From assembly GCF_900113765.1 (NCBI RefSeq), contig NZ_FOQO01000014.1, positions 1-64,000 on the forward strand: a stretch of 64,000 nt of DNA, written 5' to 3'. Under the pieces are notes generated by a model. That model had not been told where the DNA came from and did not search any database. It worked only from the letters and a program-made list of their open reading frames with translations. Positions 1-64,000 of this stretch are shown one piece after another. Position 1 is the first letter of the stretch, and the number at the start of each line of letters is the position of its first letter. The translations under genes were made by a program, and so were the position numbers. The DNA comes from Parapedobacter indicus. GTDB taxonomy: Bacteria > Bacteroidota > Bacteroidia > Sphingobacteriales > Sphingobacteriaceae.

Positions 1-93
1 AACTTTTCTAATATACTGAATTTCAGTATAGTGCACAACTTATTTGTTAATTTAACTGCCATAAACTATAACTTCCTCAAACCGCACAACGGG

Positions 94-1083
94 TTAAGTA
101 TTGAATTTTACACCAGTCATTTCTTCACTTAGTACCCATAAGCGTTTAGCTTTGTCCTTATCAACGGAATATGGTTTTACCCCGTGTGATATATCATCCA
201 AAGCCAAATCAGCAACATCGCAATCCTCACAATAAACACCGCCAAGATCATTAAGCAATGGACTTGTGGCACACCAAATCGTTGTTGCAGCCCCCTGCTG
301 AATGTTTTTTAGTGACGAAGCTACTTCAGGAAACATATCGCCTTCGTTATCAAGAAAACCCATGCTTTGAAATAATTCCTTCGTTGCATCTCTTCCTAAT
401 TCGGTACCACCAATGGCGCCGGGATGAAGCGAAAAGCTACGTACACGTTCACCTTTGCCGCGTTCATCCAACTCCATCGCAAACAAATTGGTGGCAGTTT
501 TAGATTGCCCGTAAGCTTGTAACGTTTCATATTTACGGTACAGAAAATTGGGATCTTCAAAATCAAACGGTGCGAAGTGATGTCCTTGAGATGAAACATT
601 AATTACTCTGGCCCCATCAGCATGTTTCAAGGCAGACCAAAGTTTTGCTGTCAACTGAAAATGTGCCAGATAATTGGTCGCCAATTGCGATTCGACACCT
701 CTGCTGTCTTTCCGCAAAGGCACCCACATAATACCGGCATTGTTGATCAGAATATGCAACGGTCGACCTGAGGCAATGAAGGTTTTAGCGAATGTATCAA
801 TGGAGGCTGGATCCATTAAGTCCATTGGTTCAATTTCTACATTGCTAATGTCTTTCAAATTTCGCCTGGCTTTTTCGATATCACGGGCAGGAACGATTAT
901 TGTAGCTCCCGCGCCTGCTAAAGTTTTGGTAGTTTCCAGCCCGATGCCTGTATTGCCTCCTGTAACAATGACGATTTTTCCGGTAAGATCAATATGCTTG
1001 ATCACTTCGTTACTTGTCGATTTTGCGTTGAAGCCAGAACCTATTGGTTGCTGCAGCGCTCCCTGATAATTGTTTTGTGTCAT
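94..1083 (-). CDS. SDR family NAD(P)-dependent oxidoreductase
   Basis: A 329-residue short-chain dehydrogenase/reductase. The Rossmann glycine motif TGGNTGIG lies near residue 42, NNAG near residue 113 and the catalytic YGQSK (Tyr/Lys) in the middle, with the active-site serine in the preceding INVSSQG segment. This resembles the retinol-dehydrogenase/WWOX-like SDRs that reduce or oxidise small carbonyl compounds; the substrate cannot be told. No signal peptide, so cytoplasmic. It is monocistronic on the minus strand with its own -7 box at 1113-1120. The gene is more AT-rich than the iron-uptake genes that follow. Family call is secure, function is not. Confidence 0.9.
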   Translation of the reverse strand: MTQNNYQGALQQPIGSGFNAKSTSNEVIKHIDLTGKIVIVTGGNTGIGLETTKTLAGAGATIIVPARDIEKARRNLKDISNVEIEPMDLMDPASIDTFAKTFIASGRPLHILINNAGIMWVPLRKDSRGVESQLATNYLAHFQLTAKLWSALKHADGARVINVSSQGHHFAPFDFEDPNFLYRKYETLQAYGQSKTATNLFAMELDERGKGERVRSFSLHPGAIGGTELGRDATKELFQSMGFLDNEGDMFPEVASSLKNIQQGAATTIWCATSPLLNDLGGVYCEDCDVADLALDDISHGVKPYSVDKDKAKRLWVLSEEMTGVKFNT

Positions 1084-1112
1084 CTTTTAATTTTAAATTG
1101 TTATTGATGATA

Positions 1113-1194
1113 CAAAAGTAAAGCAAGATATAGCGGAGTAGGTTTGCTCAAAAGGCCGATTTAACTTTGTTCAAAAGTCCAGTTAAATAGCCGT
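1113..1194 (-). promoter_or_regulatory. Promoter and direct-repeat operator for the SDR gene
   Basis: Reading the minus strand, TACTTTTG (1113-1120) fits the Bacteroidota -7 consensus TAnnTTTG, 30 nt upstream of the SDR start. Beyond it, TCAAAAG occurs twice on the plus strand at 1148-1154 and 1171-1177, 23 nt apart, each followed by a CC and a TTAA. That looks like a two-site operator just upstream of the -33 region. The binding protein is unknown. Confidence 0.4.
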
Positions 1195-1331
1195 GCGAAC
1201 AGTGTTTTCTATCTCCTTGAATTGCGTATACTGTTCAGCATCCATTATTGCATTGATCTATCCCTCATCCAGCGCTGACTTCAATTGCTTGATTTTGGCT
1301 GCAGGCAATTTCTTGATTGTGCTAACAATTG
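1195..1331 (-). pseudogene. Possible remnant of a small helical protein gene
   Basis: One minus-strand frame reads like protein across this gap: a segment containing KKLPAAKIKQLKSALDEG, then a TAG stop, then INAIMDAEQYTQFKEIE and a closing stop at about 1195. The DAEQYTQFKEIE part resembles the C-terminal helix of Spy-like or ECF-associated periplasmic proteins. There is no start codon, an upstream in-frame TGA, and one internal stop, so if it was a gene it is dead. Weak call, based on residue composition only. Confidence 0.3.
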
Positions 1332-1375
1332 CTCAAACGGCCTACAATTTATTTATACTGAATCCAAATAATAGC

Positions 1376-1383
1376 TATATTTG
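1376..1383 (+). promoter_or_regulatory. Putative -7 box for the fecI-like gene
   Basis: TATATTTG matches the Bacteroidota TAnnTTTG -7 box and sits 24 nt before the ECF sigma start. No convincing -33 TTTG is visible at the usual spacing. Confidence 0.4.
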
Positions 1384-1406
1384 CCACACTTCAACGAACG
1401 GCAAAC

Positions 1407-1955
1407 ATGGCGATTAGTAAATTGGTATTCCAAGACCGTAAAAACAGCAATTGGCTGGACGAACGCCGTTTCAACGACATTTTTGAGCAATATTGGAAAA
1501 AACTATTCGGCTTCTGCCGTCGCCACATTCGGGATCCTGAAACGTCCAAGGAGATTGTCCAACAGCTATTCCTTTCGCTTTGGGAACGTCGGGCGGTGCT
1601 GGATATAAACGTCAATATCGGCCACTACCTATTCAGTGCCGCCCGTCTCAAGATCGCCGAGCACTACCGGCGGCAGGCAACCCGATCTGCCTATCACGGG
1701 TGTGCTGCTGACTTTTGCGATTTCACGACCGTTACCGAAGATACTGTACATTACCAAGATTTGGATTGTTACGTGAAAGGCCTTTTGGAACGCCTCCCCT
1801 GCCGCTGTCGCCAAGTCTATACGCTTAGCCGCAACAGTGGGCTCACCATTCCAGAAATAGCCCAACAGCTGGAGATATCGCCCAAAACCGCCGAAGCCCA
1901 TCTCACCAAAGCGCTGAAGTTCCTCCGCGCCGCACTTCTCACCGGAGATCGATAA
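1407..1955 (+). CDS. RNA polymerase ECF sigma factor, FecI-like
   Basis: A 182-residue sigma-70 family protein. Region 2 spans about residues 20-90 (FDIFEQYWKKLF-type start, then SKEIVQQLFLSLWERR as 2.2-2.4), and region 4 with a helix-turn-helix near residues 130-175 (LTIPEIAQQLEISPKTAEAHL). It directs core polymerase to cell-surface-signalling promoters. It is followed after about 70 nt by a FecR-type anti-sigma and a TonB receptor with an STN signalling domain, the standard FecIR arrangement. In that scheme receptor occupancy releases this factor. Expected to control the receptor and PepSY genes downstream. Confidence 0.9.
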   Translation: MAISKLVFQDRKNSNWLDERRFNDIFEQYWKKLFGFCRRHIRDPETSKEIVQQLFLSLWERRAVLDINVNIGHYLFSAARLKIAEHYRRQATRSAYHGCAADFCDFTTVTEDTVHYQDLDCYVKGLLERLPCRCRQVYTLSRNSGLTIPEIAQQLEISPKTAEAHLTKALKFLRAALLTGDR

Positions 1956-2024
1956 TTTTTTTACGACCACTAAGGGTATTTGGCGTTTGCCGCAACTCTT
2001 TACTTAAACACAAAGGTAGCCTTA

Positions 2025-2981
2025 ATGGATATAGATCCCGAACTGGTACGCAGGTACTGGGAAAATACGTGCTCACCACAGGAACGGAAACAGGTGGAAC
2101 AATGGCTTTCGGCAGGCGAGCCTGACGAAGTGTATCCGATTGGCGATGACATGGATGAGACGCAGCTTCGCCAGACATTATGGCCTCAGGCGATACCTCA
2201 AGGTCAGCCGTCTAAGCGTAGTGATCGTCGGCGGCGGCTCAACCTGCTCGGTTATGCGGCGGCCGCACTTGTGTTGTGTACCTCATGCTGGGCAATCTGG
2301 TTTAGCGGCATCCTTCAGCCAGACCAGCGGGAAATAAGCCCTTCAAGCTATCAATCGGTTACGGCACATCCCGGCAAGAAATTGCAGATTACCTTATCAG
2401 ACGGCACGGTGGTCCACCTGAATTCGGGTAGTACACTACGCTACCCTTTAGGTTTCGGCCAGCGTCGTCGACATGTGCTCCTCGAGGGTGAGGCATATTT
2501 TGAGGTTGCCAAGGAATCACGGCGGACGTTTGTTGCCGAGACACCGCATATCAAAGCCTATGTACTCGGCACCTCCTTCAACGTGAGCGACTATCCGGAT
2601 GCACCCGCCTGTGGGCTGGTGCTTGAATCGGGTAAGGTGGCCGTAGTGGGCGGTGGCCATGCCGATACCTTGGTACTGCATCCCAATGACCGTGTCGAAT
2701 TCAGCGCAGGCCAGGTTTCCATGGCTCAGGTCGATGCAGCCGATTATATCGGTTGGCACCACAATATCCTCCGCTTGCCTGACATCACACTCCGCCAAGC
2801 GATTCCGCTGATTGAACGGTGGTACGGCGTGAAAATCACTGTCTCGCCAGCATCGTTGGCCGATCTCCGTATCAAGGCAAGTTTTGAAAATGCGACGCTT
2901 CAGAAATTCGCAGCCGACCTCAGTTATCTCATGAACTTCCATTACCGCATCGCAAACGATGCATTACACTTATACCGTTAA
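2025..2981 (+). CDS. FecR family anti-sigma factor
   Basis: A 318-residue single-span protein. Residues 1-70 form the cytoplasmic sigma-binding part and end in a basic stretch (RSDRRRR). One transmembrane helix follows at about residues 74-94. The periplasmic part holds the FecR domain (AHPGKKLQITLSDGTVVHLNSG, with GEAYFEV downstream) and a C-terminal DUF4974-like domain (LPDITLRQAIPLIERWYGVKI). I chose the ATG at 2025 over an in-frame TTG at 1980, because the former gives the usual MD-x-x-LV-x-RY start. It inspects the STN domain of the downstream receptor and controls the upstream sigma factor. Confidence 0.9.
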   Translation: MDIDPELVRRYWENTCSPQERKQVEQWLSAGEPDEVYPIGDDMDETQLRQTLWPQAIPQGQPSKRSDRRRRLNLLGYAAAALVLCTSCWAIWFSGILQPDQREISPSSYQSVTAHPGKKLQITLSDGTVVHLNSGSTLRYPLGFGQRRRHVLLEGEAYFEVAKESRRTFVAETPHIKAYVLGTSFNVSDYPDAPACGLVLESGKVAVVGGGHADTLVLHPNDRVEFSAGQVSMAQVDAADYIGWHHNILRLPDITLRQAIPLIERWYGVKITVSPASLADLRIKASFENATLQKFAADLSYLMNFHYRIANDALHLYR

Positions 2982-3020
2982 TCTATGTATCTACTTTATC
3001 CAACGTAACTCATCCGACCC

Positions 3021-3062
3021 AAAAAAAACCCGGTGCCTCGTCGCCAAACTTAGTCACCGGGT
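3021..3062. terminator. Hairpin between fecR and the receptor gene
   Basis: ACCCGGTG (3028-3035) and CACCGGGT (3055-3062) are a perfect 8-bp inverted repeat. Eight A residues lie on the left side, so only a minus-strand transcript would have the hairpin followed by a U-run. No minus-strand gene ends here. On the plus strand it could still act as an attenuator or processing site ahead of the receptor start at 3080. Confidence 0.45.
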
Positions 3063-3079
3063 GCTTTGCAATTGACAAC

Positions 3080-5722
3080 ATGCGTAAAATCAAATTACAA
3101 GTTACCAAAAATATGAAATCTTTACTAGCTATCGTCCTTTTCCTGTTATCCACTCTATCGTTAACGTTCGGCCAAACCGACATCCTCCAACAACGTGTCT
3201 CGCTGCAGTTGGGTCCAACCACCGTAGCACAGGCACTCGCAGCCATTGAACGCGAAACCGGGTATGAATTATTGTATAGCGCCAATCAGCTGGATACCCA
3301 ACGCCAAATCAACGTATCCTTTTCAAACATGCCGCTTAAGCAGGCGCTGGAGCAACTGCTGGGTGATGCCGTAAACAGCATCCGCGTGGAAGGCAAACGC
3401 ATTCACTTCCAGCCTTCACAGGGCAAAGGTTCGGTACGGGGCACGGTGCTGACCAGTGATGGCCAGCCTGCCGGCTACGTTACGGTAAACATCCGCGGGC
3501 AGGGATCTACCCAGACCGATGAGCTCGGCCGATTCACGCTGGACCGCATCGAATCCGGTTTGCATACCCTGGAGGTAAGTTATGTAGGCCTGTTGCCCAA
3601 GCGTGTCTCGGTGAGCGTCGCTGCCGGTTCCAGTGCCGAAGTACAGGTGCAGCTTACTGAAAATGCACAATCGTTGGCTGAGGTCGTCGTTACCGGCCAA
3701 CGGCGTAAAACAGCATCCATCACCAAATCGGATGTCGCCCTGCTGGATATTCCCCTGTCCATCCAGGTGGTAGACAAAACCCTCCTGGAGCAGCAGCTGA
3801 TTTTTGACGTACGCGACGCGATCAAGAACGTGAGCGGAATCACCAATGTAGGCACCTATGCAGGGGGGTATGCCGATTACAACGGACGCGGATTTGCGAT
3901 GAACGGGAGCAGCAATTTCAGGCGCAATGGCTTATACATGAACAATCTGAGCCACCTGTATAATGACAATATCGAACGCATCGAGGTGATGAAGGGGCCG
4001 GCATCGGTGATGTATGGCGATATCGCGCCCGGCGCGGTCATGAACTTCGTCACGAAAAAGCCACTGGATTATGCCTACCGCCAATTTGAGATGAAAGTGG
4101 GCCAATACGGGCTCTTCAGACCCAGCTTTGACCTCTCGGGTCCGCTGGACGATGAGCACAAGTTGCTTTACCGCATCAATGCCAGTTATGAGCGTTCGGG
4201 TAGTTTCATCGACCACGTCAATAACCAATCGCTGTTATTCACGCCCAGCGTCACCTGGAAAATCACGCCCCGGCTGTCTTGGAATGTGGAGGCACTGTTC
4301 AAAAACGACGAGCGCACGCACAATCCCGGCGTCGTGTCGCCAGACGGCACCACAGCTACACTAGACCAACTTCCGTTGAGCCGTTACCTAGGAGAGCCCA
4401 ACAACCAGTTCCGTTATCGGGAAACCAGCGTTTATTCCTACATCGATTTCGAACTGAATGCGAATTGGAAAATTCGGAACAGCACACATTACTACAACCT
4501 GCAGGACCGTGTGGAAGGCACCTACTTTCCGTTAACGGTTCCGGATGCTTCGGGCAACATTGTCCGTAGCACCTGGATGACCAACTTCTTCCCGTCGGGT
4601 TGGGGCAACAACCTCGACCTGATGGGCGAGGTTAAAACCGGCCCGATAAAACACGCGCTGTCAGTAGGCGTAGACTACCTGCGCAATGAGAACGGATACA
4701 ATTCGGTGATGAGTCAAGAGATGGAGCCGATCAACATCTTTACGCCTGAATACGGGCTTACCGAGGTAATACGGAGCAATTCGTACCCCGGTCAGGAAGG
4801 TCCGCGACAGTTCTTTTCGCGTACGGGCGTTTACCTGCAAGACCAGCTCTCGGCGCTTGATAACCGCGTGCATCTGTTTGCAGGCCTCCGGTACAACTTT
4901 ACCTCGCGTGGTACGGAGTATGCCGAAACAAGTCCGGCCCCTCCTGCTTACAAACAAGACGACAAAAACCTGCTGAGCCCGCGTGTCGGATTGGTGGTCA
5001 AGCCCAAAGAATGGCTGTCGGTATACGGCTCGTATTCGCAGTCGTATGAACAGAATGGGCAAGACATGCTCACGGGGCAGCTCATCGACCAAACCGATGC
5101 CGATCAACTTGAGGTTGGTGTAAAAACCAGCCTCTTCCGCGATCGGCTGGGTATTGGTTTCGCTGCCTTCCAGATCAACAAGGAAAATGTATTCGGCTAC
5201 GTGTATGGGCTGGCCGAAGAACCTACGTTCCCGCACCTGTGGTACGACCCCGATACGAAAATCGCTTCGTATACCGGTGCGCACCACCGTAGCCGTGGAC
5301 TGGAACTGGATGTGAACGGAATTGTCGCCCCCGGCCTGAATGTGAACCTGGCCGCCTCGATTATCGATGCGCGAGTGGTACAGGATCCTGCCTTCGAAAG
5401 TGGCAATCAGCTTTCGGGCAATGCCCGCAACACGTTAAACATCTGGGCCAACTACCAGATTCAACGCGGCACACTGCAAGGGCTGTCTGTGGGCTATGGA
5501 TTCTTTTACAAAGACAAATTTTATGGCAATACCAACAATGCCCCCGGCCAACTGATTGGATCGTTCTGGACCATGGACGCTTCGGTGGGTTACCGCTTCC
5601 GGCATTTCTTTGTTCGGGGCAATTTCACCAACTTCACCAACCAAGTGGGCTACCTCGGTACCGGTCGATACACCCCGCAATGGGTTAGGCGGGCGATCCT
5701 CAGTTTTGGCACACAGTTTTAA
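3080..5722 (+). CDS. TonB-dependent siderophore receptor with STN signalling domain
   Basis: An 880-residue outer-membrane receptor, FecA/FpvA type. In order: signal peptide (to about residue 31), STN secretin/TonB N-terminal domain (about 40-110), a carboxypeptidase-regulatory-like beta domain (118-192), a TonB-box-like EVVVTG (201-206), plug domain (about 220-345, with IERIEVMKGPASVMYG), then a 22-strand barrel ending in a terminal phenylalanine. It imports a ferric chelate across the outer membrane using TonB energy. The STN domain passes occupancy to FecR. The start may instead be the Met at 3113, which gives a tighter signal peptide. The ligand cannot be inferred. Confidence 0.93.
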   Translation: MRKIKLQVTKNMKSLLAIVLFLLSTLSLTFGQTDILQQRVSLQLGPTTVAQALAAIERETGYELLYSANQLDTQRQINVSFSNMPLKQALEQLLGDAVNSIRVEGKRIHFQPSQGKGSVRGTVLTSDGQPAGYVTVNIRGQGSTQTDELGRFTLDRIESGLHTLEVSYVGLLPKRVSVSVAAGSSAEVQVQLTENAQSLAEVVVTGQRRKTASITKSDVALLDIPLSIQVVDKTLLEQQLIFDVRDAIKNVSGITNVGTYAGGYADYNGRGFAMNGSSNFRRNGLYMNNLSHLYNDNIERIEVMKGPASVMYGDIAPGAVMNFVTKKPLDYAYRQFEMKVGQYGLFRPSFDLSGPLDDEHKLLYRINASYERSGSFIDHVNNQSLLFTPSVTWKITPRLSWNVEALFKNDERTHNPGVVSPDGTTATLDQLPLSRYLGEPNNQFRYRETSVYSYIDFELNANWKIRNSTHYYNLQDRVEGTYFPLTVPDASGNIVRSTWMTNFFPSGWGNNLDLMGEVKTGPIKHALSVGVDYLRNENGYNSVMSQEMEPINIFTPEYGLTEVIRSNSYPGQEGPRQFFSRTGVYLQDQLSALDNRVHLFAGLRYNFTSRGTEYAETSPAPPAYKQDDKNLLSPRVGLVVKPKEWLSVYGSYSQSYEQNGQDMLTGQLIDQTDADQLEVGVKTSLFRDRLGIGFAAFQINKENVFGYVYGLAEEPTFPHLWYDPDTKIASYTGAHHRSRGLELDVNGIVAPGLNVNLAASIIDARVVQDPAFESGNQLSGNARNTLNIWANYQIQRGTLQGLSVGYGFFYKDKFYGNTNNAPGQLIGSFWTMDASVGYRFRHFFVRGNFTNFTNQVGYLGTGRYTPQWVRRAILSFGTQF

Positions 5723-5745
5723 CGGAATTAGCGCATACACGCATC

Positions 5746-6969
5746 GTGACTCGTAGGCAATTACTCAACGGAATCAAATGGATACACCGCTGGACCGGGT
5801 TGGTTACCGGCATAATTGTCAGCATCGTGTGCTTCACCGGCAGCCTATGGGTCTTTCGCCAGGAATGCCAGCCGCTGCTGGAGCCCTATCAGCGCATCAC
5901 TCCGGAGGCGGGGAGTTACCTGCCTCCGGAATTGCTGCGCGAGCGTGCACTGGCCGAAATGACCACCCACGAACCGGACGACACCAGCTTTACGTTGCAG
6001 AGCCTTACTTACCGCCGTCGCTTCGAAACCGCCGTTGCGGTGTTTCATCGCGAACAGACCGATGCCATTCGTACCCTGCACTTCAACCCATACACAGGAA
6101 AATTGGCCCGGTATATCGAAGGTCACGGTCTTAACTCCGAAGTCTTTATGGTTATCATCCGTGGCCATCGCTGGCTTTGGTTGCCACCGGCCATCGGCAG
6201 CCCCATCGTCGGTGGGGCTACATTGGTGTTCATTCTCATCTGCATCACGGGACTTATTTGGTGGTACCCTAAGAAGTGGAATCGCCGCACCGCAAAAAAG
6301 AGTTTCACCGTAGCCTGGCGCTCGGGCTTCAAGCGGCTCAACCTCGATCTCCACAATGTCTTCGGTTTTTACGCCGCCGTGCTACTTATTATCCTCGCCA
6401 TTACGGGTGTGGTATATAGCTTTCAATGGTTTCGGCAAGGGTACTACGGATTGCTTTCGGGCGGCAAGCAGTTTGCGTATCCAACTGCCCAGGGCACCCC
6501 TACCCCGATCGATGGAACGAACAGTCACGACGCAGCAAATCGGATTTACCACAATATCCTCGCACATTACGACAGCCGGGTCGATCGCGTCATGCTTCTT
6601 TACCCGCAAAAGGATGCCGATTGGTTCCGCGTATCGATTAACCTCAACGAGCAGAAATGGCATACTTCGCGTTTGCTTTATTTCGATCCAGTTACCGCTA
6701 ACGAGGTTTCCGGTGCATGGGAGCCGCCAGCCCGCGTCCGTACCGTAGGCGAACAGCTTTTCGAGAAGAACCTAGACATCCATGTAGGCTCCATTGGCGG
6801 CCTTCCCACCAAGATTTTGGCTAGTCTGGTATCGCTGGTGGGCGCTTCGCTACCCATTACCGGCTTTATCATTTGGTACAACCGCAAGTATGGCAAAAAG
6901 AAAAGGAAATGCCGTGGCACGTCAAAACGCCTTGGGCAGCCACGCCGCCGTATGCTACATGGAAGTTGA
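5746..6969 (+). CDS. PepSY-associated transmembrane protein (ferric siderophore reductase-like)
   Basis: A 407-residue inner-membrane protein that begins with a GTG codon. Membrane helices: near residues 10-32 (WIHRWTGLVTGIIVSIVCFTG), about 135-175, about 200-225 (HNVFGFYAAVLLIILAITGVVYS) and about 350-372 near the C-terminus. A periplasmic PepSY domain lies between helices 1 and 2. The conserved His residues (IHRWTG, HRWLW, DLHNVFG) are those thought to hold haem or take part in reduction of siderophore-bound iron. It follows the receptor by 23 nt and is certainly in the same operon. Basic C-terminal tail rich in Lys/Arg. Confidence 0.85.
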   Translation: MTRRQLLNGIKWIHRWTGLVTGIIVSIVCFTGSLWVFRQECQPLLEPYQRITPEAGSYLPPELLRERALAEMTTHEPDDTSFTLQSLTYRRRFETAVAVFHREQTDAIRTLHFNPYTGKLARYIEGHGLNSEVFMVIIRGHRWLWLPPAIGSPIVGGATLVFILICITGLIWWYPKKWNRRTAKKSFTVAWRSGFKRLNLDLHNVFGFYAAVLLIILAITGVVYSFQWFRQGYYGLLSGGKQFAYPTAQGTPTPIDGTNSHDAANRIYHNILAHYDSRVDRVMLLYPQKDADWFRVSINLNEQKWHTSRLLYFDPVTANEVSGAWEPPARVRTVGEQLFEKNLDIHVGSIGGLPTKILASLVSLVGASLPITGFIIWYNRKYGKKKRKCRGTSKRLGQPRRRMLHGS

Positions 6970-7035
6970 TGCTCATAGGCTAAACGCATACGAATCTATC
7001 TCTTTGTGATTAAGGCCACAAAACTAAACTACGGT

Positions 7036-7704
7036 CTACTCCTCATTTCGGGTGCGGTCGGTCAATATCATCAACTGGAAATCGCCACTGATTACCTTGT
7101 CTGCATCGGATATGCGGTCGCGGTTGGCATCGGCTAGGGCCGACAGCTGCGTGTAGCTGCCCGCTATCCGGTAATAGGCGTATCGATTGTCCGATTTCAC
7201 GTAAGTAACGGACTTGAGGGAGGCATAGCTTTTTTCGTTCAGCTCGGGAATAGGCATCCATTGATTGGTGTTACCTTTAGACTCGGGTACGACCAACATG
7301 AAGGAAATGGCTTCCTGCATGGCTTCGCTGGCTCCGCAAGCGTCGAAGCGAAGTGGGAATCGCCGATCGGTAACGAGTTTGCCAAATACCGCACTATCCA
7401 CTGGATACGAAATCTGGAAACTCATCCTAGTGGACGCGGAGGTCGCCGTGACATAGTAGACCGAATTGGCTTGACTACTGCAGCTGTTGGGCAGAAAACT
7501 CAAATGGCTGCAGTCTATCTTTTCGCTCCAACCGGGCGTTTTAAAACTGATGAACAGCTCCTTATTGACGCCAGACGGATCGCCGTCGGAACCATCGTCC
7601 GGGCCATTGGCTTTCTTTTCGCAGCCGTATAGGAAAAGGCTGGCAATGACGAGCATCACCTTTGCAACACTGATAACTGGTGTAATCCGGTCGTTTACTT
7701 TCAT
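7036..7704 (-). CDS. Hypothetical lipoprotein
   Basis: A 222-residue protein I do not recognise. The N-terminus has a hydrophobic stretch and a lipobox ending LFLYGC, so it should be lipid-anchored in the envelope, with an acidic Gly/Asp linker (PDDGSDGDPSG) after the cysteine. Four further cysteines occur in the mature part, which could form disulfides. The end contains an ADANRDRISDADKV segment that resembles a calcium-binding DxNxD loop. It is convergent with the iron operon, with a 66-nt gap. Confidence 0.7.
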   Translation of the reverse strand: MKVNDRITPVISVAKVMLVIASLFLYGCEKKANGPDDGSDGDPSGVNKELFISFKTPGWSEKIDCSHLSFLPNSCSSQANSVYYVTATSASTRMSFQISYPVDSAVFGKLVTDRRFPLRFDACGASEAMQEAISFMLVVPESKGNTNQWMPIPELNEKSYASLKSVTYVKSDNRYAYYRIAGSYTQLSALADANRDRISDADKVISGDFQLMILTDRTRNEE

Positions 7705-7732
7705 CGGGTAGGTATTATATGAAACATTGAAG

Positions 7733-7755
7733 CAAATTTACCTGTATGTTACAGG
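7733..7755 (-). promoter_or_regulatory. Promoter with palindromic operator for the 7036-7704 lipoprotein
   Basis: On the minus strand, TAAATTTG (7733-7740) matches the -7 consensus, 29 nt upstream of the start. Directly beside it CCTGTATGTTACAGG (7741-7755) is a perfect inverted repeat with 6-bp arms and a 3-bp spacer. It lies in the spacer between the -7 and -33 elements, where a bound repressor would block polymerase. Confidence 0.45.
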
Positions 7756-7893
7756 CGAAAAAATACCCAGTAGCGAGTAATTTGGGCAGGCGCTCAAAGT
7801 CAGTCGGAGCTATCCGTGGAAAAGGCGCCGAAATGCCTATTCCTTCCGCTATTCTCCCGATCATAGAGAGAAAGCCTCCATGACAAACACGTC

Positions 7894-8598
7894 ATGCAAA
7901 AAGTATCCACCCGACCAAGTGACTTAACCGCACTACTCGATTATTTTGGATATAAAGATGCTACTTTTGTTGGTCACGATTGGGGTGCAAATGTCGTTTG
8001 GAGTCTGGCACTTTTGCATCCTGAACGGGTAAATAAAGTAATAAACTTGGCTTTGCCTTATCAAGAACGTGGAGAAAAGCCCTGGATTGAGTTTATGGAA
8101 GCAATATTTGGAGGAGACTCCTATTTTGTTCACTTCAATCGACAACCAGGTGTAGCAGATGCTATAATGGATGAAAACGCATCCCAATTCCTGCGTAACA
8201 TATTCCGCAAAAACGTACCTCTCACACCACCAGAACCCGGAATGCTAATGATAAATCTTGCAAGAGCAGAAAAACCACTTGGGGAACCCTTGATGGAAGA
8301 CCACGAACTGTCGGTATTTGTTTCAGCCTTCGAATCATCAGGGTTTACAGGAAGTATAAATTGGTACAGAAACCTTGATAGAAACTGGCACCTAATGGCG
8401 GATGTAACCCCAATCATTCATCAGCCGACTCTTATGATATATGGTGAACGGGACACGATTCCAAAGTCTGAAAACCTAAAAAATATTGTTCCTAATTTGG
8501 ACATTGTTAGTCTGGATTGCGGTCATTGGATTCAACAAGAAAAGCCAGAGGAAACAAACCAAGCAATTTTAAAATGGTTAGAAAACCAAAATGCTTAA
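7894..8598 (+). pseudogene. 5'-truncated alpha/beta hydrolase (epoxide hydrolase-like)
   Basis: 234 residues remain. The nucleophile elbow GHDWG (Asp as nucleophile, as in epoxide hydrolases and haloalkane dehalogenases) is at about residues 28-32. The catalytic acid region is IYGERDTIP and the catalytic His is in LDCGHWIQQEKPEE. The N-terminal third of the fold, including the oxyanion-hole HGxP strand, is absent. Homology-like sequence starts abruptly near 7915 (DLTALLDYFGYKDATF), and the region 7741-7890 has different composition and no HGxP in any frame. The gene is markedly more AT-rich than the genes to its left. Probably non-functional, although an ATG-started short product could be made. 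Confidence 0.75.
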
Positions 8599-8624
8599 TA
8601 AGGACAGAATATCGCCATGCCACT

Positions 8625-8657
8625 AAAAAAAACCCGTTACCTTTTGTGAAGTAACGG
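8625..8657 (-). terminator. Rho-independent terminator of the small-gene operon
   Basis: Read on the minus strand: a perfect 7-bp stem (CCGTTAC 8634-8640 with GTAACGG 8651-8657, 10-nt loop) followed by eight U residues (8625-8632). It lies about 95 nt after the stop of the minus-strand gene ending at 8751. Confidence 0.7.
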
Positions 8658-8750
8658 ATCGCCCCAATGGGGTTAGGGGCTATCAACCTAAACCTATACT
8701 ATAAACGAGCAAACAGCATGTTTATTTTGCTTACGCAAAAAATAAATACT

Positions 8751-8999
8751 TCAAAGCGCGACCTTATAGCGCTTCAGACCTTCGGCGGCACATGGCTGCA
8801 GCAATTCGTCTTCGATGATCAGCAGTTCAAAATCTTCATGTTTCTTAACGAGATCACCGGTTATAAACTCATCCACATCCCACTTCTGAGGCGTGAGCGT
8901 GCATGTTCCGTCACCCCCAGCGCATTGCTCGGATACAAGGACCGTATAGCCCTCGGCCTGTAACCATTGGAGCAAGGAAACGGTAAGTTGCTGTTCCAT
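8751..8999 (-). CDS. Small hypothetical protein, 82 aa
   Basis: An 82-residue soluble protein without a recognised domain. It starts MEQQLTVSLLQWLQAEGYTV, carries three cysteines, and has an amphipathic pattern consistent with a small alpha/beta fold. It is the last gene of a three-gene minus-strand unit after the 59-aa and DUF3606 genes, with a 5-nt gap to the former and a terminator downstream. The operon position supports it being a real gene. Confidence 0.6.
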   Translation of the reverse strand: MEQQLTVSLLQWLQAEGYTVLVSEQCAGGDGTCTLTPQKWDVDEFITGDLVKKHEDFELLIIEDELLQPCAAEGLKRYKVAL

Positions 9000-9004
9000 A
9001 ATCG

Positions 9005-9184
9005 CTATTTTTTGTTTTCCTGGTCTTGAAAAAATTCGCGTGCCCGCTTCAGGCCGGTCGCGATCGCCACGCCTTCTTCCGCACCTTCCTTAAGCAGTGC
9101 ATTAGCGATTTCCACGGCCTTTTCCCTCAGTTTAACAGGTTGGTTTTTGTATGACGGCGGATAATCGCCATGATACCAAGGCAT
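9005..9184 (-). CDS. Small conserved protein of the MPWxxGDYPPSxKN type
   Basis: A 59-residue protein starting MPWYHGDYPPSYKN, followed by a helical QPVKLREKAVEIANALL segment and an EEGVAIATGLKRAREFF end. I recognise this pattern as a small conserved family, somewhat ChaB-like in its helix, found in many bacteria and often beside stress genes; no biochemical function is known to me. I chose the ATG at 9184 over a TTG three codons earlier because the family begins MPW. The preceding DUF3606 gene ends 5 nt upstream. A decayed second copy lies at 10586-10673. Confidence 0.75.
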   Translation of the reverse strand: MPWYHGDYPPSYKNQPVKLREKAVEIANALLKEGAEEGVAIATGLKRAREFFQDQENKK

Positions 9185-9189
9185 AACAA

Positions 9190-9375
9190 TCAATTTTTAT
9201 TGCTAGAAAGATACGCCTCCACTTTTGCGCGGTCGTTGCCAACCGCCTGGATGGCCTGCCTTACTTTCTCGGCGCTCACACCAAGCTTTCCTGATAGAAA
9301 GTCTATTTCGTAATCCTGATTGCCGGCTACCCGTTCACGATCACGCCCGCCTACTTTGCTTTTATCGTCTGCCAT
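9190..9375 (-). CDS. DUF3606 domain-containing protein
   Basis: A 61-residue protein fitting DUF3606: MADDKSKVGGRDRERVAGN start, then a helical part (LGVSAEKVRQAIQAVGN) and a short tail. The family is small, soluble and of unknown biochemical role. First gene of the three-gene minus-strand unit 9375 to 8751. Confidence 0.85.
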   Translation of the reverse strand: MADDKSKVGGRDRERVAGNQDYEIDFLSGKLGVSAEKVRQAIQAVGNDRAKVEAYLSSNKN

Positions 9376-9553
9376 AATTGTTTTTCCTTTTCTAACAGCA
9401 AAGCGCCGGAATTGTTGACATTAGTATTGAAAATTACGAAATGGACATAGGGATTCAAATTTTTAAGTTTGACGTCACGAGAAAAGAACTATTTTTAAAA
9501 ATGAAACTGATTTAAGCTTTTTTCCGTTGGCAGACAAGGTTCGCTAACGACCC

Positions 9554-10450
9554 TTAAAAATCCGCCTCGTTGTGGCAAAGCATCGGAAAAAGCTGATGGA
9601 TAGCCGCATCCGTAACCTTCCTTCCGTACTCGCAGATCTCGAACGATTCCACGCGTTTGACCTCCTGGAGATTCTTCTCAGGACACCAGCGATGCAATTG
9701 CGTGGCCAACTCGTCGCTTAGTTGTACCTGTGGTAAGCGCCATGCCCGTAGCCACGCTTTCCGTTGAACGGTATCTATGGGGGCAGCATCCATCCTGTTA
9801 ATCCACGGCAACCATTCATAGAACTGCGATTCGTGCGCATCCAATAGCCGTAACATATCTTCCAAAGCTGCCGAGACATCTATCACGATGTCGGGACGGA
9901 ACGGTGTCGGCTGCTGAAAGGTATCACTGAAATACAGAAAGAGCGGATTGGCTTTCAGTGCAGGAACTCCGCTGACGATACGGGGCACCGTGACCAAAAA
10001 AGCAGCATCTTGTACCAAAACACCCGTATACCGATGATCGGGATGGTAAGTGTTTGGCCGATGCGATATCACAATGTCAGCGTCCCATTCCCGGATGAGC
10101 CGGATCACTTCATGGCGATTCTCCAGAGTGGGCAGCAGCTCTCCATCGGGGATATTTAATACTTCATAAGATATCCCGATCCGCCGAGCCGCTTCCATGC
10201 TCTCTTCAAACCTGCGCTTAGCCAAAGAATCCGATGCTAACTGATGGTGTCCTTTGTCGCCGTTAGTCATTGATACAAATTTGACGCGGTGGCCCTGTCT
10301 TGCATACAAGATCGCTAAGCCACCCGCCCCTACTTCGCAGTCGTCGGGATGTGCACCGATCATCATCACATTGAGGGTATCGCCATGTGCAAACAATACA
10401 CAGCAATTGAGCCCGAAATAGCTGAAAAATAACATCATAATATGCTTCAT
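9554..10450 (-). CDS. PIG-L family deacetylase, exported
   Basis: A 298-residue LmbE/PIG-L metal-dependent hydrolase. The signature AHPDDCE (residues 33-39) supplies zinc ligands and the catalytic Asp, and a second ligand is in the HRPNTYHPDHR segment. These enzymes remove acetyl groups from N-acetylglucosamine-type substrates (GlcNAc-PI, mycothiol precursors, antibiotics). A hydrophobic N-terminus of about 22 residues suggests export to the periplasm. Monocistronic, with a -7 box at 10485-10492. Substrate unknown. Confidence 0.88.
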   Translation of the reverse strand: MKHIMMLFFSYFGLNCCVLFAHGDTLNVMMIGAHPDDCEVGAGGLAILYARQGHRVKFVSMTNGDKGHHQLASDSLAKRRFEESMEAARRIGISYEVLNIPDGELLPTLENRHEVIRLIREWDADIVISHRPNTYHPDHRYTGVLVQDAAFLVTVPRIVSGVPALKANPLFLYFSDTFQQPTPFRPDIVIDVSAALEDMLRLLDAHESQFYEWLPWINRMDAAPIDTVQRKAWLRAWRLPQVQLSDELATQLHRWCPEKNLQEVKRVESFEICEYGRKVTDAAIHQLFPMLCHNEADF

Positions 10451-10484
10451 ATACCTGCTATCTAATTCATTTTGTATGGATATA

Positions 10485-10492
10485 CAAACTTA
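10485..10492 (-). promoter_or_regulatory. Putative -7 box for the PIG-L gene
   Basis: TAAGTTTG on the minus strand fits TAnnTTTG and lies 35 nt upstream of the PIG-L start codon. Confidence 0.4.
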
Positions 10493-10585
10493 ATAAATTG
10501 ATTTAGGATTACATGGCGATTCTGGCATGTCGCTGAACTCAAGATAGCTCACTATCCGCCTCGCCACCATACCGCCAAATGAAAC

Positions 10586-10673
10586 CTAATGCTGAACGGT
10601 TCTACGCCGTCTGCCTTCTTCGAGGATCACATTGGCGATTTCAACCGCTCTCTCCCGCAGTTCAACCGGCTGT
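10586..10673 (-). pseudogene. Decayed second copy of the MPWxxGDYPPS small gene
   Basis: The minus-strand frame reads QPVELRERAVEIANVILEEG and then a divergent RRRRTVQH tail to a TAG at 10586-10588. The first part aligns with QPVKLREKAVEIANALLKEG of the gene at 9005-9184. The MPW-GDYPP N-terminus and the normal C-terminus are missing. It accounts for part of the 366-nt gap between 10450 and 10817; I see nothing else identifiable in that gap. Confidence 0.65.
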
Positions 10674-10816
10674 CACGGTCAGACGAGTGAAATTTTTTAA
10701 CCCTTCTGATGACCTTTTCGCATTTCCAACGATATAAGAGAAAATAGGCCACAGTCTATCGGAAGGATATGGTATGATCGACACGGAGCTAAAACAGAAT
10801 CTAATCGTATAAACTA

Positions 10817-13423
10817 ATGAAAAAATGGATGAAAATAGGCATGCCTACTCAGATCGGACTAGCCTTACTAATCGTAACAGCACTGGGCTGTAAGAAGGAC
10901 CCAGCGCTTAGGCAGAATGATGAAGAACCTGCTTACCACGCCGGCGATTATACAACGGTCAATATGCGAATCGTCGCACCCGATGGTTCAAACCTCGATC
11001 TGACAAAGGCGAAGGTTTATTCCTCGAATATTCCGCTGGAAGTCGGCGCAGACGGATCGGCAGAAGTGGTCAGTCTGCCAGGGTATCATACCGCTGCCTT
11101 TGTATTTGACCGACAAGATAATTTGGTGCTGGCCGGATTTGTGACAGACACCGCATCTGTCTTATCAGCAGCCACTACGGCGGAGGTACTGATGTATTAT
11201 GGCTTAGGCATCCCCTTTTTACCCGAAGAGGTCGCAGACCTTTATATCAATGGGGCGGACAAGCTACCGTTTATGGCCGATTTTAAGAAAGCCATAGCAG
11301 AACTGTATAAAAAAGACAACCAATTGCTGAATACGGGCAGTTTCGCGGAGGTCTTGGCACGAACCGTTTCGGATTTTCAGGCAACTGCCGAGGCGCAATC
11401 GGCACGCACGGGAAATGCAGGTAAGAAAGACCGGATTGCAGCGACGCAACGGGTGGCAGACCTGTTTATTGATGGGGACATCAAGAGCGGTTTGCAGGTT
11501 GCCCAAAGCGGACTGGGAAGTTTTACCATCACCAACACATATCGCCGCCGCGCGCATGCATTTATTTATAAGACCGATTACAAAGATTTGGCAGGCCAGT
11601 CGGTAAACATACTTCAGTCAATTGGCGGAGATGTAAAAGCGACAAAAGATATCGCCATCGGATCCACTGCGGGAATCACCGGATTTTTGAGTGTCATACT
11701 GGCTTATATTGCAGACAAGGATTCGGAATTCGCAGCGACAACCACCGAGGCGGCTGAGCTGCCTTTGTTGGAAAGCGAATCTGAAGCGACTTACCGCGTT
11801 AAAGTCATCGGACCTGGCAGTGAATCGCCAGGCGCCAAGACACAGGATGAAATCTCGGCGGGTGTGAGGCTGCAACTCGAAACCATGGCATTTGATTTTG
11901 TGATACCCCTGATTTCGGATATCATTGGTCTCAAGGATTTTGTCAAGAAGAAAGACTTATTTGCCGAAGACGACGGAGGAAATATCTGGGAAGAAGTCCT
12001 GAATAAAACGGCGACGTTTATTGGTATGGTTCCAGCAGCAAAAGCGGAGATGGATAAGGGTAGGTATGACCTGGCAACAAAGGAGCTATTTTGGGCACTC
12101 GGCAACAAGATTGCTGAAGACCAGGCGAATGATATGATGCAAGCCATTACAAAAACCTTGATGGATCGCGTTAAAAACGCCGCTATCCCTGGAGCGGATA
12201 AACTCGACGACGTATTGATGAACAGTCAATTGACACGGAAAATAAAGATTATGCAGGCATTGGATTTTATCATGAAGGCGGTGGATTATGGCCGGCTGAT
12301 CCACGATATCAGCACTTCCAAATCCGTTGAAAACTGGGAGGTTATCGCATTGCCCGTTGAAGTAAACCTGGAGCCCGGAAGCTCGGTGATTAGCGTATTG
12401 GAACAAATAAAACTGACCGCTAACCTGAAAACGACCGTAGCAGACGCTGAAGTGGTGGCTTACGAATGGAAAACAACCGGGAAATACGGATACCTCTGGG
12501 ATGATCGCGGACACAAGGGAAATGAATTTACAAGCTCGATAAAGGATGTGTATTATTTGTCTGACGCGATGGCGAGTGACCTCAGCGCCGGCGACAACTG
12601 GGAGTACATTTACGTAAAAGCCTACTTGGGTGATAAGCTGATTGGGACGGATTCGGCACGGATCAACGTGAAGCAAAGCCTCTATGAGATGAAACCGGAT
12701 AACGTAACATTGACGGGAAGGAAGCGTGGTTCAAACAACAACGTGAACCAGAATGAAGTAAGGCTACACCTCGAGGCCATTGACCCCAACAGCTCCGCCG
12801 CCATCGCACCGAATAGCGAAAGGGAATACAAAGTGGTCTGGACGACCGCCGGGGAACACGGCGGGCTCTATGGTCGGGAAAATACGACACCAGCCACGAC
12901 TTTAACAACCTACGACGAGAACTCGATATGGTATGAGTGTACAGACGATCAAACGCTCAGCGCAACCGAAAATATCACTGCGCAGATCTATTCGCGGGCA
13001 AAAAACACCGATGAGGAATTTATGTTGTTCAATGTAGCAACAGGAATGGTATACATAGACAACGATCCGAAGAAAATCATACTCCACATGCCGGTAACGT
13101 GTCAACACGGGGATACGACTTACAATGAAGGCAAATCAATGACCTGTATGATCACCAGCTTCGTATCGTTCGAAGGAGAGGAAGACGCCAGTTCGTACAG
13201 TGTGCGGTTCTACGATGTGAGATGGCCTAATACGTACTTTTGGTACGCTGGCTCCCGGCAGCCTTCGCAGGTGAGCGGTTATGTTTTCAAACCCGCTGCA
13301 GGTTCTTTTGCTGTCGCTTATGGTTCCTCATGGGCGGTCGGCGCGCCAAGTCAGATTACGGAGCATTTCAGTTGCGGTTCCGGTTCGGGGGGGATGGCGC
13401 AAATAACGATTACGTTAAAATAG
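10817..13423 (+). CDS. Large lipoprotein with tandem Ig-like repeats, unknown function
   Basis: 868 residues, not recognised. Lipobox VTALGC at about residue 25 marks it as a lipoprotein. An N-terminal beta region (about 45-120) resembles a carboxypeptidase-regulatory fold. It is followed by a long, mostly helical middle (about 130-510) that includes one hydrophobic patch (GSTAGITGFLSVILAYIA). The C-terminal third has two similar Ig-like units, each opening with a W-x-T-x-G-x-x-G-x-L pattern (from residues 550 and 674). A Cys-containing tail follows. It ends 76 nt before the ECF sigma gene at 13500 on the same strand, so it may belong to the CHAT cassette. Confidence 0.75.
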   Translation: MKKWMKIGMPTQIGLALLIVTALGCKKDPALRQNDEEPAYHAGDYTTVNMRIVAPDGSNLDLTKAKVYSSNIPLEVGADGSAEVVSLPGYHTAAFVFDRQDNLVLAGFVTDTASVLSAATTAEVLMYYGLGIPFLPEEVADLYINGADKLPFMADFKKAIAELYKKDNQLLNTGSFAEVLARTVSDFQATAEAQSARTGNAGKKDRIAATQRVADLFIDGDIKSGLQVAQSGLGSFTITNTYRRRAHAFIYKTDYKDLAGQSVNILQSIGGDVKATKDIAIGSTAGITGFLSVILAYIADKDSEFAATTTEAAELPLLESESEATYRVKVIGPGSESPGAKTQDEISAGVRLQLETMAFDFVIPLISDIIGLKDFVKKKDLFAEDDGGNIWEEVLNKTATFIGMVPAAKAEMDKGRYDLATKELFWALGNKIAEDQANDMMQAITKTLMDRVKNAAIPGADKLDDVLMNSQLTRKIKIMQALDFIMKAVDYGRLIHDISTSKSVENWEVIALPVEVNLEPGSSVISVLEQIKLTANLKTTVADAEVVAYEWKTTGKYGYLWDDRGHKGNEFTSSIKDVYYLSDAMASDLSAGDNWEYIYVKAYLGDKLIGTDSARINVKQSLYEMKPDNVTLTGRKRGSNNNVNQNEVRLHLEAIDPNSSAAIAPNSEREYKVVWTTAGEHGGLYGRENTTPATTLTTYDENSIWYECTDDQTLSATENITAQIYSRAKNTDEEFMLFNVATGMVYIDNDPKKIILHMPVTCQHGDTTYNEGKSMTCMITSFVSFEGEEDASSYSVRFYDVRWPNTYFWYAGSRQPSQVSGYVFKPAAGSFAVAYGSSWAVGAPSQITEHFSCGSGSGGMAQITITLK

Positions 13424-13431
13424 TAGACACT

Positions 13432-13439
13432 TATTTTTG
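13432..13439 (+). promoter_or_regulatory. Putative -7 box for the CHAT-cassette sigma gene
   Basis: TATTTTTG fits TAnnTTTG, 60 nt before the start at 13500. A second match, TACTTTTG at 13484-13491, is only 8 nt from the start and is less likely. Either would allow the sigma/anti-sigma/CHAT unit to be transcribed independently of the lipoprotein gene. Confidence 0.35.
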
Positions 13440-13499
13440 CACAGGACCGCGAGTTTATGAGATAATACGTTAAATTAGCCGGATACTTTTGAGTATAAT

Positions 13500-14072
13500 A
13501 TGGATCAACTCGAAGCCCGGCAATTTCCAGCGCAAGTGTTTGCTCGTAAGCTGAAATCAGACGACGATAATTTATTAGCGATGTTGTACACGGATAATTA
13601 TGCGCACCTGGAACGTTATGTATTGAAAAACGGCGGGACAGGAGACGAGGCGAAGGACGTCTATCAGGAAGCGTTTATCGCGGTTTGGCGCAATATCCAA
13701 TTGGATCGATTTTCGCCTGCCACCGAGGCCGAGTTTGGCGCATACCTGATCCGCGTGGCAAAAAATAAGTGGATCGACGAACTGCGAAGGAATAAAAACA
13801 TACGTATGGTATCGGTTGATGAAAAACATGAAGCTGATATTGTTGCTCAAAACGATGGAAACGAAACCGACACCTACATTGACGCTGTGAAAAAACAATA
13901 TCGGCATCTGGGCGCGCGTTGCCGTGAGTTGCTGGGAAGGTTTTACTTTCACAAGCAAAGTTTGCGGGAGATTGCGGAGGCGTTTGATTGGACGGAACCG
14001 AGCGCGAAGAACAACAAGTACCGTTGTCTGAAGCAATTGCGCGAACTGGTGCTCGGGAAAGGAATGAAATAA
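13500..14072 (+). CDS. ECF RNA polymerase sigma factor of the CHAT cassette
   Basis: A 190-residue sigma-70 family protein. Region 2 is at about residues 30-100 (GDEAKDVYQEAFIAVWRNI, then LIRVAKNKWIDELRR). Region 4 is at about 135-185 (LLGRFYFHKQSLREIAEAFDWTEPSAKNNKYRCLKQLREL). The region 4 variant DWTEPSAKNNKYRCLKQL is typical of the Bacteroidota ECF factors found beside TPR/CHAT genes. Its stop overlaps the next start (TAATG), so the anti-sigma-like protein is translationally coupled to it. Confidence 0.9.
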   Translation: MDQLEARQFPAQVFARKLKSDDDNLLAMLYTDNYAHLERYVLKNGGTGDEAKDVYQEAFIAVWRNIQLDRFSPATEAEFGAYLIRVAKNKWIDELRRNKNIRMVSVDEKHEADIVAQNDGNETDTYIDAVKKQYRHLGARCRELLGRFYFHKQSLREIAEAFDWTEPSAKNNKYRCLKQLRELVLGKGMK

Positions 14073-14821
14073 TGGAAAAGTTACCTCCATATGACCTGCC
14101 GGGAAATGAACTCGCTTACATCAGCGATTACTTAAACGGTGCATTGGACGCGAGTGCGCAACGGGCATTTGAGGAACGCCTGCACAGAGACCCTTTGTTT
14201 AAGCAAAAAGTAGACGAGGTACGTTGGCTGCTGGTTGGCGTACGGGAGGCCAATCTTGCCGAACAGTTGGATTCCTTTCATGCTGTATTGCCGGGCAACA
14301 AGGAGGAAGTCACCCATACGAAAGCTTTTAGGCGACAAATGACATGGCTGGCGGCCGCTATACTGGTATTTGGGATCGTCGGCGCCTGGCTATTTTGGTC
14401 GAGGCAAACACCGGAGCAACGGCTATTCAGCCAGTACTATCGGGCAGATCCGGGATTACCGACGCTGATGGGGCCATCAGACGATTATGCGTTTGAAGAG
14501 GCCATGGTTGACTACAAAACTGGAAACTTCCGGAAAGCGATAGATAAATGGCGCCCACTGTTAGCAGACGGACGGGAAAACGATACGTTGAATTATTTTA
14601 TCGGCGTCGCTTATCTGGCGGCCAATGAGCCGGACTCCGCCACAATGTTTCTCGATCATGTCGTTGGCATATCGGCGTCGGCATTCCGTTCGGATGCTCA
14701 CTGGTATAAGGCATTAGCCTTGCTAAAGCAGGGCCAGAGCGAGGCTGCATTAAAGGCATTGAGGCATACGGAACACCCCGCAAAAGACGCGCTGCTGCAT
14801 GCCATAAAAATACTTCCATGA
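14072..14821 (+). CDS. Membrane anti-sigma-like protein with periplasmic TPR domain
   Basis: 249 residues. The N-terminal about 88 residues are soluble and include an anti-sigma-like start (LAYISDYLNGALDASAQRAFEERLHRDPLF). One transmembrane helix follows at about residues 91-109. The C-terminal part is helical with TPR-like pairs (KTGNFRKAIDKWRPLL, NYFIGVAYLAANEPDSATMFLDHV, HWYKALALLKQGQSEAALKAL). The start is the ATG overlapping the sigma stop by one base. Inferred role: hold the sigma factor at the membrane and sense the periplasm through the TPR part. Its stop overlaps the CHAT gene start by 4 nt (ATGA). Confidence 0.8.
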   Translation: MEKLPPYDLPGNELAYISDYLNGALDASAQRAFEERLHRDPLFKQKVDEVRWLLVGVREANLAEQLDSFHAVLPGNKEEVTHTKAFRRQMTWLAAAILVFGIVGAWLFWSRQTPEQRLFSQYYRADPGLPTLMGPSDDYAFEEAMVDYKTGNFRKAIDKWRPLLADGRENDTLNYFIGVAYLAANEPDSATMFLDHVVGISASAFRSDAHWYKALALLKQGQSEAALKALRHTEHPAKDALLHAIKILP

Positions 14822-17800
14822 GACGTCGGGTATGTGTATCGCTTGGGCTTGTCATCGCACTCCTGACAATGGGGATAGCACAGGAGGCACAGGAAAAAAC
14901 AACGATACAAAAACTCTTGGATGCCAATAAGATTGCCCGGGCGGACCAGTTGATCAAACAAAAAATAGCTTTTTTTACCCAACGACAGCAGACCGATTCT
15001 TTGGCAGCTTACGTTGGCTTGGTTAGCGATATTGCTGAGAAAAAGGGCGGTACGGCATTTGCAAAACAGCAGACGGAGCAACTGGTCCAGAAAATCGAGT
15101 CAATCGGGGCGTCGCCGGCCGTATTACGCGAGGCGTTTGCCAACCTGGGGGAATTCTACGGCGCAACCGGCGACAACAAGCGCGCCTACGAGGCGCATTT
15201 ACGTTCGCTTTCTTTTGCTCAGCAGTCGGAAGATAAGTCCGCAGAACGGATGGCGCTTATCCAGCATAACCTTGGAGAGTATGCCCGACGCATGGCGAAT
15301 CCGGACCGCGCGCGCGAACATTTCCTCACGGCAACTTCCTTGATATTGCAACAACCTCATGCCAATCAAAAGCAACTTTACCAGACGTTTATGTCGCTCG
15401 GCATATTGTCATGGTACGCCTCTAAACTGGACAGTGCCGAGTATTTTTTCAACAAATCCATCGAGGCGGTGCAGCGAATCGATGACTCACCGGTAACTAA
15501 ATATTTCCGGCAGGCGCTCCTCTTGAATAATTTAGCAGGGGTTTACGGTCTTCAGGGCCGGACCGCCGAAGCAATCCGCTCCATGGAAAGCTGCATCGCA
15601 TTACTGCGGGAATTTTTGTCGGTTCCGGATGATGCAGACAAGAAGAGGCAAGCGCTGACACTCCAGTTTGAGGCGATTGACAACCTTGGAGGCGCATACA
15701 AGGAACTCGGAAATTACGCCAAGGCTGAGCAACTTTTAAGCTATTCGTTTGAACAGAAAAAACAATGGCTTCAGGCAGATGACCCAGCGATTTTTATTTC
15801 GCATATTCTGCTGGGACAACTGTATTACGCAACATCGGATTACAAAAAGGCGATTGAATACCTTACCGAAGGTAGGCAGGGAATTGCCGAAACTGATGCA
15901 GATTATCTTTTTTGGGATGCAGATGCATGTTATACCCTGGCCATGATCCAAGAGAAACAGCAAGCGAACGGATTGGCGGAGACCTACTACCGGAAAGCGG
16001 ATAGCTTATATGCACTGGCTTTCGGCGATACATACGACAATATTTACCTGGAATTTTTACGCAAGTATGCGTCTTTCCAGGCAAAGGTCGGTCAGTGCGA
16101 AACCGCAACGACTCTCGCTGTTAAGACACAGCGGTATGTAAACAACGCAGGCAACGAGCGATCGCTACTCTCATTTTATCAACTTCAGCATCTCGGTGAG
16201 CTGGCATTTGAATGCGGGGATTTTCAACGGGCGCATGATTATGCACACCAGGCATTAACTGAAATCAACAGATTTGTCCGACAAAGTACCACCTTGGAAG
16301 ACTCCATCAAAACAGAAGGTGAAAAGGTATACCCCATACTGACCCGTGCAAGGGCGTCTTATGAACTTTCGCCGACTAAGCACGCGGAAGAGCTGCAATC
16401 GCTGCTTTGTGAGTTGAGCGACGCAACCGAAATCATTGAACGTAAAAAGCGGTTATTGACCGACCAGAAAGATATTGTTGCGCTTATTGCCAGCTATCAG
16501 GCGGTAACCGACTTCATCAAGCAGCTTCATTTTGAAATATACCTAAAAACGAACGACAGCACCCATCTCAATAAAGGGCTGAATGTCCATGAGGAGGGAA
16601 TCTATTCGCGTTTGCGATCGCGCATGGATTACCAGCGTGCCATGCGATTTACCAACGTTCCCGATTCCGTGGTAGACCAAGAGAATCGGCTTAAGGAGAA
16701 CATCCGGGCAAGCCTTCAGCAAAATCTTAGCAACGAGGGGGCGGTTCGCTCTTATAGGCATACCGTTGATAGTTGGCACGCATTTTTGAAAAAACTACAG
16801 CGGCAATACCCCGCATATTACCGGATGCGCTACGCGGATGAACGCATTGCCTTGCGTAGAATCGGCGAATCGGTGCCGGCAGGTGTGACCGTTATCCGGT
16901 ACCTTTCGTCTGGCGAAAAGCTCTTTGCCTTCGTTGCTTCTGCTACGCAATGGGCCCTCGTACCACTTTCCAGCGATGGCTTGTCGGGATACGTGCAGAC
17001 GCTACGCGATTTCGGGCAAAAGGATCAGCGGATGCTAAAAGCAGCCCATCAGCTGTATAAGGTGCTGTGGCAACCTTTGGAATCATCGATTACCGGTAGT
17101 CGGGTAATCGTAATCCCCGATGGGCTATTGCATCATGTCAGTTTCGACATGCTGGTACCTAAGCCAATTGGCAGTTTAAGAGAGTTGAAGAACACGTGCC
17201 TGTTGAACAAGTATGCCATATCTTATCACTACAGTTTATTGGCATTGGAAAACGAAGCATCCTCTTCTGGGGCTATGAAAGCCAATTTTGTGGCATTTGC
17301 CCCAATCTTTTCCGATCGCAGTAAATCAACTTATTTAGCGCATGCGCAAAAGGACTCGTTACACATGGACCGCACATATGCCAAACTGCTACCCTTGCCC
17401 TTTACTGCCAAATTGGTGCAAAAAATGCAGCGGGAATTTGGCGGCAACTTATTTATGGAAAACGAATCCACTGCCCAGGCGTTTCGTTTGAATGCAGCAT
17501 ACCATCGCATTATCCACATTGGCACGCATGCGGAAGCCAACAACGATTACCCCGAATATTCGCGCTTGATTTTCATGAACGACGGAACGGAAGGAGCTGA
17601 AAATTCACTTTACTTATACGATATCTACAACTGTGACCTTACTGCTAATATCGCGGTATTGGCCGCCTGTGAGACTGGTAAATCCGGCCACCTCGACGGT
17701 GAAGGTATGATATCGTTGGCTCATGCTTTTCGTTATGCAGGCAGCGAAAGTATTCTAGCCGGCCTTTGGAAGATCGACGAGCAATCAAGTACAATGATCA

Positions 17801-18099
17801 TCCGATCATTTTACGAGAACTTGCGTGCGGGGGTACCCAAAGACGTAGCGCTTCAACGTGCAAAATTAGCGTATCTTAGTGATGCGGGAGGCCGCCTGTT
17901 TTCCCCCCGGTATTGGGCCGGACTCGCTATTCTAGGGAATGTTGATCCGGTGGTGTTCAAGCCATCGACACCTATTTGGCACTTAGTTGCGGGTGTATTC
18001 GGTATAGCATTATTCTTGGCTGGCGCTATCGTGCACAGGAAGGCAAAGCGTAATGCTTTTTCTTCGACAAGATTCAACCGGAAAAGTGATCTCAGTTAG
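14818..18099 (+). CDS. TPR-CHAT protease, periplasmic and membrane-anchored
   Basis: 1093 residues. Signal peptide at residues 1-21 (cleavage near GIAQ-EAQ), then tetratricopeptide repeats over about residues 90-480, a helical linker, and a CHAT (caspase HetF-associated with TPRs) domain at about 740-1045. The catalytic pair is visible: His904 in IIHIGTHAEAN and Cys951 in VLAACETGKSG. A single C-terminal transmembrane helix (about 1053-1073) with a basic tail would leave TPR and CHAT in the periplasm. CHAT domains are separase/caspase-like cysteine peptidases. ATGA overlap with the TPR anti-sigma gene suggests that this protein is the natural substrate or partner. No downstream gene is coupled. 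Confidence 0.9.
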   Translation: MRRRVCVSLGLVIALLTMGIAQEAQEKTTIQKLLDANKIARADQLIKQKIAFFTQRQQTDSLAAYVGLVSDIAEKKGGTAFAKQQTEQLVQKIESIGASPAVLREAFANLGEFYGATGDNKRAYEAHLRSLSFAQQSEDKSAERMALIQHNLGEYARRMANPDRAREHFLTATSLILQQPHANQKQLYQTFMSLGILSWYASKLDSAEYFFNKSIEAVQRIDDSPVTKYFRQALLLNNLAGVYGLQGRTAEAIRSMESCIALLREFLSVPDDADKKRQALTLQFEAIDNLGGAYKELGNYAKAEQLLSYSFEQKKQWLQADDPAIFISHILLGQLYYATSDYKKAIEYLTEGRQGIAETDADYLFWDADACYTLAMIQEKQQANGLAETYYRKADSLYALAFGDTYDNIYLEFLRKYASFQAKVGQCETATTLAVKTQRYVNNAGNERSLLSFYQLQHLGELAFECGDFQRAHDYAHQALTEINRFVRQSTTLEDSIKTEGEKVYPILTRARASYELSPTKHAEELQSLLCELSDATEIIERKKRLLTDQKDIVALIASYQAVTDFIKQLHFEIYLKTNDSTHLNKGLNVHEEGIYSRLRSRMDYQRAMRFTNVPDSVVDQENRLKENIRASLQQNLSNEGAVRSYRHTVDSWHAFLKKLQRQYPAYYRMRYADERIALRRIGESVPAGVTVIRYLSSGEKLFAFVASATQWALVPLSSDGLSGYVQTLRDFGQKDQRMLKAAHQLYKVLWQPLESSITGSRVIVIPDGLLHHVSFDMLVPKPIGSLRELKNTCLLNKYAISYHYSLLALENEASSSGAMKANFVAFAPIFSDRSKSTYLAHAQKDSLHMDRTYAKLLPLPFTAKLVQKMQREFGGNLFMENESTAQAFRLNAAYHRIIHIGTHAEANNDYPEYSRLIFMNDGTEGAENSLYLYDIYNCDLTANIAVLAACETGKSGHLDGEGMISLAHAFRYAGSESILAGLWKIDEQSSTMIIRSFYENLRAGVPKDVALQRAKLAYLSDAGGRLFSPRYWAGLAILGNVDPVVFKPSTPIWHLVAGVFGIALFLAGAIVHRKAKRNAFSSTRFNRKSDLS

Positions 18100-18371
18100 A
18101 CGGAAACCAAGCACATCCAGAAAAGCGACCGCACTTACTCTCGTTTGGCCAGTAATTCGTAAAAGGAATAAGCCGTTTACGCTTCGACGAAATCGTCGGC
18201 GGCCGCATTACAAGGCTGGCGATTTTCCATTCTTATATTTCCATATGTACTTTTTTAAAATATTTAAAACAATTTCAACCCTGTTTTGTCAACTCCAAGC
18301 CAGGTCTCCTGAACAGTGCAGCGCGAAATCTAGCGACGAAACTTTATTGCAGTAACCACATTGTCTAGCTT

Positions 18372-18884
18372 ATGAACAAAATAGAATTCAGTAACAAGGT
18401 CGTACAAGAAATAGCTTCTCTCAACAGTTATGCGTTCCATTTTACCCGAGACAACGAAAACGCCGATGACCTGGTTCAAGACACCATGCTTAAGGCTTTT
18501 TCTTATTATAACAAATTCCGGGAAGGAACCAATTTGCAAGCTTGGCTTTATACCATATTGAAGAATACGTTCATCAATTACTATCGTAAGCAGGTCAAGA
18601 CAAATGCCATAATGATCAAGACCGATACGATTTCCTCATCCGATTTATATAAGAGTTCTTTCCGAAACAGCGCTGAAGGAAAGTTCATAATGAAAGACAT
18701 CGAATGTGCATTATCCAAACTTTCTGCTGAATATTACGAACCTTTTACCATGTATTTCGAAGGTTACAAATATCATGAAATTGCAGACCAGTTCCAGATT
18801 CCGATCGGTACGGTAAAAACCCGCATCCATGTTGCGAGGCAGCAGCTCAAGAAAAAGCTTAAAATATATGCCAAGAGCAAATGA
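18372..18884 (+). CDS. ECF RNA polymerase sigma factor
   Basis: 170 residues. Region 2 has NENADDLVQDTMLKAFSYYNKF and LQAWLYTILKNTFINYYRK; region 4 has YHEIADQFQIPIGTVKTRIHVARQQLKKKL. This subtype resembles the EcfG-like general-stress ECF factors. There is no anti-sigma gene next to it. The nearest neighbours, 120 nt downstream, are a single-domain receiver and a stressosome operon, so it may be the transcriptional output or target of that system. The 272 nt upstream of it hold no gene. Confidence 0.88.
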   Translation: MNKIEFSNKVVQEIASLNSYAFHFTRDNENADDLVQDTMLKAFSYYNKFREGTNLQAWLYTILKNTFINYYRKQVKTNAIMIKTDTISSSDLYKSSFRNSAEGKFIMKDIECALSKLSAEYYEPFTMYFEGYKYHEIADQFQIPIGTVKTRIHVARQQLKKKLKIYAKSK

Positions 18885-18971
18885 AACAGCGAAGCGCCCA
18901 CCGATAAGTTTGAGCAAGTCTCGGACTCTTTAGAAAATGTAAATGAAAAATAGTTATCTGAATAATTGCGT

Positions 18972-18979
18972 TATATTTG
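18972..18979 (+). promoter_or_regulatory. Putative -7 box for the stressosome operon
   Basis: TATATTTG matches TAnnTTTG, 28 nt before the receiver start at 19008. It would begin a transcript covering the receiver through the histidine kinase. Confidence 0.4.
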
Positions 18980-19007
18980 TTTTCGCTTTTCTTTAGGGAC
19001 TTTTTGC

Positions 19008-19418
19008 ATGAAAAAACAAATTTTGTACGTCGAGGATGACGGAGATATGTTGGAAGTGGTAGCCGAATTTATGCAGTTTGAAGATTATCATGTAATCACT
19101 GACGGCGGCAAATCCATTGACAAAAAAATAAAGCAACATGCGTTTGGACTGATTTTGTTGGATGAAAATTTAAATTGGGGATGGGGCAGCGATCTTTGCC
19201 GTGTACTGAAATCCGACGAAAAAACCGCAAACATTCCCGTGGTGCTCATCTCCGCTATCCGGAACATCGATGAAATCGCCGAGCAATGTGGCGCAGACGC
19301 GTATATTCGCAAGCCATTCGATATTTATGACGTGATTGACGTCGTCAATGAGCACTATCTGGATCCGCCAACCATTACCCAAGCTGGTCAACCGGCATCC
19401 GGCACAACAATCGACTGA
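19008..19418 (+). CDS. Single-domain response regulator (receiver only)
   Basis: 136 residues, a complete CheY-like receiver. Visible: the acidic pocket (VEDDGDML), the phosphoacceptor Asp in LILLDENL, the conserved Ser (VLISAIR) and the Lys of YIRKPF. There is no output domain. An unusual tryptophan-rich loop (NWGWGSDLC) follows the phosphoacceptor. I chose the ATG at 19008, which gives the usual MKKQILYVEDD start. It is the first gene of the stressosome operon and a probable phosphorylation partner of the kinase at 22131. A close paralogue is encoded at 26481-26855. Confidence 0.92.
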   Translation: MKKQILYVEDDGDMLEVVAEFMQFEDYHVITDGGKSIDKKIKQHAFGLILLDENLNWGWGSDLCRVLKSDEKTANIPVVLISAIRNIDEIAEQCGADAYIRKPFDIYDVIDVVNEHYLDPPTITQAGQPASGTTID

Positions 19419-19437
19419 TTACTTTTTATCGAATTAT

Positions 19438-20316
19438 ATGGCTATTCAGATTACCAAAATCTTTAAGAAAAAAAAAGCGTCTATCCTGGAACGTTGGATG
19501 CAAAACCAATTGGCCCATGTCGGTTTGCGTGAAGATTTAATCAGCAATGACGACCTTCGTGCAGATTCGTCTGAACTCATCGTTACACTACTGGACACTC
19601 TGAATGAGAAAAACCTCGACGATCCGGACTCGAGCGACTTCGATCCGGTCGTTGAACTTCTCAACAGCCTCTCTTTATCGCGGGCCCGGCAAGGTTTCAG
19701 CCCTCGTGAAACCGGATTGTTTATCATCGGCTTGAAAGAAGTGCTCATCGGCGTGCTTCAGGAAGAAATAATTGATCACAAAGAATTAGCTGATCTAAGT
19801 TTAAAAGTCCACCGGCTTTTGGACAATTTCTCCATAAGCACCTTCGAGGCTTATATCAAGGGACGTGAGGAAGTGATCTTAAGACAGACGGATGAAATTG
19901 CAGAAATATCTACTCCGGTGATACGCGTTTGGGATGGCATATTGGCGCTTCCTATTATCGGTACGCTCGATAGCGCTCGGACACAGGTCATCATGGAGAC
20001 CTTGCTTACCGAAATTGTTGAATCGGGCAGTAGTATAGCCATTCTAGATATATCTGGAGTACCCACCGTTGATTCGTTGGTTGCACAGCATCTGCTGAAA
20101 ACCGTCAGCGCCACCCGACTGATGGGTGCTGAATGTATTATCAGCGGCATACGGCCCGAGATTGCCCAAACCATCGTACATCTGGGCATCGACCTCGCTA
20201 CGATCATTACCAAATCTACGTTGGCAAGCGCCTTGCAACACGCTTTCAAGTCGCTTCGTCTTGAAGTGCGCCAGCAGCGTATCGATAGTGTTTTATCGCG
20301 CGTTAAACCTCAGTAG
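19438..20316 (+). CDS. rsbR: RsbR-like stressosome sensor/scaffold protein
   Basis: 292 residues. The N-terminal about 150 residues are an RsbRD-type helical (non-haem globin-like) domain starting with ILERWMQNQLAH. The C-terminal STAS domain includes GVPTVDSLVAQHLLKTV and the signature GAECIISGIRPEIAQTIV. In the B. subtilis family the two kinase-target threonines lie in these segments. Here the first is a serine (Ser213 in TVDSLV) and the second is kept (Thr245 in IAQTIV). The start is the ATG at 19438, 19 nt after the receiver stop. It should form the stressosome core with the RsbS next to it. Confidence 0.9.
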   Translation: MAIQITKIFKKKKASILERWMQNQLAHVGLREDLISNDDLRADSSELIVTLLDTLNEKNLDDPDSSDFDPVVELLNSLSLSRARQGFSPRETGLFIIGLKEVLIGVLQEEIIDHKELADLSLKVHRLLDNFSISTFEAYIKGREEVILRQTDEIAEISTPVIRVWDGILALPIIGTLDSARTQVIMETLLTEIVESGSSIAILDISGVPTVDSLVAQHLLKTVSATRLMGAECIISGIRPEIAQTIVHLGIDLATIITKSTLASALQHAFKSLRLEVRQQRIDSVLSRVKPQ

Positions 20317-20323
20317 CATTGGT

Positions 20324-20731
20324 ATGGACAAGATTCCTATTTTGAGAATGGGTCGGTTTCTACTCGTTACCATTCAGGTGGATTTATACGACAAACTAGC
20401 ACTAGACTTGGAAGCCGACTTGATAAAAATGGTGGGAAAGACCAATGCACGCGGTATTTTGATTGATATTTCGGCTGTAAATATTGTCGATTCGTTTATG
20501 GGCCGTATTATCAGCAATATCGGGGCCATGGCGAAACTGGTTGATGCAGAGACCGTCGTGGTAGGTATGCAACCTGCTGTAGCCATTACCTTGGTGGAAC
20601 TGGGGCTACCGTTAAGAGGTGTGTATACGGCATTGAATGTCGAAAAAGGGATGGATCTTCTGAAATCCAAGGTTCTAAGGGAAGAAGAAACAGATCCCGA
20701 TGATGATTACGCCGGTGATTCTTCTGTCTAA
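20324..20731 (+). CDS. rsbS: RsbS-like STAS-domain stressosome scaffold
   Basis: 135 residues, a single STAS domain. The conserved phosphorylatable serine is Ser57 in NIVDSFMGRIISNIG, matching the RsbS signature. It begins 7 nt after rsbR, and its acidic tail (EEETDPDDDYAGD) is encoded in DNA that overlaps the start of rsbT by 32 nt. In the known system RsbS and RsbR form the large scaffold that holds RsbT until stress triggers phosphorylation of both. Confidence 0.92.
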   Translation: MDKIPILRMGRFLLVTIQVDLYDKLALDLEADLIKMVGKTNARGILIDISAVNIVDSFMGRIISNIGAMAKLVDAETVVVGMQPAVAITLVELGLPLRGVYTALNVEKGMDLLKSKVLREEETDPDDDYAGDSSV

Positions 20732-21125
20732 GGACAACATGACCGTCTTGCGCGAGCAGGATGTGGTCCCCTTCCGTAACCGCGTGAAGGAGTATGCGAT
20801 CAAAATCAGGATGGGTTTGGTTAATCAGACCAAACTGATTACGGCTGCAAGCGAGTTGGCTCGTAATATGCTTAAATATGCCAATGGGGGTATCGTGTCT
20901 ATTGAAACCATTGCACGCGGCAGAGAGTCGGGAATACGGCTTACCTTTAAAGACGAAGGACCTGGCATTGCAGACGTCAATCTTGCCTTAAAAGACGGCT
21001 TTTCCACCGGTAAAAGTTTAGGGCTAGGATTGCCAGGGGCACGGCGTTTGGCTAGCGAATTTGAAATCAACAGCGAAATCGGCAAAGGCACTAAGGTGAT
21101 GATCATTAAGTGGGCAAATGGTTGA
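20700..21125 (+). CDS. rsbT: RsbT-like serine/threonine kinase (GHKL)
   Basis: 141 residues. The GHKL ATP-binding fold shows an N box (AASELARNMLKYANGG), G1 (FKDEGPGI) and G2 (GKSLGLGLPGARRLASEF). RsbT phosphorylates RsbR and RsbS, then leaves the stressosome to activate a partner. Two start codons, at 20700 and 20703, are possible; both lie inside rsbS, giving an overlap of about 30 nt and implying coupled translation. The gene ends 8 nt into the next one. Confidence 0.92.
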   Translation: MMITPVILLSKDNMTVLREQDVVPFRNRVKEYAIKIRMGLVNQTKLITAASELARNMLKYANGGIVSIETIARGRESGIRLTFKDEGPGIADVNLALKDGFSTGKSLGLGLPGARRLASEFEINSEIGKGTKVMIIKWANG

Positions 21126-22134
21126 TGCTACGCATAAAAGTTTCGACGCTTCCGATCGAAGCCGTCATGCGCTGATCAAAAAAGAAGTGCAGCGGCTCGC
21201 TGTTGCATGTCAATTTGCCGATAAGCGGATAGCAGAAATTGATATCGTAGTTGCTGAAATTACCTCCAATTTTAACAAGCACGCCAAAGGCGGAGAGCTA
21301 TTGATTGGTTGCTTCAAGGAAGATGGCTTGGTCTATATAGAGTTAATCGGAATCGACCAAGGTCCTGGAATGAACGATGTCCACCGGATGATGGCCGATG
21401 GCTTTTCCACAAAAAACACCTTGGGACACGGCCTGGGTAGTATCAAGAGACTGGCCGACGAGTTTGACGTTTTTTCAATGAAAGACTGGGGGACTGTCCT
21501 ATTGGCGCGCTTTTTCCGCATTTATAAGCCGTTGGAAAAACGAAAAAGACGCATTCATGTTAGACCACTTATCGTGGCCAAACCCATGGAGATACGAAGC
21601 GGAGATGGTTATTATGTAGACCATTCCGACCGCTATACCAAAATCATGCTTGCCGACGGGCTGGGACATGGCGTCGAAGCGAATATTGCTATCAACCAGG
21701 CCGTCAGCGCTTTTAAGCAATGTCCGTATCAATCGCCCGTTGAAGTTATCCGTTTTATCCACCCACGGGTTCGGAAAACCCGTGGACTTGTGGCAACAGT
21801 GGTGGTAATAGATCACGATTTGAAACAGTTACGGATTGCCGGCGTTGGCAATATCTCGGCAAAACTTTTTGGAATCAGCTATTCCAAAAAGCCCCTTCCC
21901 TACAACGGTATTATCGGCCACAATATCCCTAACACCATGCACGACCAAGTGTTGGATTTACAGGTCTATCAGCAACTCATCCTTTGTTCAGACGGAATCC
22001 GTTCACGTTGGGACACCAGTCGAATGGCCACACTGACGCGTCACGACCTGAGCATCCAGGTGGCGGCAGTATATAAAGAATTCGCTCGACGCACTGATGA
22101 CATGTCCGTGCTGATCGCAAAATTTACCGCATGA
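21118..22134 (+). CDS. RsbT-like / RsbX-like fusion: GHKL domain plus PP2C phosphatase
   Basis: 338 residues. Residues 1-135 form a second GHKL ATPase (VVAEITSNFNKHAKGG, IDQGPGM, TLGHGLGSIKRLADEF). Residues about 150-338 form an RsbX/SpoIIE-type PP2C phosphatase (LADGLGHGVEANIAI, GLVATVVVIDHDLKQLRIAGVGNI, LILCSDGIRSRW, RTDDMSVLIAKF), keeping the metal-binding aspartates. RsbX resets the stressosome by dephosphorylating RsbR and RsbS, and here it is joined to a kinase-like module. Overlaps rsbT by 8 nt and the next gene by 4 nt. Confidence 0.88.
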   Translation: MVDATHKSFDASDRSRHALIKKEVQRLAVACQFADKRIAEIDIVVAEITSNFNKHAKGGELLIGCFKEDGLVYIELIGIDQGPGMNDVHRMMADGFSTKNTLGHGLGSIKRLADEFDVFSMKDWGTVLLARFFRIYKPLEKRKRRIHVRPLIVAKPMEIRSGDGYYVDHSDRYTKIMLADGLGHGVEANIAINQAVSAFKQCPYQSPVEVIRFIHPRVRKTRGLVATVVVIDHDLKQLRIAGVGNISAKLFGISYSKKPLPYNGIIGHNIPNTMHDQVLDLQVYQQLILCSDGIRSRWDTSRMATLTRHDLSIQVAAVYKEFARRTDDMSVLIAKFTA

Positions 22135-23324
22135 TTGAACTTGCCACCATTACCCTTGAAAATGAGATGGATTTAATCTTGGCGTACAAGCGTTCCATTC
22201 GTACGGCTGAATTGCTGGGCCTTACCAAATCCACGCAGACTGTCTTCGCTACTGCGGTTTCTGAAGTGTGCCGGGAAGTCAATGACAAGGCCTTTGAAGG
22301 TATTGTACATTTAGGAACGATGGCAACGGGCAGTCGTTATTTTATCAGCGCACGGATAACAGGACGGGTAGACGAATTGTTTCCGAGCAATGCTATCGGT
22401 ATTGAATATGCGCGAAAGCTGGTGCCCGTCTTGGAGTTTCTGCCCGACGGCGAGCGCCTTCAGATTGTCTTGAAATTAAGTATCCCCTATTCCGCACGGG
22501 TAACATCGACGAAAATTGCAGCGGTGCGTAGACAACTGAAAGATGAAGGCCCGATCAGTGCCTATGAAGAAATTAAAATCAGAAATGCGGCGTTATCTCT
22601 CCAAAAAGAGCAACAAGAATTGGCCCTACGGAGTGCGACCTATTTAAACCAGCAAAAAAACGAATTCCTTTCCGTTGCCAGCCATGAACTCAATACACCA
22701 CTGACTGTATTGCGATCCTATGCGCAGATCGCCTTGCGGGAAAGCAAGGACGGCCCGCTCACAAAATACCTATCTAAAATTGAACTCCAGTCTATTAAAT
22801 TAGGTGCGCTGATCAGTCAGCTATTGGACATCTCAAAGATTGAAAACGGTAAAATGACCTACGAGAAAGAGGTAACAGCAGCTTCGTCGTTCCTTGCCGG
22901 CTGCATAGAGGGAGGGCACCTGCTTTTTCCTACGCACGACTTAGTCGTGGACATCGACTGTAACTGTTATATATTGATTGATCCGATCCGTATCGAACAG
23001 GTGATTAATAATTTACTTTCAAATGCTGTAAAATATTCCGAGCCGGGACCCGTTCGCATAACTACACAGGTGGATGGACGTTTTCTGACCATTTCAGTCG
23101 CTGATGCAGGTATCGGAATGTCCGAGGATACACAAGCGCAGGTTTTCGATAAATTTTTCCGCAGTACGCACACGGCTAATACGCATCGTGGACTGGGTAT
23201 CGGACTGTATATCACTTCACAGATTGTAAACGATCATGGCGGATCCATACAGATTAAAAGCGCCTTGGGCCAGGGCACAACCATGTCGGTTGTATTGCCG
23301 ATAGTAGAAGCACCCGTCGAATGA
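22131..23324 (+). CDS. Sensor histidine kinase with degenerate RsbT-like N-terminal domain
   Basis: 397 residues, no membrane segment. Residues about 1-130 look like a worn GHKL domain of the RsbT type (TAVSEVCREVNDKAFEGIVHL aligns with the N box of the two preceding proteins), then a coiled linker. HisKA has His185 in VASHELNTPL, and a full HATPase_c follows (QVINNLLSNAVKYSEPG, VADAGIGM, HRGLGIGLYIT). It ends the stressosome operon with an ATGA overlap and is the likely target of freed RsbT. It would then phosphorylate the receiver encoded at 19008 or at 26481. It replaces the sigma-B output of Bacillus. Confidence 0.88.
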   Translation: MIELATITLENEMDLILAYKRSIRTAELLGLTKSTQTVFATAVSEVCREVNDKAFEGIVHLGTMATGSRYFISARITGRVDELFPSNAIGIEYARKLVPVLEFLPDGERLQIVLKLSIPYSARVTSTKIAAVRRQLKDEGPISAYEEIKIRNAALSLQKEQQELALRSATYLNQQKNEFLSVASHELNTPLTVLRSYAQIALRESKDGPLTKYLSKIELQSIKLGALISQLLDISKIENGKMTYEKEVTAASSFLAGCIEGGHLLFPTHDLVVDIDCNCYILIDPIRIEQVINNLLSNAVKYSEPGPVRITTQVDGRFLTISVADAGIGMSEDTQAQVFDKFFRSTHTANTHRGLGIGLYITSQIVNDHGGSIQIKSALGQGTTMSVVLPIVEAPVE

Positions 23325-23346
23325 TCTCCATAAAGCCGGGGCTTTG

Positions 23347-23874
23347 CTATTGAAGTGAATATGCAGCCAACAGAGGTTGATAAACAGTACCGTATTTCAT
23401 TACCGACAATTTCTTCTCCACCCATAGCCGCAACTCCTCGTCTTCCGCACCATTAAGGCCAGACGCCTGTTCGAGCAGGGCGATAGTGGCCTCGTACCAC
23501 AGTATCATTTGCTTGGCAAATTCCCGATCAAACATTTCCCGGTTTAACGTTGTGAGTTCATCAAGTATACGCTGTTCGTTATCTTGCAAGTCATCTGGTA
23601 TGCGCCAACCCTTCAAGGTGGCAAGTGCTGCCAATTCGGTGCACACGGCACCGTGGTCTGATGCCATCTGAATACCGCATTCCACAACACTTTTGTTTAT
23701 TCCCTGTGAATAGGCCACTCCGCCCGCTTCAATCTCAAACCGATTACTACTCATCAATAACACCACAAATTCTTGGTCCTGCATCCCCTGTTGTGACCTA
23801 CCTACGTCTTCGAGGCTCACCATTATTAAGCTACATGGCACCACGAGGCAAAGTAAAGTTGCTGTTCTAACCAT
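23347..23874 (-). CDS. DUF4142 domain-containing protein
   Basis: 175 residues. A hydrophobic leader (MVRTATLLCLVVPCSLIMVS) is followed by a ferritin-like helical DUF4142 domain: FVVLLMSSNRFEIEAGGVAYSQG, then VECGIQMASDHGAVCTELAALA, which corresponds to the family's DHxxxNxELxxLA motif. DUF4142 proteins are exported and often stress-associated; their activity is unknown. A possible lipid-type cysteine sits at residue 9 or 14, so anchoring is uncertain. Convergent with the histidine kinase (22-nt gap). The gap holds a weak hairpin (AAAGCCGGGGCTTT) that may end both transcripts. Confidence 0.8.
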   Translation of the reverse strand: MVRTATLLCLVVPCSLIMVSLEDVGRSQQGMQDQEFVVLLMSSNRFEIEAGGVAYSQGINKSVVECGIQMASDHGAVCTELAALATLKGWRIPDDLQDNEQRILDELTTLNREMFDREFAKQMILWYEATIALLEQASGLNGAEDEELRLWVEKKLSVMKYGTVYQPLLAAYSLQ

Positions 23875-24089
23875 TATGTGAATTTTTTTACATGGACTGT
23901 ATCTGCTATCATGACAAACCTAACGCCCAGTTGTTTGAAAGCTCGTAAATAAGTCGGATTTTTCGGATAAAACGGTTACATACCTGACATTTACTAAACA
24001 AATAACGGAAGCAGTTGTTACCTCAATCAAGTAGATCTGACAGCGGATTGCCAAAATAAATGACAACTCACCGATAAAATCAGTAATCA

Positions 24090-25190
24090 TTGACACCACA
24101 AGCTACTACCAAACGAGCGGCCTATTTCGTGGCCACCATCTTATTATTTATAGCAGGTATTTACGTTGCCGCCCCCTTTCTCATCCCCATCGTTCTCGCC
24201 GCCTTGCTCGCCATGTTACTCACCGGTACCGCCGAGTGGTTGGAAAAACGGGGTATCAATAAGGGGCTGGCCTCGTTCATTCCCGTTTTGGCGCTTGTGG
24301 GCATGGTGACATTGCTTTTCTTTATCCTTTCTTGGCAAGTAAGTCGATTGGCGGACGATTTCGAGGAAATGAAAAAGGGATTTATCGATAACGTTCGCGC
24401 CATCCGGGAATGGGTAAGTGACACATTGGACATTGGCATCGCGGAGCAGGAAAAAATGTTAAACGAGCAAAAAAATGGCACCACCGGCCAAGCAGACAAC
24501 CTACTTCTCAGCTTTATCAATACACTCACAAACGTGGTTGTCAATACGGTGTTGATTGTCGTCTATACCTTCCTCCTCCTTTTTTACCGATCCCATTTGA
24601 AAAAGTTTGCGCTGCGTATTGTCCCCGCAGGAAAAAAGCAGAACGTCGATCGGATTATCCGTAAATCCGTAGGCGTATCCGGCCGTTACCTAACCGGCCT
24701 TTTTAGTATGATTGTTATGCTGTGGGTCATGTACAGCATCGGCTTCGGAATTGTAGGCCTGAAGGGCGCCATATTTTTTGCGATACTTTGTGGGGTGCTT
24801 GAAATTGTGCCCTTCTTTGGAAACTTCGTTGGCAACTTGATTGCTGTTTTCGCGGTGTTGGCCCAAGGTGGAGATGGATCTATGGTGCTTGGCATACTCG
24901 CCGTATACCTCATCGTTCAATTTTTACAGACATACATATTGGAACCGCTGGTGGTCGGTGAACAAGTAAATATCAATCCATTATTTACGATTATGGGATT
25001 AGCTGCGGGCGAATTGCTTTGGGGTATTGCGGGAATGGCATTGGCTATACCGGTCATTGGCATCATCAAGACCATTTGTGACAACGTACCGGAACTCGAG
25101 GCTTATGGTATGCTAATCGGCCCAGCGAATGTACGGAAGAACCGGGCTTCACTGCTGCATTTCCTGAAACGTAAAAATGAGCGAAAGTAG
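24090..25190 (+). CDS. AI-2E family transporter
   Basis: 366 residues, polytopic. Two N-terminal helices (residues about 10-65), a third at about 62-85, a soluble segment with charged helices (about 85-145), then helices near 148-170 and four to five more over 205-340. The C-terminal part carries the family's GFGIVGLKGAIFFAILCGVLEIVPFFGN and EPLVVGEQVNINPLFTI motifs. The family (PerM/TqsA) exports AI-2 or acts in Na+/H+ exchange in different members; substrate not determinable. The start appears to be TTG at 24090, since no ATG occurs before the first helix. The stop is directly adjacent to the convergent topoisomerase gene. Confidence 0.88.
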   Translation: MTPQATTKRAAYFVATILLFIAGIYVAAPFLIPIVLAALLAMLLTGTAEWLEKRGINKGLASFIPVLALVGMVTLLFFILSWQVSRLADDFEEMKKGFIDNVRAIREWVSDTLDIGIAEQEKMLNEQKNGTTGQADNLLLSFINTLTNVVVNTVLIVVYTFLLLFYRSHLKKFALRIVPAGKKQNVDRIIRKSVGVSGRYLTGLFSMIVMLWVMYSIGFGIVGLKGAIFFAILCGVLEIVPFFGNFVGNLIAVFAVLAQGGDGSMVLGILAVYLIVQFLQTYILEPLVVGEQVNINPLFTIMGLAAGELLWGIAGMALAIPVIGIIKTICDNVPELEAYGMLIGPANVRKNRASLLHFLKRKNERK

Positions 25191-26210
25191 TTACCGAACC
25201 TCCTCGATACTACATGCCAAGAAGGCCAACAGTTGCCGTTCTGTTTCTTTTTTGGTAAGCGGACGTTTACTTCTTTTTCCGTTACGCAAATAGGGTTGCA
25301 AAGAACCATCTTTATAGGCTGTGATTATACTATCGGGAACATAGTAATGTTTGCAAACAGCCCGTGTATTGCCCAATCGATGGGATACCACGTCCAACAC
25401 GGATACGATCGTGGTTTCACGTTCCTTTTCACTTTCACAACTAGCCTGTCGGCCAAATAGGCTGAATGCCCAAAATCCCGCATACCACGTACGGTAGTCT
25501 TTTGAGGAAAACTTGAGATCCGTATGCTGTTGAATATAGGCATTAATATCTGCCGCCCGCAGCCTGCACGATCTGTTCCCCTCCATACAGTATTGAAATA
25601 AGTAGGGGCCCGTCAGTCGATTTAATTCCAGTAAATGAGCGACTAATTTCACATTGCGGACCGAAATTTCCTGCTGCACCCCTTTTTTTCCACGAAACCG
25701 GAATACAGCGTCGCTTTCTGAGATATGCACATGACTTTTTTTTAAGGTGGTCAATCCGCGGCTACCATACTTGCGAAGGTATTGTTCGTTGCCGATGCGG
25801 ATCAACGTTTCTTCTGTGACTTTTAGGGCGATGGCAATTGCTTTTTCTTTGGTAAGCTCTTCCACTCGCAAGTCCTTGGCGATTTGTCGCCTGATATCCG
25901 GTAGCGCATTGCCGAAGGCTACCATCCGCTTTAGCTTCTTCCGTTGCCTCTCCTTAGTCCATTCGGGATGATAAAGATATTGCTTTCTTCCTTCTTCATC
26001 TACACCTGTGGCCTGAAGATGCCCGCGCTTGCTTGGACTGATCCATACCTGTTTCCAAGCGGGCGGGATTACCAACGCCCGGAAGCGCGTCAATTTTTTA
26101 TCGTCTGTTATCCGCCTTCCGTCACTGTCTGTATAATAAAATCCCCTTCCACGTCTCACACGCCGATAGCCAGGTGCCAGATCGGGCAAATATCGAAGTT
26201 TTGCGACCAT
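25191..26210 (-). CDS. DNA topoisomerase IB
   Basis: 339 residues, poxvirus/bacterial type IB topoisomerase. The N-terminal domain begins with a GYRRVRRGRGFYY segment and has IPPAWKQVWISPSKRGHLQATG, followed by the catalytic domain with ALKVTEETLIRIGNEQYLRKYGSRGLTTL. The active-site Tyr lies in the TRAVCKHYYVPDSII segment near the C-terminus, with SHRLGNT before it. It relaxes supercoils of both signs through a 3'-phosphotyrosine intermediate. Its stop codon abuts the AI-2E stop with no spacer. Confidence 0.92.
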   Translation of the reverse strand: MVAKLRYLPDLAPGYRRVRRGRGFYYTDSDGRRITDDKKLTRFRALVIPPAWKQVWISPSKRGHLQATGVDEEGRKQYLYHPEWTKERQRKKLKRMVAFGNALPDIRRQIAKDLRVEELTKEKAIAIALKVTEETLIRIGNEQYLRKYGSRGLTTLKKSHVHISESDAVFRFRGKKGVQQEISVRNVKLVAHLLELNRLTGPYLFQYCMEGNRSCRLRAADINAYIQQHTDLKFSSKDYRTWYAGFWAFSLFGRQASCESEKERETTIVSVLDVVSHRLGNTRAVCKHYYVPDSIITAYKDGSLQPYLRNGKRSKRPLTKKETERQLLAFLACSIEEVR

Positions 26211-26241
26211 CTTTTACGCCACGAGCTGCAACAATGAATTA

Positions 26242-26442
26242 CTATACATTTTGGCGTTCGCCATCATTCAGCTGATTCTGTATCCGACTGAAAAACAGAG
26301 CCATCTTCAGATTTTCAAACATTCGGATACTCAATGCGTCATTCATAGATTCATCAAGCACAGTGTGCTCTTTTTCATCATAGGATTTTTGATACAGCCC
26401 CTGTACGGGCATAGAGACAGGTTTCAATTTCATCCTTTTCAT
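26242..26442 (-). CDS. Small hypothetical protein, 66 aa
   Basis: A 66-residue basic-to-neutral soluble protein (MKRMKLKPVSMPVQGLYQKSY start) with no recognised domain and one plausible helix (SMNDALSIRMFENLKMALFF). It lies 38 nt after the minus-strand receiver gene and could be its operon partner. No independent support beyond its position and start codon. Confidence 0.45.
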   Translation of the reverse strand: MKRMKLKPVSMPVQGLYQKSYDEKEHTVLDESMNDALSIRMFENLKMALFFSRIQNQLNDGERQNV

Positions 26443-26480
26443 ATGGCTACTTTTTTCGTTAATGGTCTAAAAGTGATCCT

Positions 26481-26855
26481 TCATACGGAAAGATCATCTT
26501 TCGGGTAGTAAATATTCACTGCGTCGATCACATCGTAAATTTCAAACGGTTTACGGATATAAGCGTTTGCTCCGCAATGCTGTGCAATGTCATCAATTTC
26601 TCGAACAGCAGAAATCATGATAATGGGTATATCGGCAGTCCTTTCATCCGATCTTAGTTCCTTGCAGAGATTGCTGCCCCAACACCAGCTTAAGCCCTCA
26701 TCCATAAGTATCAAACCGATATCGTTTTCTTTTAAAAGTTTATGCATGGCTTTTCCGCTGTCTGTGATTACCTCATACTCTTCATATTGCATGATTTCGG
26801 ATACGATGTCGGCCATATCCGGATCATCTTCAATGTATAAAATTTTCTTTTTCAT
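26481..26855 (-). CDS. Single-domain response regulator, paralogue of the stressosome receiver
   Basis: 124 residues, receiver only. It shares with the protein at 19008 the MKKxILYxEDDxDM start, the phosphoacceptor in LILMDEGL, the odd tryptophan loop (SWCWGSNLC), the Ser in MISAVREIDDIA and the Lys in AYIRKPFEIYDVID. The two are clearly a duplicated pair, encoded 7 kb apart on opposite strands on either side of the stress genes. It likely receives phosphate from the histidine kinase at 22131 or competes for it. A -7 box lies at 26974-26981. Confidence 0.92.
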   Translation of the reverse strand: MKKKILYIEDDPDMADIVSEIMQYEEYEVITDSGKAMHKLLKENDIGLILMDEGLSWCWGSNLCKELRSDERTADIPIIMISAVREIDDIAQHCGANAYIRKPFEIYDVIDAVNIYYPKDDLSV

Positions 26856-26973
26856 TAAGTATCTACAAACACTTGGTTAATACAGCTCATCCATTCGTGC
26901 TTTATTGTAACGGTACAATATGAATAGAACAACTGGTAAAATATAAACGATTATCGACTGAAATAAGCTTAGT

Positions 26974-26981
26974 CAAATTTA
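26974..26981 (-). promoter_or_regulatory. Putative -7 box for the 26481-26855 receiver
   Basis: TAAATTTG on the minus strand matches TAnnTTTG, but lies 118 nt from the start codon, longer than most leaders in this window. Confidence 0.3.
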
Positions 26982-27018
26982 AAAGGAATACAAATGATTT
27001 TTATCAATGTTTGATTTT

Positions 27019-27288
27019 TTATTTTTTTGTTTGGCTATCGGTGCGCTTCAGGGTTGTATCTTTCTGTAACCTGTTACCTCCTCCAGGTTTTGAATCCCCC
27101 CGTTGATTGCCCGTTCCTTCCGGCACGGTATTGAGTTGTTCATCTTGGGGGTCGACACCTGCTTCATAATTCTTCTGCTTTTTTTTATCTTTTAGATCAT
27201 GGCGTGCGTGAATCAACCCATCGCCTTTTTTATCGCGAAGACGGTTGCTATTGGCAGAAACTTGTGCACTTTCTTTTTTTATTGCCAT
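27019..27288 (-). CDS. Hydrophilic Lys/Asp-rich small protein, 89 aa
   Basis: 89 residues, almost no hydrophobic positions, rich in Lys, Asp, Gln and Gly (DLKDKKKQKNYEAGVDPQDE). Probably intrinsically disordered, in the style of small desiccation- or stress-induced proteins in Sphingobacteriaceae. Not recognised as a named family. Reasonable ATG start (27288). It stands alone on the minus strand between the receiver and the sugar locus. Confidence 0.55.
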   Translation of the reverse strand: MAIKKESAQVSANSNRLRDKKGDGLIHARHDLKDKKKQKNYEAGVDPQDEQLNTVPEGTGNQRGDSKPGGGNRLQKDTTLKRTDSQTKK

Positions 27289-27386
27289 CGTTGTACCTCG
27301 ATTGAATGTACCCTATATAGAATATACCTTTATGTATAGTACAATCACGACAACTAAAAGTTTCATAAAACATGTTCATAAAACAT

Positions 27387-27409
27387 AAAAAAACCCGGCC
27401 GTAGCCAGG
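27387..27409 (-). terminator. Rho-independent terminator of the oxidoreductase operon
   Basis: Minus-strand transcript: a 6-bp stem (27394-27399 with 27404-27409, including one G-U pair, 4-nt loop) followed by a run of seven U (27387-27393). It lies 31 nt after the Gfo/Idh/MocA stop at 27440. Confidence 0.65.
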
Positions 27410-27439
27410 TGATCTAAAGGTAAATGTGATTTCCGCAAA

Positions 27440-28645
27440 TCACGTATCTCCGGTCGGCTTTTCTTGTTCAACAATATCGCCGGTTAACTTATTTTTCAAG
27501 ATTACCTTCATCGTTCCATAATGTGTCCGTTCTTCTTTGATTAGGTAATACTGTTCATCGTAATCTCTGAAAAGATCATCCTTTTCAACGGAAGTTTTTC
27601 CCCGCCACACTTCCAGCATTACCGGCTCCCATTTTTTTGTCTGCGCCGATAGATAGGCGGCATCCATTATGGCATTTACGATATAGCCATCATAGAAAGT
27701 TTCCTCGGGTACGGTATCCTGATCCATCGAATCGAGCATGTCGGTAAACATGTGGCGATAGCCCAGCTCATGTACCTCATCACCTACGGGGAACAACCAC
27801 CCGTTGTTGCTTTCGGCCTTCTCGGCCACATACGTATTGCCTTTACCTGAGCTGTACATTTCGAAACCCGTCCGAAGGAAATTATTAACCCACACGGTTC
27901 CCTCTGATCCCATCACCTCATCCCTCAGATCCAGTCCTCCCCGGAATGTCCAGCTTACCTCAAACTGGCTGATGGCTCCATTTTCGTAACGCACCAATCC
28001 GATGGCGTTATCTTCCGCGTCAATGGGTTTCACCTGCGTGTCTGCCCAGCACATCACTTCAAGTGGACGAATATCCTTGCCAATGTAACCGCGGCCGATT
28101 TCAATGCAATGGCACGCCAGGTCAATGATGGCCCCGCCTCCTGCCATTTCCTTGTCCCAAAACCAGTCGCTATGGGGCCCGGGATGTGCCTCACGCGATC
28201 GCGTCCACAAAATCTTTCCCAAGGCGCCTCTTCTTGCATCGGCTATCGCTTTCTGCGTTTTGGGAGTATAGAACAGATCCTCCAAATACCCGTGAAAAAT
28301 ACCGGCCTTTTCAACCGCGCGCAGCATTCGCAGTGCTTCGGCGGCGTTTCTGCCAAGGGGTTTGGTACAGAGAACAGCCTTCTTTGCGCGCACACATGCC
28401 TCTACGGCAGCTTCGTGCAAATGGTTGGGCAATGCTATGATCACCGCGTCCGCTTCCGGGTCGTTGACCACCTCTTCGAGAGATGAGCTATAGCGGGGAA
28501 CCTCGTAATCCGCCGCCAATTTTTCGGCGCTTTCCCCCCTCCGTGCTTATACCGTACAGATTCGGTCCCTGCTTCGTAGAGACTGGATGGAATCCGCATA
28601 AAATCGGCCAATGAAGCCCGCTCCTAATAAAGCCAGTTGTGCCAT
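27440..28645 (-). pseudogene. Gfo/Idh/MocA family oxidoreductase interrupted by one in-frame stop
   Basis: The reading frame begins at ATG 28645 with MAQLALLGAGFIGRFYADSI (Rossmann GxGxxG present). After 32 codons it meets TAA at 28547-28549 and continues in the same frame with ARRGESAEKLAADYEVPRYS for about 370 more codons. The remainder is intact: the NAD-domain motif ALPNHLHEAAVEACVRAKKAVLCTKPL (Lys of the KPL motif), GGGAIIDLACHCIE with the catalytic His, and a full GFO_IDH_MocA C-terminal domain. A tyrosine codon would turn into TAA by a single change. It is either a recent nonsense mutation, a sequencing error, or a downstream TTG re-start at 28519 that would lack cofactor binding. Confidence 0.85.
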
Positions 28646-28671
28646 AGTTTTCCTTTTTCTGATTATGTTTT

Positions 28672-28869
28672 CTATAAGATATCCTCAAAATCTCTTTCCA
28701 GTGAACTTGTGGCGGGAATTTCCCTGATCCAAATATTGCGGAAACTCACCTTGCTGCCATGCTCCTGTAACTCGATAGCTGCTTTGCTATGTGGTTCATA
28801 ATGAGGAATGCCAATATACTGGATTGTTCCCTGAATTTCAAATGATTTAAAATCAGCATGTAATATCAT
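28672..28869 (-). pseudogene. C-terminal remnant of a DUF1080 (3-keto-disaccharide hydrolase) gene
   Basis: 65 residues. The part YIGIPHYEPHSKAAIELQEHG followed by SKVSFRNIWIREI is the typical last strand pair of the DUF1080 jelly-roll (LQDHGxxVxFRNIWIREL in relatives). The family is about 200 residues or more, so the N-terminal three quarters are missing. Its ATG overlaps the stop of the preceding cytochrome c gene (ATGA), which preserves operon-style coupling. Read as an internal deletion of a former full gene; a functional micro-protein is less likely. Confidence 0.55.
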
Positions 28870-31742
28870 AGTGTTAGCTCTTTATCGCTTAATGACAGGT
28901 ACGCACTGACATCTGCCGCGTCCTGCGCTGTTATTGGTATGTAACGGGGAGGAGGCATAATACTCGTATTCAGATGCCGTTTTCCGGCCACCGCCGATGC
29001 ATCGATGACATATTGTTTGCCATAGGTATCCATAACCGTTACCACCGGCCCGTCTGATAGCAGTAATCCGTAAAGTGCCGCGCCATTTTTCAGCAAAACC
29101 AAGTACGGCTCCGAACCGAACGCTACTGCGGCCGCGGGGTGGATAATTCCGTCCAATATCGTCTTCCTGTCGAACCGTGTGTGGATGTTGGTCAAATCAG
29201 GCCCGATTTCCTGACCCACCGTGCCAATTTTGTGACAAACGATGCAATTGGCTATGAATAACGTCTTTCCCTTATCGGGATCCGGCGACAGTTCCGCCAC
29301 TTGATCGATGGAAAACAACGTGGTGTCGTCGGCATCAAAATAATGAGCGGTCAAGGCGTTGAAATTGCGGTCATTGTCGGCCAGCATCTGATCCGCTAAC
29401 TCCGCCTTTAACGAATCCGGCAATAACCCCGCGGCGGCAAGGTCTATCAAATAAAGTTTACCCGTCTTACTTCCCGCCAGCTGTCGAGCTGCTTTCTTTT
29501 TATCCTCCGGTCCTGCGTCGTCTTTTTTAAATTGCTGATAATATGCAAGCGCTTCAGGCTGCGCTTCCAATAGCTTGTCGGTGGGCGAGTGCCAATCTTC
29601 GAGGTATGATTTCCAGTCGTTGGTTTTTCGGAACTGCAACCACCATTGTGCCGAACCTGCAACATCCTGATTGGTTGATGCGAGCAATTCGCGCATGGAT
29701 GCGGCCGCCTCTCTGGTGGGGATAAAGCCAAGGGCCACGATCGCCTTTTTCCGGTCGTCTATAGCAAGCTTTTCGTTTAATGCCCGTTGTTCCAATGCAG
29801 ATACCGCGTTGTCAGGATGCAGCTCCCACACAATGGCCGCGAGTGCTATCGACCAGTTTTCCGGTTCGGGATTGCCATCACGGCTCATTAATGCCGAGTA
29901 GGCCTCTCGCTCTTTGCCTTCCAGGGCAATGCCCAACGCATTTAGGTAGGCGCGGTCTTCCCCGTCGAAGCCGTCGATCAGCTTCATGATCACGGGACCG
30001 CTCTGTTCAAAGGGTACATCCCGAAGCGCCAGGGCTACCTCTCTCCTTACGGCGGGAGAAGGATCGTTTGCCAACTGATCCGCATACGTAAGCAGGTGCG
30101 CGTGGTCTGCTTGTTTCAGCGCCCGCAACGCGGTTAACCGGATCTGTGGGTCTTCATCTTCCAGTATTTCAACGGCTTTGCGAATGCCTTCCTGGCCCAG
30201 CTGAACCAACAGCCAAACGGTTCGTGCACGGTGATAGGGATTATCCGATTCCAGCAACTTCGTCAACGCAGGCAAGATTTGTGGCCCCTGTGCTTTTAGT
30301 CGCTCGAACCCTTGATTCCGCACGTTGATTGCCGGATTCAGGAAAGCCTCGATCTGACCCGAAGTCTCACTCAGATCAATTGTCGGTGTGACCAGCTTTT
30401 TACGCTTAGGTGCTATCCGGTAAATGCGCCCAAATCCGATGGAATCCATCATTTGGTGTCCGCCTACAATCGGGTCATACCAATCCGCCACGTAGATGGC
30501 CCCGTCCGTTCCGATGGCAACATCGCTTGGCCGAAACCACTTTTTCGTATTTTCATCGACGTCGTTCCATCGGTAACGTTCGTTGTCAATACCCGTAGAA
30601 GAAATGAAAGGGCTACCTGCTGAGAGGTCATACCCTGCACCCTCCGGTTTAAAAGGATATCCAAAAATTGCATTTCTTCCCGCGTCGGCACTGAGCAGCA
30701 TACCGCGATAAGCTTTACCAAGTGCGTCACTTTCATTGACAACGATGCCCGTGGGTGCACCAGGGCCATAAATTTTTCCCACCGGCATGACTCCGGGGTC
30801 TTCCTGATGCCAGTGAGCGGTCTGTATGGTCTGGCCCGGTCTTCTTTCTGCTCGCCACGTGCGTATTCCTGTCCGACTGAAAAACCCCGCATTGCTCCCT
30901 TCCATGATCCAGCTGGTCCGGCAGGCATCCACTTCATCGTCGTTGTCGCTTTGCCACATGTTGCCGTATGAGTCTACCGCCACTTCATACGAATTACGGA
31001 AATTATGGCCCAGTACTTCCATCCCTGTACCGTCGGGATTGATCCGGAAGACCAGTCCTCCCGTCCATATTTTGCCGTCATCACTCTGCTGGGCCGGCAT
31101 GTTTTCTTTGTTGTAGGGCGTACCGCCTGTATACACACTTCCGGCGCGAAGCGTCCATCCACTTTTATCCGTAACCACATGGGGGCCCGCATTACCCACA
31201 ATAAAGTACCATTTTCCATCGGGGCCAGCCACGCCGGTATGCAAGCCGTGGTCGTGATCCAATCCGCCGAATCCGGTAAGGAACACTTCTTTATTATCCG
31301 GCTTGTCGTCGCCGTCATCATCCGTATACACAATCACGGAAGGTGAACAGGACACGATCACTTTGTTTCCTATAACCGATATACCTAGCGGGGATACAAT
31401 ATCCTTGTCCTGAATGAATACCTTCGAGCTGTCGGCTATGCCGTCTCCGTCTGTATCTTCCAGGATAAGTACGCGGTCACCGGCAGGATGGGAAAGATGT
31501 TTGGTGGAATCGTTATTAAAATTGCGGTAATTTACCGCTTCAGTTACCCATATCCTGCCCCGGATATCTACATCCATGTTCGTTGGATTATAAAACATCG
31601 GGGACTCGGCCCATACTGTCGCTTTGAGATCGTCTGCAACGAACAAGTTAGGTTCGGTCTGCGGCTCATTTCCGGATCGGCAAGCAGCCAAGATCCAGAT
31701 TAACGAAATTCCCAGAAGGCTTACATAAATTCTATTTAGCAT
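28866..31742 (-). CDS. PVC-type haem-binding dehydrogenase: beta-propeller, HEAT repeats, cytochrome c
   Basis: 958 residues. A lipobox (WILAAC, Cys21) anchors it outside the inner membrane. Residues about 35-430 form a propeller of the PVC-type membrane-bound dehydrogenase family (MDVDIRGRIWVTEAVNYRN, DHDHGLHTGVAGPDGKWYF). Then come HEAT-like repeats (about 450-700) and a C-terminal cytochrome c domain with CIVCH at residues 833-837 and a distal Met (SIMPPPRYIP). It probably oxidises a sugar or alcohol and passes electrons to the respiratory chain, fitting the keto-sugar chemistry of its neighbours. It follows the TIM-barrel gene by 44 nt. Confidence 0.9.
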   Translation of the reverse strand: MLNRIYVSLLGISLIWILAACRSGNEPQTEPNLFVADDLKATVWAESPMFYNPTNMDVDIRGRIWVTEAVNYRNFNNDSTKHLSHPAGDRVLILEDTDGDGIADSSKVFIQDKDIVSPLGISVIGNKVIVSCSPSVIVYTDDDGDDKPDNKEVFLTGFGGLDHDHGLHTGVAGPDGKWYFIVGNAGPHVVTDKSGWTLRAGSVYTGGTPYNKENMPAQQSDDGKIWTGGLVFRINPDGTGMEVLGHNFRNSYEVAVDSYGNMWQSDNDDEVDACRTSWIMEGSNAGFFSRTGIRTWRAERRPGQTIQTAHWHQEDPGVMPVGKIYGPGAPTGIVVNESDALGKAYRGMLLSADAGRNAIFGYPFKPEGAGYDLSAGSPFISSTGIDNERYRWNDVDENTKKWFRPSDVAIGTDGAIYVADWYDPIVGGHQMMDSIGFGRIYRIAPKRKKLVTPTIDLSETSGQIEAFLNPAINVRNQGFERLKAQGPQILPALTKLLESDNPYHRARTVWLLVQLGQEGIRKAVEILEDEDPQIRLTALRALKQADHAHLLTYADQLANDPSPAVRREVALALRDVPFEQSGPVIMKLIDGFDGEDRAYLNALGIALEGKEREAYSALMSRDGNPEPENWSIALAAIVWELHPDNAVSALEQRALNEKLAIDDRKKAIVALGFIPTREAAASMRELLASTNQDVAGSAQWWLQFRKTNDWKSYLEDWHSPTDKLLEAQPEALAYYQQFKKDDAGPEDKKKAARQLAGSKTGKLYLIDLAAAGLLPDSLKAELADQMLADNDRNFNALTAHYFDADDTTLFSIDQVAELSPDPDKGKTLFIANCIVCHKIGTVGQEIGPDLTNIHTRFDRKTILDGIIHPAAAVAFGSEPYLVLLKNGAALYGLLLSDGPVVTVMDTYGKQYVIDASAVAGKRHLNTSIMPPPRYIPITAQDAADVSAYLSLSDKELTL

Positions 31743-31786
31743 CGTTGAACTGTTTGTCTTGATATGATATTAAATTTGATGTTACA

Positions 31787-32665
31787 TTAACTGAATACGG
31801 ACCGGATGTATCGCGTATTCGCCAAATAGGCTTCCTTTACATCCATTCCGGCGGGTACTCCGCCTTCCAGAATCACCCATCCTTCATAACCTATTTCGTC
31901 TAGCGTATCGTATACTTTCTGGAAATCAATTTTTCCCTGCCCAAGTAAGGCGCCATTTTCCTTTGCATGAACTTCACAGATATACTTGCTGCCCAGCTGC
32001 TTCATTTCGCGGTAAATATCGTATCCCATTTCCGTGGCGTTTGCCACATCGTAATATACGCGCACATGCGTTGAGCCTATCTTATCGATGATAGCCAGCA
32101 GTTCATCAGCACTTAGCCACGATTCGATACCGAGTATGACATCGGCTTGCTCAGCGATTGGCGCGACTTTTTTTAGCCGTCTGATTACTTCCGCGATGCC
32201 CGCCTCATCTCCTTTGATATCACCCTTACTGAAAAAAGCGAGCAACACAACCCGGCATTCCATTGCTTTTGCGACATGGATACTATCACGCACCCATTCC
32301 TCGGTTTCCGGTTCGGACTTATAAGGAACGTTGTTTAACTCACCGATGGCCAGACTGGATATTTCGACGCCGTTGGCAGCAACGGCCTTCAGGTACGTTT
32401 GCTGCACATCCTTACGGCGCAGGTGCATCCCGTTTTGGACGGTTCCTAAACTCACCTGTACGCCATCCAGCCCCAGCGTGTTAGCCAATGCGAGTGCATC
32501 GACGTCGCTTTGCTTGCCGATCGACCAGTCGCATGCGCCGATACGGTACCTGCGTTTATTTCGGGCCGCAGCTGTGAGCCACGGAATATTCACCGCAGCG
32601 AGGCCCGCAAGTGCGGCCAACCCTTTCAGTAAGGTCCTTCTAGTATAGACATTGATGTTATTCAT
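31787..32665 (-). CDS. Sugar phosphate isomerase/epimerase family protein (TIM barrel), exported
   Basis: 292 residues, AP-endonuclease-2-like xylose isomerase TIM barrel. The N-terminus carries a Tat-like signal (RRTLLKGLAALAGLAAV). Barrel motifs with likely metal ligands include ILGIESWLSADELLAII, VRVYYDVANATEMGYD and CEVHAKENGALLGQGKIDFQKV, ending in EGWVILEGG. Periplasmic members are linked to handling of keto-sugars made by Gfo/Idh/MocA enzymes. It is the first gene of the 32665-27440 minus-strand unit, directly behind the AraC-type element. Confidence 0.88.
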   Translation of the reverse strand: MNNINVYTRRTLLKGLAALAGLAAVNIPWLTAAARNKRRYRIGACDWSIGKQSDVDALALANTLGLDGVQVSLGTVQNGMHLRRKDVQQTYLKAVAANGVEISSLAIGELNNVPYKSEPETEEWVRDSIHVAKAMECRVVLLAFFSKGDIKGDEAGIAEVIRRLKKVAPIAEQADVILGIESWLSADELLAIIDKIGSTHVRVYYDVANATEMGYDIYREMKQLGSKYICEVHAKENGALLGQGKIDFQKVYDTLDEIGYEGWVILEGGVPAGMDVKEAYLANTRYIRSVFS

Positions 32666-32724
32666 TCTCTTTCACATAACATGGCTTCCGACGGGCCGTC
32701 TTATTCAATTGGTTTATTGCAGAT

Positions 32725-32786
32725 CAAATATAGGCAGGCCCTAAATTCCGTTTTGATACTTTTTGATCGGTTCATGCAAATATTTT
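32725..32786 (-). promoter_or_regulatory. Promoter and conserved 32-bp regulator site for the 32665-27440 operon
   Basis: On the minus strand the -7 box TATATTTG is at 32725-32732. Beginning exactly 30 bp further upstream (32755-32786) lies a 32-bp element, plus-strand GATACTTTTTGATCGGTT then CATGCAAATATTTT. The same element, with 4 mismatches and the same 30-bp offset, is in front of the operon starting at 39409. It lies between the divergent AraC gene and this operon, as expected for an activator site. TTTTGATAC and TTTTGATCG inside it look like two half sites. Confidence 0.7.
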
Positions 32787-32900
32787 GTCTTAAATCAATA
32801 ATTATCGGTAAATGTGGTATTTTAGTAGTTGAAAAGGGCTTTAGCTACCGTGTGGGGCAACCCGGTAGCACCGGTTATGAAACTGAATACCAATTGTGAT

Positions 32901-33791
32901 ATGAAACCGAGGCAAGAAAAATTAATTTTGGACCCTAAGTATTCGTTTGTGCTGCAAAAGGATGTCTATCCGTATTATCCGACTCCCTGGCATTGTCATC
33001 CCGAATATGAACTGGTGCTTGTGGTAAAAAGTACGGGCAAACGGACGGTGGGAAATCATGAAGAGCCTTTTTTTGACGGGGATTTAGTACTGTTGGGCCC
33101 TAACCTGCCTCATTGCTACCAAAACGATCCTGCATATTATGAAAACAATCCCTCACTTACGGCTGAAGCCATCGTCATTCATTTCAACGAAGATTTCCTG
33201 GGAAAGGAGTTCTTCAACATTCCGGAGATGTCGCCGGTCCGGAAACTTTTCCATCGGTCGCAATGCGGTTTGAAAATCCTTGGGGAAACGCGGCAACGGG
33301 TGGCGGATATGATGCACGAAATGCTCAATTTAAACGGATACAAACGGATATTGCATCTGTTGGGCATCCTTGAGCTATTGGCCCTGAGTGAGGAAGCCGA
33401 TGTGTTGGCAAGTCCGGGCTATGTACAGCAGCATGCCGTGGCCGACAACGACCGGATGACCAAAGTCCACGATTATATTATGGCAAACTTTCGCCGGAAT
33501 ATTGGACTCACGGATGTAGCTAAGATCGCAAACATGTCTGTCCCAACGTTTTGCCGCTTCTTCAAATCCTGCACGCAGAAAGCGTTTTCCAGCTTTCTCA
33601 ATGAAATCCGGATTGGCTACGCCTGCAAATTGCTGGTAGAAGAGAATTACAACATCTCGCAGATTTGCTATGAGAGCGGGTTTAACAACATGTCCAACTT
33701 CAACCGGCAATTTAAACGGATAACGGATAAGTCCCCACTGCAATACAAGCAGGATACGCTTTCCGATGTCGCTTACCTTACCAGTGCTTAA
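32901..33791 (+). CDS. AraC family transcriptional regulator with N-terminal cupin
   Basis: 296 residues. The N-terminal cupin sensor (PWHCHPEYELVLV, GDLVLLGPNLPHCYQ) would bind a sugar. The C-terminal pair of helix-turn-helix motifs is at about 200-285 (LTDVAKIANMSVPTFCRFFK and ISQICYESGFNNMSNFNRQFKR, the family signature). I prefer ATG 32901 (MKPRQEKLILDPKYSF); ATG 32877 is possible. It is the only plus-strand gene in the sugar locus and overlaps the end of the convergent DUF1080 gene by 4 nt. It probably activates both minus-strand operons through the shared 32-bp element. Confidence 0.92.
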   Translation: MKPRQEKLILDPKYSFVLQKDVYPYYPTPWHCHPEYELVLVVKSTGKRTVGNHEEPFFDGDLVLLGPNLPHCYQNDPAYYENNPSLTAEAIVIHFNEDFLGKEFFNIPEMSPVRKLFHRSQCGLKILGETRQRVADMMHEMLNLNGYKRILHLLGILELLALSEEADVLASPGYVQQHAVADNDRMTKVHDYIMANFRRNIGLTDVAKIANMSVPTFCRFFKSCTQKAFSSFLNEIRIGYACKLLVEENYNISQICYESGFNNMSNFNRQFKRITDKSPLQYKQDTLSDVAYLTSA

Positions 33792-34432
33792 AGGTTTAAG
33801 TCATCGGGGCTTTCCATGATCAGAATGTCCTTGAATTGGACATCCATATCCATGTTTCCATGCAGCTGCAGCCCAATCAAGCCGCTCGTTCTTCCCGGGT
33901 CATCGTGAAGCTCGGCCGTTTGATAGCCATTGAGGAAAACCGCCAGGTCGCGTCCCTTACAAACGATCACCATTTCATTCCATTCATTGGGTTTATACCA
34001 CTTTTTGACATCCTCGGGCGTAGGCTGCACCACCCAGTTCCGTCCTCCGGTTTCGTATAACCCACCTGCATCTTTCTCCGGATCTATTTCTGCCTGAAGT
34101 CCATACACATGAACCGGATCGTCAACCTCTTCAACCCGGAAATACACACCGCTGTTGCCTTCAATGGCCCTGTAAACTACTCTTAACTTAAAATCGTCGT
34201 ATACCCCGTCATGCAGCAAAATCCCATGAAGGGGTTCATCGGCGGAACTTTTACCGACAATGTATCCATCCACTACCTGCCAGGTTCCTCCGGGGGAAGC
34301 GTGCCAGCCGTCCAGATTTTGATGGTTGAAAAGCGGTTGCCAATTCGTAGCCGTACGGTCTCCTTGCGGGCCGCAGGAATACAAAGCCAAGAGAAAGATA
34401 CTACCGGAAACGAAAATAGACAGTTTGTTCAT
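33788..34432 (-). CDS. DUF1080 lipoprotein (3-keto-disaccharide hydrolase domain)
   Basis: 214 residues from the ATG at 34432, with a lipobox LALYSC. The DUF1080 jelly-roll is complete: LFNHQNLDGWHASPGGTWQV, then GNSGVYFRVEE, GLQAEIDP, NEWNEMVIVCKGRDLAVFLNG and the closing LIGLQLHG strand. The family includes enzymes that cleave 3-keto-glycosides in the periplasm after C3 oxidation by Gfo/Idh/MocA enzymes. An in-frame TTG at 34456 is rejected as start because it adds nothing to the signal peptide. Last gene of the 39409-33788 unit, 20 nt behind the PTE gene. Confidence 0.9.
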   Translation of the reverse strand: MNKLSIFVSGSIFLLALYSCGPQGDRTATNWQPLFNHQNLDGWHASPGGTWQVVDGYIVGKSSADEPLHGILLHDGVYDDFKLRVVYRAIEGNSGVYFRVEEVDDPVHVYGLQAEIDPEKDAGGLYETGGRNWVVQPTPEDVKKWYKPNEWNEMVIVCKGRDLAVFLNGYQTAELHDDPGRTSGLIGLQLHGNMDMDVQFKDILIMESPDDLNL

Positions 34433-34452
34433 GGTGTTTTTATTAAGTCCAT

Positions 34453-35412
34453 TCAATGATTTGAGAATGTATAAAGTGCTGCAGGATTCCGGATAAATAT
34501 CCGTTCATAATACCCGCTTAATCCCATTGATTCTAAATCCCGCTTAAACGTAGTTAACAAAAAATCAAGCCCGGGCGCTCCGCCATAGGATTTCCAGTAG
34601 CTGTGCTTGGCGGCGTCCATTCCCATGGTAATCTGGTCAGGGAAATCCTCAAGTAATGCTTCCAGCAGCCGGTAGGTCCAATTGGTTTCTTCTTTCCACC
34701 GGAAAGCACTGTCATATTCCACACGAACCCCGGTTTCGAGAAGTGCTTTATGGTAGCCAACATCTGGATAACGGTCTACATGGGAAATCACCACATGCCT
34801 TAAATCGGTGCCCAGTTTTTCAAACAGCTTTACCTGATCCATCGCATGTTTGCCTGCATTCGTGTGCGTCAGGATGGGCACACCGGTCTCCCGATGTGTA
34901 TTGACCACGGCGTGGAATATCTTTTCCTGGTGCGCCGTGATGTTTTCATCTCCCGTAGCCAGCTTCACCATCCCCGCTTTATGGAGGGTGCGGTCCACAT
35001 AGGGACCGTTGTAATCGTGCGCATCGATGCCCAACGTCACATCTTCCATAAAAAGCTGTGTAAGTTGATTTTCGGTATACGTATACCGCCAGTGATTGGG
35101 CGGGTAATACATTTCCAAATGGATACCGGTAGCAGCAATGATGTGTACGCCCGTATTGCGGGATACGGTTGCCATCTTGTGGATGTTCCTGCCGCAATTG
35201 GCAGGCATGGTATCTACCATCGTCCGGCCCCCGGCCGCATAAAAAGCTGACAACTCCTCGGAGATCCGTTCGGTATCGTTGAGTAGAAATAGGGGATTCT
35301 GTAACGTGGGAAAACTTTCCTCGATCACGATATGCTCATGGGAATACGTAAGTCCCATGTCTTGAGGAGCGATATCTCCCAGTACCGTCCGGACAAAAGT
35401 TTGTGCTTCCAT
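34453..35412 (-). CDS. Phosphotriesterase-family metal-dependent hydrolase
   Basis: 319 residues, amidohydrolase-superfamily PTE/PHP-type TIM barrel. Metal ligands are all visible: HEH near residue 25 (TYSHEHIVIEE), a candidate carboxylated Lys in GMVKLATG, His in ILTHTNAG, His in VISHVDRYP, and Asp in MGMDAAKHSY. Bacterial relatives are mostly lactonases or of unknown activity. The sugar-operon context suggests a sugar lactone, which is inference. The start is ATG 35412 (MEAQTFVRTVLGD), 10 nt after the preceding stop; an upstream extension to 35481 would overlap the FAD gene. Confidence 0.88.
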   Translation of the reverse strand: MEAQTFVRTVLGDIAPQDMGLTYSHEHIVIEESFPTLQNPLFLLNDTERISEELSAFYAAGGRTMVDTMPANCGRNIHKMATVSRNTGVHIIAATGIHLEMYYPPNHWRYTYTENQLTQLFMEDVTLGIDAHDYNGPYVDRTLHKAGMVKLATGDENITAHQEKIFHAVVNTHRETGVPILTHTNAGKHAMDQVKLFEKLGTDLRHVVISHVDRYPDVGYHKALLETGVRVEYDSAFRWKEETNWTYRLLEALLEDFPDQITMGMDAAKHSYWKSYGGAPGLDFLLTTFKRDLESMGLSGYYERIFIRNPAALYTFSNH

Positions 35413-35422
35413 CTGTCTATCG

Positions 35423-36796
35423 TTATTTGTTGTTTGCCCAACCGTTCCGGCTGGTATCCGCGATCCGTTTGGGCAGTTCAAGGATCGCCCCTAGTTCGGT
35501 CAGCCGGTCATGCAGCGCCGTTATATCCATTTCATTGGCAGCGATATCTCGCTCGAGGGTAATTGCCGCCGCCAACCCTGCCGCTTGTCCCATCGACATG
35601 GTCTGTGCCATAGACCGACAGGAAGCATGCGCATCGTGTGTAGCCGAAAAACACCGTCCTACCACCCAAGCCTGTTCACTTCCCTGCGGCACGATCGTAC
35701 CGTAGGGCACACCGTACACACCGTCGTTCGGAATGTACTGCCAATACGTTTCATCTTCTCCCTGATCGCCTTTTCGGTGGTCTTCAATGGGAGCACCACA
35801 CAGAAAAACACGGTCATCCGGAATAGCTCCAGCCATACAATCCGCTTTGGTGAGGCGGGCCTCTCCATACACCCGTCGCGTTTCGCGAACACCGATCTGA
35901 TGGGATAAACCGATAATCTGAGCGGCTCCATACCCCGGAATTTCATTCCTGAAAAAATTTTCGTAAACAAATGCCTGCTCCCTCCCGGTTATTTCCGCAC
36001 GTGTCAATTCCGCGGCATCCAATGCATGCAAATCGGATACTTTTACCGCAACGGTCGACACACATCCCTGCTGGCACATTTCGTGTACCGATCCTTCCTT
36101 TCGTGGTAATGCGTATTTACCCGATTCATAGGCCGCTTTCATCCGTTCATTCAACAGTTGCTTGCCGCCTTCTTTCTTAAACGTATCCAAATCGACATTG
36201 CTCATACGGAAGGTGGTCGTCATGCTCTGCGCGGGCTCGTTCTCACCGGCTATTTCATATCCGAAATCCGCGAGGTGGCAGAAATCGGCATCGCCGGATG
36301 CATCGATTACCCGTTTTGCCGCGACCTTACTGAAACCGCCTTTGTTCCAGAGGATACAGAGGTAGCGCTCGGCACCTTCCTTGACCACATCAACCAGTGT
36401 GGTATGCAACAGCAGGTGGATACCCGCCGCTAAAATTTTTTTATCCCATACATATTTGAGCCGTTCCGGATTGTAATTAACTCCGGTTCCGGCACCATAG
36501 GTATTGGGTCGCAGAAATATATCGCCTGTTAAAGACAATTCATCCACGATCGTGTCCGGCAATCCCGATACTACTTTTTTGGGCTCGTCTCCAGGTGTAA
36601 AGAAACCATAAAACGTGTCCAGCATCTGTGTGGATGTACCGCCGGCAAATCCATATCGCTCTACGAGCATCACCTTGTGCTTTCCCGAATGTCTTGCTGC
36701 TAGGGCCGCCAAGCATCCTGCCGAGCCTGCACCGACAACCAAAATATCGGTATGGGCGAGCAAGGGGACCTGTTGATGATTGATCAGGGTTGTCAT
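35423..36796 (-). CDS. FAD-dependent oxidoreductase (FAD_oxidored family)
   Basis: 457 residues. The dinucleotide-binding motif ILVVGAGSAGCLAALAA is at about residues 19-35, followed by the ERYGFAGG segment typical of this family. A second FAD-contact region is AKRVIDASGDADFCHLA, and the C-terminus has VGRCFSATHDAHASCRSMAQ and MGQAAGLAAAI. These proteins are annotated from many sugar-catabolism loci, and their substrates are generally unknown. No signal peptide, so cytoplasmic. It lies 3 nt after the SIS gene and 10 nt before the PTE gene, clearly one operon. Confidence 0.87.
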   Translation of the reverse strand: MTTLINHQQVPLLAHTDILVVGAGSAGCLAALAARHSGKHKVMLVERYGFAGGTSTQMLDTFYGFFTPGDEPKKVVSGLPDTIVDELSLTGDIFLRPNTYGAGTGVNYNPERLKYVWDKKILAAGIHLLLHTTLVDVVKEGAERYLCILWNKGGFSKVAAKRVIDASGDADFCHLADFGYEIAGENEPAQSMTTTFRMSNVDLDTFKKEGGKQLLNERMKAAYESGKYALPRKEGSVHEMCQQGCVSTVAVKVSDLHALDAAELTRAEITGREQAFVYENFFRNEIPGYGAAQIIGLSHQIGVRETRRVYGEARLTKADCMAGAIPDDRVFLCGAPIEDHRKGDQGEDETYWQYIPNDGVYGVPYGTIVPQGSEQAWVVGRCFSATHDAHASCRSMAQTMSMGQAAGLAAAITLERDIAANEMDITALHDRLTELGAILELPKRIADTSRNGWANNK

Positions 36797-36799
36797 AAG

Positions 36800-37606
36800 C
36801 TAACGATCAGACCATTCGTTATTCCCAGGTTCGCCTACCGATTGGTACAGGCGTGCCAACCGGTGTGCATGCTCATCGTAGGCTTTTTCGAAGAGCTCCG
36901 CCGAACGCTCGGCACCAACCGTGCTGGCTCCGCTTAAAACCGTCGGCGGATGACCGGCTTCGGTAAGTAAGCGCGCTACTTCGGCTTTAATCGCATTGAT
37001 CACAATGGCTCCCCCAACCGTGGAACCCGGGGAAACCGGTGTCTCTAAATTCGGGATTTTCACCATCGCGTCGCCCATCGGTGCTCCGGAATCCAGAATC
37101 AAATCTGCAAAATCTGTGAGCTTTTTGCCATCCGATCGTTTACTTGTACTTTGCTCGGCATGCTTCTTGGTCACCAACGCCACAACCCGTATTCCTTGCT
37201 CCTTAAAACATTCCGCCATTTCAATCGGCACCACATTGCCGCCGCTGGAGGAAATAATCAAAGCTGTATCCTGCGTACGGAGGTCGAAATTGCGGAGTAT
37301 CCGGGTGGCTAACCCTGACACATTTTCCAAAAACATAGCTTGCCGCTGGCCGTTAGCGCCCACCACCAGATTGTGGAACGTTAGTGAAAGCTCCACTATG
37401 GGATTAAATCCGGGAAAAGAGCCGTACCGGGGCCACATTTCTTCGGCCATGATACGGCTGTGGCCCGAACCGAATACATGCACCATACGCTCGGCCAGGA
37501 TGGTTTGTGTAAACCACTCGGCGGCCTGACGGATTTCCTTCTTTTGATCTTCAACGGCCGTTACAATTTCGCGGCATTTTTCAATATAGTCCTGTATAAC
37601 ATCCAT
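36800..37606 (-). CDS. SIS domain protein (sugar isomerase-like)
   Basis: 268 residues. The SIS fold is marked by VHVFGSGHSRIMAEEMWPRYG, with the phosphosugar-binding loop DTALIISSSGGNVVPIEMA and a later GSTVGGAIVINAIKAEVARLL helix. SIS domains bind phosphosugars and either isomerise them or act as sensors. Length and layout match the family of uncharacterised cytosolic SIS proteins found next to ROK kinases, as here (ROK gene 26 nt upstream). It might process the phosphorylated sugar made by that kinase. Confidence 0.88.
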   Translation of the reverse strand: MDVIQDYIEKCREIVTAVEDQKKEIRQAAEWFTQTILAERMVHVFGSGHSRIMAEEMWPRYGSFPGFNPIVELSLTFHNLVVGANGQRQAMFLENVSGLATRILRNFDLRTQDTALIISSSGGNVVPIEMAECFKEQGIRVVALVTKKHAEQSTSKRSDGKKLTDFADLILDSGAPMGDAMVKIPNLETPVSPGSTVGGAIVINAIKAEVARLLTEAGHPPTVLSGASTVGAERSAELFEKAYDEHAHRLARLYQSVGEPGNNEWSDR

Positions 37607-37632
37607 ACCCTTGTATCATACAACGTTCAAAA

Positions 37633-38574
37633 TTAAAACTGCAGTGTGGAATCTCCTTCTTTATACTCGCAGATTCCCGCTTTAGAAAGCGCAAATCCAG
37701 CGGCACCCACGGCACCCGCCATATCTGAATAAAACGCTTGCAAAATGGGTGTCTTCCTACCCGAATTTTTCCATTCATACACGTCTATAAAGTCTGCCAG
37801 TGGCTTGTATAGGGCGTCGCCCGTATGGGTAATACCACCTCCCAGTATAAACAAATCCGGCGAAAGCAGATTGTTTAACGAGCACAAACCTAACGCCAAT
37901 TTGCGGACGGCATTCAGCCACACATAGGCAGCAAAATGATCGCCCTTTCGGTAGGCGTCAACCAGCTCGTTGGTGGAAGCAAATCGTCCAAAAGATCTTT
38001 TGAGCACGGTAGCATTTCCGATCGCATCCTCCAGGGTTCCGGGCATACCTGTGATGCCCGCGTCTTCCCGGTCAACATCCAGCGTCATGTGTCCCAAATG
38101 GCCGGCCATTTGGCCATTGCCCTGATACAACTTTCCCTCTATCAGGATTCCCCCTCCCACACCGGTTCCCAGCGTCAGCATAACCACATTTTTCAGTCCC
38201 TTTCCTACGCCAAACCTTGTCTCGGCAATCAGTGCGGCATGCGCATCGTTTAACACCCAAACTGACTGCTCTTTTAAATAATCGGCCCATATAAAATGCT
38301 CCAATCCATCCAGCCTTTCCGGCATGAGCCGGATTGCCGAATTGGCACTGTTGGGCAAACCCGGTGCTGCAATGCCGATTGTCGCTACCTTATTTCTCTT
38401 TTTCAACTCGGCCACCATTTGGTGAATGGTCTTTTTCCACCGTTGGTCACCTGGCTTTTCTTTTCCGGGATGTTCCGTCGTCTGCGTTACCTGGTGGATA
38501 ATCTTTCCGGACGTATCTACCAAAACCCCCTTTATATTGGTCCCCCCTAAATCAATACCTATTGCTGTAGTCAT
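37633..38574 (-). CDS. ROK family sugar kinase lacking the usual zinc motif
   Basis: 313 residues. The phosphate-1 motif GIDLGGTNIKG is at residues 6-16, the catalytic Asp in VWVLNDAHAAL, and the glycine-rich GTGVGGGILIEGKL and LFILGGGIT complete the ATP site. Most ROK proteins carry a zinc cluster CxCGxxGCxE after the GHLGH segment. Here that stretch reads DVDREDAGITGMPGTLED, with no cysteine left, so the enzyme should be zinc-free. It probably phosphorylates a hexose or related sugar released by the periplasmic enzymes. 10 nt after the SDR gene. Confidence 0.88.
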   Translation of the reverse strand: MTTAIGIDLGGTNIKGVLVDTSGKIIHQVTQTTEHPGKEKPGDQRWKKTIHQMVAELKKRNKVATIGIAAPGLPNSANSAIRLMPERLDGLEHFIWADYLKEQSVWVLNDAHAALIAETRFGVGKGLKNVVMLTLGTGVGGGILIEGKLYQGNGQMAGHLGHMTLDVDREDAGITGMPGTLEDAIGNATVLKRSFGRFASTNELVDAYRKGDHFAAYVWLNAVRKLALGLCSLNNLLSPDLFILGGGITHTGDALYKPLADFIDVYEWKNSGRKTPILQAFYSDMAGAVGAAGFALSKAGICEYKEGDSTLQF

Positions 38575-38584
38575 CCTTTATCAG

Positions 38585-39409
38585 TTAATAATCGGTTGAT
38601 TGTAGCTGGCCATCGCTCAGTGCCCACCCACCATCAACCGACAGCACCTGTCCGGTTGTGAACCGGGAGAAATCAGACATAAAGTAACACGCTGCCCCGT
38701 CGAGATCGGTGGGGTAGGCAATTCGCCCACCGTCTAGGGGTTGTTTGGTTTGGATAAAGTGCATAATCTCCGCATCCCCGGCGGCACGTTGCGCCATCGG
38801 CGTTTCCACCAGGCCCGGAGCAATCACGTTGATCCGGATGTCGTGGGCACTATAGTAGGCCGCAGCAGATCGTGAAAACCCAATGATTGCAGCTTTAGCC
38901 GCCGCATAAGCATGGGTAGCAAAATAACGGGATGCGGGGGAGTAGGCCAGCACGGATCCCATATTTAAAATACTGCCTCCTCTTTTTGCGTGTAAAAAGG
39001 CTTTGACGGCGGCTTGGTTAGACAGCATTACCGAGGTCAGGTTCAAATTCAGTGTATGCTGCCATCCCTCCAGCGTGATTTCATGCAATGGACCATCTCC
39101 CGCTTTCCGGCCACTGCCACCTGCCACGTGATAGAGCCCGTCAAAGCCCCCCCAATTCCGGATACACAGATCGATCGCTTCGGCAGCCGTATCAGCCAGG
39201 GTAGCGTCTCCGGTGAGAACAACTCCCGAATCCGCCAGTTCGTCTGCGGCGCGCTGGTTATTGACAGCATTCCTCCCTACACAAATTACCTTCGCTCCTT
39301 GGCGGATAAATGCCTTTGCGGCGGAAAAGCCAATGCCGGTCGTGCCACCGATGATGACGATCTTCTTATGTGCGAGCGGAGATTGATTACTTTCTAAATT
39401 TTCCAGCAT
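38585..39409 (-). CDS. SDR family oxidoreductase, first gene of the upstream sugar operon
   Basis: 274 residues. Cofactor motif GGTTGIG near residue 21, a VAGG segment in place of NNAG near residue 95, catalytic Ser in LNMGSVLAYS, and Tyr/Lys in THAYAAAKAA. The C-terminus has the usual NVIAPGLVETPM and GQVLSVDGGWALSDG. The ending is that of sugar or 3-oxoacyl-type SDRs. As the leading gene of the 39409-33788 unit it may reduce or oxidise the sugar intermediate. Start ATG 39409, five bases from a 16-bp tandem repeat. Confidence 0.9.
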   Translation of the reverse strand: MLENLESNQSPLAHKKIVIIGGTTGIGFSAAKAFIRQGAKVICVGRNAVNNQRAADELADSGVVLTGDATLADTAAEAIDLCIRNWGGFDGLYHVAGGSGRKAGDGPLHEITLEGWQHTLNLNLTSVMLSNQAAVKAFLHAKRGGSILNMGSVLAYSPASRYFATHAYAAAKAAIIGFSRSAAAYYSAHDIRINVIAPGLVETPMAQRAAGDAEIMHFIQTKQPLDGGRIAYPTDLDGAACYFMSDFSRFTTGQVLSVDGGWALSDGQLQSTDY

Positions 39410-39413
39410 AACA

Positions 39414-39445
39414 ACGAATTGGTAATACTACGAATTGGTAATACT
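39414..39445. repeat. Perfect 16-bp tandem repeat before the SDR start
   Basis: ACGAATTGGTAATACT occurs twice head to tail (39414-39429 and 39430-39445). It lies in the 5' leader of the minus-strand operon, between the -7 box at 39459-39466 and the start codon at 39409. Confidence 0.9.
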
Positions 39446-39458
39446 ATGATTTACGCTG

Positions 39459-39520
39459 CAAAAATACAAGGAGGCTGCCGTCTATTTCGATACTTTCTGA
39501 TCGGTTTTTGCACATATTTT
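39459..39520 (-). promoter_or_regulatory. Promoter and conserved 32-bp regulator site for the 39409-33788 operon
   Basis: Minus-strand -7 box TATTTTTG at 39459-39466. Exactly 30 bp further upstream (39489-39520) is the element GATACTTTCTGATCGGTT then TTTGCACATATTTT. It is 28/32 identical to the one at 32755-32786, in the same orientation and at the same distance from its -7 box. Between the two loci nothing else in the spacer is conserved, so the match is not simple duplication. Confidence 0.7.
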
Positions 39521-39639
39521 AACGAAAAGCTAGTAGTTAACTTGCATGCGGCAGCAAGATTAAACAAGAAACAAAATTGAAACCATCCATGGGCTCGATT
39601 GTTAGCTGAGAATGAAATTACAAAATAAAGAAACCCGTT

Positions 39640-40554
39640 ATGACAAATAAAGAAATGGACAAAAACGGTCAGCAATCCATTGAGGATCCAACGGCCAAGT
39701 ATCCCAAACCACCTTTTCCTCGGAAGCCACAAGAGGTTCCCGGAACTGAAGGAGCGATGGATCCAAAAGCCGACCATGGTGAACAATCGTACGTCGGCAA
39801 AAACAGGTTAGAAGGCAAGATAGCGATCATAACAGGCGGCGACTCCGGCATTGGTAAGGCAGTGGCAATTGCCTTTGCCCGGGAAGGAGCCGATATTTTG
39901 ATCAGTTACCTAGATGATACGGAAGATCGGGATGCAGAAGATACGCTGAAATATGTTGAGGAAGCTGGCAGAAAAGCTGTACTGGTAAAGGGAGATATTA
40001 GTTCGGAAAAACACTGCCAGAAGATCGTCGAAACAGCCGTAAAAGAGTTTGGCAAAATCGATATTCTGATAAACAACGCTGCGTATCAAATGTCGCGTGA
40101 ATCCTTGCAGGATATCCCGGCATGGGAATGGGAAAAGACATTTGCCGTTAATATACACAGCATGTTTTACCTTTGTAAAGCTGCCGAACCTCACATGCCT
40201 TCCGGCTCGAGCATCATCAACACTACTTCAGTAAATGCTTACGAACCTAACCCAACCCTGTTGCCTTATGCCGCAACCAAGGCGGCTATCCAGAATTTCA
40301 CAGCAAACCTTAATCAGATTTTACTGGAACAAGGCAAAGGCATCCGCGTGAACGCCGTGGCACCGGGTCCGATCTGGACCCCACTGATTCCTTCAACTAT
40401 ACCTGATCACGAGCACTTTGGCGAAAACACACCGTTTGAACGACCGGGACAACCCGTGGAAGTAGCTCCGGCATATGTCTTCCTAGCTTCGGATGAAGCC
40501 AACTATATTTCGGGTGCCACGCTTCCGGTTACGGGCGGACGCCTCACCATTTAA
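39640..40554 (+). CDS. General-stress type SDR oxidoreductase
   Basis: 304 residues. The N-terminal extension (PPFPRKPQEVPGTEGAMDPK) is typical of the YhdF/GSP39/YdaD group of SDRs. It is followed by LEGKIAIITGGDSGIGKAVAI, DILINNAAYQM, catalytic INTTSVNAYEP and YAATKAA, and the end GATLPVTGGRLTI. These SDRs are induced by general stress or ethanol in Bacillus; the substrate is unknown. Divergent from the sugar operon, single gene. Fits with other stress-type genes in the window. Confidence 0.9.
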   Translation: MTNKEMDKNGQQSIEDPTAKYPKPPFPRKPQEVPGTEGAMDPKADHGEQSYVGKNRLEGKIAIITGGDSGIGKAVAIAFAREGADILISYLDDTEDRDAEDTLKYVEEAGRKAVLVKGDISSEKHCQKIVETAVKEFGKIDILINNAAYQMSRESLQDIPAWEWEKTFAVNIHSMFYLCKAAEPHMPSGSSIINTTSVNAYEPNPTLLPYAATKAAIQNFTANLNQILLEQGKGIRVNAVAPGPIWTPLIPSTIPDHEHFGENTPFERPGQPVEVAPAYVFLASDEANYISGATLPVTGGRLTI

Positions 40555-40581
40555 TATCATTATTCACATAAAAGCAATTGT

Positions 40582-40776
40582 ATGAAAACGCTCAGATTAG
40601 TATTAGCCTGCGGATTATTAATTGGGATGGCTTCTTGTGGAAACCCTGGCCAGAACCGCGATTCCGATGGTGCCGACTCCGTGTTCTCCGACTCGGTTGC
40701 CCATGATACTGCAACATGGGGTGGTGATACGACCCCTACGACCACCGACTCACTGGGCAGCCCCTCACTTCCCTGA
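40582..40776 (+). CDS. Small lipoprotein, 64 aa
   Basis: 64 residues. N-terminal hydrophobic stretch and lipobox GMASC, then a short Asp/Ser/Thr-rich tail (DSDGADSVFSDSV) without structure. Small acidic lipoproteins of this kind are common in Sphingobacteriaceae. It starts 27 nt after the SDR stop and may be co-transcribed. The following 292 nt (40777-41068) hold only the purB promoter. Confidence 0.6.
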   Translation: MKTLRLVLACGLLIGMASCGNPGQNRDSDGADSVFSDSVAHDTATWGGDTTPTTTDSLGSPSLP

Positions 40777-41043
40777 CGATCTGGACTCCAGCTGCCCCAA
40801 GTCGATGACGTCCCCACAGTGTACCGCGAACAAACTGCGCTTACTTCGCCGCATCCGCACGGTATATGCACGTGATCCGTACCCCTTATGTACCTTTATA
40901 GGGATACGTAACTAGCGGATGGGATGAGGATATGCTCTTGTATACCGACCTTATCGCGGGGATGACGGGCAGCGTACGGGATACTTATAATGCGGTTGCC
41001 TTGACTTCGTATTCAGTATTTCGCATTTCGTCATCGAAATAGC

Positions 41044-41051
41044 TACCTTTG
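41044..41051 (+). promoter_or_regulatory. Putative -7 box for purB
   Basis: TACCTTTG fits TAnnTTTG, 17 nt before the purB ATG. Confidence 0.45.
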
Positions 41052-41068
41052 CGGAAAACGAATTTAGT

Positions 41069-42412
41069 ATGACATTATCACCGCTCTTAGCTGTCTCCCC
41101 GGTAGATGGTCGCTACCATCAGGCGACGCACGAGTTAGCAGAATTTTTTTCAGAATATGCATTGATCAAATATCGTGTATTTGTCGAGGTCGAATATTTT
41201 ATTAGCCTTTGCCATTCAAGCATTCAGCAGTTAGCCCATTTTGATGGCAGCCTTAACAAAAAGTTGCGAGCCATTTATCAACAGTTTTCGCTGGAAGATG
41301 CCCACTGGATCAAAGAAAAGGAAAAGGAAACCAATCACGACGTAAAGGCAGTAGAATACTTCCTTAAAGATAAATTCGAAGCCCTCGGTCTGACAGATTC
41401 CCTGGAATTTATTCATTTCGGGCTTACCTCGCAGGACATCAACAATACTGCCATACCGTATTCCTGGAAGGAAGCTACCACCCAGATATATATTCCGCAG
41501 TTGGAAAGCCTGATTTCCACCTTGGATCAATTGGCCCTCGAATGGGCCGAAATTCCGATGCTGGCGCGTACTCACGGGCAACCGGCGTCTCCCACCCGGC
41601 TGGGGAAAGAAATCCGGGTGTTTGTCGAGCGGTTGAACCATCAACTGCTGTCGTTTAAATCCATCCCCCACGCTGCAAAATTCGGCGGGGCTACCGGCAA
41701 TTTCAATGCGCACAAAATAGCTTATCCGGATCAGGATTGGGTTGCCTTCGGCAATGCATTTGTAAACGAAACCCTTGGTTTGCACCGCTCACAGACGACC
41801 ACACAAATTGAACATTACGATTATTTCGCGGCACAATGTGATGCGCTAAAGCGGATTAACAACATTTTGATCGATCTATGCAGGGATATCTGGACCTATA
41901 TATCGATGGATTATTTCAAGCAGAAAATCACCAGGGGACAGATCGGTTCCTCCGCCATGCCACACAAAGTCAATCCCATCGATTTCGAAAATGCAGAAGG
42001 CAATTTGGGTATTGCCAATGCCCTGTATGAGCATTTGGCAGCAAAACTGCCGGTATCGCGTTTACAACGTGATCTGACGGATTCCACGGTATTGCGTAAT
42101 ATCGGCGTGCCCATGGCCCACACGCTAATCGCCATCAAATCTACGCTGCGGGGCTTAAAAAAATTGATCCTCAATGAGGCTGCGTTGAAAGCCGACCTGG
42201 AACAGAATTGGGCAGTGGTAGCGGAAGCCATTCAAACCATCCTTCGGCGGGAGGGATACCCCAAACCCTATGAAGCACTCAAAGAGCTAACGCGAACGAA
42301 TGAGGCGATTACCGAAGCCACAATTGGAGCGTTTATCGAAACCCTGAATGTAAACGATGGAATCAAAGCAGAACTAAAAGCGATAACCCCCTGGAACTAT
42401 ACGGGTGTCTAA
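41069..42412 (+). CDS. purB: Adenylosuccinate lyase
   Basis: 447 residues, fumarase/aspartase superfamily. Motifs in order: LSPLLAVSPVDGRYH start, the catalytic TSQDINNTA (His/Thr region), ARTHGQPASPTRLGKE, and the mobile signature loop GSSAMPHKVNPIDFENAEGN with the catalytic Ser. It catalyses two fumarate-releasing steps in purine synthesis (SAICAR to AICAR, and adenylosuccinate to AMP). The length fits the E. coli-type PurB (456). Cytosolic homotetramer. Housekeeping gene; a promoter box lies just upstream. Confidence 0.96.
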   Translation: MTLSPLLAVSPVDGRYHQATHELAEFFSEYALIKYRVFVEVEYFISLCHSSIQQLAHFDGSLNKKLRAIYQQFSLEDAHWIKEKEKETNHDVKAVEYFLKDKFEALGLTDSLEFIHFGLTSQDINNTAIPYSWKEATTQIYIPQLESLISTLDQLALEWAEIPMLARTHGQPASPTRLGKEIRVFVERLNHQLLSFKSIPHAAKFGGATGNFNAHKIAYPDQDWVAFGNAFVNETLGLHRSQTTTQIEHYDYFAAQCDALKRINNILIDLCRDIWTYISMDYFKQKITRGQIGSSAMPHKVNPIDFENAEGNLGIANALYEHLAAKLPVSRLQRDLTDSTVLRNIGVPMAHTLIAIKSTLRGLKKLILNEAALKADLEQNWAVVAEAIQTILRREGYPKPYEALKELTRTNEAITEATIGAFIETLNVNDGIKAELKAITPWNYTGV

Positions 42413-42453
42413 CCTTTGACGATACGTTGACCCGAATGTTCCAGGAATATTGA

Positions 42454-42461
42454 TATCTTTG
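42454..42461 (+). promoter_or_regulatory. Putative -7 box for the nfu-type gene
   Basis: TATCTTTG fits TAnnTTTG, 15 nt before the start at 42477. A TTGAC at 42427-42431 might be the -33 element, but the spacing (24 nt) is long. Confidence 0.4.
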
Positions 42462-42476
42462 TAAAAAAGACAGAAA

Positions 42477-43031
42477 ATGGCTACGATTAACGTTTATACC
42501 GAATATACGCCAAATCCGGCAACCATGAAGTTTTTGGTCAACAAGTTATTGATCAACGGGAGTTTGGATTACCCCGATCGGGAAAAGGCGCAGGATTCTC
42601 CGTTTGCGCGGGAGCTCTTCAAATTCAACTTCGTTAATGGCGTATTTTTCGCCAGTAACTTTGTGACAATCACCAAAACAGACGATGCCGAATGGGAAGA
42701 CATCGAAGGCATCCTGAAAGACTTTGTGAAGGGCGCCGTTGAATCCGAACTCAAAGTGCAGGAAATAGCTAGAGACGAGGACGTAAACTTCGAGGGTACA
42801 GAAACCGAAATCAAAATACAGCAGATTTTACACGATTATGTCCGTCCGGCGGTAGAACAGGATGGCGGCGCCATTCATTACAAATCATTTGAAGAAGGCA
42901 CCGTCGTGGTTGAATTGCGTGGTTCTTGCAGCGGATGCCCCTCTTCCACCATCACACTTAAAGCGGGTATCGAAGGACTATTAAAGCGGATGGTACCGGA
43001 GGTACAGGAAGTTGTGGCAGAAGCAATGTAA
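42477..43031 (+). CDS. NifU/Nfu family iron-sulfur scaffold protein
   Basis: 184 residues. The N-terminal Scaffold_Nfu_N domain (residues 1-90, YTEYTPNPATMKFLVNK and FPFA-like EDSPFARELF segments) precedes a NifU C-terminal domain with the cluster-binding CxxC (Cys151 and Cys154 in GSCSGCPSS). Nfu proteins carry 4Fe-4S clusters to client enzymes. The layout is the same as in mitochondrial NFU1. It is followed after 3 nt by the esterase gene. Confidence 0.93.
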   Translation: MATINVYTEYTPNPATMKFLVNKLLINGSLDYPDREKAQDSPFARELFKFNFVNGVFFASNFVTITKTDDAEWEDIEGILKDFVKGAVESELKVQEIARDEDVNFEGTETEIKIQQILHDYVRPAVEQDGGAIHYKSFEEGTVVVELRGSCSGCPSSTITLKAGIEGLLKRMVPEVQEVVAEAM

Positions 43032-43034
43032 CTT

Positions 43035-43712
43035 ATGTTGATCCGGTTATTTGCTGTTTTCGGGTTTTTCATTGCGGTAGCTTGCAATAATTCTTCTCGT
43101 ACTGATGGGAACCGCCAATCGACCAAAGCGCAGCCGGATACAGCAGCTGTTCCATCGATAACCAAAAACATCTTATTTTTTGGCAATAGCCTAACCGCAG
43201 GGATGGGACTGGAAAGCCAGACACTAGCATTTCCAGGGATTATTCAGCATTGGATAGATTCATTAGATCTTCCCTATCGGGTAATAAACGCCGGCCTAAG
43301 CGGCGAAACCTCTGCAGCCGGCAACGAACGTATCGACTGGCTACTGAACGAAAAGATTGACATTTTTGTACTGGAATTAGGTGCCAATGATGGCTTGCGC
43401 GGAATACCAACCGAAGAAACTCAAAAGAATTTGCAGGGCATAATTGACAAAGTTACCACCAAGTACCCCGATTGCAAATTGGTATTAACAGGTATGATGA
43501 TACCACCCAGTATGGGTGGGGACTACGGCAAAGCTTTCTCTGCTATTTTCCCCGCTTTAGCGCAAAAAAATAACATGGTCTATGTTCCGTTTCTGCTCGA
43601 AGGGGTAGCCGGTGAATCCGCATTAAACCAGCAGGACGGAATCCACCCAACTGCTGAAGGCCACAAAATCTTAGCTGAAAATGTTTGGCAGGAGTTAAAA
43701 CCCCTGCTGTAG
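43035..43712 (+). CDS. Arylesterase / GDSL (SGNH) hydrolase, lipoprotein
   Basis: 225 residues, TesA-like. Lipobox IAVAC near residue 17. SGNH blocks are clear: ILFFGNSLTAG (catalytic Ser), NAGLSGETSAAG (block II), LELGANDGLRG (block III Asn) and DGIHPTAEGH (catalytic Asp/His). It hydrolyses esters or lysophospholipids in the periplasm. It lies 3 nt behind the Nfu gene, so co-transcription is likely. Confidence 0.92.
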   Translation: MLIRLFAVFGFFIAVACNNSSRTDGNRQSTKAQPDTAAVPSITKNILFFGNSLTAGMGLESQTLAFPGIIQHWIDSLDLPYRVINAGLSGETSAAGNERIDWLLNEKIDIFVLELGANDGLRGIPTEETQKNLQGIIDKVTTKYPDCKLVLTGMMIPPSMGGDYGKAFSAIFPALAQKNNMVYVPFLLEGVAGESALNQQDGIHPTAEGHKILAENVWQELKPLL

Positions 43713-43736
43713 CACAGAGAAGTTGCCGTAAAATCT

Positions 43737-43744
43737 TAACTTTG
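43737..43744 (+). promoter_or_regulatory. Putative -7 box for the transketolase genes
   Basis: TAACTTTG fits TAnnTTTG, 25 nt before the start at 43770. Confidence 0.4.
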
Positions 43745-43769
43745 CGCCAAATCGAATAACACCATTATA

Positions 43770-44615
43770 ATGAACGAAGACATCACGAAATTAGAACAAA
43801 TCGCATCGCAGGTCAGGCGAGACATCGTACGGATGGTCCATGCCTGCCAATCGGGGCATCCCGGTGGATCATTGGGCTGTACTGAATTTTTCGTCGCCCT
43901 GTATTTCAGCGCCATGGAGCGAAAAGAAAAGTTTGATATAGACGGCATAGGGGAAGACATCTTCTTTCTATCTAATGGACATATTTCGCCGGTATTCTAC
44001 AGTACACTCGCCCGTGCCGGCTACTTCAACGTGAGCGAGTTGGCTACCTTCCGGCAAATCAATTCGCGTCTGCAAGGACACCCAACTACGCACGAAGGTT
44101 TACCTGGTATACGCGTGGCTTCTGGTTCCTTGGGTCAGGGACTCTCTGTAGCCATCGGCGCGGCGCGTGCAAAAAAACTCAATAACGACAACCATTTGGT
44201 GTATGCGTTGATGGGCGACGGTGAGCAACAGGAGGGACAAATCTGGGAAGCAGCTATGTACGCTCCATTTAATAAAATTGACAACCTCATTGCAACCATC
44301 GACTACAACGGACAACAAATCGATGGCGCCACTGAGCAGGTGTTGTCCTTGGGCAATCTCCGCGCAAAATGGGAAGCATTCGGTTGGGATGTTCTCGAAA
44401 TGAATGGCAATGTGATGAGTGAAGTACTGGCAGGATTGGCGGAAGCCAAATCACGGACAGGAAAAGGTAAGCCCGTATTGATCCTGATGAAAACGGAAAT
44501 GGGAAATGGGGTGGATTTTATGATGGGATCACACAAATGGCACGGTGTAGCCCCCAATGATGAACAGCTTGCTGCTGCCCTCGCTCAATTGGAAGAAACA
44601 CTAGGAGATTATTGA
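43770..44615 (+). CDS. Transketolase, N-terminal (ThDP-binding) subunit
   Basis: 281 residues. It carries the ThDP and metal site: HPGGSLGCTEFFVALYF, LQGHPTTHEGLPGIRVASGSLGQGLSVAIGAA, and YALMGDGEQQEGQIWEAAM (GDG...N-type motif). It equals the first half of a classical transketolase and pairs with the subunit encoded at 44721. Split transketolases are normal in many Bacteroidota and archaea, so this is not a frameshift. Pentose-phosphate pathway, cytosolic. Confidence 0.95.
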   Translation: MNEDITKLEQIASQVRRDIVRMVHACQSGHPGGSLGCTEFFVALYFSAMERKEKFDIDGIGEDIFFLSNGHISPVFYSTLARAGYFNVSELATFRQINSRLQGHPTTHEGLPGIRVASGSLGQGLSVAIGAARAKKLNNDNHLVYALMGDGEQQEGQIWEAAMYAPFNKIDNLIATIDYNGQQIDGATEQVLSLGNLRAKWEAFGWDVLEMNGNVMSEVLAGLAEAKSRTGKGKPVLILMKTEMGNGVDFMMGSHKWHGVAPNDEQLAAALAQLEETLGDY

Positions 44616-44621
44616 TTTTTG

Positions 44622-44708
44622 GTCAGCGATCGGAAATCAGCTATCAGAATCAGCTATTGGGAGTCAGCCGATTGCTGATAACAGACAGCTGACAGCCGAT
44701 AACAGACA
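44622..44708. repeat. Cluster of short direct and inverted repeats between the transketolase genes
   Basis: GCTGATAACAGACA (44674-44687) recurs as GCCGATAACAGACA (44695-44708), 21 nt apart. TCAGCTAT occurs twice just upstream (44637-44644 and 44649-44656), and ATCAGC/GCTGAT pairs are inverted relative to each other, so the transcript could fold. It fills nearly the whole gap between the two subunit genes. Confidence 0.7.
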
Positions 44709-44720
44709 AATCTAAAAAAA

Positions 44721-45674
44721 ATGAAAAAATACACGTATACAGATAAAAAAGATACCCGCTCTGGTTTTGGAGCCGGTTTATTGGAAGTGGGCCGAAAAAA
44801 CGAAAATGTTGTGGCACTCTGCGCCGACCTAGTTGGTTCCCTCAAAATGAATGATTTCATCAAAGAATTTCCCGAACGCTTTTTTCAGATAGGCATCGCA
44901 GAAGCCAATATGATGGGCATTGCGGCTGGACTGACCATTGGAGGGAAAATTCCCTATACCGGTACGTTTGCCAATTTCTCTACGGGCCGTGTATATGATC
45001 AAATACGCCAATCCATCGCTTACTCCGACAAAAACGTAAAGATTTGCGCTTCGCACGCGGGCCTTACGCTGGGAGAAGACGGTGCAACGCACCAAATCCT
45101 GGAAGACATCGGACTGATGAAGATGTTGCCCGGCATGACGGTCATCAACCCGTGTGATTACAATCAAACAAAAGCAGCCACCATCGCCATTGCAGATCAC
45201 CACGGTCCCGTGTACTTGCGCTTCGGCCGTCCGGTAGTTCCTATTTTTACCGATCCCGACCAAAAATTCGAAATCGGCAAGGCATGGATGGTAAACGAAG
45301 GTGCGGATGTAAGCATATTTGCTACGGGCCATTTGGTATGGGAAGCAATTCAAGCAGGAGAACAATTGGCAGAAATGGGAATCGATGCCGAAATCATCAA
45401 CATTCATACCATTAAACCCCTTGATGAAGAAGCTATTTTAAAATCAGTAGCCAAAACAGGCTGTGTGGTTACAGCCGAGGAGCACAACCGGCTGGGTGGG
45501 CTTGGCGATAGCGTTGCTCAGGTATTAGCGAAAAATAATCCGACACCTCAGGAGTATGTAGCCGTAGACGATAGCTTTGGCGAAAGCGGCACACCTGCAC
45601 AGCTGATGGAAAAATATGGCTTGAATGCGGCCAATATCATTGCAGCTGTTCAACGGGTAATCAAACGGAAATAA
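44721..45674 (+). CDS. Transketolase, C-terminal subunit
   Basis: 317 residues. The pyrimidine-binding domain has VVALCADLVGSLKMNDF, the catalytic Glu in FFQIGIAEANMMGIAAGL, then IPYTGTFANFSTGRVYDQIRQSI and HAGLTLGEDGATHQILEDI. The C-terminal transketolase domain follows (SIFATGHLVWEAIQAGEQL, VVTAEEHNRLGGLGDSVAQVL). It forms the active enzyme with the N-terminal subunit encoded upstream, transferring two-carbon ketol units. Confidence 0.95.
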   Translation: MKKYTYTDKKDTRSGFGAGLLEVGRKNENVVALCADLVGSLKMNDFIKEFPERFFQIGIAEANMMGIAAGLTIGGKIPYTGTFANFSTGRVYDQIRQSIAYSDKNVKICASHAGLTLGEDGATHQILEDIGLMKMLPGMTVINPCDYNQTKAATIAIADHHGPVYLRFGRPVVPIFTDPDQKFEIGKAWMVNEGADVSIFATGHLVWEAIQAGEQLAEMGIDAEIINIHTIKPLDEEAILKSVAKTGCVVTAEEHNRLGGLGDSVAQVLAKNNPTPQEYVAVDDSFGESGTPAQLMEKYGLNAANIIAAVQRVIKRK

Positions 45675-45704
45675 AAAAACCCAACGGGAGAAGCGCTATA
45701 CAGG

Positions 45705-46250
45705 ATGGAAGATGCCCAGATATTGGACAAATTTGCAGATAAGCGCACACGTGACGAGGCGTTTGCACTATTGCTAAAGAAATATCAGCAAAAAATCTAT
45801 TGGCATGTGCGGCGCTTGGTCATTGACCACGATGATGCAGATGATCTGGTACAGGACATTTTTGTTAAAGTTTGGAAAAACCTGGAAAACTTCCGGGAAG
45901 ATGCTCAACTGTATACGTGGCTTTATCGGATCGCAACCAATGAATGTATTACATTCCTGAATAAGAAAAAGCAACGGCAGAACGTATCGTTAGACGATGA
46001 AAACTCAGCCTATTTGGCCGACTCATTGACCGATACCAGTTATTTTAACGGCACACAAGCCCAGCTGAAATTGCAACAAGCACTACTTACGCTGCCCGAA
46101 AAACAGCGCATGGTGTTTAATATGAAATACTTCGATGATTTGAAATACGAAGAAATATCAGACATTGTAGGTACCAGTGTAGGTGCACTGAAAGCATCCT
46201 ATCACTTAGCCGTAAAGAAAATAGCGCAATTTTTTGAAGCAAACGATTAA
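45705..46250 (+). CDS. ECF RNA polymerase sigma factor
   Basis: 181 residues. Region 2: HDDADDLVQDIFVKVWKNLENFREDAQLYTWLYRI-type core ending in NECITFLNKKKQRQ. Region 4: LTLPEKQRMVFNMKYFDDL followed by KYEEISDIVGTSVGALKASYH. Typical of Bacteroidota RpoE-like factors that are paired with a VPxGYF-repeat anti-sigma, which lies 33 nt downstream. Starts 30 nt after the transketolase stop, possibly read through from it. Confidence 0.92.
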   Translation: MEDAQILDKFADKRTRDEAFALLLKKYQQKIYWHVRRLVIDHDDADDLVQDIFVKVWKNLENFREDAQLYTWLYRIATNECITFLNKKKQRQNVSLDDENSAYLADSLTDTSYFNGTQAQLKLQQALLTLPEKQRMVFNMKYFDDLKYEEISDIVGTSVGALKASYHLAVKKIAQFFEAND

Positions 46251-46283
46251 ACCTTCACGTAACAAAAACATCTAAGGAGTACC

Positions 46284-46988
46284 ATGGAGGAAAAACACAC
46301 ATATCGTCCCGCAGACACTCCGGACAAATTCCTGCCCGAAGTTTTACGTGTGAATCCGTATTCCGTCCCCGACGGCTATTTTGTGGACCTTCAGACATAC
46401 ACGCTGCAACGATGCAAGTTGACCGAAATAACGCAGGATACATGGACTGTACCCACAGGGTATTTCGATCAATTGGGCGATCGTATTTTTGCGAAAATTG
46501 AAGAACAACAGCTGAAAGAAACGATTAAAGGGGCAGGTTTCTCTACCCCCGATGGTTATTTTGATCAATTGGCAGAGCAGCTATTGTTCCAGCAGAAACT
46601 GAGTGAACATGCTGCCGAATCGGGTTTTACTGTTCCAGCATCCTATTTCGAATCCCTGCAAAATAACATTGCTCGCCGAACCCACCAAAGAAAAGACACG
46701 CCCATCCGAAAAATTAGTCGACTGAGGTGGATGGCGTATGCCGCCGCCTGTATTGCGCTGGCTGTGGGTATCCCCGGTATTGTTAAATTGGCTATTGAAA
46801 ACCAGTCTGCAACTGCCAGCCATCTGGCATCGGTATCCGATCAGGAGATATTCAATTATTTGGAGCTTTACGGTACAGACGATGATGTAATGTACATTTC
46901 GGAGCAGCTCAATGACTTCGATGAGCGTGTTATTGGTGAGGGGATAAGTGAGGAGGATATTGAGGCATACCTTAATCATACGCTGTAG
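46284..46988 (+). CDS. Putative anti-sigma factor with four VPxGYFxxL repeats
   Basis: 234 residues. The cytoplasmic N-terminal part holds four copies of an aromatic-x-VP-x-x-YF-x-x-L unit, at about residues 26-36, 54-64, 86-96 and 115-125 (VPDGYFVDL, VPTGYFDQL, TPDGYFDQL, VPASYFESL). A basic segment and a transmembrane helix (about 150-167) follow, then an acidic periplasmic tail. The position directly behind the sigma gene and the membrane layout suggest an anti-sigma role. 2 nt before the next gene. Confidence 0.72.
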   Translation: MEEKHTYRPADTPDKFLPEVLRVNPYSVPDGYFVDLQTYTLQRCKLTEITQDTWTVPTGYFDQLGDRIFAKIEEQQLKETIKGAGFSTPDGYFDQLAEQLLFQQKLSEHAAESGFTVPASYFESLQNNIARRTHQRKDTPIRKISRLRWMAYAAACIALAVGIPGIVKLAIENQSATASHLASVSDQEIFNYLELYGTDDDVMYISEQLNDFDERVIGEGISEEDIEAYLNHTL

Positions 46989-46990
46989 AA

Positions 46991-47467
46991 ATGACCGCAA
47001 TAAAACAACTGAGCTTTACCGCCGTGACGCTGCTATTTTCCATTGTTGCCGTAGCACAGGAAAGCAGGGCACAGCGTTTTGAGCGGATCGAAGCAGAGAA
47101 AATTGCTTTTATCACGAAGGAGCTCAACCTCACTCCCTCGGAGGCCCAGAAATTTTTCCCCGTATATAATCAGTATTTCAGGGAAATATCGACACTTAAG
47201 CGTGAAAGGCGTAGTAACCATAACCAGTCGAAATCCGCTCCAAATCTTCAAAGTCAGAAATTGCCAGGTACTAGTTTCAATCCCACCGGTCGGGATGTGC
47301 TTGCTTTTGATGCCAAGGAGTTAGAAGTGAAGAAAATCTACCGCAAACGCTTTTCAGAATTAATCGGCCCGGCCCGGGCATCGCGATTTTTTGAAGTAGA
47401 AGTGGAATTCCGTAATTACCTTCTTCGGGAATTGCAACATCGACGTCGCGATCGGGGCGATGAATAA
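46991..47467 (+). CDS. Spy/CpxP-like periplasmic protein
   Basis: 158 residues. Signal peptide (about residues 1-22, cleavage near AVAQ-ES). The mature part is helical and charged, with the pattern RIEAEKIAFITKELNLTPSEAQKFFPVYNQY found in Bacteroidota Spy-like, sigma-associated proteins. A central Ser/Asn-rich linker separates it from a C-terminal helix with Arg-rich end (RELQHRRRDRGDE). In E. coli the relatives sense misfolded envelope proteins or metals. Last gene of the sigma/anti-sigma unit. Confidence 0.75.
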   Translation: MTAIKQLSFTAVTLLFSIVAVAQESRAQRFERIEAEKIAFITKELNLTPSEAQKFFPVYNQYFREISTLKRERRSNHNQSKSAPNLQSQKLPGTSFNPTGRDVLAFDAKELEVKKIYRKRFSELIGPARASRFFEVEVEFRNYLLRELQHRRRDRGDE

Positions 47468-47473
47468 TTTGTC

Positions 47474-48667
47474 ATGGCTATACTCAGTAATAGGCAGCTC
47501 TTCTTATTAAATACCGCTCAAACTTCTTATTCGCCTCGACTGATCGAAATCGAGCGAGCTGAAGGAGTATATTTATATGGGCCCAACGGCGAAAAATATA
47601 TTGACCTAGTGTCTGGTTTTGCGGTGAGCAACATTGGCCACCGCCACCCTAAGGTGTTGGAGGCGTTATCCGAACAACTTGCCAAATACCTGCATGTGAC
47701 CGTTTACGGTGAATTTGTACAGGCTCCACAGGTGCAATTTGCGTCAAAACTTCTCTCGCTACTTCCAGACCATCTCGATATCGTTTACTTCACCAACTCA
47801 GGCACCGAAGCTACCGAGGGTGCCATGAAAATCGCGAAGAAATATACGGGACGACGAGAGATTATTGCCGCGGAAAAAGCCTATCACGGAAGCACTCAAG
47901 GAGCATTAAGCCTAATGGGCAATCCGGAGTATCACCGGGCGTACGCTCCGCTCCTACCAGGAATCAGATTCATTCGATACAACACCGCCGAAGACATCAA
48001 CCAAATTACCTCTACTACTGCGGCTGTCATCCTTGAAGCGGTGCAGGGTGAGGCTGGCATCCGCGTACCCGACAGTGCCTACATGCAGGCCATTCGCAAG
48101 CGTTGTGACGAGACGGGTGCGCTATTGATTTTTGACGAAATTCAGACTGGTTTCGGCCGCACCGGCGAACTTTTCGCCTTTACGCATTATGGCATTGTAC
48201 CCGATATCCTATTGCTGGCCAAAGGCATGGGCGGCGGGATGCCCATTGGCGCCTTTGTTGCCAACAAGGCGGTAATGGATGTCATCAAGGACAACCCCAT
48301 GCTGGGACATATCACAACGTTTGGGGGGCACCCGGTAAGCTGTGCAGCAGCGTTGGCATCGCTCAATGTAATCGTGGATAACCGGTTGACGGAGGATGTG
48401 CAACGAAAAGCCAACTTATTCCGGCAGCACCTGCAACACCCCCGAATCCGTGAAATCCGAGGTATCGGATTAATGCTTTGCCTGCAACTGGATAGCTTTA
48501 TCCAAGTGGAAAAGGTTAGTAAATACTGTGCGGAACATGGTGTAATTGTCGATTGGTTTCTTCACTGCGATACCGCACTGCGCATTGCTCCCCCCTTAAC
48601 CATCGACGATAACGAAATAGAAATAGCCTGTAAGGTAATACTCGATGGTATTACTTTCGCTGGTTAG
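47474..48667 (+). CDS. Class III aminotransferase (acetylornithine/4-aminobutyrate type)
   Basis: 397 residues. PLP-dependent fold type I: IVYFTNSGTEATEGAMKIAKKYTGR, LLIFDEIQTGFGRTGELFAF (Asp contacts the PLP ring nitrogen), and the Schiff-base Lys250 in LLLAKGMGGGMPIGAF. Annotated relatives act on N-acetylornithine, ornithine, GABA or aspartate-like donors; the sequence alone does not decide. No arginine-biosynthesis genes are nearby. Starts 6 nt after the Spy-like gene. Confidence 0.92.
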   Translation: MAILSNRQLFLLNTAQTSYSPRLIEIERAEGVYLYGPNGEKYIDLVSGFAVSNIGHRHPKVLEALSEQLAKYLHVTVYGEFVQAPQVQFASKLLSLLPDHLDIVYFTNSGTEATEGAMKIAKKYTGRREIIAAEKAYHGSTQGALSLMGNPEYHRAYAPLLPGIRFIRYNTAEDINQITSTTAAVILEAVQGEAGIRVPDSAYMQAIRKRCDETGALLIFDEIQTGFGRTGELFAFTHYGIVPDILLLAKGMGGGMPIGAFVANKAVMDVIKDNPMLGHITTFGGHPVSCAAALASLNVIVDNRLTEDVQRKANLFRQHLQHPRIREIRGIGLMLCLQLDSFIQVEKVSKYCAEHGVIVDWFLHCDTALRIAPPLTIDDNEIEIACKVILDGITFAG

Positions 48668-48670
48668 TCC

Positions 48671-49858
48671 TCACACCACACGGCATAGCAGCCCCTTCAA
48701 ATACTCTCCTTCCGGAAACGAAGCGCGTACAGGATGGTCTTCTGGTTGCGTAAACTGGCGAACAAATTGAATTTCCTTGCCAGCATCCAATGCAGCCCAC
48801 GCCAATACTTGCTTAAACGTACCCACATCCATTGCGGCCGAACAGGAGAATGTAGCCAGCAAACCGCCTCGTTCCAATAAAAGCAACCCTCTCCGGTTCA
48901 AATCTTTATACGCACGTGCTGCTTTTTCGAGACCGGATCGAGAAGGTGCATATTTCGGCGGATCCAATACAATCATATCAAACCGCTGGCCGCTATCCGA
49001 AAATACACGGAGTTGTTTGTTGACATCCGCCTGTACGGCCACATGTTTGCTTTCATCAAAGCCGTTGAGGGTTACGTTCCGCTTCAATGTCTCCATCGCC
49101 AACGCTGAACTGTCAACACTCACAACCGACGCAGCGCCGTTAGCAAAAGCATTCAATGAAAAGCCACCTGAATAGCAAAAACAATCTAGTACCCGTTTAC
49201 CTGCGGCATATCGCGCCGTAAATAAACGGTTATCTCGTTGATCGCAATAAAAACCAGATTTCTGCCCTGCCGCAATATTTACCTCGTAACGAATACCATT
49301 TTCCCTGATTTCCAGCCACTCGGGGGGAGTATCCCCGCAAAGCACTCCATTTGCCGCCGGCAATCCTTCGTGCATGCGAGCGTTGGCGTCACTGCGTTCG
49401 TAAATGCCTAGTGGACGCAACAATCGGTTTAATTCGTCCGTTATCACATGCTTGACCTTCTCGGCTCCTGCAGCATGGATCTGAACCGAAAGAAAATCTG
49501 CATATTTATCAACGATCAGTCCCGGGAGAAAATCTGCCTCAGCAAATATAAGGCGTACGGTATTCGTATCCGAAGATCGTAGCAGCGGCTGCCGGGTTTC
49601 CACGGCCCGCTGGATCCGTACGCGCCACCACTCTTCATCGGGGCGCCGATCACTGTCCCATTCGATCAGCCGGACGGCTACCCGTGACTGGCCATTATAC
49701 AAACCGTAAGCCACAAATCCGTCCAAATGATCAACTACCTGTACTACTTCTCCGTTTTGGGGTCCCTCTCCGTCATCCACTACCGCACCGGAAAATATCC
49801 AGGGATGCCGCTGATGGGCTGCTTTAGCTTTGCCCTTTTTTAATTTAATTGTATGCAT
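48671..49858 (-). CDS. Class I rRNA large-subunit methyltransferase, RlmI-like
   Basis: 395 residues from ATG 49858. An N-terminal PUA domain (LKKGKAKAAHQRHPWIFSGAV) leads into a RlmI-like fold (GFYCDQRDNRLFTARYAAGK) and a SAM-binding Rossmann domain (RVLDCFCYSGGFSLNAFANGA, FDMIVLDPPKYAPSRSGLEKA with the DPP catalytic loop). RlmI makes 5-methylcytosine in 23S rRNA. An earlier ATG at 49885 would add 9 residues and lies inside a duplicated segment; I prefer 49858 because the family starts at the LKKG segment. Convergent with the aminotransferase (3-nt gap). Confidence 0.9.
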   Translation of the reverse strand: MHTIKLKKGKAKAAHQRHPWIFSGAVVDDGEGPQNGEVVQVVDHLDGFVAYGLYNGQSRVAVRLIEWDSDRRPDEEWWRVRIQRAVETRQPLLRSSDTNTVRLIFAEADFLPGLIVDKYADFLSVQIHAAGAEKVKHVITDELNRLLRPLGIYERSDANARMHEGLPAANGVLCGDTPPEWLEIRENGIRYEVNIAAGQKSGFYCDQRDNRLFTARYAAGKRVLDCFCYSGGFSLNAFANGAASVVSVDSSALAMETLKRNVTLNGFDESKHVAVQADVNKQLRVFSDSGQRFDMIVLDPPKYAPSRSGLEKAARAYKDLNRRGLLLLERGGLLATFSCSAAMDVGTFKQVLAWAALDAGKEIQFVRQFTQPEDHPVRASFPEGEYLKGLLCRVV

Positions 49859-49866
49859 CTGCCGCA

Positions 49867-49980
49867 AACTTAGATAACTTGCCATTTATTAGCAAGTTAT
49901 CGATCTCTCATCTGCCATAAAAAAACATCTACATAGATGAAACTTAGATAATTTGCCATTTATTAGCAAGTGATCGACCC
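49867..49980. repeat. Duplicated segment carrying an inverted repeat, upstream of the methyltransferase
   Basis: A stretch of about 38 bp beginning AACTTAGATAACTTGCC at 49867 recurs at 49941 (AACTTAGATAATTTGCC), 74 bp apart with a few mismatches. The first copy contains a perfect inverted repeat (ATAACTTGC, 9-bp spacer, GCAAGTTAT). In the second copy the arms have decayed by one base each. Both copies include an ATG on the minus strand. Confidence 0.8.
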
Positions 49981-50099
49981 GTCAGAAAAATACACTTTTG
50001 AATTTAGTTACTATTTTTTCAGGTATCATGCAACATGCCCCTAATCAGCCGCGTCTATTAGACAAGGAGATTGAGATCGACGGGTGGCGAGCGTAAATG

Positions 50100-50107
50100 T
50101 AATTTTG
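50100..50107 (+). promoter_or_regulatory. Putative -7 box for the 50129 sigma gene
   Basis: TAATTTTG fits TAnnTTTG and lies 21 nt before the TTG start at 50129. Confidence 0.35.
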
Positions 50108-50128
50108 AACGTTAGACGAAGTACATAA

Positions 50129-50665
50129 TTGGACACCTCATTCAATGACAAGCATTATGAATTGGTAATCGCCTGTAAACAAGGTGATCGACAGTCCCAA
50201 TTCCGGCTATACAACCTATATGCAAAGGCGATGTACAATACCGCGTTGCGCATAGTACAGGATGAGGCGGAAGCCGCTGATGTATTACAGGAAGCGTTTG
50301 TGGATGCATTCACCCGGCTGGACAGCTTCCGTCAGGAAAGCACATTTGGGTTGTGGATGAAACAGATTGTTGTCAACAAGTCGATATCGGCACTACGAAA
50401 ACGAAAATTAGCATTCCAACCCCTTGAAGATGGGGAACAACTGATCGACGAGACGGAGGAAGAGGATAGCCTAGAATGGCAAATCGAAGCCATCAAAGCT
50501 GCAATCAATCAATTGCCCGACGGCTATCGCCTGGTGCTTACCTTATACCTGCTCGAAGGATATGACCATGAGGAAATAGCACACATCCTCCGCATCAGTG
50601 AAGCAACGTCACGAAGTCAATTTCTTAGGGGAAAACGTAAATTGTTAGCTAATTTGAAAAACTGA
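50129..50665 (+). CDS. ECF RNA polymerase sigma factor
   Basis: 178 residues. Region 2: YNTALRIVQDEAEAADVLQEAFVDAF and FGLWMKQIVVNKSISALRKRK. Region 4: LPDGYRLVLTLYLLEGYDHEEIAHIL and RISEATSRSQFLRGKRKL. The best start is a TTG at 50129 (MDTSFNDKHYELV); no ATG precedes region 2. Heads a three-gene unit with a single-span partner and a secreted beta-rich protein. The region 4 sequence SEATSRSQF is common in Bacteroidota factors regulating envelope stress. Confidence 0.88.
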   Translation: MDTSFNDKHYELVIACKQGDRQSQFRLYNLYAKAMYNTALRIVQDEAEAADVLQEAFVDAFTRLDSFRQESTFGLWMKQIVVNKSISALRKRKLAFQPLEDGEQLIDETEEEDSLEWQIEAIKAAINQLPDGYRLVLTLYLLEGYDHEEIAHILRISEATSRSQFLRGKRKLLANLKN

Positions 50666-50684
50666 ACAAAATATAGAAGGAGCG

Positions 50685-51239
50685 ATGAAAAGGGACTTGA
50701 AAAAATTTGTGACAGAAAACAGGACTGCATTTGATCACGTCCATCCACCGAAGGATCTTTGGCAACGGATTGCCAAGGAACTGGAAGAACGGGAAAAACC
50801 GATGGGTCAAGTCGCCGTCCGAAAAATGCTGATCCGGGTGCTCAAAGTCGCCGCGGTTACCTTTCTGATTGGAACAGCGGGCATCATGGTGTATTTCTAT
50901 GGAAAGAAAAATGCATACGATGATTATCGTCGGATAAATCCGGATTTAGCGGCAGAGCAGCAGACGTATAGTCAACTGGTGACACAAAAAAAGGATTCGG
51001 TCGCCGTCATTGCGACGAACAACCCCATTCTGTATGGGGAGTTCTCAAAGACACTCGACCAAATGGAAGCCAACTATGAAATGCTTAAACAGGAATTTGC
51101 GAACAGCCCTAATAAGGAACTGACCTTGGAGGCGATGATCCGCAATCTACAGACGCAGATGGAAGTGCTTAGTCAACAGATGGAAATTTTGAATTATATT
51201 AACAAGAGTGAAAAACAGACCAAAAATGAACAGATTTAA
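50685..51239 (+). CDS. Single-span membrane protein, putative anti-sigma factor
   Basis: 184 residues. Cytoplasmic residues 1-45 (FDHVHPPKDLWQRIAKELEER), one transmembrane helix at about 50-70 (VLKVAAVTFLIGTAGIMVYFYG), and a periplasmic helical part that ends in a coiled-coil-like stretch (LTLEAMIRNLQTQMEVLSQQMEIL). It follows the sigma gene by 19 nt and fits the anti-sigma position, although no canonical zinc-binding motif is present. Its last 14 nt overlap the start of the next gene. Confidence 0.68.
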   Translation: MKRDLKKFVTENRTAFDHVHPPKDLWQRIAKELEEREKPMGQVAVRKMLIRVLKVAAVTFLIGTAGIMVYFYGKKNAYDDYRRINPDLAAEQQTYSQLVTQKKDSVAVIATNNPILYGEFSKTLDQMEANYEMLKQEFANSPNKELTLEAMIRNLQTQMEVLSQQMEILNYINKSEKQTKNEQI

Positions 51240-52374
51240 TACACCAACGATATGGATAGCTTTTCTTTGCATATGCACGCTGAACGTTGTTGCTCAGTCA
51301 TCGGCACAAAAAGAAACCAAAGCTGCCTGGAACGACGCGCTGAGTGATATCAGGCAAATCGCTTCCCAACTTCCGGAAGACGTGAGCCAGTCAATAGCTT
51401 CCATTGATTTCAAACCGCTTCAACAGGAAGCGGCTCAAATAATAGCACAGGCTCCTTCACTGGACCCTTCCTCATTTTCCTTCCAAAAGGAAAAAGTCAT
51501 TGAAAAGAACTATCCGGTCAACGGCAAACATAAACTTTCAATCGACAATCGCTACGGAAAGATAGCTGTACATAACTGGAATCGAAATGAAGTAAAAGTA
51601 ACCGTCACGATACGTACCGCAGAAAATTCGGAAAGACGGGCTCAGGATGCCTTGGACCGGGTACGGGTCGACGAATCTACCTCGGGAAACACGATCTCGT
51701 TGAAGACAGACATCGGCTCTTCAGATTCCAACTGGTGGTCGTCGTTAACCAACGGATCCAATGATCGGGGACTTCGCATTGACTATGAAGTATACATGCC
51801 CAAGCGGAATGACCTGACCGTGGCCAATCAATACGGGCCGATTGAATTAGATGATCGTGATGGAAAAGTTACATTATCTGTAAGCTATGGCAGTCTACGG
51901 GCCGGTCGGCTGAATGCTACCGATAATTCGCTCTCTGTTGCCTATTCAAAGGCGGATATTGATTATTTACAAGAAGGTGATGTTTCCGTTCGGTATGGTG
52001 GATTCACGTTATCTGAAAGCGAACGGTTAACACTCTCAATCAGCTATAGCGGCGGGGACATAGGTCGGGTTAATCAGGAGGCAGACATTGCTATACGATA
52101 CGGTTCACCTTTCAAAATGGGACTTGGCCCCGACATAAAAAAGGTAAATGTAGCCGCTTCCTATGCGAAAGTCAGCATCGAACCGTCAGCAGATGCAGCC
52201 TTTAATTTCAATGTGGCAATTAGTTACGGTGGATTTGACTACGACCATCGCCTAATTAGCCTTAGTACTAAATCTGAAAACCCAACTTCAAAAAGCTATA
52301 CAGGGTATTGGAACAAATCCGTCAACAACTCCGTGAACATCAGCTCTCGTTACGGTGCAGTCAGTCTAAAATAG
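51226..52374 (+). CDS. DUF4097-like secreted beta-repeat protein
   Basis: 382 residues from ATG 51226, which overlaps the end of the anti-sigma-like gene. Signal peptide (IAFLCICTLNVVAQSSA). The rest is rich in short beta strands with a recurring IxxxYGxI pattern (LSIDNRYGKIAVHNWN, LTVANQYGPIELDD, LSVSYGSLRAG, VSVRYGGFTLS), as in the putative adhesin DUF4097/GIN fold. In many Bacteroidota this family ends sigma/anti-sigma operons, probably as an envelope target or sensor. The function is unproven. Confidence 0.72.
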   Translation: MNRFNTPTIWIAFLCICTLNVVAQSSAQKETKAAWNDALSDIRQIASQLPEDVSQSIASIDFKPLQQEAAQIIAQAPSLDPSSFSFQKEKVIEKNYPVNGKHKLSIDNRYGKIAVHNWNRNEVKVTVTIRTAENSERRAQDALDRVRVDESTSGNTISLKTDIGSSDSNWWSSLTNGSNDRGLRIDYEVYMPKRNDLTVANQYGPIELDDRDGKVTLSVSYGSLRAGRLNATDNSLSVAYSKADIDYLQEGDVSVRYGGFTLSESERLTLSISYSGGDIGRVNQEADIAIRYGSPFKMGLGPDIKKVNVAASYAKVSIEPSADAAFNFNVAISYGGFDYDHRLISLSTKSENPTSKSYTGYWNKSVNNSVNISSRYGAVSLK

Positions 52375-52391
52375 GTTAAGAAAGCAAAAGA

Positions 52392-53366
52392 TTACCCAAA
52401 TCTCTTTCGTAATACAGCATAAAGTTTATCCACTGCAACGGGTTTGTCCGCCCAGTTATTCTTCTTCGCGTAATTTGTTTGCAGGAACGTATCGGCAGAT
52501 GTAAAATCGTCGTAACGATTGAGCAGTTCAATGGCTTCACTGTAGGCAAGGCTATAGCCATTGAATAAATCCTTGATAAACAACAACTTATCGTTAAGGC
52601 TGATAGCCGATTTGATATCTGTAACTCGTTCAGTGTCTCCGCGTTGTGCTGATAATAACGAATGAACGCCTGTTGCCTCTCCCTTCCGTTGTGCGGAAAT
52701 ACGTTCATTTAAAGACAGTGGTCTGGTTGGTCGGTCGGGTTCCCGCTCCACTTGCACTTCTTTATTTGCAATCGTTACCTCATTGACCACTTCCGTGACT
52801 TCTGTTTCCTTCGTATCACCGTTATCTTCCTTGCTTTCCGCATTCTCACGTGACGCCTCGTTTATTGACTCCTCTTCCTCTTTTTCTTCTTCACCATTAG
52901 TGCTACCCACGGATGGCGTTTCACCGGAAGGCTCCTCTTCTTCATAGCGCTCTTCGGCATCGTCGTCAATCGACGAAACAGGACTTTCCTCTACTTCCTT
53001 TGCTTCGGCATCTGTTTCGCCCCAAACGCTCTCCTCTGTCTCTATTTCTTCGGTTGCAGCGGCCGTTGCCTCCTCGGAAGCACTCACCTCGGCTATTTGG
53101 CCGGCATGCATTGCGTTTTCCTGCGCGGCATCTATGGCGGGTGTAAAGATTGCCTCACCTGATTCCGGCAGCGTGGAACCATCGCTCTTCAACAGTTTGT
53201 TATAGATGGTCACGTGTGCAGCGAAATAACTCACCGTAGCTTCAAAAAGATCCCCTTTTAAATCGTCTGCTACAGGATTATCCGCCAATTGGCCAAATTG
53301 ATCGTTAATATCCGCTAGTAGTGTTGTGATTTTCTCTAAAATTTGCTGTTTTGTCGCCATATCCAT
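52392..53366 (-). CDS. Acidic, largely disordered protein of unknown function
   Basis: 324 residues. A short helical N-terminal domain (residues 1-70, [19 protein letters not shown]) is followed by about 140 residues very rich in Glu ([29 protein letters not shown]) and predicted disordered. A conserved-looking C-terminal part follows: [12 protein letters not shown], then [43 protein letters not shown] and a tail. The C-terminal block resembles an uncharacterised family in Sphingobacteriaceae. The start could be Met3 (53360). Divergent from thymidine kinase. Confidence 0.65.
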
Positions 53367-53500
53367 TGAAAGGTTTTCTATTTAATACCTACAGCAATCC
53401 ATTGCCCGGTAAAAAAGAATTAGCCAAAATTAACATTAAATTCTGATATTAGCAGCCCTCGAAGGCATTTATATTCACGTAAAAAAAAGAGAAACGCCCT

Positions 53501-54085
53501 ATGTTATTTTCAGAAGATCGGCTAGTGCGTAAGGACGCCTCATATGGCAGCATCGAGGTCATCTGTGGTTCCATGTTTTCGGGTAAAACCGAAGAACTGA
53601 TCCGGAGAATGCGCCGGGCACAATTGGCCAAACTCGGTATAGAGATCTTCAAACCGGCCCTCGACACGCGATATCAACAGGAAGCGATCATCTCTCATGA
53701 CAGCAATCGTATTCCCTCAACATCCGTAGAAAGTTCCTCTGCCATCCTGCTATTGAGTAGTGGAACCAAAGTGGTCGGTATTGACGAAGCTCAGTTTTTT
53801 GACGAAGAATTACCTGATGTTTGTAATCAATTGGCCAACACCGGAATCCGCGTGATTGTAGCAGGGTTAGATATGGATTTCAAAGGACGCCCATTCGGAC
53901 CCGTACCTGCACTGATGGCGATCGCGGAGCACGTCACGAAAGTACATGCCGTTTGTGTGCGTTGCGGAGCGCCCGCCAACTATTCGTATCGTATCGTCGA
54001 AGAAGAAAAACGGCTACTGCTTGGGCAAAAGGAGAGCTATGAACCCCGATGCCGCGCATGCTTCTATCAAGGGAAGAAAATTTAA
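53501..54085 (+). CDS. tdk: Thymidine kinase
   Basis: 194 residues, class II thymidine kinase. P-loop [15 protein letters not shown] near residue 26, the [10 protein letters not shown] segment (catalytic Glu), and a zinc site made by CVRCG and CRAC at the C-terminus. The lasso region includes PANYSYRIV. It phosphorylates thymidine with ATP in the salvage pathway. A strong terminator lies at 54232-54262. The 146 nt between stop and terminator hold no gene. Confidence 0.95.
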
Positions 54086-54231
54086 TTCAGAATTTAAAAA
54101 TTTTTAATCAAACAATTTGATAAATTACAAACTATTGGCGACAATTATTCGTTATAGATATTAAACGGTCAAGAAGATTGGCCCGCAACAAAGATACTTT
54201 TTCATAATTAGGTTTATAATTGGTTAGTTTG

Positions 54232-54262
54232 AAAGCCTCCTGTCCATTAGGGGGCTTTTTTT
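54232..54262 (+). terminator. Rho-independent terminator after thymidine kinase
   Basis: AAAGCCTCC (54232-54240) pairs with GGGGGCTTT (54250-54258, one G-U wobble) across a 9-nt loop, followed by a run of T residues. It sits at the end of the convergent glutathione peroxidase gene too. Confidence 0.75.
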
Positions 54263-54776
54263 ATAGCTCGCTAATCAATTCCCTACTCATCGGCTCTACT
54301 TTACTCCGGAACCGGTGGATCAAATTACCCTGCTCATCGATCAGGAATTTCTCAAAATTCCAATTGATGTCGCCGGTAAAATCCGGATTTGAGGCGGTGG
54401 TAAGGTATTTAAATAACGGCGAAATGTCATCACCCGTCACACTGCTTTTTTCGGCCAATAAAAAAGTGACGCCGTAATTCTTTTCACAAAATCCCTGGAT
54501 TTCCTCGTTGCTGCCGGGCTCCTGGCCACCGAAGTTGTTGGCTGGAAAACCAATGACCACGACCTTATCCGCATATTTTTCTGCCAACTCCTGCAAGCCG
54601 GCATATTGCTTGGTATATCCGCATTTGGATGCGGTATTGACAATCAATAGCTTTTTACCTTTAAATTGCGATAAATCCACTTTTTTCCCGTCAATGGACG
54701 TAATACTGAATTGATATACGTTTTCTGCCGGAGCTACCATCAACATAGTTGCCCATATTAAAAAAATTGATTTCAT
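54261..54776 (-). CDS. Glutathione peroxidase family protein, exported
   Basis: 171 residues. Signal peptide (about 1-18, MVAPA). Thioredoxin fold with peroxidatic Cys52 in VNTASKCGYTKQYAGL, Gln in FPANNFGGQEPGSNEEI and Trp in INWNFEKFL, the family's catalytic triad. A Cys in FCEKNYGVTF may act as the resolving residue, as in thioredoxin-dependent Gpx. Reduces hydroperoxides in the periplasm. Convergent with thymidine kinase. Confidence 0.92.
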   Translation of the reverse strand: MKSIFLIWATMLMVAPAENVYQFSITSIDGKKVDLSQFKGKKLLIVNTASKCGYTKQYAGLQELAEKYADKVVVIGFPANNFGGQEPGSNEEIQGFCEKNYGVTFLLAEKSSVTGDDISPLFKYLTTASNPDFTGDINWNFEKFLIDEQGNLIHRFRSKVEPMSRELISEL

Positions 54777-54809
54777 TTTTTTGCTTTTTTAGTTTGCCAC
54801 ATTTACTAA

Positions 54810-55676
54810 CTACAGCTGTATTTCATAATTTTTTTCCCGTTGGATGATATAATGGAATAATTCTTCAATGGGACGCCTCAATACTTTTCCTATTTTCACC
54901 CCTTGTTGTTCGCACACCTCCCGTAGCTGTTCTATGAAGTAAAAAGCCACCGACCCCACAAAATGACATACGTAATCCCGATAATCAGGAAATAGCTTAA
55001 TATTGGTATGCATAAACTCCTTAAATCCGGCTTTGATCAGCTCATCCACATAAGGGTGATCCATATGATCACTTAAGAATACGGTAAAAGACGCTAAATA
55101 TGCATTCGGAAAAGCACGCTGATAGACATTTTTGATAACTATTTCTTTATTGATACGGTACTTCGCACGGAATGCCGCCATGAGATCAGCGGGCATTGTA
55201 TCGTATAGAAATTTCGTTACCAATTGCTTTCCGAACCAAACACCGGAACCTTCGTCGCCCAACACATAACCAATCCCCTGCCGGGTAGGAAGCACCTCTT
55301 CACCGTCAAAGAAACTGACGTCTGATCCTGTACCTAACGTGGCAATATATCCTTTCCGGCTGCCACACGTTGCGTAAGCAGCTCCTACCAAATCGGTCTC
55401 CACAGAAATAAATGCATGTGTAAATAGCTGTGACAACGCATTTGAAACCATCTCCCGCCTGTCGGGGCTTGTACACCCCGAACCAAAAAAATAGACTTCA
55501 GTAACACGGTCTGCGTATGGTGTGATTTCCTCTGCATTTTGAATGACCTTAGCAATCTCTTTTTCATTTACGAAAAAAGGATTTAGCCCTTTAGTTGTAA
55601 ATGCCAGCCGCTCACCATCCGGCAACGCCAGCATCCAGTCTGATTGGGAAGATCCACTATCTGCTACCAATATCAT
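54810..55676 (-). CDS. BadF/BadG/BcrA/BcrD-type ATPase, N-acetylglucosamine kinase-like
   Basis: 288 residues, ASKHA fold. Phosphate-1 motif at the N-terminus (ADSGSSQSDWML), phosphate-2 in YIATLGTGSDVSFFDG, and GYVLGDEGSGVWFGKQLV. This layout matches eukaryote-like GlcNAc kinases and the MurNAc/GlcNAc kinase group of Bacteroidota. It probably phosphorylates an amino sugar from cell-wall recycling. Monocistronic with a -7 box at 55714-55721. Confidence 0.85.
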   Translation of the reverse strand: MILVADSGSSQSDWMLALPDGERLAFTTKGLNPFFVNEKEIAKVIQNAEEITPYADRVTEVYFFGSGCTSPDRREMVSNALSQLFTHAFISVETDLVGAAYATCGSRKGYIATLGTGSDVSFFDGEEVLPTRQGIGYVLGDEGSGVWFGKQLVTKFLYDTMPADLMAAFRAKYRINKEIVIKNVYQRAFPNAYLASFTVFLSDHMDHPYVDELIKAGFKEFMHTNIKLFPDYRDYVCHFVGSVAFYFIEQLREVCEQQGVKIGKVLRRPIEELFHYIIQREKNYEIQL

Positions 55677-55713
55677 AAAATATAGCGTTTATGCGTTAGC
55701 TCCTTTGGGATAT

Positions 55714-55721
55714 CAAACTTA
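55714..55721 (-). promoter_or_regulatory. Putative -7 box for the BadF-type kinase
   Basis: TAAGTTTG on the minus strand fits TAnnTTTG, 38 nt from the start at 55676. Confidence 0.4.
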
Positions 55722-55747
55722 AATAAAATTTAACAGAAAAACCAACT

Positions 55748-57046
55748 TCACTGCATCTTCAAGGTTCCGGCAATTTGATTTAAGGTGATCTCGGCCAACT
55801 TTGCTTGGTATTGTGCAGTACTAAACCGGGCACTGGCGTCTACAAAATTACGCTGTGCCTCACGGAATTCCAACGGGGCGATGCTTCCGAGCTTGAATTT
55901 TTCTAGAGTAATATCCATATTCTGCCGGGCGATATTTTTGTTCCGCTCTTCCAGCCGTACCAATTCGAGATTCATCAGGTATGTTTCGTAAGCCGCAAGC
56001 AACTGCGCCTCGATATTCTGCTTGATCTGGTCGACGGCTATCTCCGCGGCTTCCATCTCAAATTCGGCATTCCGTTCATTTCGCCGTTGCTGAAAACCGT
56101 TGAATATATTCATAGAAGCCGAAACACCGTAGCTGAACCCATTGCTTTTTGATTGCGTAGAAAACCCCAGTTGGGTACGGGACTGGGATCGGGTATAGGC
56201 CGACGAGAAGCCGACGACAGGATAACGTCCTCCTTTCACACGCTTCAACTCCAATTGAGCGATCCGATGATTAACGATCGCAGATTGCAACATTGGGTTC
56301 AGTTCCTTTGCTTGCTGATTCAATGCTTCATAGTGAAGATCATTGCCAATGATGATGGTATCGGCAACACTGAATACCGTGTTTACATCGCGAGCAAGCA
56401 GTTCATTGAGTTGTATTTGTGTACTTCTATACTGATCGCGCTGGCGCAGAAGATTGGTAGTATCTGTATTGAGATCCACACTCGCCGCCAGAACTTCCAG
56501 TTTGGAGGCTCTACCGATCTGATACCTGTTTTCAGCGGTTTGATACCGAAAGGCCGATAAATCCAGTGCAGTCTGCGTGGCATTTATCAGTTGCTGCTGC
56601 TGTACCAGATCAAAATAACTACTCACGACATTATAGACGGTGGCCAGTATAGCGGCTTTCAGATTCGCTTCGCCCAATGCTTTTAATTCTTTGAGCTGCT
56701 CATAACGGGCAAACATCTGCAAACCGTCAAAGATGGTCCAATCCAAACTCGCGCCATACGCCGATGAACGGGTTCTATTTCCGCGTACCGCCCGGGTTTC
56801 TCCGCTTAACAAGGTTTGCGTGGTGTTTTGAATACCCGCTGCTGACGATACATCCGCACTCACTGACGGCAACATGCCTGCATTTCCTATGTTCACGTTA
56901 TTTTCAGCAATGGCCACATCTTTTGATACCAAACGAATATCAAAATTATTTGCTAACGCGATAGTGACTGCCTCTTCCAGGGTAAGTTCTTGTGCTATTC
57001 CCAAAAATGGGAACAGGTAACATGCAATAAAAATAAGTCTCTTCAT
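55748..57046 (-). CDS. TolC family outer membrane efflux protein
   Basis: 432 residues. Signal peptide (FIACYLFPFLGIAQ), then two repeats of the outer-membrane-efflux fold: LTLEEAVTIALANNFDIRL at the start and LNPMLQSAIVNHRIAQLELKRVKGGRYPVV in the second half. Long helices with LEVLAASVDLNTDTTNLLRQ and GSIAPLEFREAQRNFVDA are typical. Forms the outer-membrane channel of the RND system. It follows the pump gene by 2 nt and ends the operon. Confidence 0.93.
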   Translation of the reverse strand: MKRLIFIACYLFPFLGIAQELTLEEAVTIALANNFDIRLVSKDVAIAENNVNIGNAGMLPSVSADVSSAAGIQNTTQTLLSGETRAVRGNRTRSSAYGASLDWTIFDGLQMFARYEQLKELKALGEANLKAAILATVYNVVSSYFDLVQQQQLINATQTALDLSAFRYQTAENRYQIGRASKLEVLAASVDLNTDTTNLLRQRDQYRSTQIQLNELLARDVNTVFSVADTIIIGNDLHYEALNQQAKELNPMLQSAIVNHRIAQLELKRVKGGRYPVVGFSSAYTRSQSRTQLGFSTQSKSNGFSYGVSASMNIFNGFQQRRNERNAEFEMEAAEIAVDQIKQNIEAQLLAAYETYLMNLELVRLEERNKNIARQNMDITLEKFKLGSIAPLEFREAQRNFVDASARFSTAQYQAKLAEITLNQIAGTLKMQ

Positions 57047-57048
57047 AA

Positions 57049-60000
57049 TTAATGGGCACCTGCCATCACTTCTTCCTCTATGCGTTTGGCTTCTTCCAAT
57101 TCAGGATTTGCCTTGTATTCTCTGGACCACATGGCGTAAACTGCCGGGATGATATACAACGTTAGAACCAGCGAAAATAAAGTCCCACCAACAATTACCA
57201 CTCCCATTCCTACACGGCTTGTAGCTGCGGCGCCCAATGCCATGGCAATAGGAAGCGCACCCAACGAAATTGCCAGACTGGTCATTAATATGGGTCTTAG
57301 TCTTGCTTCTGCTGCCTCAATGATTGCCTCCCGTATCGGTTTGCCGCGTTCTTTCAATTGATTAGCAAATTCAACAATCAGAATGCCATTTTTGGTGACA
57401 AGTCCGATGAGCATTACTGTTCCAATCTGACTGAAAATATTCCATGATTCTCCAGTGATCCACAGAGACAGCATGGCGCCGGCCACCGCCATAGGAACCG
57501 TCAGGATAATGATAAATGGATCGAGAAAGCTTTCAAATTGAGCAGCGAGGATCAAATACACTAGCAACAACGCTAGACCAAACGCAAACAGTGTATTAGA
57601 GCTACTCTCCTTGAAATCCCGGGATTCACCACCTAAATCAACGGAAAAGCTGTCGTCAAGCACTTTTTCTGCGATCCGATCCATTGCATTGATTCCATCT
57701 TCGATGGTTTCTCCTTTTGCCAACGAGGCCGAAACAGTAGCAGACATAAAACGGTTGTTATGATACAACTGCGGAGGGCTGCTCTTTTCAACAATACTAA
57801 CTACATTATCCAATTGAATTAGATCTCCCGACGAACTACGAACGAATATAGTTGCTAAATCCAGCGGCGAACTACGGTCCAGATCGGAGAATTGCCCAAT
57901 GACTTCATACTGCTTTCCATTCATCAAGAAATATGCAAAGCGTTGTCCGCTTAGTGAAAGCTGCAGGGTTTGCGCCACATCAAGCACAGATACACCCAGG
58001 CTCTGCGCCTTATCACGGTCAATGCTGACATTCAGTTCCGGGCGGTTGAATTTAAGGTCTACGTCCACATTGACAAATGTCGGATCGGCGGTTGCCAAGT
58101 TCATAAACTCTGGTATCTTCTCCTGTAATTTTTCAAAATTAGGCGCCTGAATGATGTATTGGATGGGCATACCTCCGCGGCGGCCAACCGAAATCGTAGG
58201 CTGCTGCGAGATGAATGTCCGTGCCTCGGTAAACTCACGCGTCTGCCGGGTTAATGCTTCGGCAATTTCTTCCTGAGATCGTTCGCGATCCTCAGGCGGA
58301 ACAAGACCGATACGCATCATTCCTGTGTTGGGCGATCCCGTTCCTGAAAAACCCGGTGAGGTGTTCACCATATTCACCGACTTTTCCGGCACCGAGTCGT
58401 TCACCAATTGAATTAATCTCAACATGAACCGATCCATGTATTCAAACGTACTGCCTTCCGGCCCTGTCACGCTTGCCCGAAGCAGGCTACGGTCTTCGTA
58501 GGGCGCGGTCTCCTTCCGCAGGTGTACCCAAAACCACCCGATTAAGCCGAAACAAATGATCAATATTGGGAAGCTCACCCATTTTGCCTTCATAAAACGC
58601 TTCAACGAGTTCGCATACCCGGTGGTCATTTTGACGAAATATGGTTCTGTTACGTTGTAAAACCATGAGTGCTTGGCTCCCCCGCTCCGCATCAGATACG
58701 CATTGAGCATTGGTGTGAGTGTCAACGAAACAAAAGCAGATATTAAAACCGCTGCAGCAATGACCACACCGAATTCCCGGAATAGTCGTCCAACGAATCC
58801 TTCCATAAACATCACAGGCAGGAACACTGCCGCCAGGGTAACCGAAATGGAAATCACCGCAAAGAAAATCTCGTTGGCACCCTTGATTGCTGCCAAGATG
58901 GGCGACATCCCCTCTTCCACTTTCTTGTATATATTTTCGGTCACCACAATGCCGTCGTCAACGACTAAGCCGGTTGCCAGTACAACAGCCAGCAATGTCA
59001 GTACGTTGACCGAGAATCCAAGCAAATACATAACAAAAAATGTAGCAATCAAGGATACGGGGATATCGATCAGTGGGCGGAAAGCAATGCCCCAATCGCG
59101 GAAAAAGATAAATATAATTAGAATTACCAAGATCAGCGCGATAACAATCGTTTCGCCTACCTCCAATACCGAACGTTTTATGAATAACGTATTATCCATT
59201 GCAACTTCCATCTTGATATCACCCGGCACTTCGTTTTTCAACTGTTCAAACCGATCATAGAACGCATTGGCAATGTCGATGTAATTGGTACCGGGTTGCG
59301 GTACAATGGCCAACGCAGCCATCACTGCGCCCGATTCCCGGAATTCACTTTCCAGGTTTTCTGGGCCAAGCACGGCGCTACCGATGTCGCCGAATCGAAT
59401 AATCCGGTCGCCTTCCGCACGAACAATCAGGTCATTAAATTCTTCCTCAGTAGTCAAATTACCGATGGTTTTGATGGTCAGTTCCGTATTTTCTCCAACG
59501 ATTTTTCCGGAGGGCAATTCGACGTTTTGGCGATTCAACGCATCGCGGACATCGAGTGGTGTAAGGCCATACGCCGAAAGACGCATAGGGTCAATCCAAA
59601 GCCGCATCGCATACCGCTTTTCTCCCCAAATCTGCACAGAACTTACGCCCGGTAGTGTCTGCAACCGTTGAGCGATGACATTGTCGGCAATTTCGCCCAA
59701 CTCAAGCGGCGAACGGGTCTCACTTTGGGCAGTCATCACAATGATTGGTTCAGAATCCGCATCGGCTTTGGATACGACCGGCGGCGCATCGATATCCTGC
59801 GGCAAACTGCGCATTGCTTGCGATACTTTATCGCGGACGTCGTTAGCCGCTTCCTCCAGATCTTTACTCAATAGAAACTCAATATTGATGCGGCTAGACC
59901 CCTGGCTACTCGATGAGGATATGTTACGGATTCCGTCAATTTGATTGATGGAGCGTTCCAGTGGTTCTGTAATCTGGGATTCGATAATGTCGGGATTTGC

Positions 60001-60159
60001 CCCCGCATAACTTGTCCGTACCGACACAATCGGCGGGTCAATGGATGGAAATTCACGCACGCCAAGAAACGTATATCCAATGACCCCAAATAAAATGAGC
60101 GTAAGATTCATCACGATCGTGAGAACCGGCCTTTTGATACTAGTGGTGGAAATGCTCAT
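57049..60159 (-). CDS. RND efflux transporter permease (hydrophobe/amphiphile efflux type)
   Basis: 1036 residues, normal for AcrB/MexB-type pumps. First helix at residues 10-30, large periplasmic loops, and the second block of helices from residue 330. Helix 4 carries a VVLATGLVVDDGIVVTENI segment with the paired Asp proton-relay residues. The second half repeats the layout (ILAAQFESFLDPFIIILTVPMA, IGLVTKNGILIVEFANQLKE). Proton-driven export of amphiphilic compounds from the periplasm and inner leaflet. Substrates unknown. 11 nt behind the adaptor gene. Confidence 0.95.
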   Translation of the reverse strand: MSISTTSIKRPVLTIVMNLTLILFGVIGYTFLGVREFPSIDPPIVSVRTSYAGANPDIIESQITEPLERSINQIDGIRNISSSSSQGSSRINIEFLLSKDLEEAANDVRDKVSQAMRSLPQDIDAPPVVSKADADSEPIIVMTAQSETRSPLELGEIADNVIAQRLQTLPGVSSVQIWGEKRYAMRLWIDPMRLSAYGLTPLDVRDALNRQNVELPSGKIVGENTELTIKTIGNLTTEEEFNDLIVRAEGDRIIRFGDIGSAVLGPENLESEFRESGAVMAALAIVPQPGTNYIDIANAFYDRFEQLKNEVPGDIKMEVAMDNTLFIKRSVLEVGETIVIALILVILIIFIFFRDWGIAFRPLIDIPVSLIATFFVMYLLGFSVNVLTLLAVVLATGLVVDDGIVVTENIYKKVEEGMSPILAAIKGANEIFFAVISISVTLAAVFLPVMFMEGFVGRLFREFGVVIAAAVLISAFVSLTLTPMLNAYLMRSGGAKHSWFYNVTEPYFVKMTTGYANSLKRFMKAKWVSFPILIICFGLIGWFWVHLRKETAPYEDRSLLRASVTGPEGSTFEYMDRFMLRLIQLVNDSVPEKSVNMVNTSPGFSGTGSPNTGMMRIGLVPPEDRERSQEEIAEALTRQTREFTEARTFISQQPTISVGRRGGMPIQYIIQAPNFEKLQEKIPEFMNLATADPTFVNVDVDLKFNRPELNVSIDRDKAQSLGVSVLDVAQTLQLSLSGQRFAYFLMNGKQYEVIGQFSDLDRSSPLDLATIFVRSSSGDLIQLDNVVSIVEKSSPPQLYHNNRFMSATVSASLAKGETIEDGINAMDRIAEKVLDDSFSVDLGGESRDFKESSSNTLFAFGLALLLVYLILAAQFESFLDPFIIILTVPMAVAGAMLSLWITGESWNIFSQIGTVMLIGLVTKNGILIVEFANQLKERGKPIREAIIEAAEARLRPILMTSLAISLGALPIAMALGAAATSRVGMGVVIVGGTLFSLVLTLYIIPAVYAMWSREYKANPELEEAKRIEEEVMAGAH

Positions 60160-60170
60160 GGCCTGTGATT

Positions 60171-61235
60171 TTATTCGTTTTCAACAACCTGTGCGCGAAC
60201 GGGAAGATCATCTTTCAGAGACATAATACCCGAGATCAATACGGTGTCGCCAATGTCCACGCCGCCCGTAATCAATACATCCGTACGAGTCCGGTTCTCT
60301 GTCTCTACGGCCGTTGCTTTGGCTTTCCCGTCTTTAAGCAAATACACCTGCTTCCCATTTTGCACGGGAATCACGGCCTCCGTGGGCACTAATACCGCAT
60401 CCAGCACATGATCCAACGGAAGTTCAATGCGGGCAAAAGAACCCGGAAAAAGCTGTTCACCTGGGTTTTCAGCCACTGCCCGGATGCGGATGGTACGCGT
60501 CGTGGCATCTACCCCCGGTTCAATGGCATAAATATCTGCATGATACCGGGTGTTCGTGCCGCTTACCCCAAAATAGATACCCTGCCCCACGCGGATCTGA
60601 CTACTATATTTCTCAGGTACTGAAAAAAGGATTTTAACCGGATTGATACTCAATAGATTGGCTACGACTGTAGTTGGCGTGAGGTATTCCCCTTGCGAAA
60701 TCGAGCGAAGCCCTATTCGGCCACTGAAAGGAGCACGAACTGTCGTTTTGGCGATCTGCGCCTGGATGAGTACGGTCTGCGCTTTAGCCGTTTCATAATC
60801 GGCGTGTGCAACGTCGTACTCCTGTTGGCTAATCGCCTCCTTTTCCAGCAGCAGACGAGCCCGGTTTTCATTATCCTCAGCTAATTTCTCCGCACTTTGT
60901 GCCTGGATAAGCTGCGCCTGCAATTCCGAATCATCTATCCGCAAAAGCACCTGCCCTTTTTGTACCGTACCTCCCTCCTGGAATGAAAGGTCACGTACAA
61001 TACCCGATACCTCGCAGCGTATCTGCACTTGTTCATTGGGTTCTATTGAACCCGACAACGTGATAATGTTGGAAAATTCACGGGGCTTTACGACGACTGC
61101 GTTTACTTCCATTGGACCTCCTCCATTGGTTTGAGTAGGCGGTGCGATTTTTGCCTTGTCACTTCGTGTTAGGCGATAACTTACAAAGGCCACAGCAACG
61201 ATCGCTATCGCAATATATAGGTATTTCTTCTTCAT
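60171..61235 (-). CDS. RND efflux periplasmic adaptor subunit
   Basis: 354 residues from ATG 61235 (MKKKYLYIAIAI). An N-terminal membrane anchor is followed by the lipoyl/barrel-sandwich halves (VQIRCEVSGIVRDLSFQEGGTVQKGQVLLRID and TTVRAPFSGRIGLRSISQGEYL), a coiled-coil hairpin between them (SAEKLAEDNENRARLLLEKEA), and beta-barrel and membrane-proximal domains. It links the pump to TolC. First gene of the efflux operon; a start at 61277 would remove the clean N-terminal anchor and is not preferred. Confidence 0.93.
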   Translation of the reverse strand: MKKKYLYIAIAIVAVAFVSYRLTRSDKAKIAPPTQTNGGGPMEVNAVVVKPREFSNIITLSGSIEPNEQVQIRCEVSGIVRDLSFQEGGTVQKGQVLLRIDDSELQAQLIQAQSAEKLAEDNENRARLLLEKEAISQQEYDVAHADYETAKAQTVLIQAQIAKTTVRAPFSGRIGLRSISQGEYLTPTTVVANLLSINPVKILFSVPEKYSSQIRVGQGIYFGVSGTNTRYHADIYAIEPGVDATTRTIRIRAVAENPGEQLFPGSFARIELPLDHVLDAVLVPTEAVIPVQNGKQVYLLKDGKAKATAVETENRTRTDVLITGGVDIGDTVLISGIMSLKDDLPVRAQVVENE

Positions 61236-61305
61236 TTTAGTATCTGAAACAAGGCTCGGGTATTGCCCTCTCCTCACAAAGCATAAAATTACGCCTTTTG
61301 GATGC

Positions 61306-61313
61306 CAAAACTA
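61306..61313 (-). promoter_or_regulatory. Putative -7 box for the efflux operon
   Basis: TAGTTTTG on the minus strand fits TAnnTTTG, about 70 nt before the adaptor start. No regulator gene lies beside the operon. Confidence 0.35.
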
Positions 61314-61369
61314 CAGGAAACCGTAAGTATTTTATTGCTGTATCACATTTTTTACCGAATGAGTATGGG

Positions 61370-62689
61370 TTAAACGTAATTATTCAACACCAAAACTCCA
61401 ATAAGGCCAACAATGGAAACAATCGTTTCCATAAGCGACCACGATAAAATCGTATCGCGGATACTCAGACCGAAATACTCTTTGAACATCCAAAAGCCGG
61501 TGTCGTTGACATGGGAAAACATCAGCGAGCCTGCCCCTGTGGCCAACACCATTAATTCCGGACTCGTATGAGTTACTTCGATCAATGGCAAGACAATGCC
61601 CGCCGCCATAAGCCCCGCAACCGTCGCTGAACCAAGCGCCACACGAATAACCGCCGCAATTGCCCATACCAAGATCAAGGGAGAGAGCGACAATCCGCTG
61701 GCCCAAGCCGCAATATGATCGCCTACCCCACTGTCTACTAACACCTCCTTAAAGGCCCCGGCAGCGCCGATAATAAATAAGATGATGGCGATGCTGCGTA
61801 CCGATTCTTCCAAACTGTCCATGACCTCTTTCATCGATTTCCCCCGTGAAATGCCCATGGTGAAAACCGCCACAAAAACAGAGATCAGCAACGCAATATT
61901 TGGATTCCCTACAAAGGTAGCGGCGGCCAAAACAGGTGAATCTGCGGGCAGCACAAAAGACAACGATGAGGCAAGCGCAATAAGCAGTACAGGAAGCAGG
62001 CCCGTAAGCAAACTGGTCCAAAATCCGGGGATATTTTCCTCCGCGGGCAACTCAACATGTGTAAATTGAACAGGTGGATTGGGTCGGATGCCCTTCAAAG
62101 TTCTGGAAAAAACTACACCGCCCAATAGGATTGCTGGGATTGCTACCGCCACGCCGTAGATGAGGGTTAGCCCCATATCAGCATTATACAGTGTACCGAT
62201 GGCAGTCGGCCCAGGATGCGGCGGTAAATAGCCATGTGTTACCGAGAGGGAAGCAAGCATCGGCAATCCTACGAAAATAAGTGGCAGGCGCGTCTGTGCC
62301 GCAATTGCAAAAACAAAAGGTACAAGAATGACGAAGCCGACATTGTAAAACATCGGAATACCCACTGCAAATCCAATCAGTACAACCGCCCATTGTACGT
62401 TTTTTGTGCCAAATACGCGAATCAGGCTTGTGGATATCCGCTGTACCCCTCCTCCATCTGCAATCATTTTACCGAGCATCACTCCAAAACCTAAGATCAT
62501 AGTTAGCGAGCCTAACGTATTTCCGATTCCCTTCTCTATGGAGGTAACCACATCCAACACAGGCATACCCAGTGCAATGCCTACCGCCAACGAAGTAATG
62601 AGTAATGAGAAAAAAGCACTGAGTTTGAAAACAATCACCAGCAACAAAAGCAACAAGATGCCGCCTACAACGACAATAATAGGTATCAT
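61370..62689 (-). CDS. gntP: GntP family gluconate:H+ symporter
   Basis: 439 residues, about 12 transmembrane helices. Motifs typical of the family: MILGFGVMLGKMIADGGGVQRIS, the LPPHPGPTAIGTLYNADMG loop, and the C-terminal SATVAGLMAAGIVLPLIEV with MFSHVNDTGFWMFKEYFG. Imports gluconate or a related aldonate with protons. The gluconate assignment is supported by the FGGY kinase gene 23 nt upstream in the same operon. Confidence 0.9.
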   Translation of the reverse strand: MIPIIVVVGGILLLLLLVIVFKLSAFFSLLITSLAVGIALGMPVLDVVTSIEKGIGNTLGSLTMILGFGVMLGKMIADGGGVQRISTSLIRVFGTKNVQWAVVLIGFAVGIPMFYNVGFVILVPFVFAIAAQTRLPLIFVGLPMLASLSVTHGYLPPHPGPTAIGTLYNADMGLTLIYGVAVAIPAILLGGVVFSRTLKGIRPNPPVQFTHVELPAEENIPGFWTSLLTGLLPVLLIALASSLSFVLPADSPVLAAATFVGNPNIALLISVFVAVFTMGISRGKSMKEVMDSLEESVRSIAIILFIIGAAGAFKEVLVDSGVGDHIAAWASGLSLSPLILVWAIAAVIRVALGSATVAGLMAAGIVLPLIEVTHTSPELMVLATGAGSLMFSHVNDTGFWMFKEYFGLSIRDTILSWSLMETIVSIVGLIGVLVLNNYV

Positions 62690-62712
62690 ATCAAAATTGG
62701 TTAGCTATGTAA

Positions 62713-64000
62713 TTAAAATTCGTCTTTTACCTTGTCATACAGCCGCTCAAACCGGCTAAAATTTTCCATATATAAGCGATGAATTCCTGCATCGGGTGTA
62801 TAAATAGTTTTTACCGATCCATCTTCAAATCCGCCAAAGCCATTCAATATACCCAGCGCTTTTACTACCGTCATATAAGCACCTGTGGCAGCGCCTTCCA
62901 CATGATCATGCACAATCACCTGCTTATTAAATACATCGGCCAAGAGCTGCACCCAGAGCGGTGCCCGGGCGAAGCCTCCGCTAGCATGGATTACCTGAAT
63001 CGGCCCGGCAATCTCGCCCAGCACTTTTCCCACACTGTACAGACCATAGATTACCCCCTCAAACACCGCTCGTGTAAAATGCGCTCTACTGTGATGCATT
63101 TGCACACCGAAAAACAGTCCTTTCGCATCTGCATTCCAATGCGGCGCACGTTCACCGGCAAGATATGGCAAAAAGATCAGTCCTTCCGCGCCCGCTGGCA
63201 CCGAAGTCGCTTCTTCGGCAAGCGTCGCATAGGAATCTACATTTGACGCATCTGGCATCCCGAAATTATCCTTATACCATTGAAGTACAACCCCGCCGCT
63301 GTTGACAGCTCCGCCCAGCACAAACGTATTCCGGGTAAGCACATAGCTGAATGTGCGGGCTTTTTCGTCTGTTACGGGAACGTTGGAAGTTATCCGAACA
63401 GCCCCGCTGGTGCCAATGGTAACCGCAGCATCACCGGGTGAGATCGCGTAGGACCCCAAGTTGGCCATACACCCATCACTGCCGCCGATCACAAACGGTG
63501 TATCGACTGGAATACCCATCTCATGGGCCGTTTGCTCGTCCATGCCCGAGATCACGTAGGTTATCGGTACGGGCTCGGCAAGTTGTTCCGGAGAGATTCC
63601 TATCAGATTCAACGCCGGGCGATACCACGTAAATGTATGAATATCAAACAAACCTGTAGCGGAAGCGATCGATTCATCGATCACGTATCGACCGAAAAGC
63701 TTAAAAAAAACATACTCTTTGATCGAGATAAACTTATAGACAGTGTTGAATACTTCCGGAAGATGCTCGCGCATCCAACCCAGTTTACATAAAGGAGACA
63801 TGGGGTGTATCGGAGTACCGGTTTTCGAGTATATATCGAAGCCTATCGAACTCGCCTTCAATTTACTGGCAAAAGGTTCGCTCCGCGTGTCGGCCCAAAT
63901 GATACAGTCGGTCATCGGCTGATGTTCCTTGTCTATCGCGATCAACCCATGCATGGCACTGCTGAATCCGACTCCCAACAACTTGGCCTGGCTAAACCGG
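62713..64000 (-). CDS. FGGY family sugar kinase, probable gluconokinase (partial)
   Basis: The frame stays open to the right edge (reading RFSQAKLLGVGFSSAMHG at the edge), so the start lies beyond the window and the 5' end is missing. What remains is about 428 residues of FGGY kinase: IIWADTRSE near the edge, the ATP-site GDAAVTIGTSGAVRIT, LPYLAGERAPHWNADAKG, and the C-terminal signature HASGGFARAPLWVQLLADVFN. It phosphorylates a polyol or aldonate. The neighbouring GntP permease points to gluconate, making 6-phosphogluconate. Confidence 0.9.
   Translation of the reverse strand, partial: RFSQAKLLGVGFSSAMHGLIAIDKEHQPMTDCIIWADTRSEPFASKLKASSIGFDIYSKTGTPIHPMSPLCKLGWMREHLPEVFNTVYKFISIKEYVFFKLFGRYVIDESIASATGLFDIHTFTWYRPALNLIGISPEQLAEPVPITYVISGMDEQTAHEMGIPVDTPFVIGGSDGCMANLGSYAISPGDAAVTIGTSGAVRITSNVPVTDEKARTFSYVLTRNTFVLGGAVNSGGVVLQWYKDNFGMPDASNVDSYATLAEEATSVPAGAEGLIFLPYLAGERAPHWNADAKGLFFGVQMHHSRAHFTRAVFEGVIYGLYSVGKVLGEIAGPIQVIHASGGFARAPLWVQLLADVFNKQVIVHDHVEGAATGAYMTVVKALGILNGFGGFEDGSVKTIYTPDAGIHRLYMENFSRFERLYDKVKDEF

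Follow-up and report, generated by a model that had tools for sequence, protein, structure and literature searches.

Our question was what a predicted TPR-CHAT protease does when its gene forms an overlapping set with those of an ECF sigma factor and a putative membrane anti-sigma factor. The locus lies in the window, meaning the whole 64,000-nucleotide stretch of Parapedobacter indicus DNA that was analysed. Three genes form its core:

13500..14072, + strand: ECF-type sigma factor, 190 aa (profile matches below)
14072..14821, + strand: putative membrane anti-sigma factor with a predicted periplasmic TPR tail, 249 aa (placed after sigma; single span; profile matches to TPR and, weakly, to antisigma; AlphaFold2 model)
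14818..18099, + strand: predicted periplasmic TPR-CHAT protein with a C-terminal membrane anchor, 1093 aa (PF12770 and TPR_12 matches, structure model)

The gene overlaps given in the initial annotation can be read directly from the sequence. The last A of the sigma stop codon (TAA, 14070-14072) is the first base of the anti-sigma ATG at 14072, an overlap of 1 nt. Likewise, the anti-sigma stop (TGA, 14819-14821) and the CHAT ATG at 14818 create an overlap of 4 nt. Note that in the program-made list of open reading frames the middle one begins with a TTG (13988; 277 aa). We adopted the ATG at 14072 (249 aa), the same choice as was made before. Scans for sigma-70 promoters and terminators found 3 and 9 sites, respectively, compared with 6.2 in shuffles for each.

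Products of the overlapping genes

The first product belongs to the ECF sigma factors. Two models exceed their cut-offs, TIGR02937 at 74 bits (cut-off 42.9) and PF04542 at 56.9 bits (cut-off 24), and region 4 models reached only 17 bits, under their cut-offs.

For the second product, two marks of a membrane anti-sigma factor are clear: gene position next to an ECF sigma and a single hydrophobic span (residues 90-108 by hydropathy). The NCBIfam 'antisigma' match is weak (28.5 bits; cut-off 100) and the TPR_16 match (E 5e-6) is under its cut-off. An AlphaFold2 model (m5dd6d4a8f815; mean pLDDT 86.9) was used with hydropathy to delimit three parts:

14102..14284, + strand: predicted cytoplasmic N-terminal helical domain, residues 11-71 (model helices 11-21, 27-39 and 41-71)
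14339..14395, + strand: predicted transmembrane segment, residues 90-108 (hydropathy; model helix 85-110)
14486..14809, + strand: predicted periplasmic TPR tail, residues 139-246 (VIA-align 2 fold match, TPR helices in the model)

The tail resembles the TPR domain of YbgF (2xev_B; VIA-align 2 Z 15.3, rmsd 1.6 over 112 residues). The modelled N-terminal helices are presumed to bind sigma. For the N-terminal 129 residues, the best match among PDB sequences had an E of only 0.22; the fold search was occupied by TPR domains, and barely probed the fold of this domain. The best 60 of 152 matches to our anti-sigma profile, A2, were helical-repeat chains only (TPR and a few PPR).

The third product is a member of the CHAT peptidase family (PF12770; 149.1 bits, cut-off 24) by its profile match, His-Cys pair and modelled separase/caspase-like fold; proteolytic activity is predicted. 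It also matches TPR_12 (78 bits). Its features are as follows:

14830..14886, + strand: predicted signal-peptide hydrophobic core, residues 5-23 (hydropathy; the A1 consensus there ends in AQ)
17038..17940, + strand: CHAT domain, residues 741-1041 (PF12770 E 2.4e-43; E 2.5e-44 in the genome search)
17527..17529, + strand: codon for His904, catalytic His by homology (His in 183 of 184 non-redundant CHAT proteins)
17668..17670, + strand: codon for Cys951, catalytic Cys by homology (Cys in 183 of the same 184)
17974..18030, + strand: C-terminal membrane anchor, residues 1053-1071, then a basic tail (hydropathy)

In the structure model (m30ae7c20191e; mean pLDDT 75.5), residues 576-1049 match separase (5fby_A; Z 21.2, rmsd 3.5 over 312 residues), and confidence is low directly past Cys951 (pLDDT below 50 for residues 953-961). 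The initial annotation had described an ECF sigma, a one-span protein with a TPR tail, and a protein with signal peptide, TPRs, CHAT domain and C-terminal anchor. Profile matches and hydropathy bear out all three.

Association of the genes across Bacteroidota

Recurrence of the three genes across Bacteroidota had been named in the initial annotation as a check, and adjacency counts confirm it. In a sample of one region per genus, a sigma/anti-sigma pair was found no more than one gene from 18 of 58 CHAT genes, but from none of the 159 control ORFs (Fisher 5e-12). Control stretches were at chosen places on the same contigs as the CHAT regions. One of them (L292) holds a CHAT gene. Hence, we give counts with and without it; the control rate is 3/164 when this accidental CHAT cassette is retained. 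Within the same loci, 15 of 58 CHAT genes touch a sigma/anti-sigma pair, against 6 of 139 ORFs more than 3 genes from CHAT. In the reverse direction, CHAT was at most one gene away in 22 of 40 anti-sigma loci. These 40 exclude 8 further top matches already known beside CHAT, the window among them, and include one duplicate (L288, of L130). At 15 of the 40 no CHAT gene was present within the stretch examined, and 40 of the 58 CHAT genes had no pair within one gene. Hence, each is frequently found alone.

The samples shape these numbers. The phylum sample (L083-L138) covers 56 genera, hand-picked among 100 genera with a match; because it was drawn from best-scoring matches, it includes too few weak CHAT proteins. 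The A2 profile was built from anti-sigmas that adjoin CHAT (at least 16 of its 18 rows), and the anti-sigma sample therefore leans to linked ones. We located a further 80 named loci with a sequence pattern surrounding Cys951 and through their resemblance to linked proteins.

Each of 26 genomes carries between 10 and 103 Sigma70_r2 matches. Logically, if sigma/anti-sigma pairs are this numerous, adjacency could reflect descent or chance and mean nothing. The control counts speak against this, as does a link kept by several arrangements in many families, and we regard such an explanation as barely credible. The arrangements are operon, tail-to-tail and divergent, and the link survives all of them. 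Thus, of the recurring gene order anticipated in the initial annotation, the association is conserved and a single order is not. On a FastTree tree, with support under 80 at 26 of 99 inner branches, we count at least 16 changes of arrangement with the link kept (52 linked rows).

These arrangements bear on whether the CHAT gene is an output, driven by the sigma factor, with the protease an envelope effector (for processing, remodelling or killing) and not part of the switch. In the window, CHAT is third in the overlapping sigma set, as an output gene might be, and in the divergent class it is usually in an operon with another gene, facing sigma. However, CHAT and sigma lie on opposite strands in tail-to-tail cassettes, which make up 24 of 74. 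Moreover, an inverted GTWAAC/GTTWAC pair precedes sigma in 7 of these 24 cassettes and precedes none of 195 CHAT genes, and the anti-sigma factor DdvA, discussed below, carries a CHAT domain within itself. We consider an output role rather improbable.

Another conserved sequence lies ahead of the window's sigma gene:

13470..13485, + strand: conserved leader or promoter element TTAAATTAGCCGGATA, 14 nt upstream of the sigma ATG

The sequence TTAAATTAGCCGGAWA has one exact match per genome in all four same-genus genomes searched, always at the operon-type cassette. When mismatches were allowed, counts in the four genomes did not rise above the reversed control; hence, no regulon was found.

Cassettes also occur as paralogues. 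In 10 genomes with several cassettes, CHAT and anti-sigma distances correlate at 0.49, compared with 0.32 +- 0.04 when partners are swapped, and 0 of 2000 swaps reach the observed value. Since linked genes have a common history anyway, this points to a unit that is stable, and not to contact. CHAT and anti-sigma agreed on their nearest foreign cassette in only 32 of 74 cases. We conclude that the sigma, anti-sigma and CHAT genes very probably make up one signalling unit.

A fourth gene could belong to the cassette:

10817..13423, + strand: 868-aa putative lipoprotein, possible fourth cassette member (lipobox-like start, LGC then KKD)

The lipobox test is a crude pattern, and some matches are doubtful. 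Neither Pfam nor NCBIfam gives a match to the protein at E 1. Relatives are encoded directly upstream of sigma at two loci (L059, L253), directly upstream of CHAT at another (L139) and about 3 kb from the cassette at a fourth (L327). None was found in the 19.5 kb stretch L326.

Predicted topology and catalytic pair

The initial annotation had named a cytoplasmic CHAT domain beforehand as a refutation of its reading, and hydropathy and flank charges predict that CHAT and the anti-sigma tail are both periplasmic. Among linked CHAT proteins, 60 of 74 have the C-terminal anchor, with a mean net charge of +3.8 past it and -0.5 ahead; the tail is net positive in 58 of the 60. In anti-sigmas with a span, the N-flank is more positive than the C-flank in 60 of 71. 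A crude signal-peptide test failed for 17 of the 74 linked CHAT proteins.

We considered the anchor as a marker of linkage, and dropped it. Anchors were more frequent in linked proteins in the phylum sample (12 of 18 versus 7 of 40 unlinked; Fisher 5e-4) and when samples were pooled (60 of 77 versus 62 of 107; 0.007). Linked and unlinked proteins did not differ in the own-family sample or in the pattern-selected one, and on the tree the effect fell short of significance (median p 0.375). Hence, the anchor is not counted as support. Note that one CHAT gene (L059:15951) is scored as unlinked in the anchor and tree tests because the L059 stretch ends before its cassette, which continues in L060.

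We favour a reading in which the CHAT protein works as a periplasmic protease that is gated by a signal and has the anti-sigma as its substrate, and we give this an even chance. His904 and Cys951, put forward as the CHAT pair in the initial annotation, are invariant in a 16-row alignment and kept in all 183 relatives aligned there (one of the 184 non-redundant proteins is not), which upholds that assignment. The pair is also present in 107 of 107 unlinked CHAT proteins. Hence, its conservation does not point to the anti-sigma as substrate. Instead, the TPR-CHAT protein might act as co-sensor or co-repressor: through its TPRs it would bind the tail of the anti-sigma and alter the grip on sigma without cutting, the protease serving some other substrate. 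TPRs on both proteins, in the same predicted compartment, would suit such a partner; the unbroken preservation of His904 and Cys951 argues against it. In its favour, no candidate cleavage site stood out when anti-sigma juxtamembrane regions were compared. The linker motif LY..YF.PYPN..P..RG was tried as a site, and is no rarer in the absence of a nearby CHAT gene (77 linked and 16 unlinked rows). Hence, we rejected it as a recognition feature specific to CHAT. Its RG end is absent from operon-type anti-sigmas, including that of the window.

Known CHAT systems and the proposed switch

The initial annotation knew of no described function for such a cassette, and overlooked two precedents, Craspase and DdvA. 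Our literature search, excluding subscription papers and bioRxiv preprints, found no description of this Bacteroidota cassette itself.

In Craspase, a type III-E CRISPR system, the TPR-CHAT protease Csx29 cleaves Csx30, inhibitor of the ECF-type CASP-sigma (PMC10028731), and is activated through Cas7-11 when target RNA binds. As in our locus, a TPR-CHAT protein, an ECF-type sigma and a sigma inhibitor, in our case a predicted one, are encoded together, and the reported cleavage of the inhibitor counts against a partner that does not cut. The window's CHAT model matches Craspase TPR-CHAT/Csx29 chains with Z of 20 to 26 (7y84_C: Z 26.4, rmsd 11.4 over 556 residues). This closeness could mean that the cassette is a defence module, a membrane relative of Craspase whose CHAT protein answers phage attack. 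However, the genome has 0 matches to PF03787, the RAMP family of the Cas7-11 effector, PADLOC gives the cassette proteins no match beyond a general TPR model, and the predicted location is periplasmic. A defence role therefore seems highly improbable. Unlike Craspase, our locus has a predicted signal peptide, membrane anchor and membrane anti-sigma, and the Csx29 model scores the CHAT protein at 19.3 bits against a cut-off of 300.

DdvA is the second precedent. Its PDB entries (8rot, 8rw5) are titled 'transmembrane anti-sigma factor', and the molecule is named 'CHAT domain-containing protein'. The identity of this protein with the Myxococcus xanthus anti-sigma rests on the common name. The window's CHAT region matches a single PDB sequence, DdvA (8rot residues 857-979; E 0.0017), and Foldseek places DdvA second (8rw5; E 8.6e-12), with low TM-scores of 0.30 and 0.36. 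As predicted here, a transmembrane anti-sigma of an ECF sigma (DdvS) is tied to a C-terminal CHAT domain. Unlike here, title and molecule name put both in one polypeptide; no fused anti-sigma/CHAT genes occur among the CHAT proteins we collected. A CHAT domain within the anti-sigma itself would also suit the non-cutting partner. So would the assay, noted in PMC4374960, of a DdvS-dependent promoter in a strain without DdvA, which fits a structural role too. Overall, the partner reading is unlikely, though far from negligible.

CHAT genes also occur near ECF54 sigmas (listed model: Geodermatophilus), along with subtilase or carboxypeptidase genes, and proteolytic control has been proposed; the group is described as lacking an anti-sigma (PMC8999054). 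Hence, the CHAT gene in an ECF sigma context is alike, whereas here a membrane anti-sigma-like gene overlaps sigma.

As we propose for our locus, the RseA/DegS/RseP system of E. coli combines a membrane anti-sigma that has a periplasmic part with a protease located there. That protease, DegS, is of the PDZ serine type. By contrast, our candidate is a CHAT protein of the cysteine type, which brings a TPR domain of its own and is encoded beside sigma. PMC10028731 also names RseA, DegS and RseP. The initial annotation had CHAT standing in place of a DegS/RseP-type protease. This was not borne out: the genome holds one M50 (RseP-type) peptidase, which could act downstream.

We suggest that the locus may be a transmembrane ECF-sigma switch. 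At rest, the anti-sigma's cytoplasmic helices would hold sigma at the inner membrane, with its TPR tail in the periplasm, where the TPR-CHAT protein would also be anchored. The CHAT protein would use its long TPR superhelix to sense an envelope or extracellular cue, perhaps detected with help from the lipoprotein encoded upstream. The cue would align His904 and Cys951, as happens in Csx29 when target RNA binds, and the active CHAT domain would cut the anti-sigma on its periplasmic side. General machinery, an RseP-type M50 peptidase and then cytoplasmic proteases, would clear the stub and free sigma. Support for a switch comes from the recurring gene unit, matched paralogous partners, the invariant His-Cys pair, the predicted common compartment and likeness to CHAT proteins tied to anti-sigmas.

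A bolder reading, which we hold only tentatively, is a widespread Bacteroidota pathway, in which a TPR-gated, lipoprotein-fed, membrane-anchored caspase/separase-like enzyme is the periplasmic site-1 protease for a dedicated membrane anti-sigma. If so, the cassette would correspond to Craspase and DdvA in a split, membrane-based form, with the job of DegS done by an unrelated enzyme class.

Scattered observations, namely Craspase, the CHAT-containing anti-sigma DdvA and CHAT genes near ECF54 sigmas, are here joined to a broad Bacteroidota set. Together they suggest a general rule whereby inhibitors of ECF sigmas are controlled by TPR-CHAT proteases. Many periplasmic TPR-CHAT proteins thereby gain a candidate function and, if the rule is true, a caspase-like enzyme class joins the site-1 proteases of transmembrane signalling. 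Our data suggest that, in many Bacteroidota, a CHAT protease helps to switch on a sigma factor in response to something outside the cytoplasm.

Genes of the cassette and their surroundings

The window corresponds to contig C28 in a genome of 6.16 Mb. According to the initial annotation, it contains three overlapping genes, and the coordinates bear this out.

Genes of the window cassette
13500-14072: ECF sigma factor, first of the three overlapping genes
14072-14821: anti-sigma factor, middle gene
14818-18099: TPR-CHAT gene, last gene

In domain profile searches, the sigma factor is clearly of ECF type (its region 4 is weak), and the CHAT domain of the third protein is clear. The anti-sigma factor gives a weak profile match and was assigned from its position, single span and TPR tail. 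Its AlphaFold2 model (18-row alignment, mean pLDDT 86.9) has N-terminal helices, a membrane helix and a TPR tail. Upstream, 14 nt before the sigma ATG, is TTAAATTAGCCGGAWA (13470-13485). Four genomes of the same genus each have one exact copy, always at an operon-type sigma gene.

The genome encodes three CHAT genes: that of the window, one on contig C8 and one on contig C16. The C8 gene is arranged tail-to-tail with a paralogous sigma/anti-sigma pair. No sigma gene was evident among the ORFs listed in a stretch of about 4 kb around the C16 gene.

Other sigma loci are also found in the window. Beside the CHAT cassette (18372-23324), a second ECF-type sigma heads a partner-switching, stressosome-like module. 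The order is then response regulator, RsbRD/STAS protein, STAS protein, RsbT-like ATPase, SpoIIE-type phosphatase and histidine kinase. An ECF sigma, FecR and TonB-dependent receptor set occupies 1407-5722. Genome G000 had 103 Sigma70_r2 matches, the most among 26 genomes searched.

Association of CHAT genes with sigma/anti-sigma pairs

CHAT domains occur in 190 of 392 genomes from across the phylum, and the window protein was matched at E 1e-10 in 17 of 81 same-family genomes, its own included. We took 80 stretches around CHAT genes, 80 named loci, 40 around anti-sigma relatives and 20 controls, the latter from contigs that also carry CHAT regions. The phylum sample comprised 56 stretches, each from a different genus, with 58 CHAT genes of at least 700 aa; here, a pair touched CHAT in 15/58 cases and was at most one gene away in 18/58. 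For control ORFs of at least 200 aa, 0/159 were near a pair. Note that one control region accidentally held CHAT; with this kept, 1 of 164 touched a pair and 3 were at most one gene away. Within the same loci, 6/139 ORFs more than three genes from CHAT touched a pair. The pair was at most one gene from CHAT in 13/22 cases from the genome's own family, and in 27/84 of the named set, which was obtained through similarity to linked proteins. Starting from the anti-sigma factor, and excluding eight more top matches already known beside CHAT, 40 loci had CHAT at most one gene away (22), two or three genes away (3) or absent from the stretch (15).

We swapped partners inside 10 genomes having two to four cassettes each. 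The correlation of CHAT and anti-sigma distances fell from 0.49 to 0.32 ± 0.04, and 0/2000 swaps were as high as observed; this controls for species history, not for common inheritance of linked genes. CHAT and anti-sigma agree on the nearest foreign cassette in 32/74 cases.

There are 74 distinct cassettes, counting the window: 24 are tail-to-tail, 17 have sigma, anti-sigma and CHAT in that order on one strand, 17 are divergent with one gene between, and 16 are arranged otherwise. Mapped on a tree built with FastTree from 102 CHAT domains, linkage to a pair requires 11 changes, compared with an average of 34 when labels are shuffled; the 52 linked rows require no fewer than 16 changes of arrangement. 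Hence, the partners remain linked as their order varies. The expectation that a sigma/anti-sigma/CHAT order recurs in Bacteroidota thus holds for the association (18/58 against 0/159 controls), but not for one fixed order.

The anti-sigma and CHAT genes of 17/24 tail-to-tail cassettes run into each other at their 3' ends, with an antisense overlap of 4 to 51 nt. The overlap is exactly 18 nt in four loci from different genera (tail-to-tail examples are L068, L069, L112 and L136). An inverted pair, GTWAAC...GTTWAC, precedes sigma in 7/24 tail-to-tail cassettes (L068, L069, L136, L194, L212, L251 and L252), compared with 8/1737 other ORFs and 0/195 CHAT genes, and is a candidate self-regulation site. 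L144, L147, L148, L177 and L189 contain runs of two to four CHAT genes in tandem, with a pair alongside in L144 and L189.

Secreted proteins beside the cassettes

The gene just upstream of the window cassette encodes an 868-aa protein with a lipobox. Its relatives immediately precede sigma in L059 (the second P. soli cassette) and L253 (genome G269), and CHAT in L139 (Cognataquiflexum rubidum); these three loci were picked around CHAT or anti-sigma genes. Another lies about 3 kb from a cassette (L327, genome G461), and the 19.5 kb stretch around a further relative (L326, genome G057) has no cassette. When the whole genomes of 60 relatives were searched, 4 had the protein: its own, G003 (P. soli), G057 and G461. 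Lipobox-like starts occur in 37/149 ORFs flanking or inside cassettes, compared with 10/202 control ORFs (Fisher 7e-8) and 26/215 distant ORFs of the same loci (p 0.002). The 868-aa putative lipoprotein is possibly a fourth cassette member; plausible roles for it are outer sensor, inhibitor or client.

Beside other cassettes lie genes of different secreted or outer-membrane families. In a divergent cassette, a secreted protein (about 660 aa, L078:8102-10093) with PKD, DUF7619 and DUF7849 domains (Pfam, L078 only) is encoded between sigma and CHAT. BLAST finds relatives in L076 and L266, also divergent cassettes; at the equivalent place, L079 and L081 each carry an ORF of similar size. A secreted family with internal repeats (394-690 aa) is found beside cassettes of differing arrangement (L122, L256, L257, L260 and L105).

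Predicted mechanism and relation to known systems

Among 184 non-redundant CHAT proteins, His904 and Cys951, the catalytic pair by homology, are kept in all 183 aligned there; 100 of the 183 are rows not chosen via the pattern around the cysteine. Linked CHAT proteins have a C-terminal span in 60/74 cases, followed by a net positive tail in 58/60, and 57/74 pass a crude signal-peptide test. Anti-sigma factors have exactly one span in 71/74 cases, with the N-side flank more positive in 60/71. Hence, both proteins are predicted most likely to face the periplasm, in agreement with the side proposed initially for CHAT and the anti-sigma tail.

The CHAT protein model (16-row alignment, mean pLDDT 75.5) resembles Craspase TPR-CHAT 7y84_C (Z 26.4, rmsd 11.4 over 556 residues), Csx29 8eex_B (Z 25.2, rmsd 9.9 over 530 residues) and separase 5fby_A (Z 21.2, rmsd 3.5 over 312 residues). 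Foldseek ranked human separase first and 8rw5, 'dimeric transmembrane anti-sigma factor DdvA', second (E 8.6e-12, TM-scores only 0.30 and 0.36). A sequence search of PDB with the CHAT region alone gave a single match, 8rot 'CHAT domain-containing protein' (E 0.0017, residues 857-979), which is the same molecule as 8rw5. Going by the shared name, this would be Myxococcus xanthus DdvA; its likeness to the window protein was seen in the CHAT region.

Three papers describe related systems. In Craspase, target RNA repositions the His and Cys of Csx29, which cleaves Csx30, a protein that inhibits an ECF-type sigma (PMC10028731). In M. xanthus, DdvA is the anti-sigma of ECF sigma DdvS, the signal being given as unknown (PMC4374960). 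ECF54 sigmas have CHAT genes close by, and proteolytic control was proposed (PMC8999054). The cassette differs from each. It is not a Craspase member, because the genome has no RAMP match and the Csx29 model scores far below cut-off. DdvA has CHAT inside the anti-sigma, whereas the cassette uses two genes and so is not strictly DdvA-type. Since an anti-sigma is present, it is not ECF54-like. A full-text search of openly accessible papers found no description of the Bacteroidota cassette.

In the mechanism that we consider most likely, the TPRs of the CHAT protein would act as sensor and the CHAT protein would cut the anti-sigma tail. Anti-sigma removal would then be completed by general proteases, for instance the M50 peptidase that this genome encodes, and sigma would be released. 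The main rivals give the CHAT protein another role, either as a partner of the anti-sigma that does not cut it or as a downstream effector. Cleavage of the tail by the CHAT protein fits, by analogy, the logic of Craspase, DdvA and ECF54 carried across a membrane. If this model is true, the cassette works like those systems.
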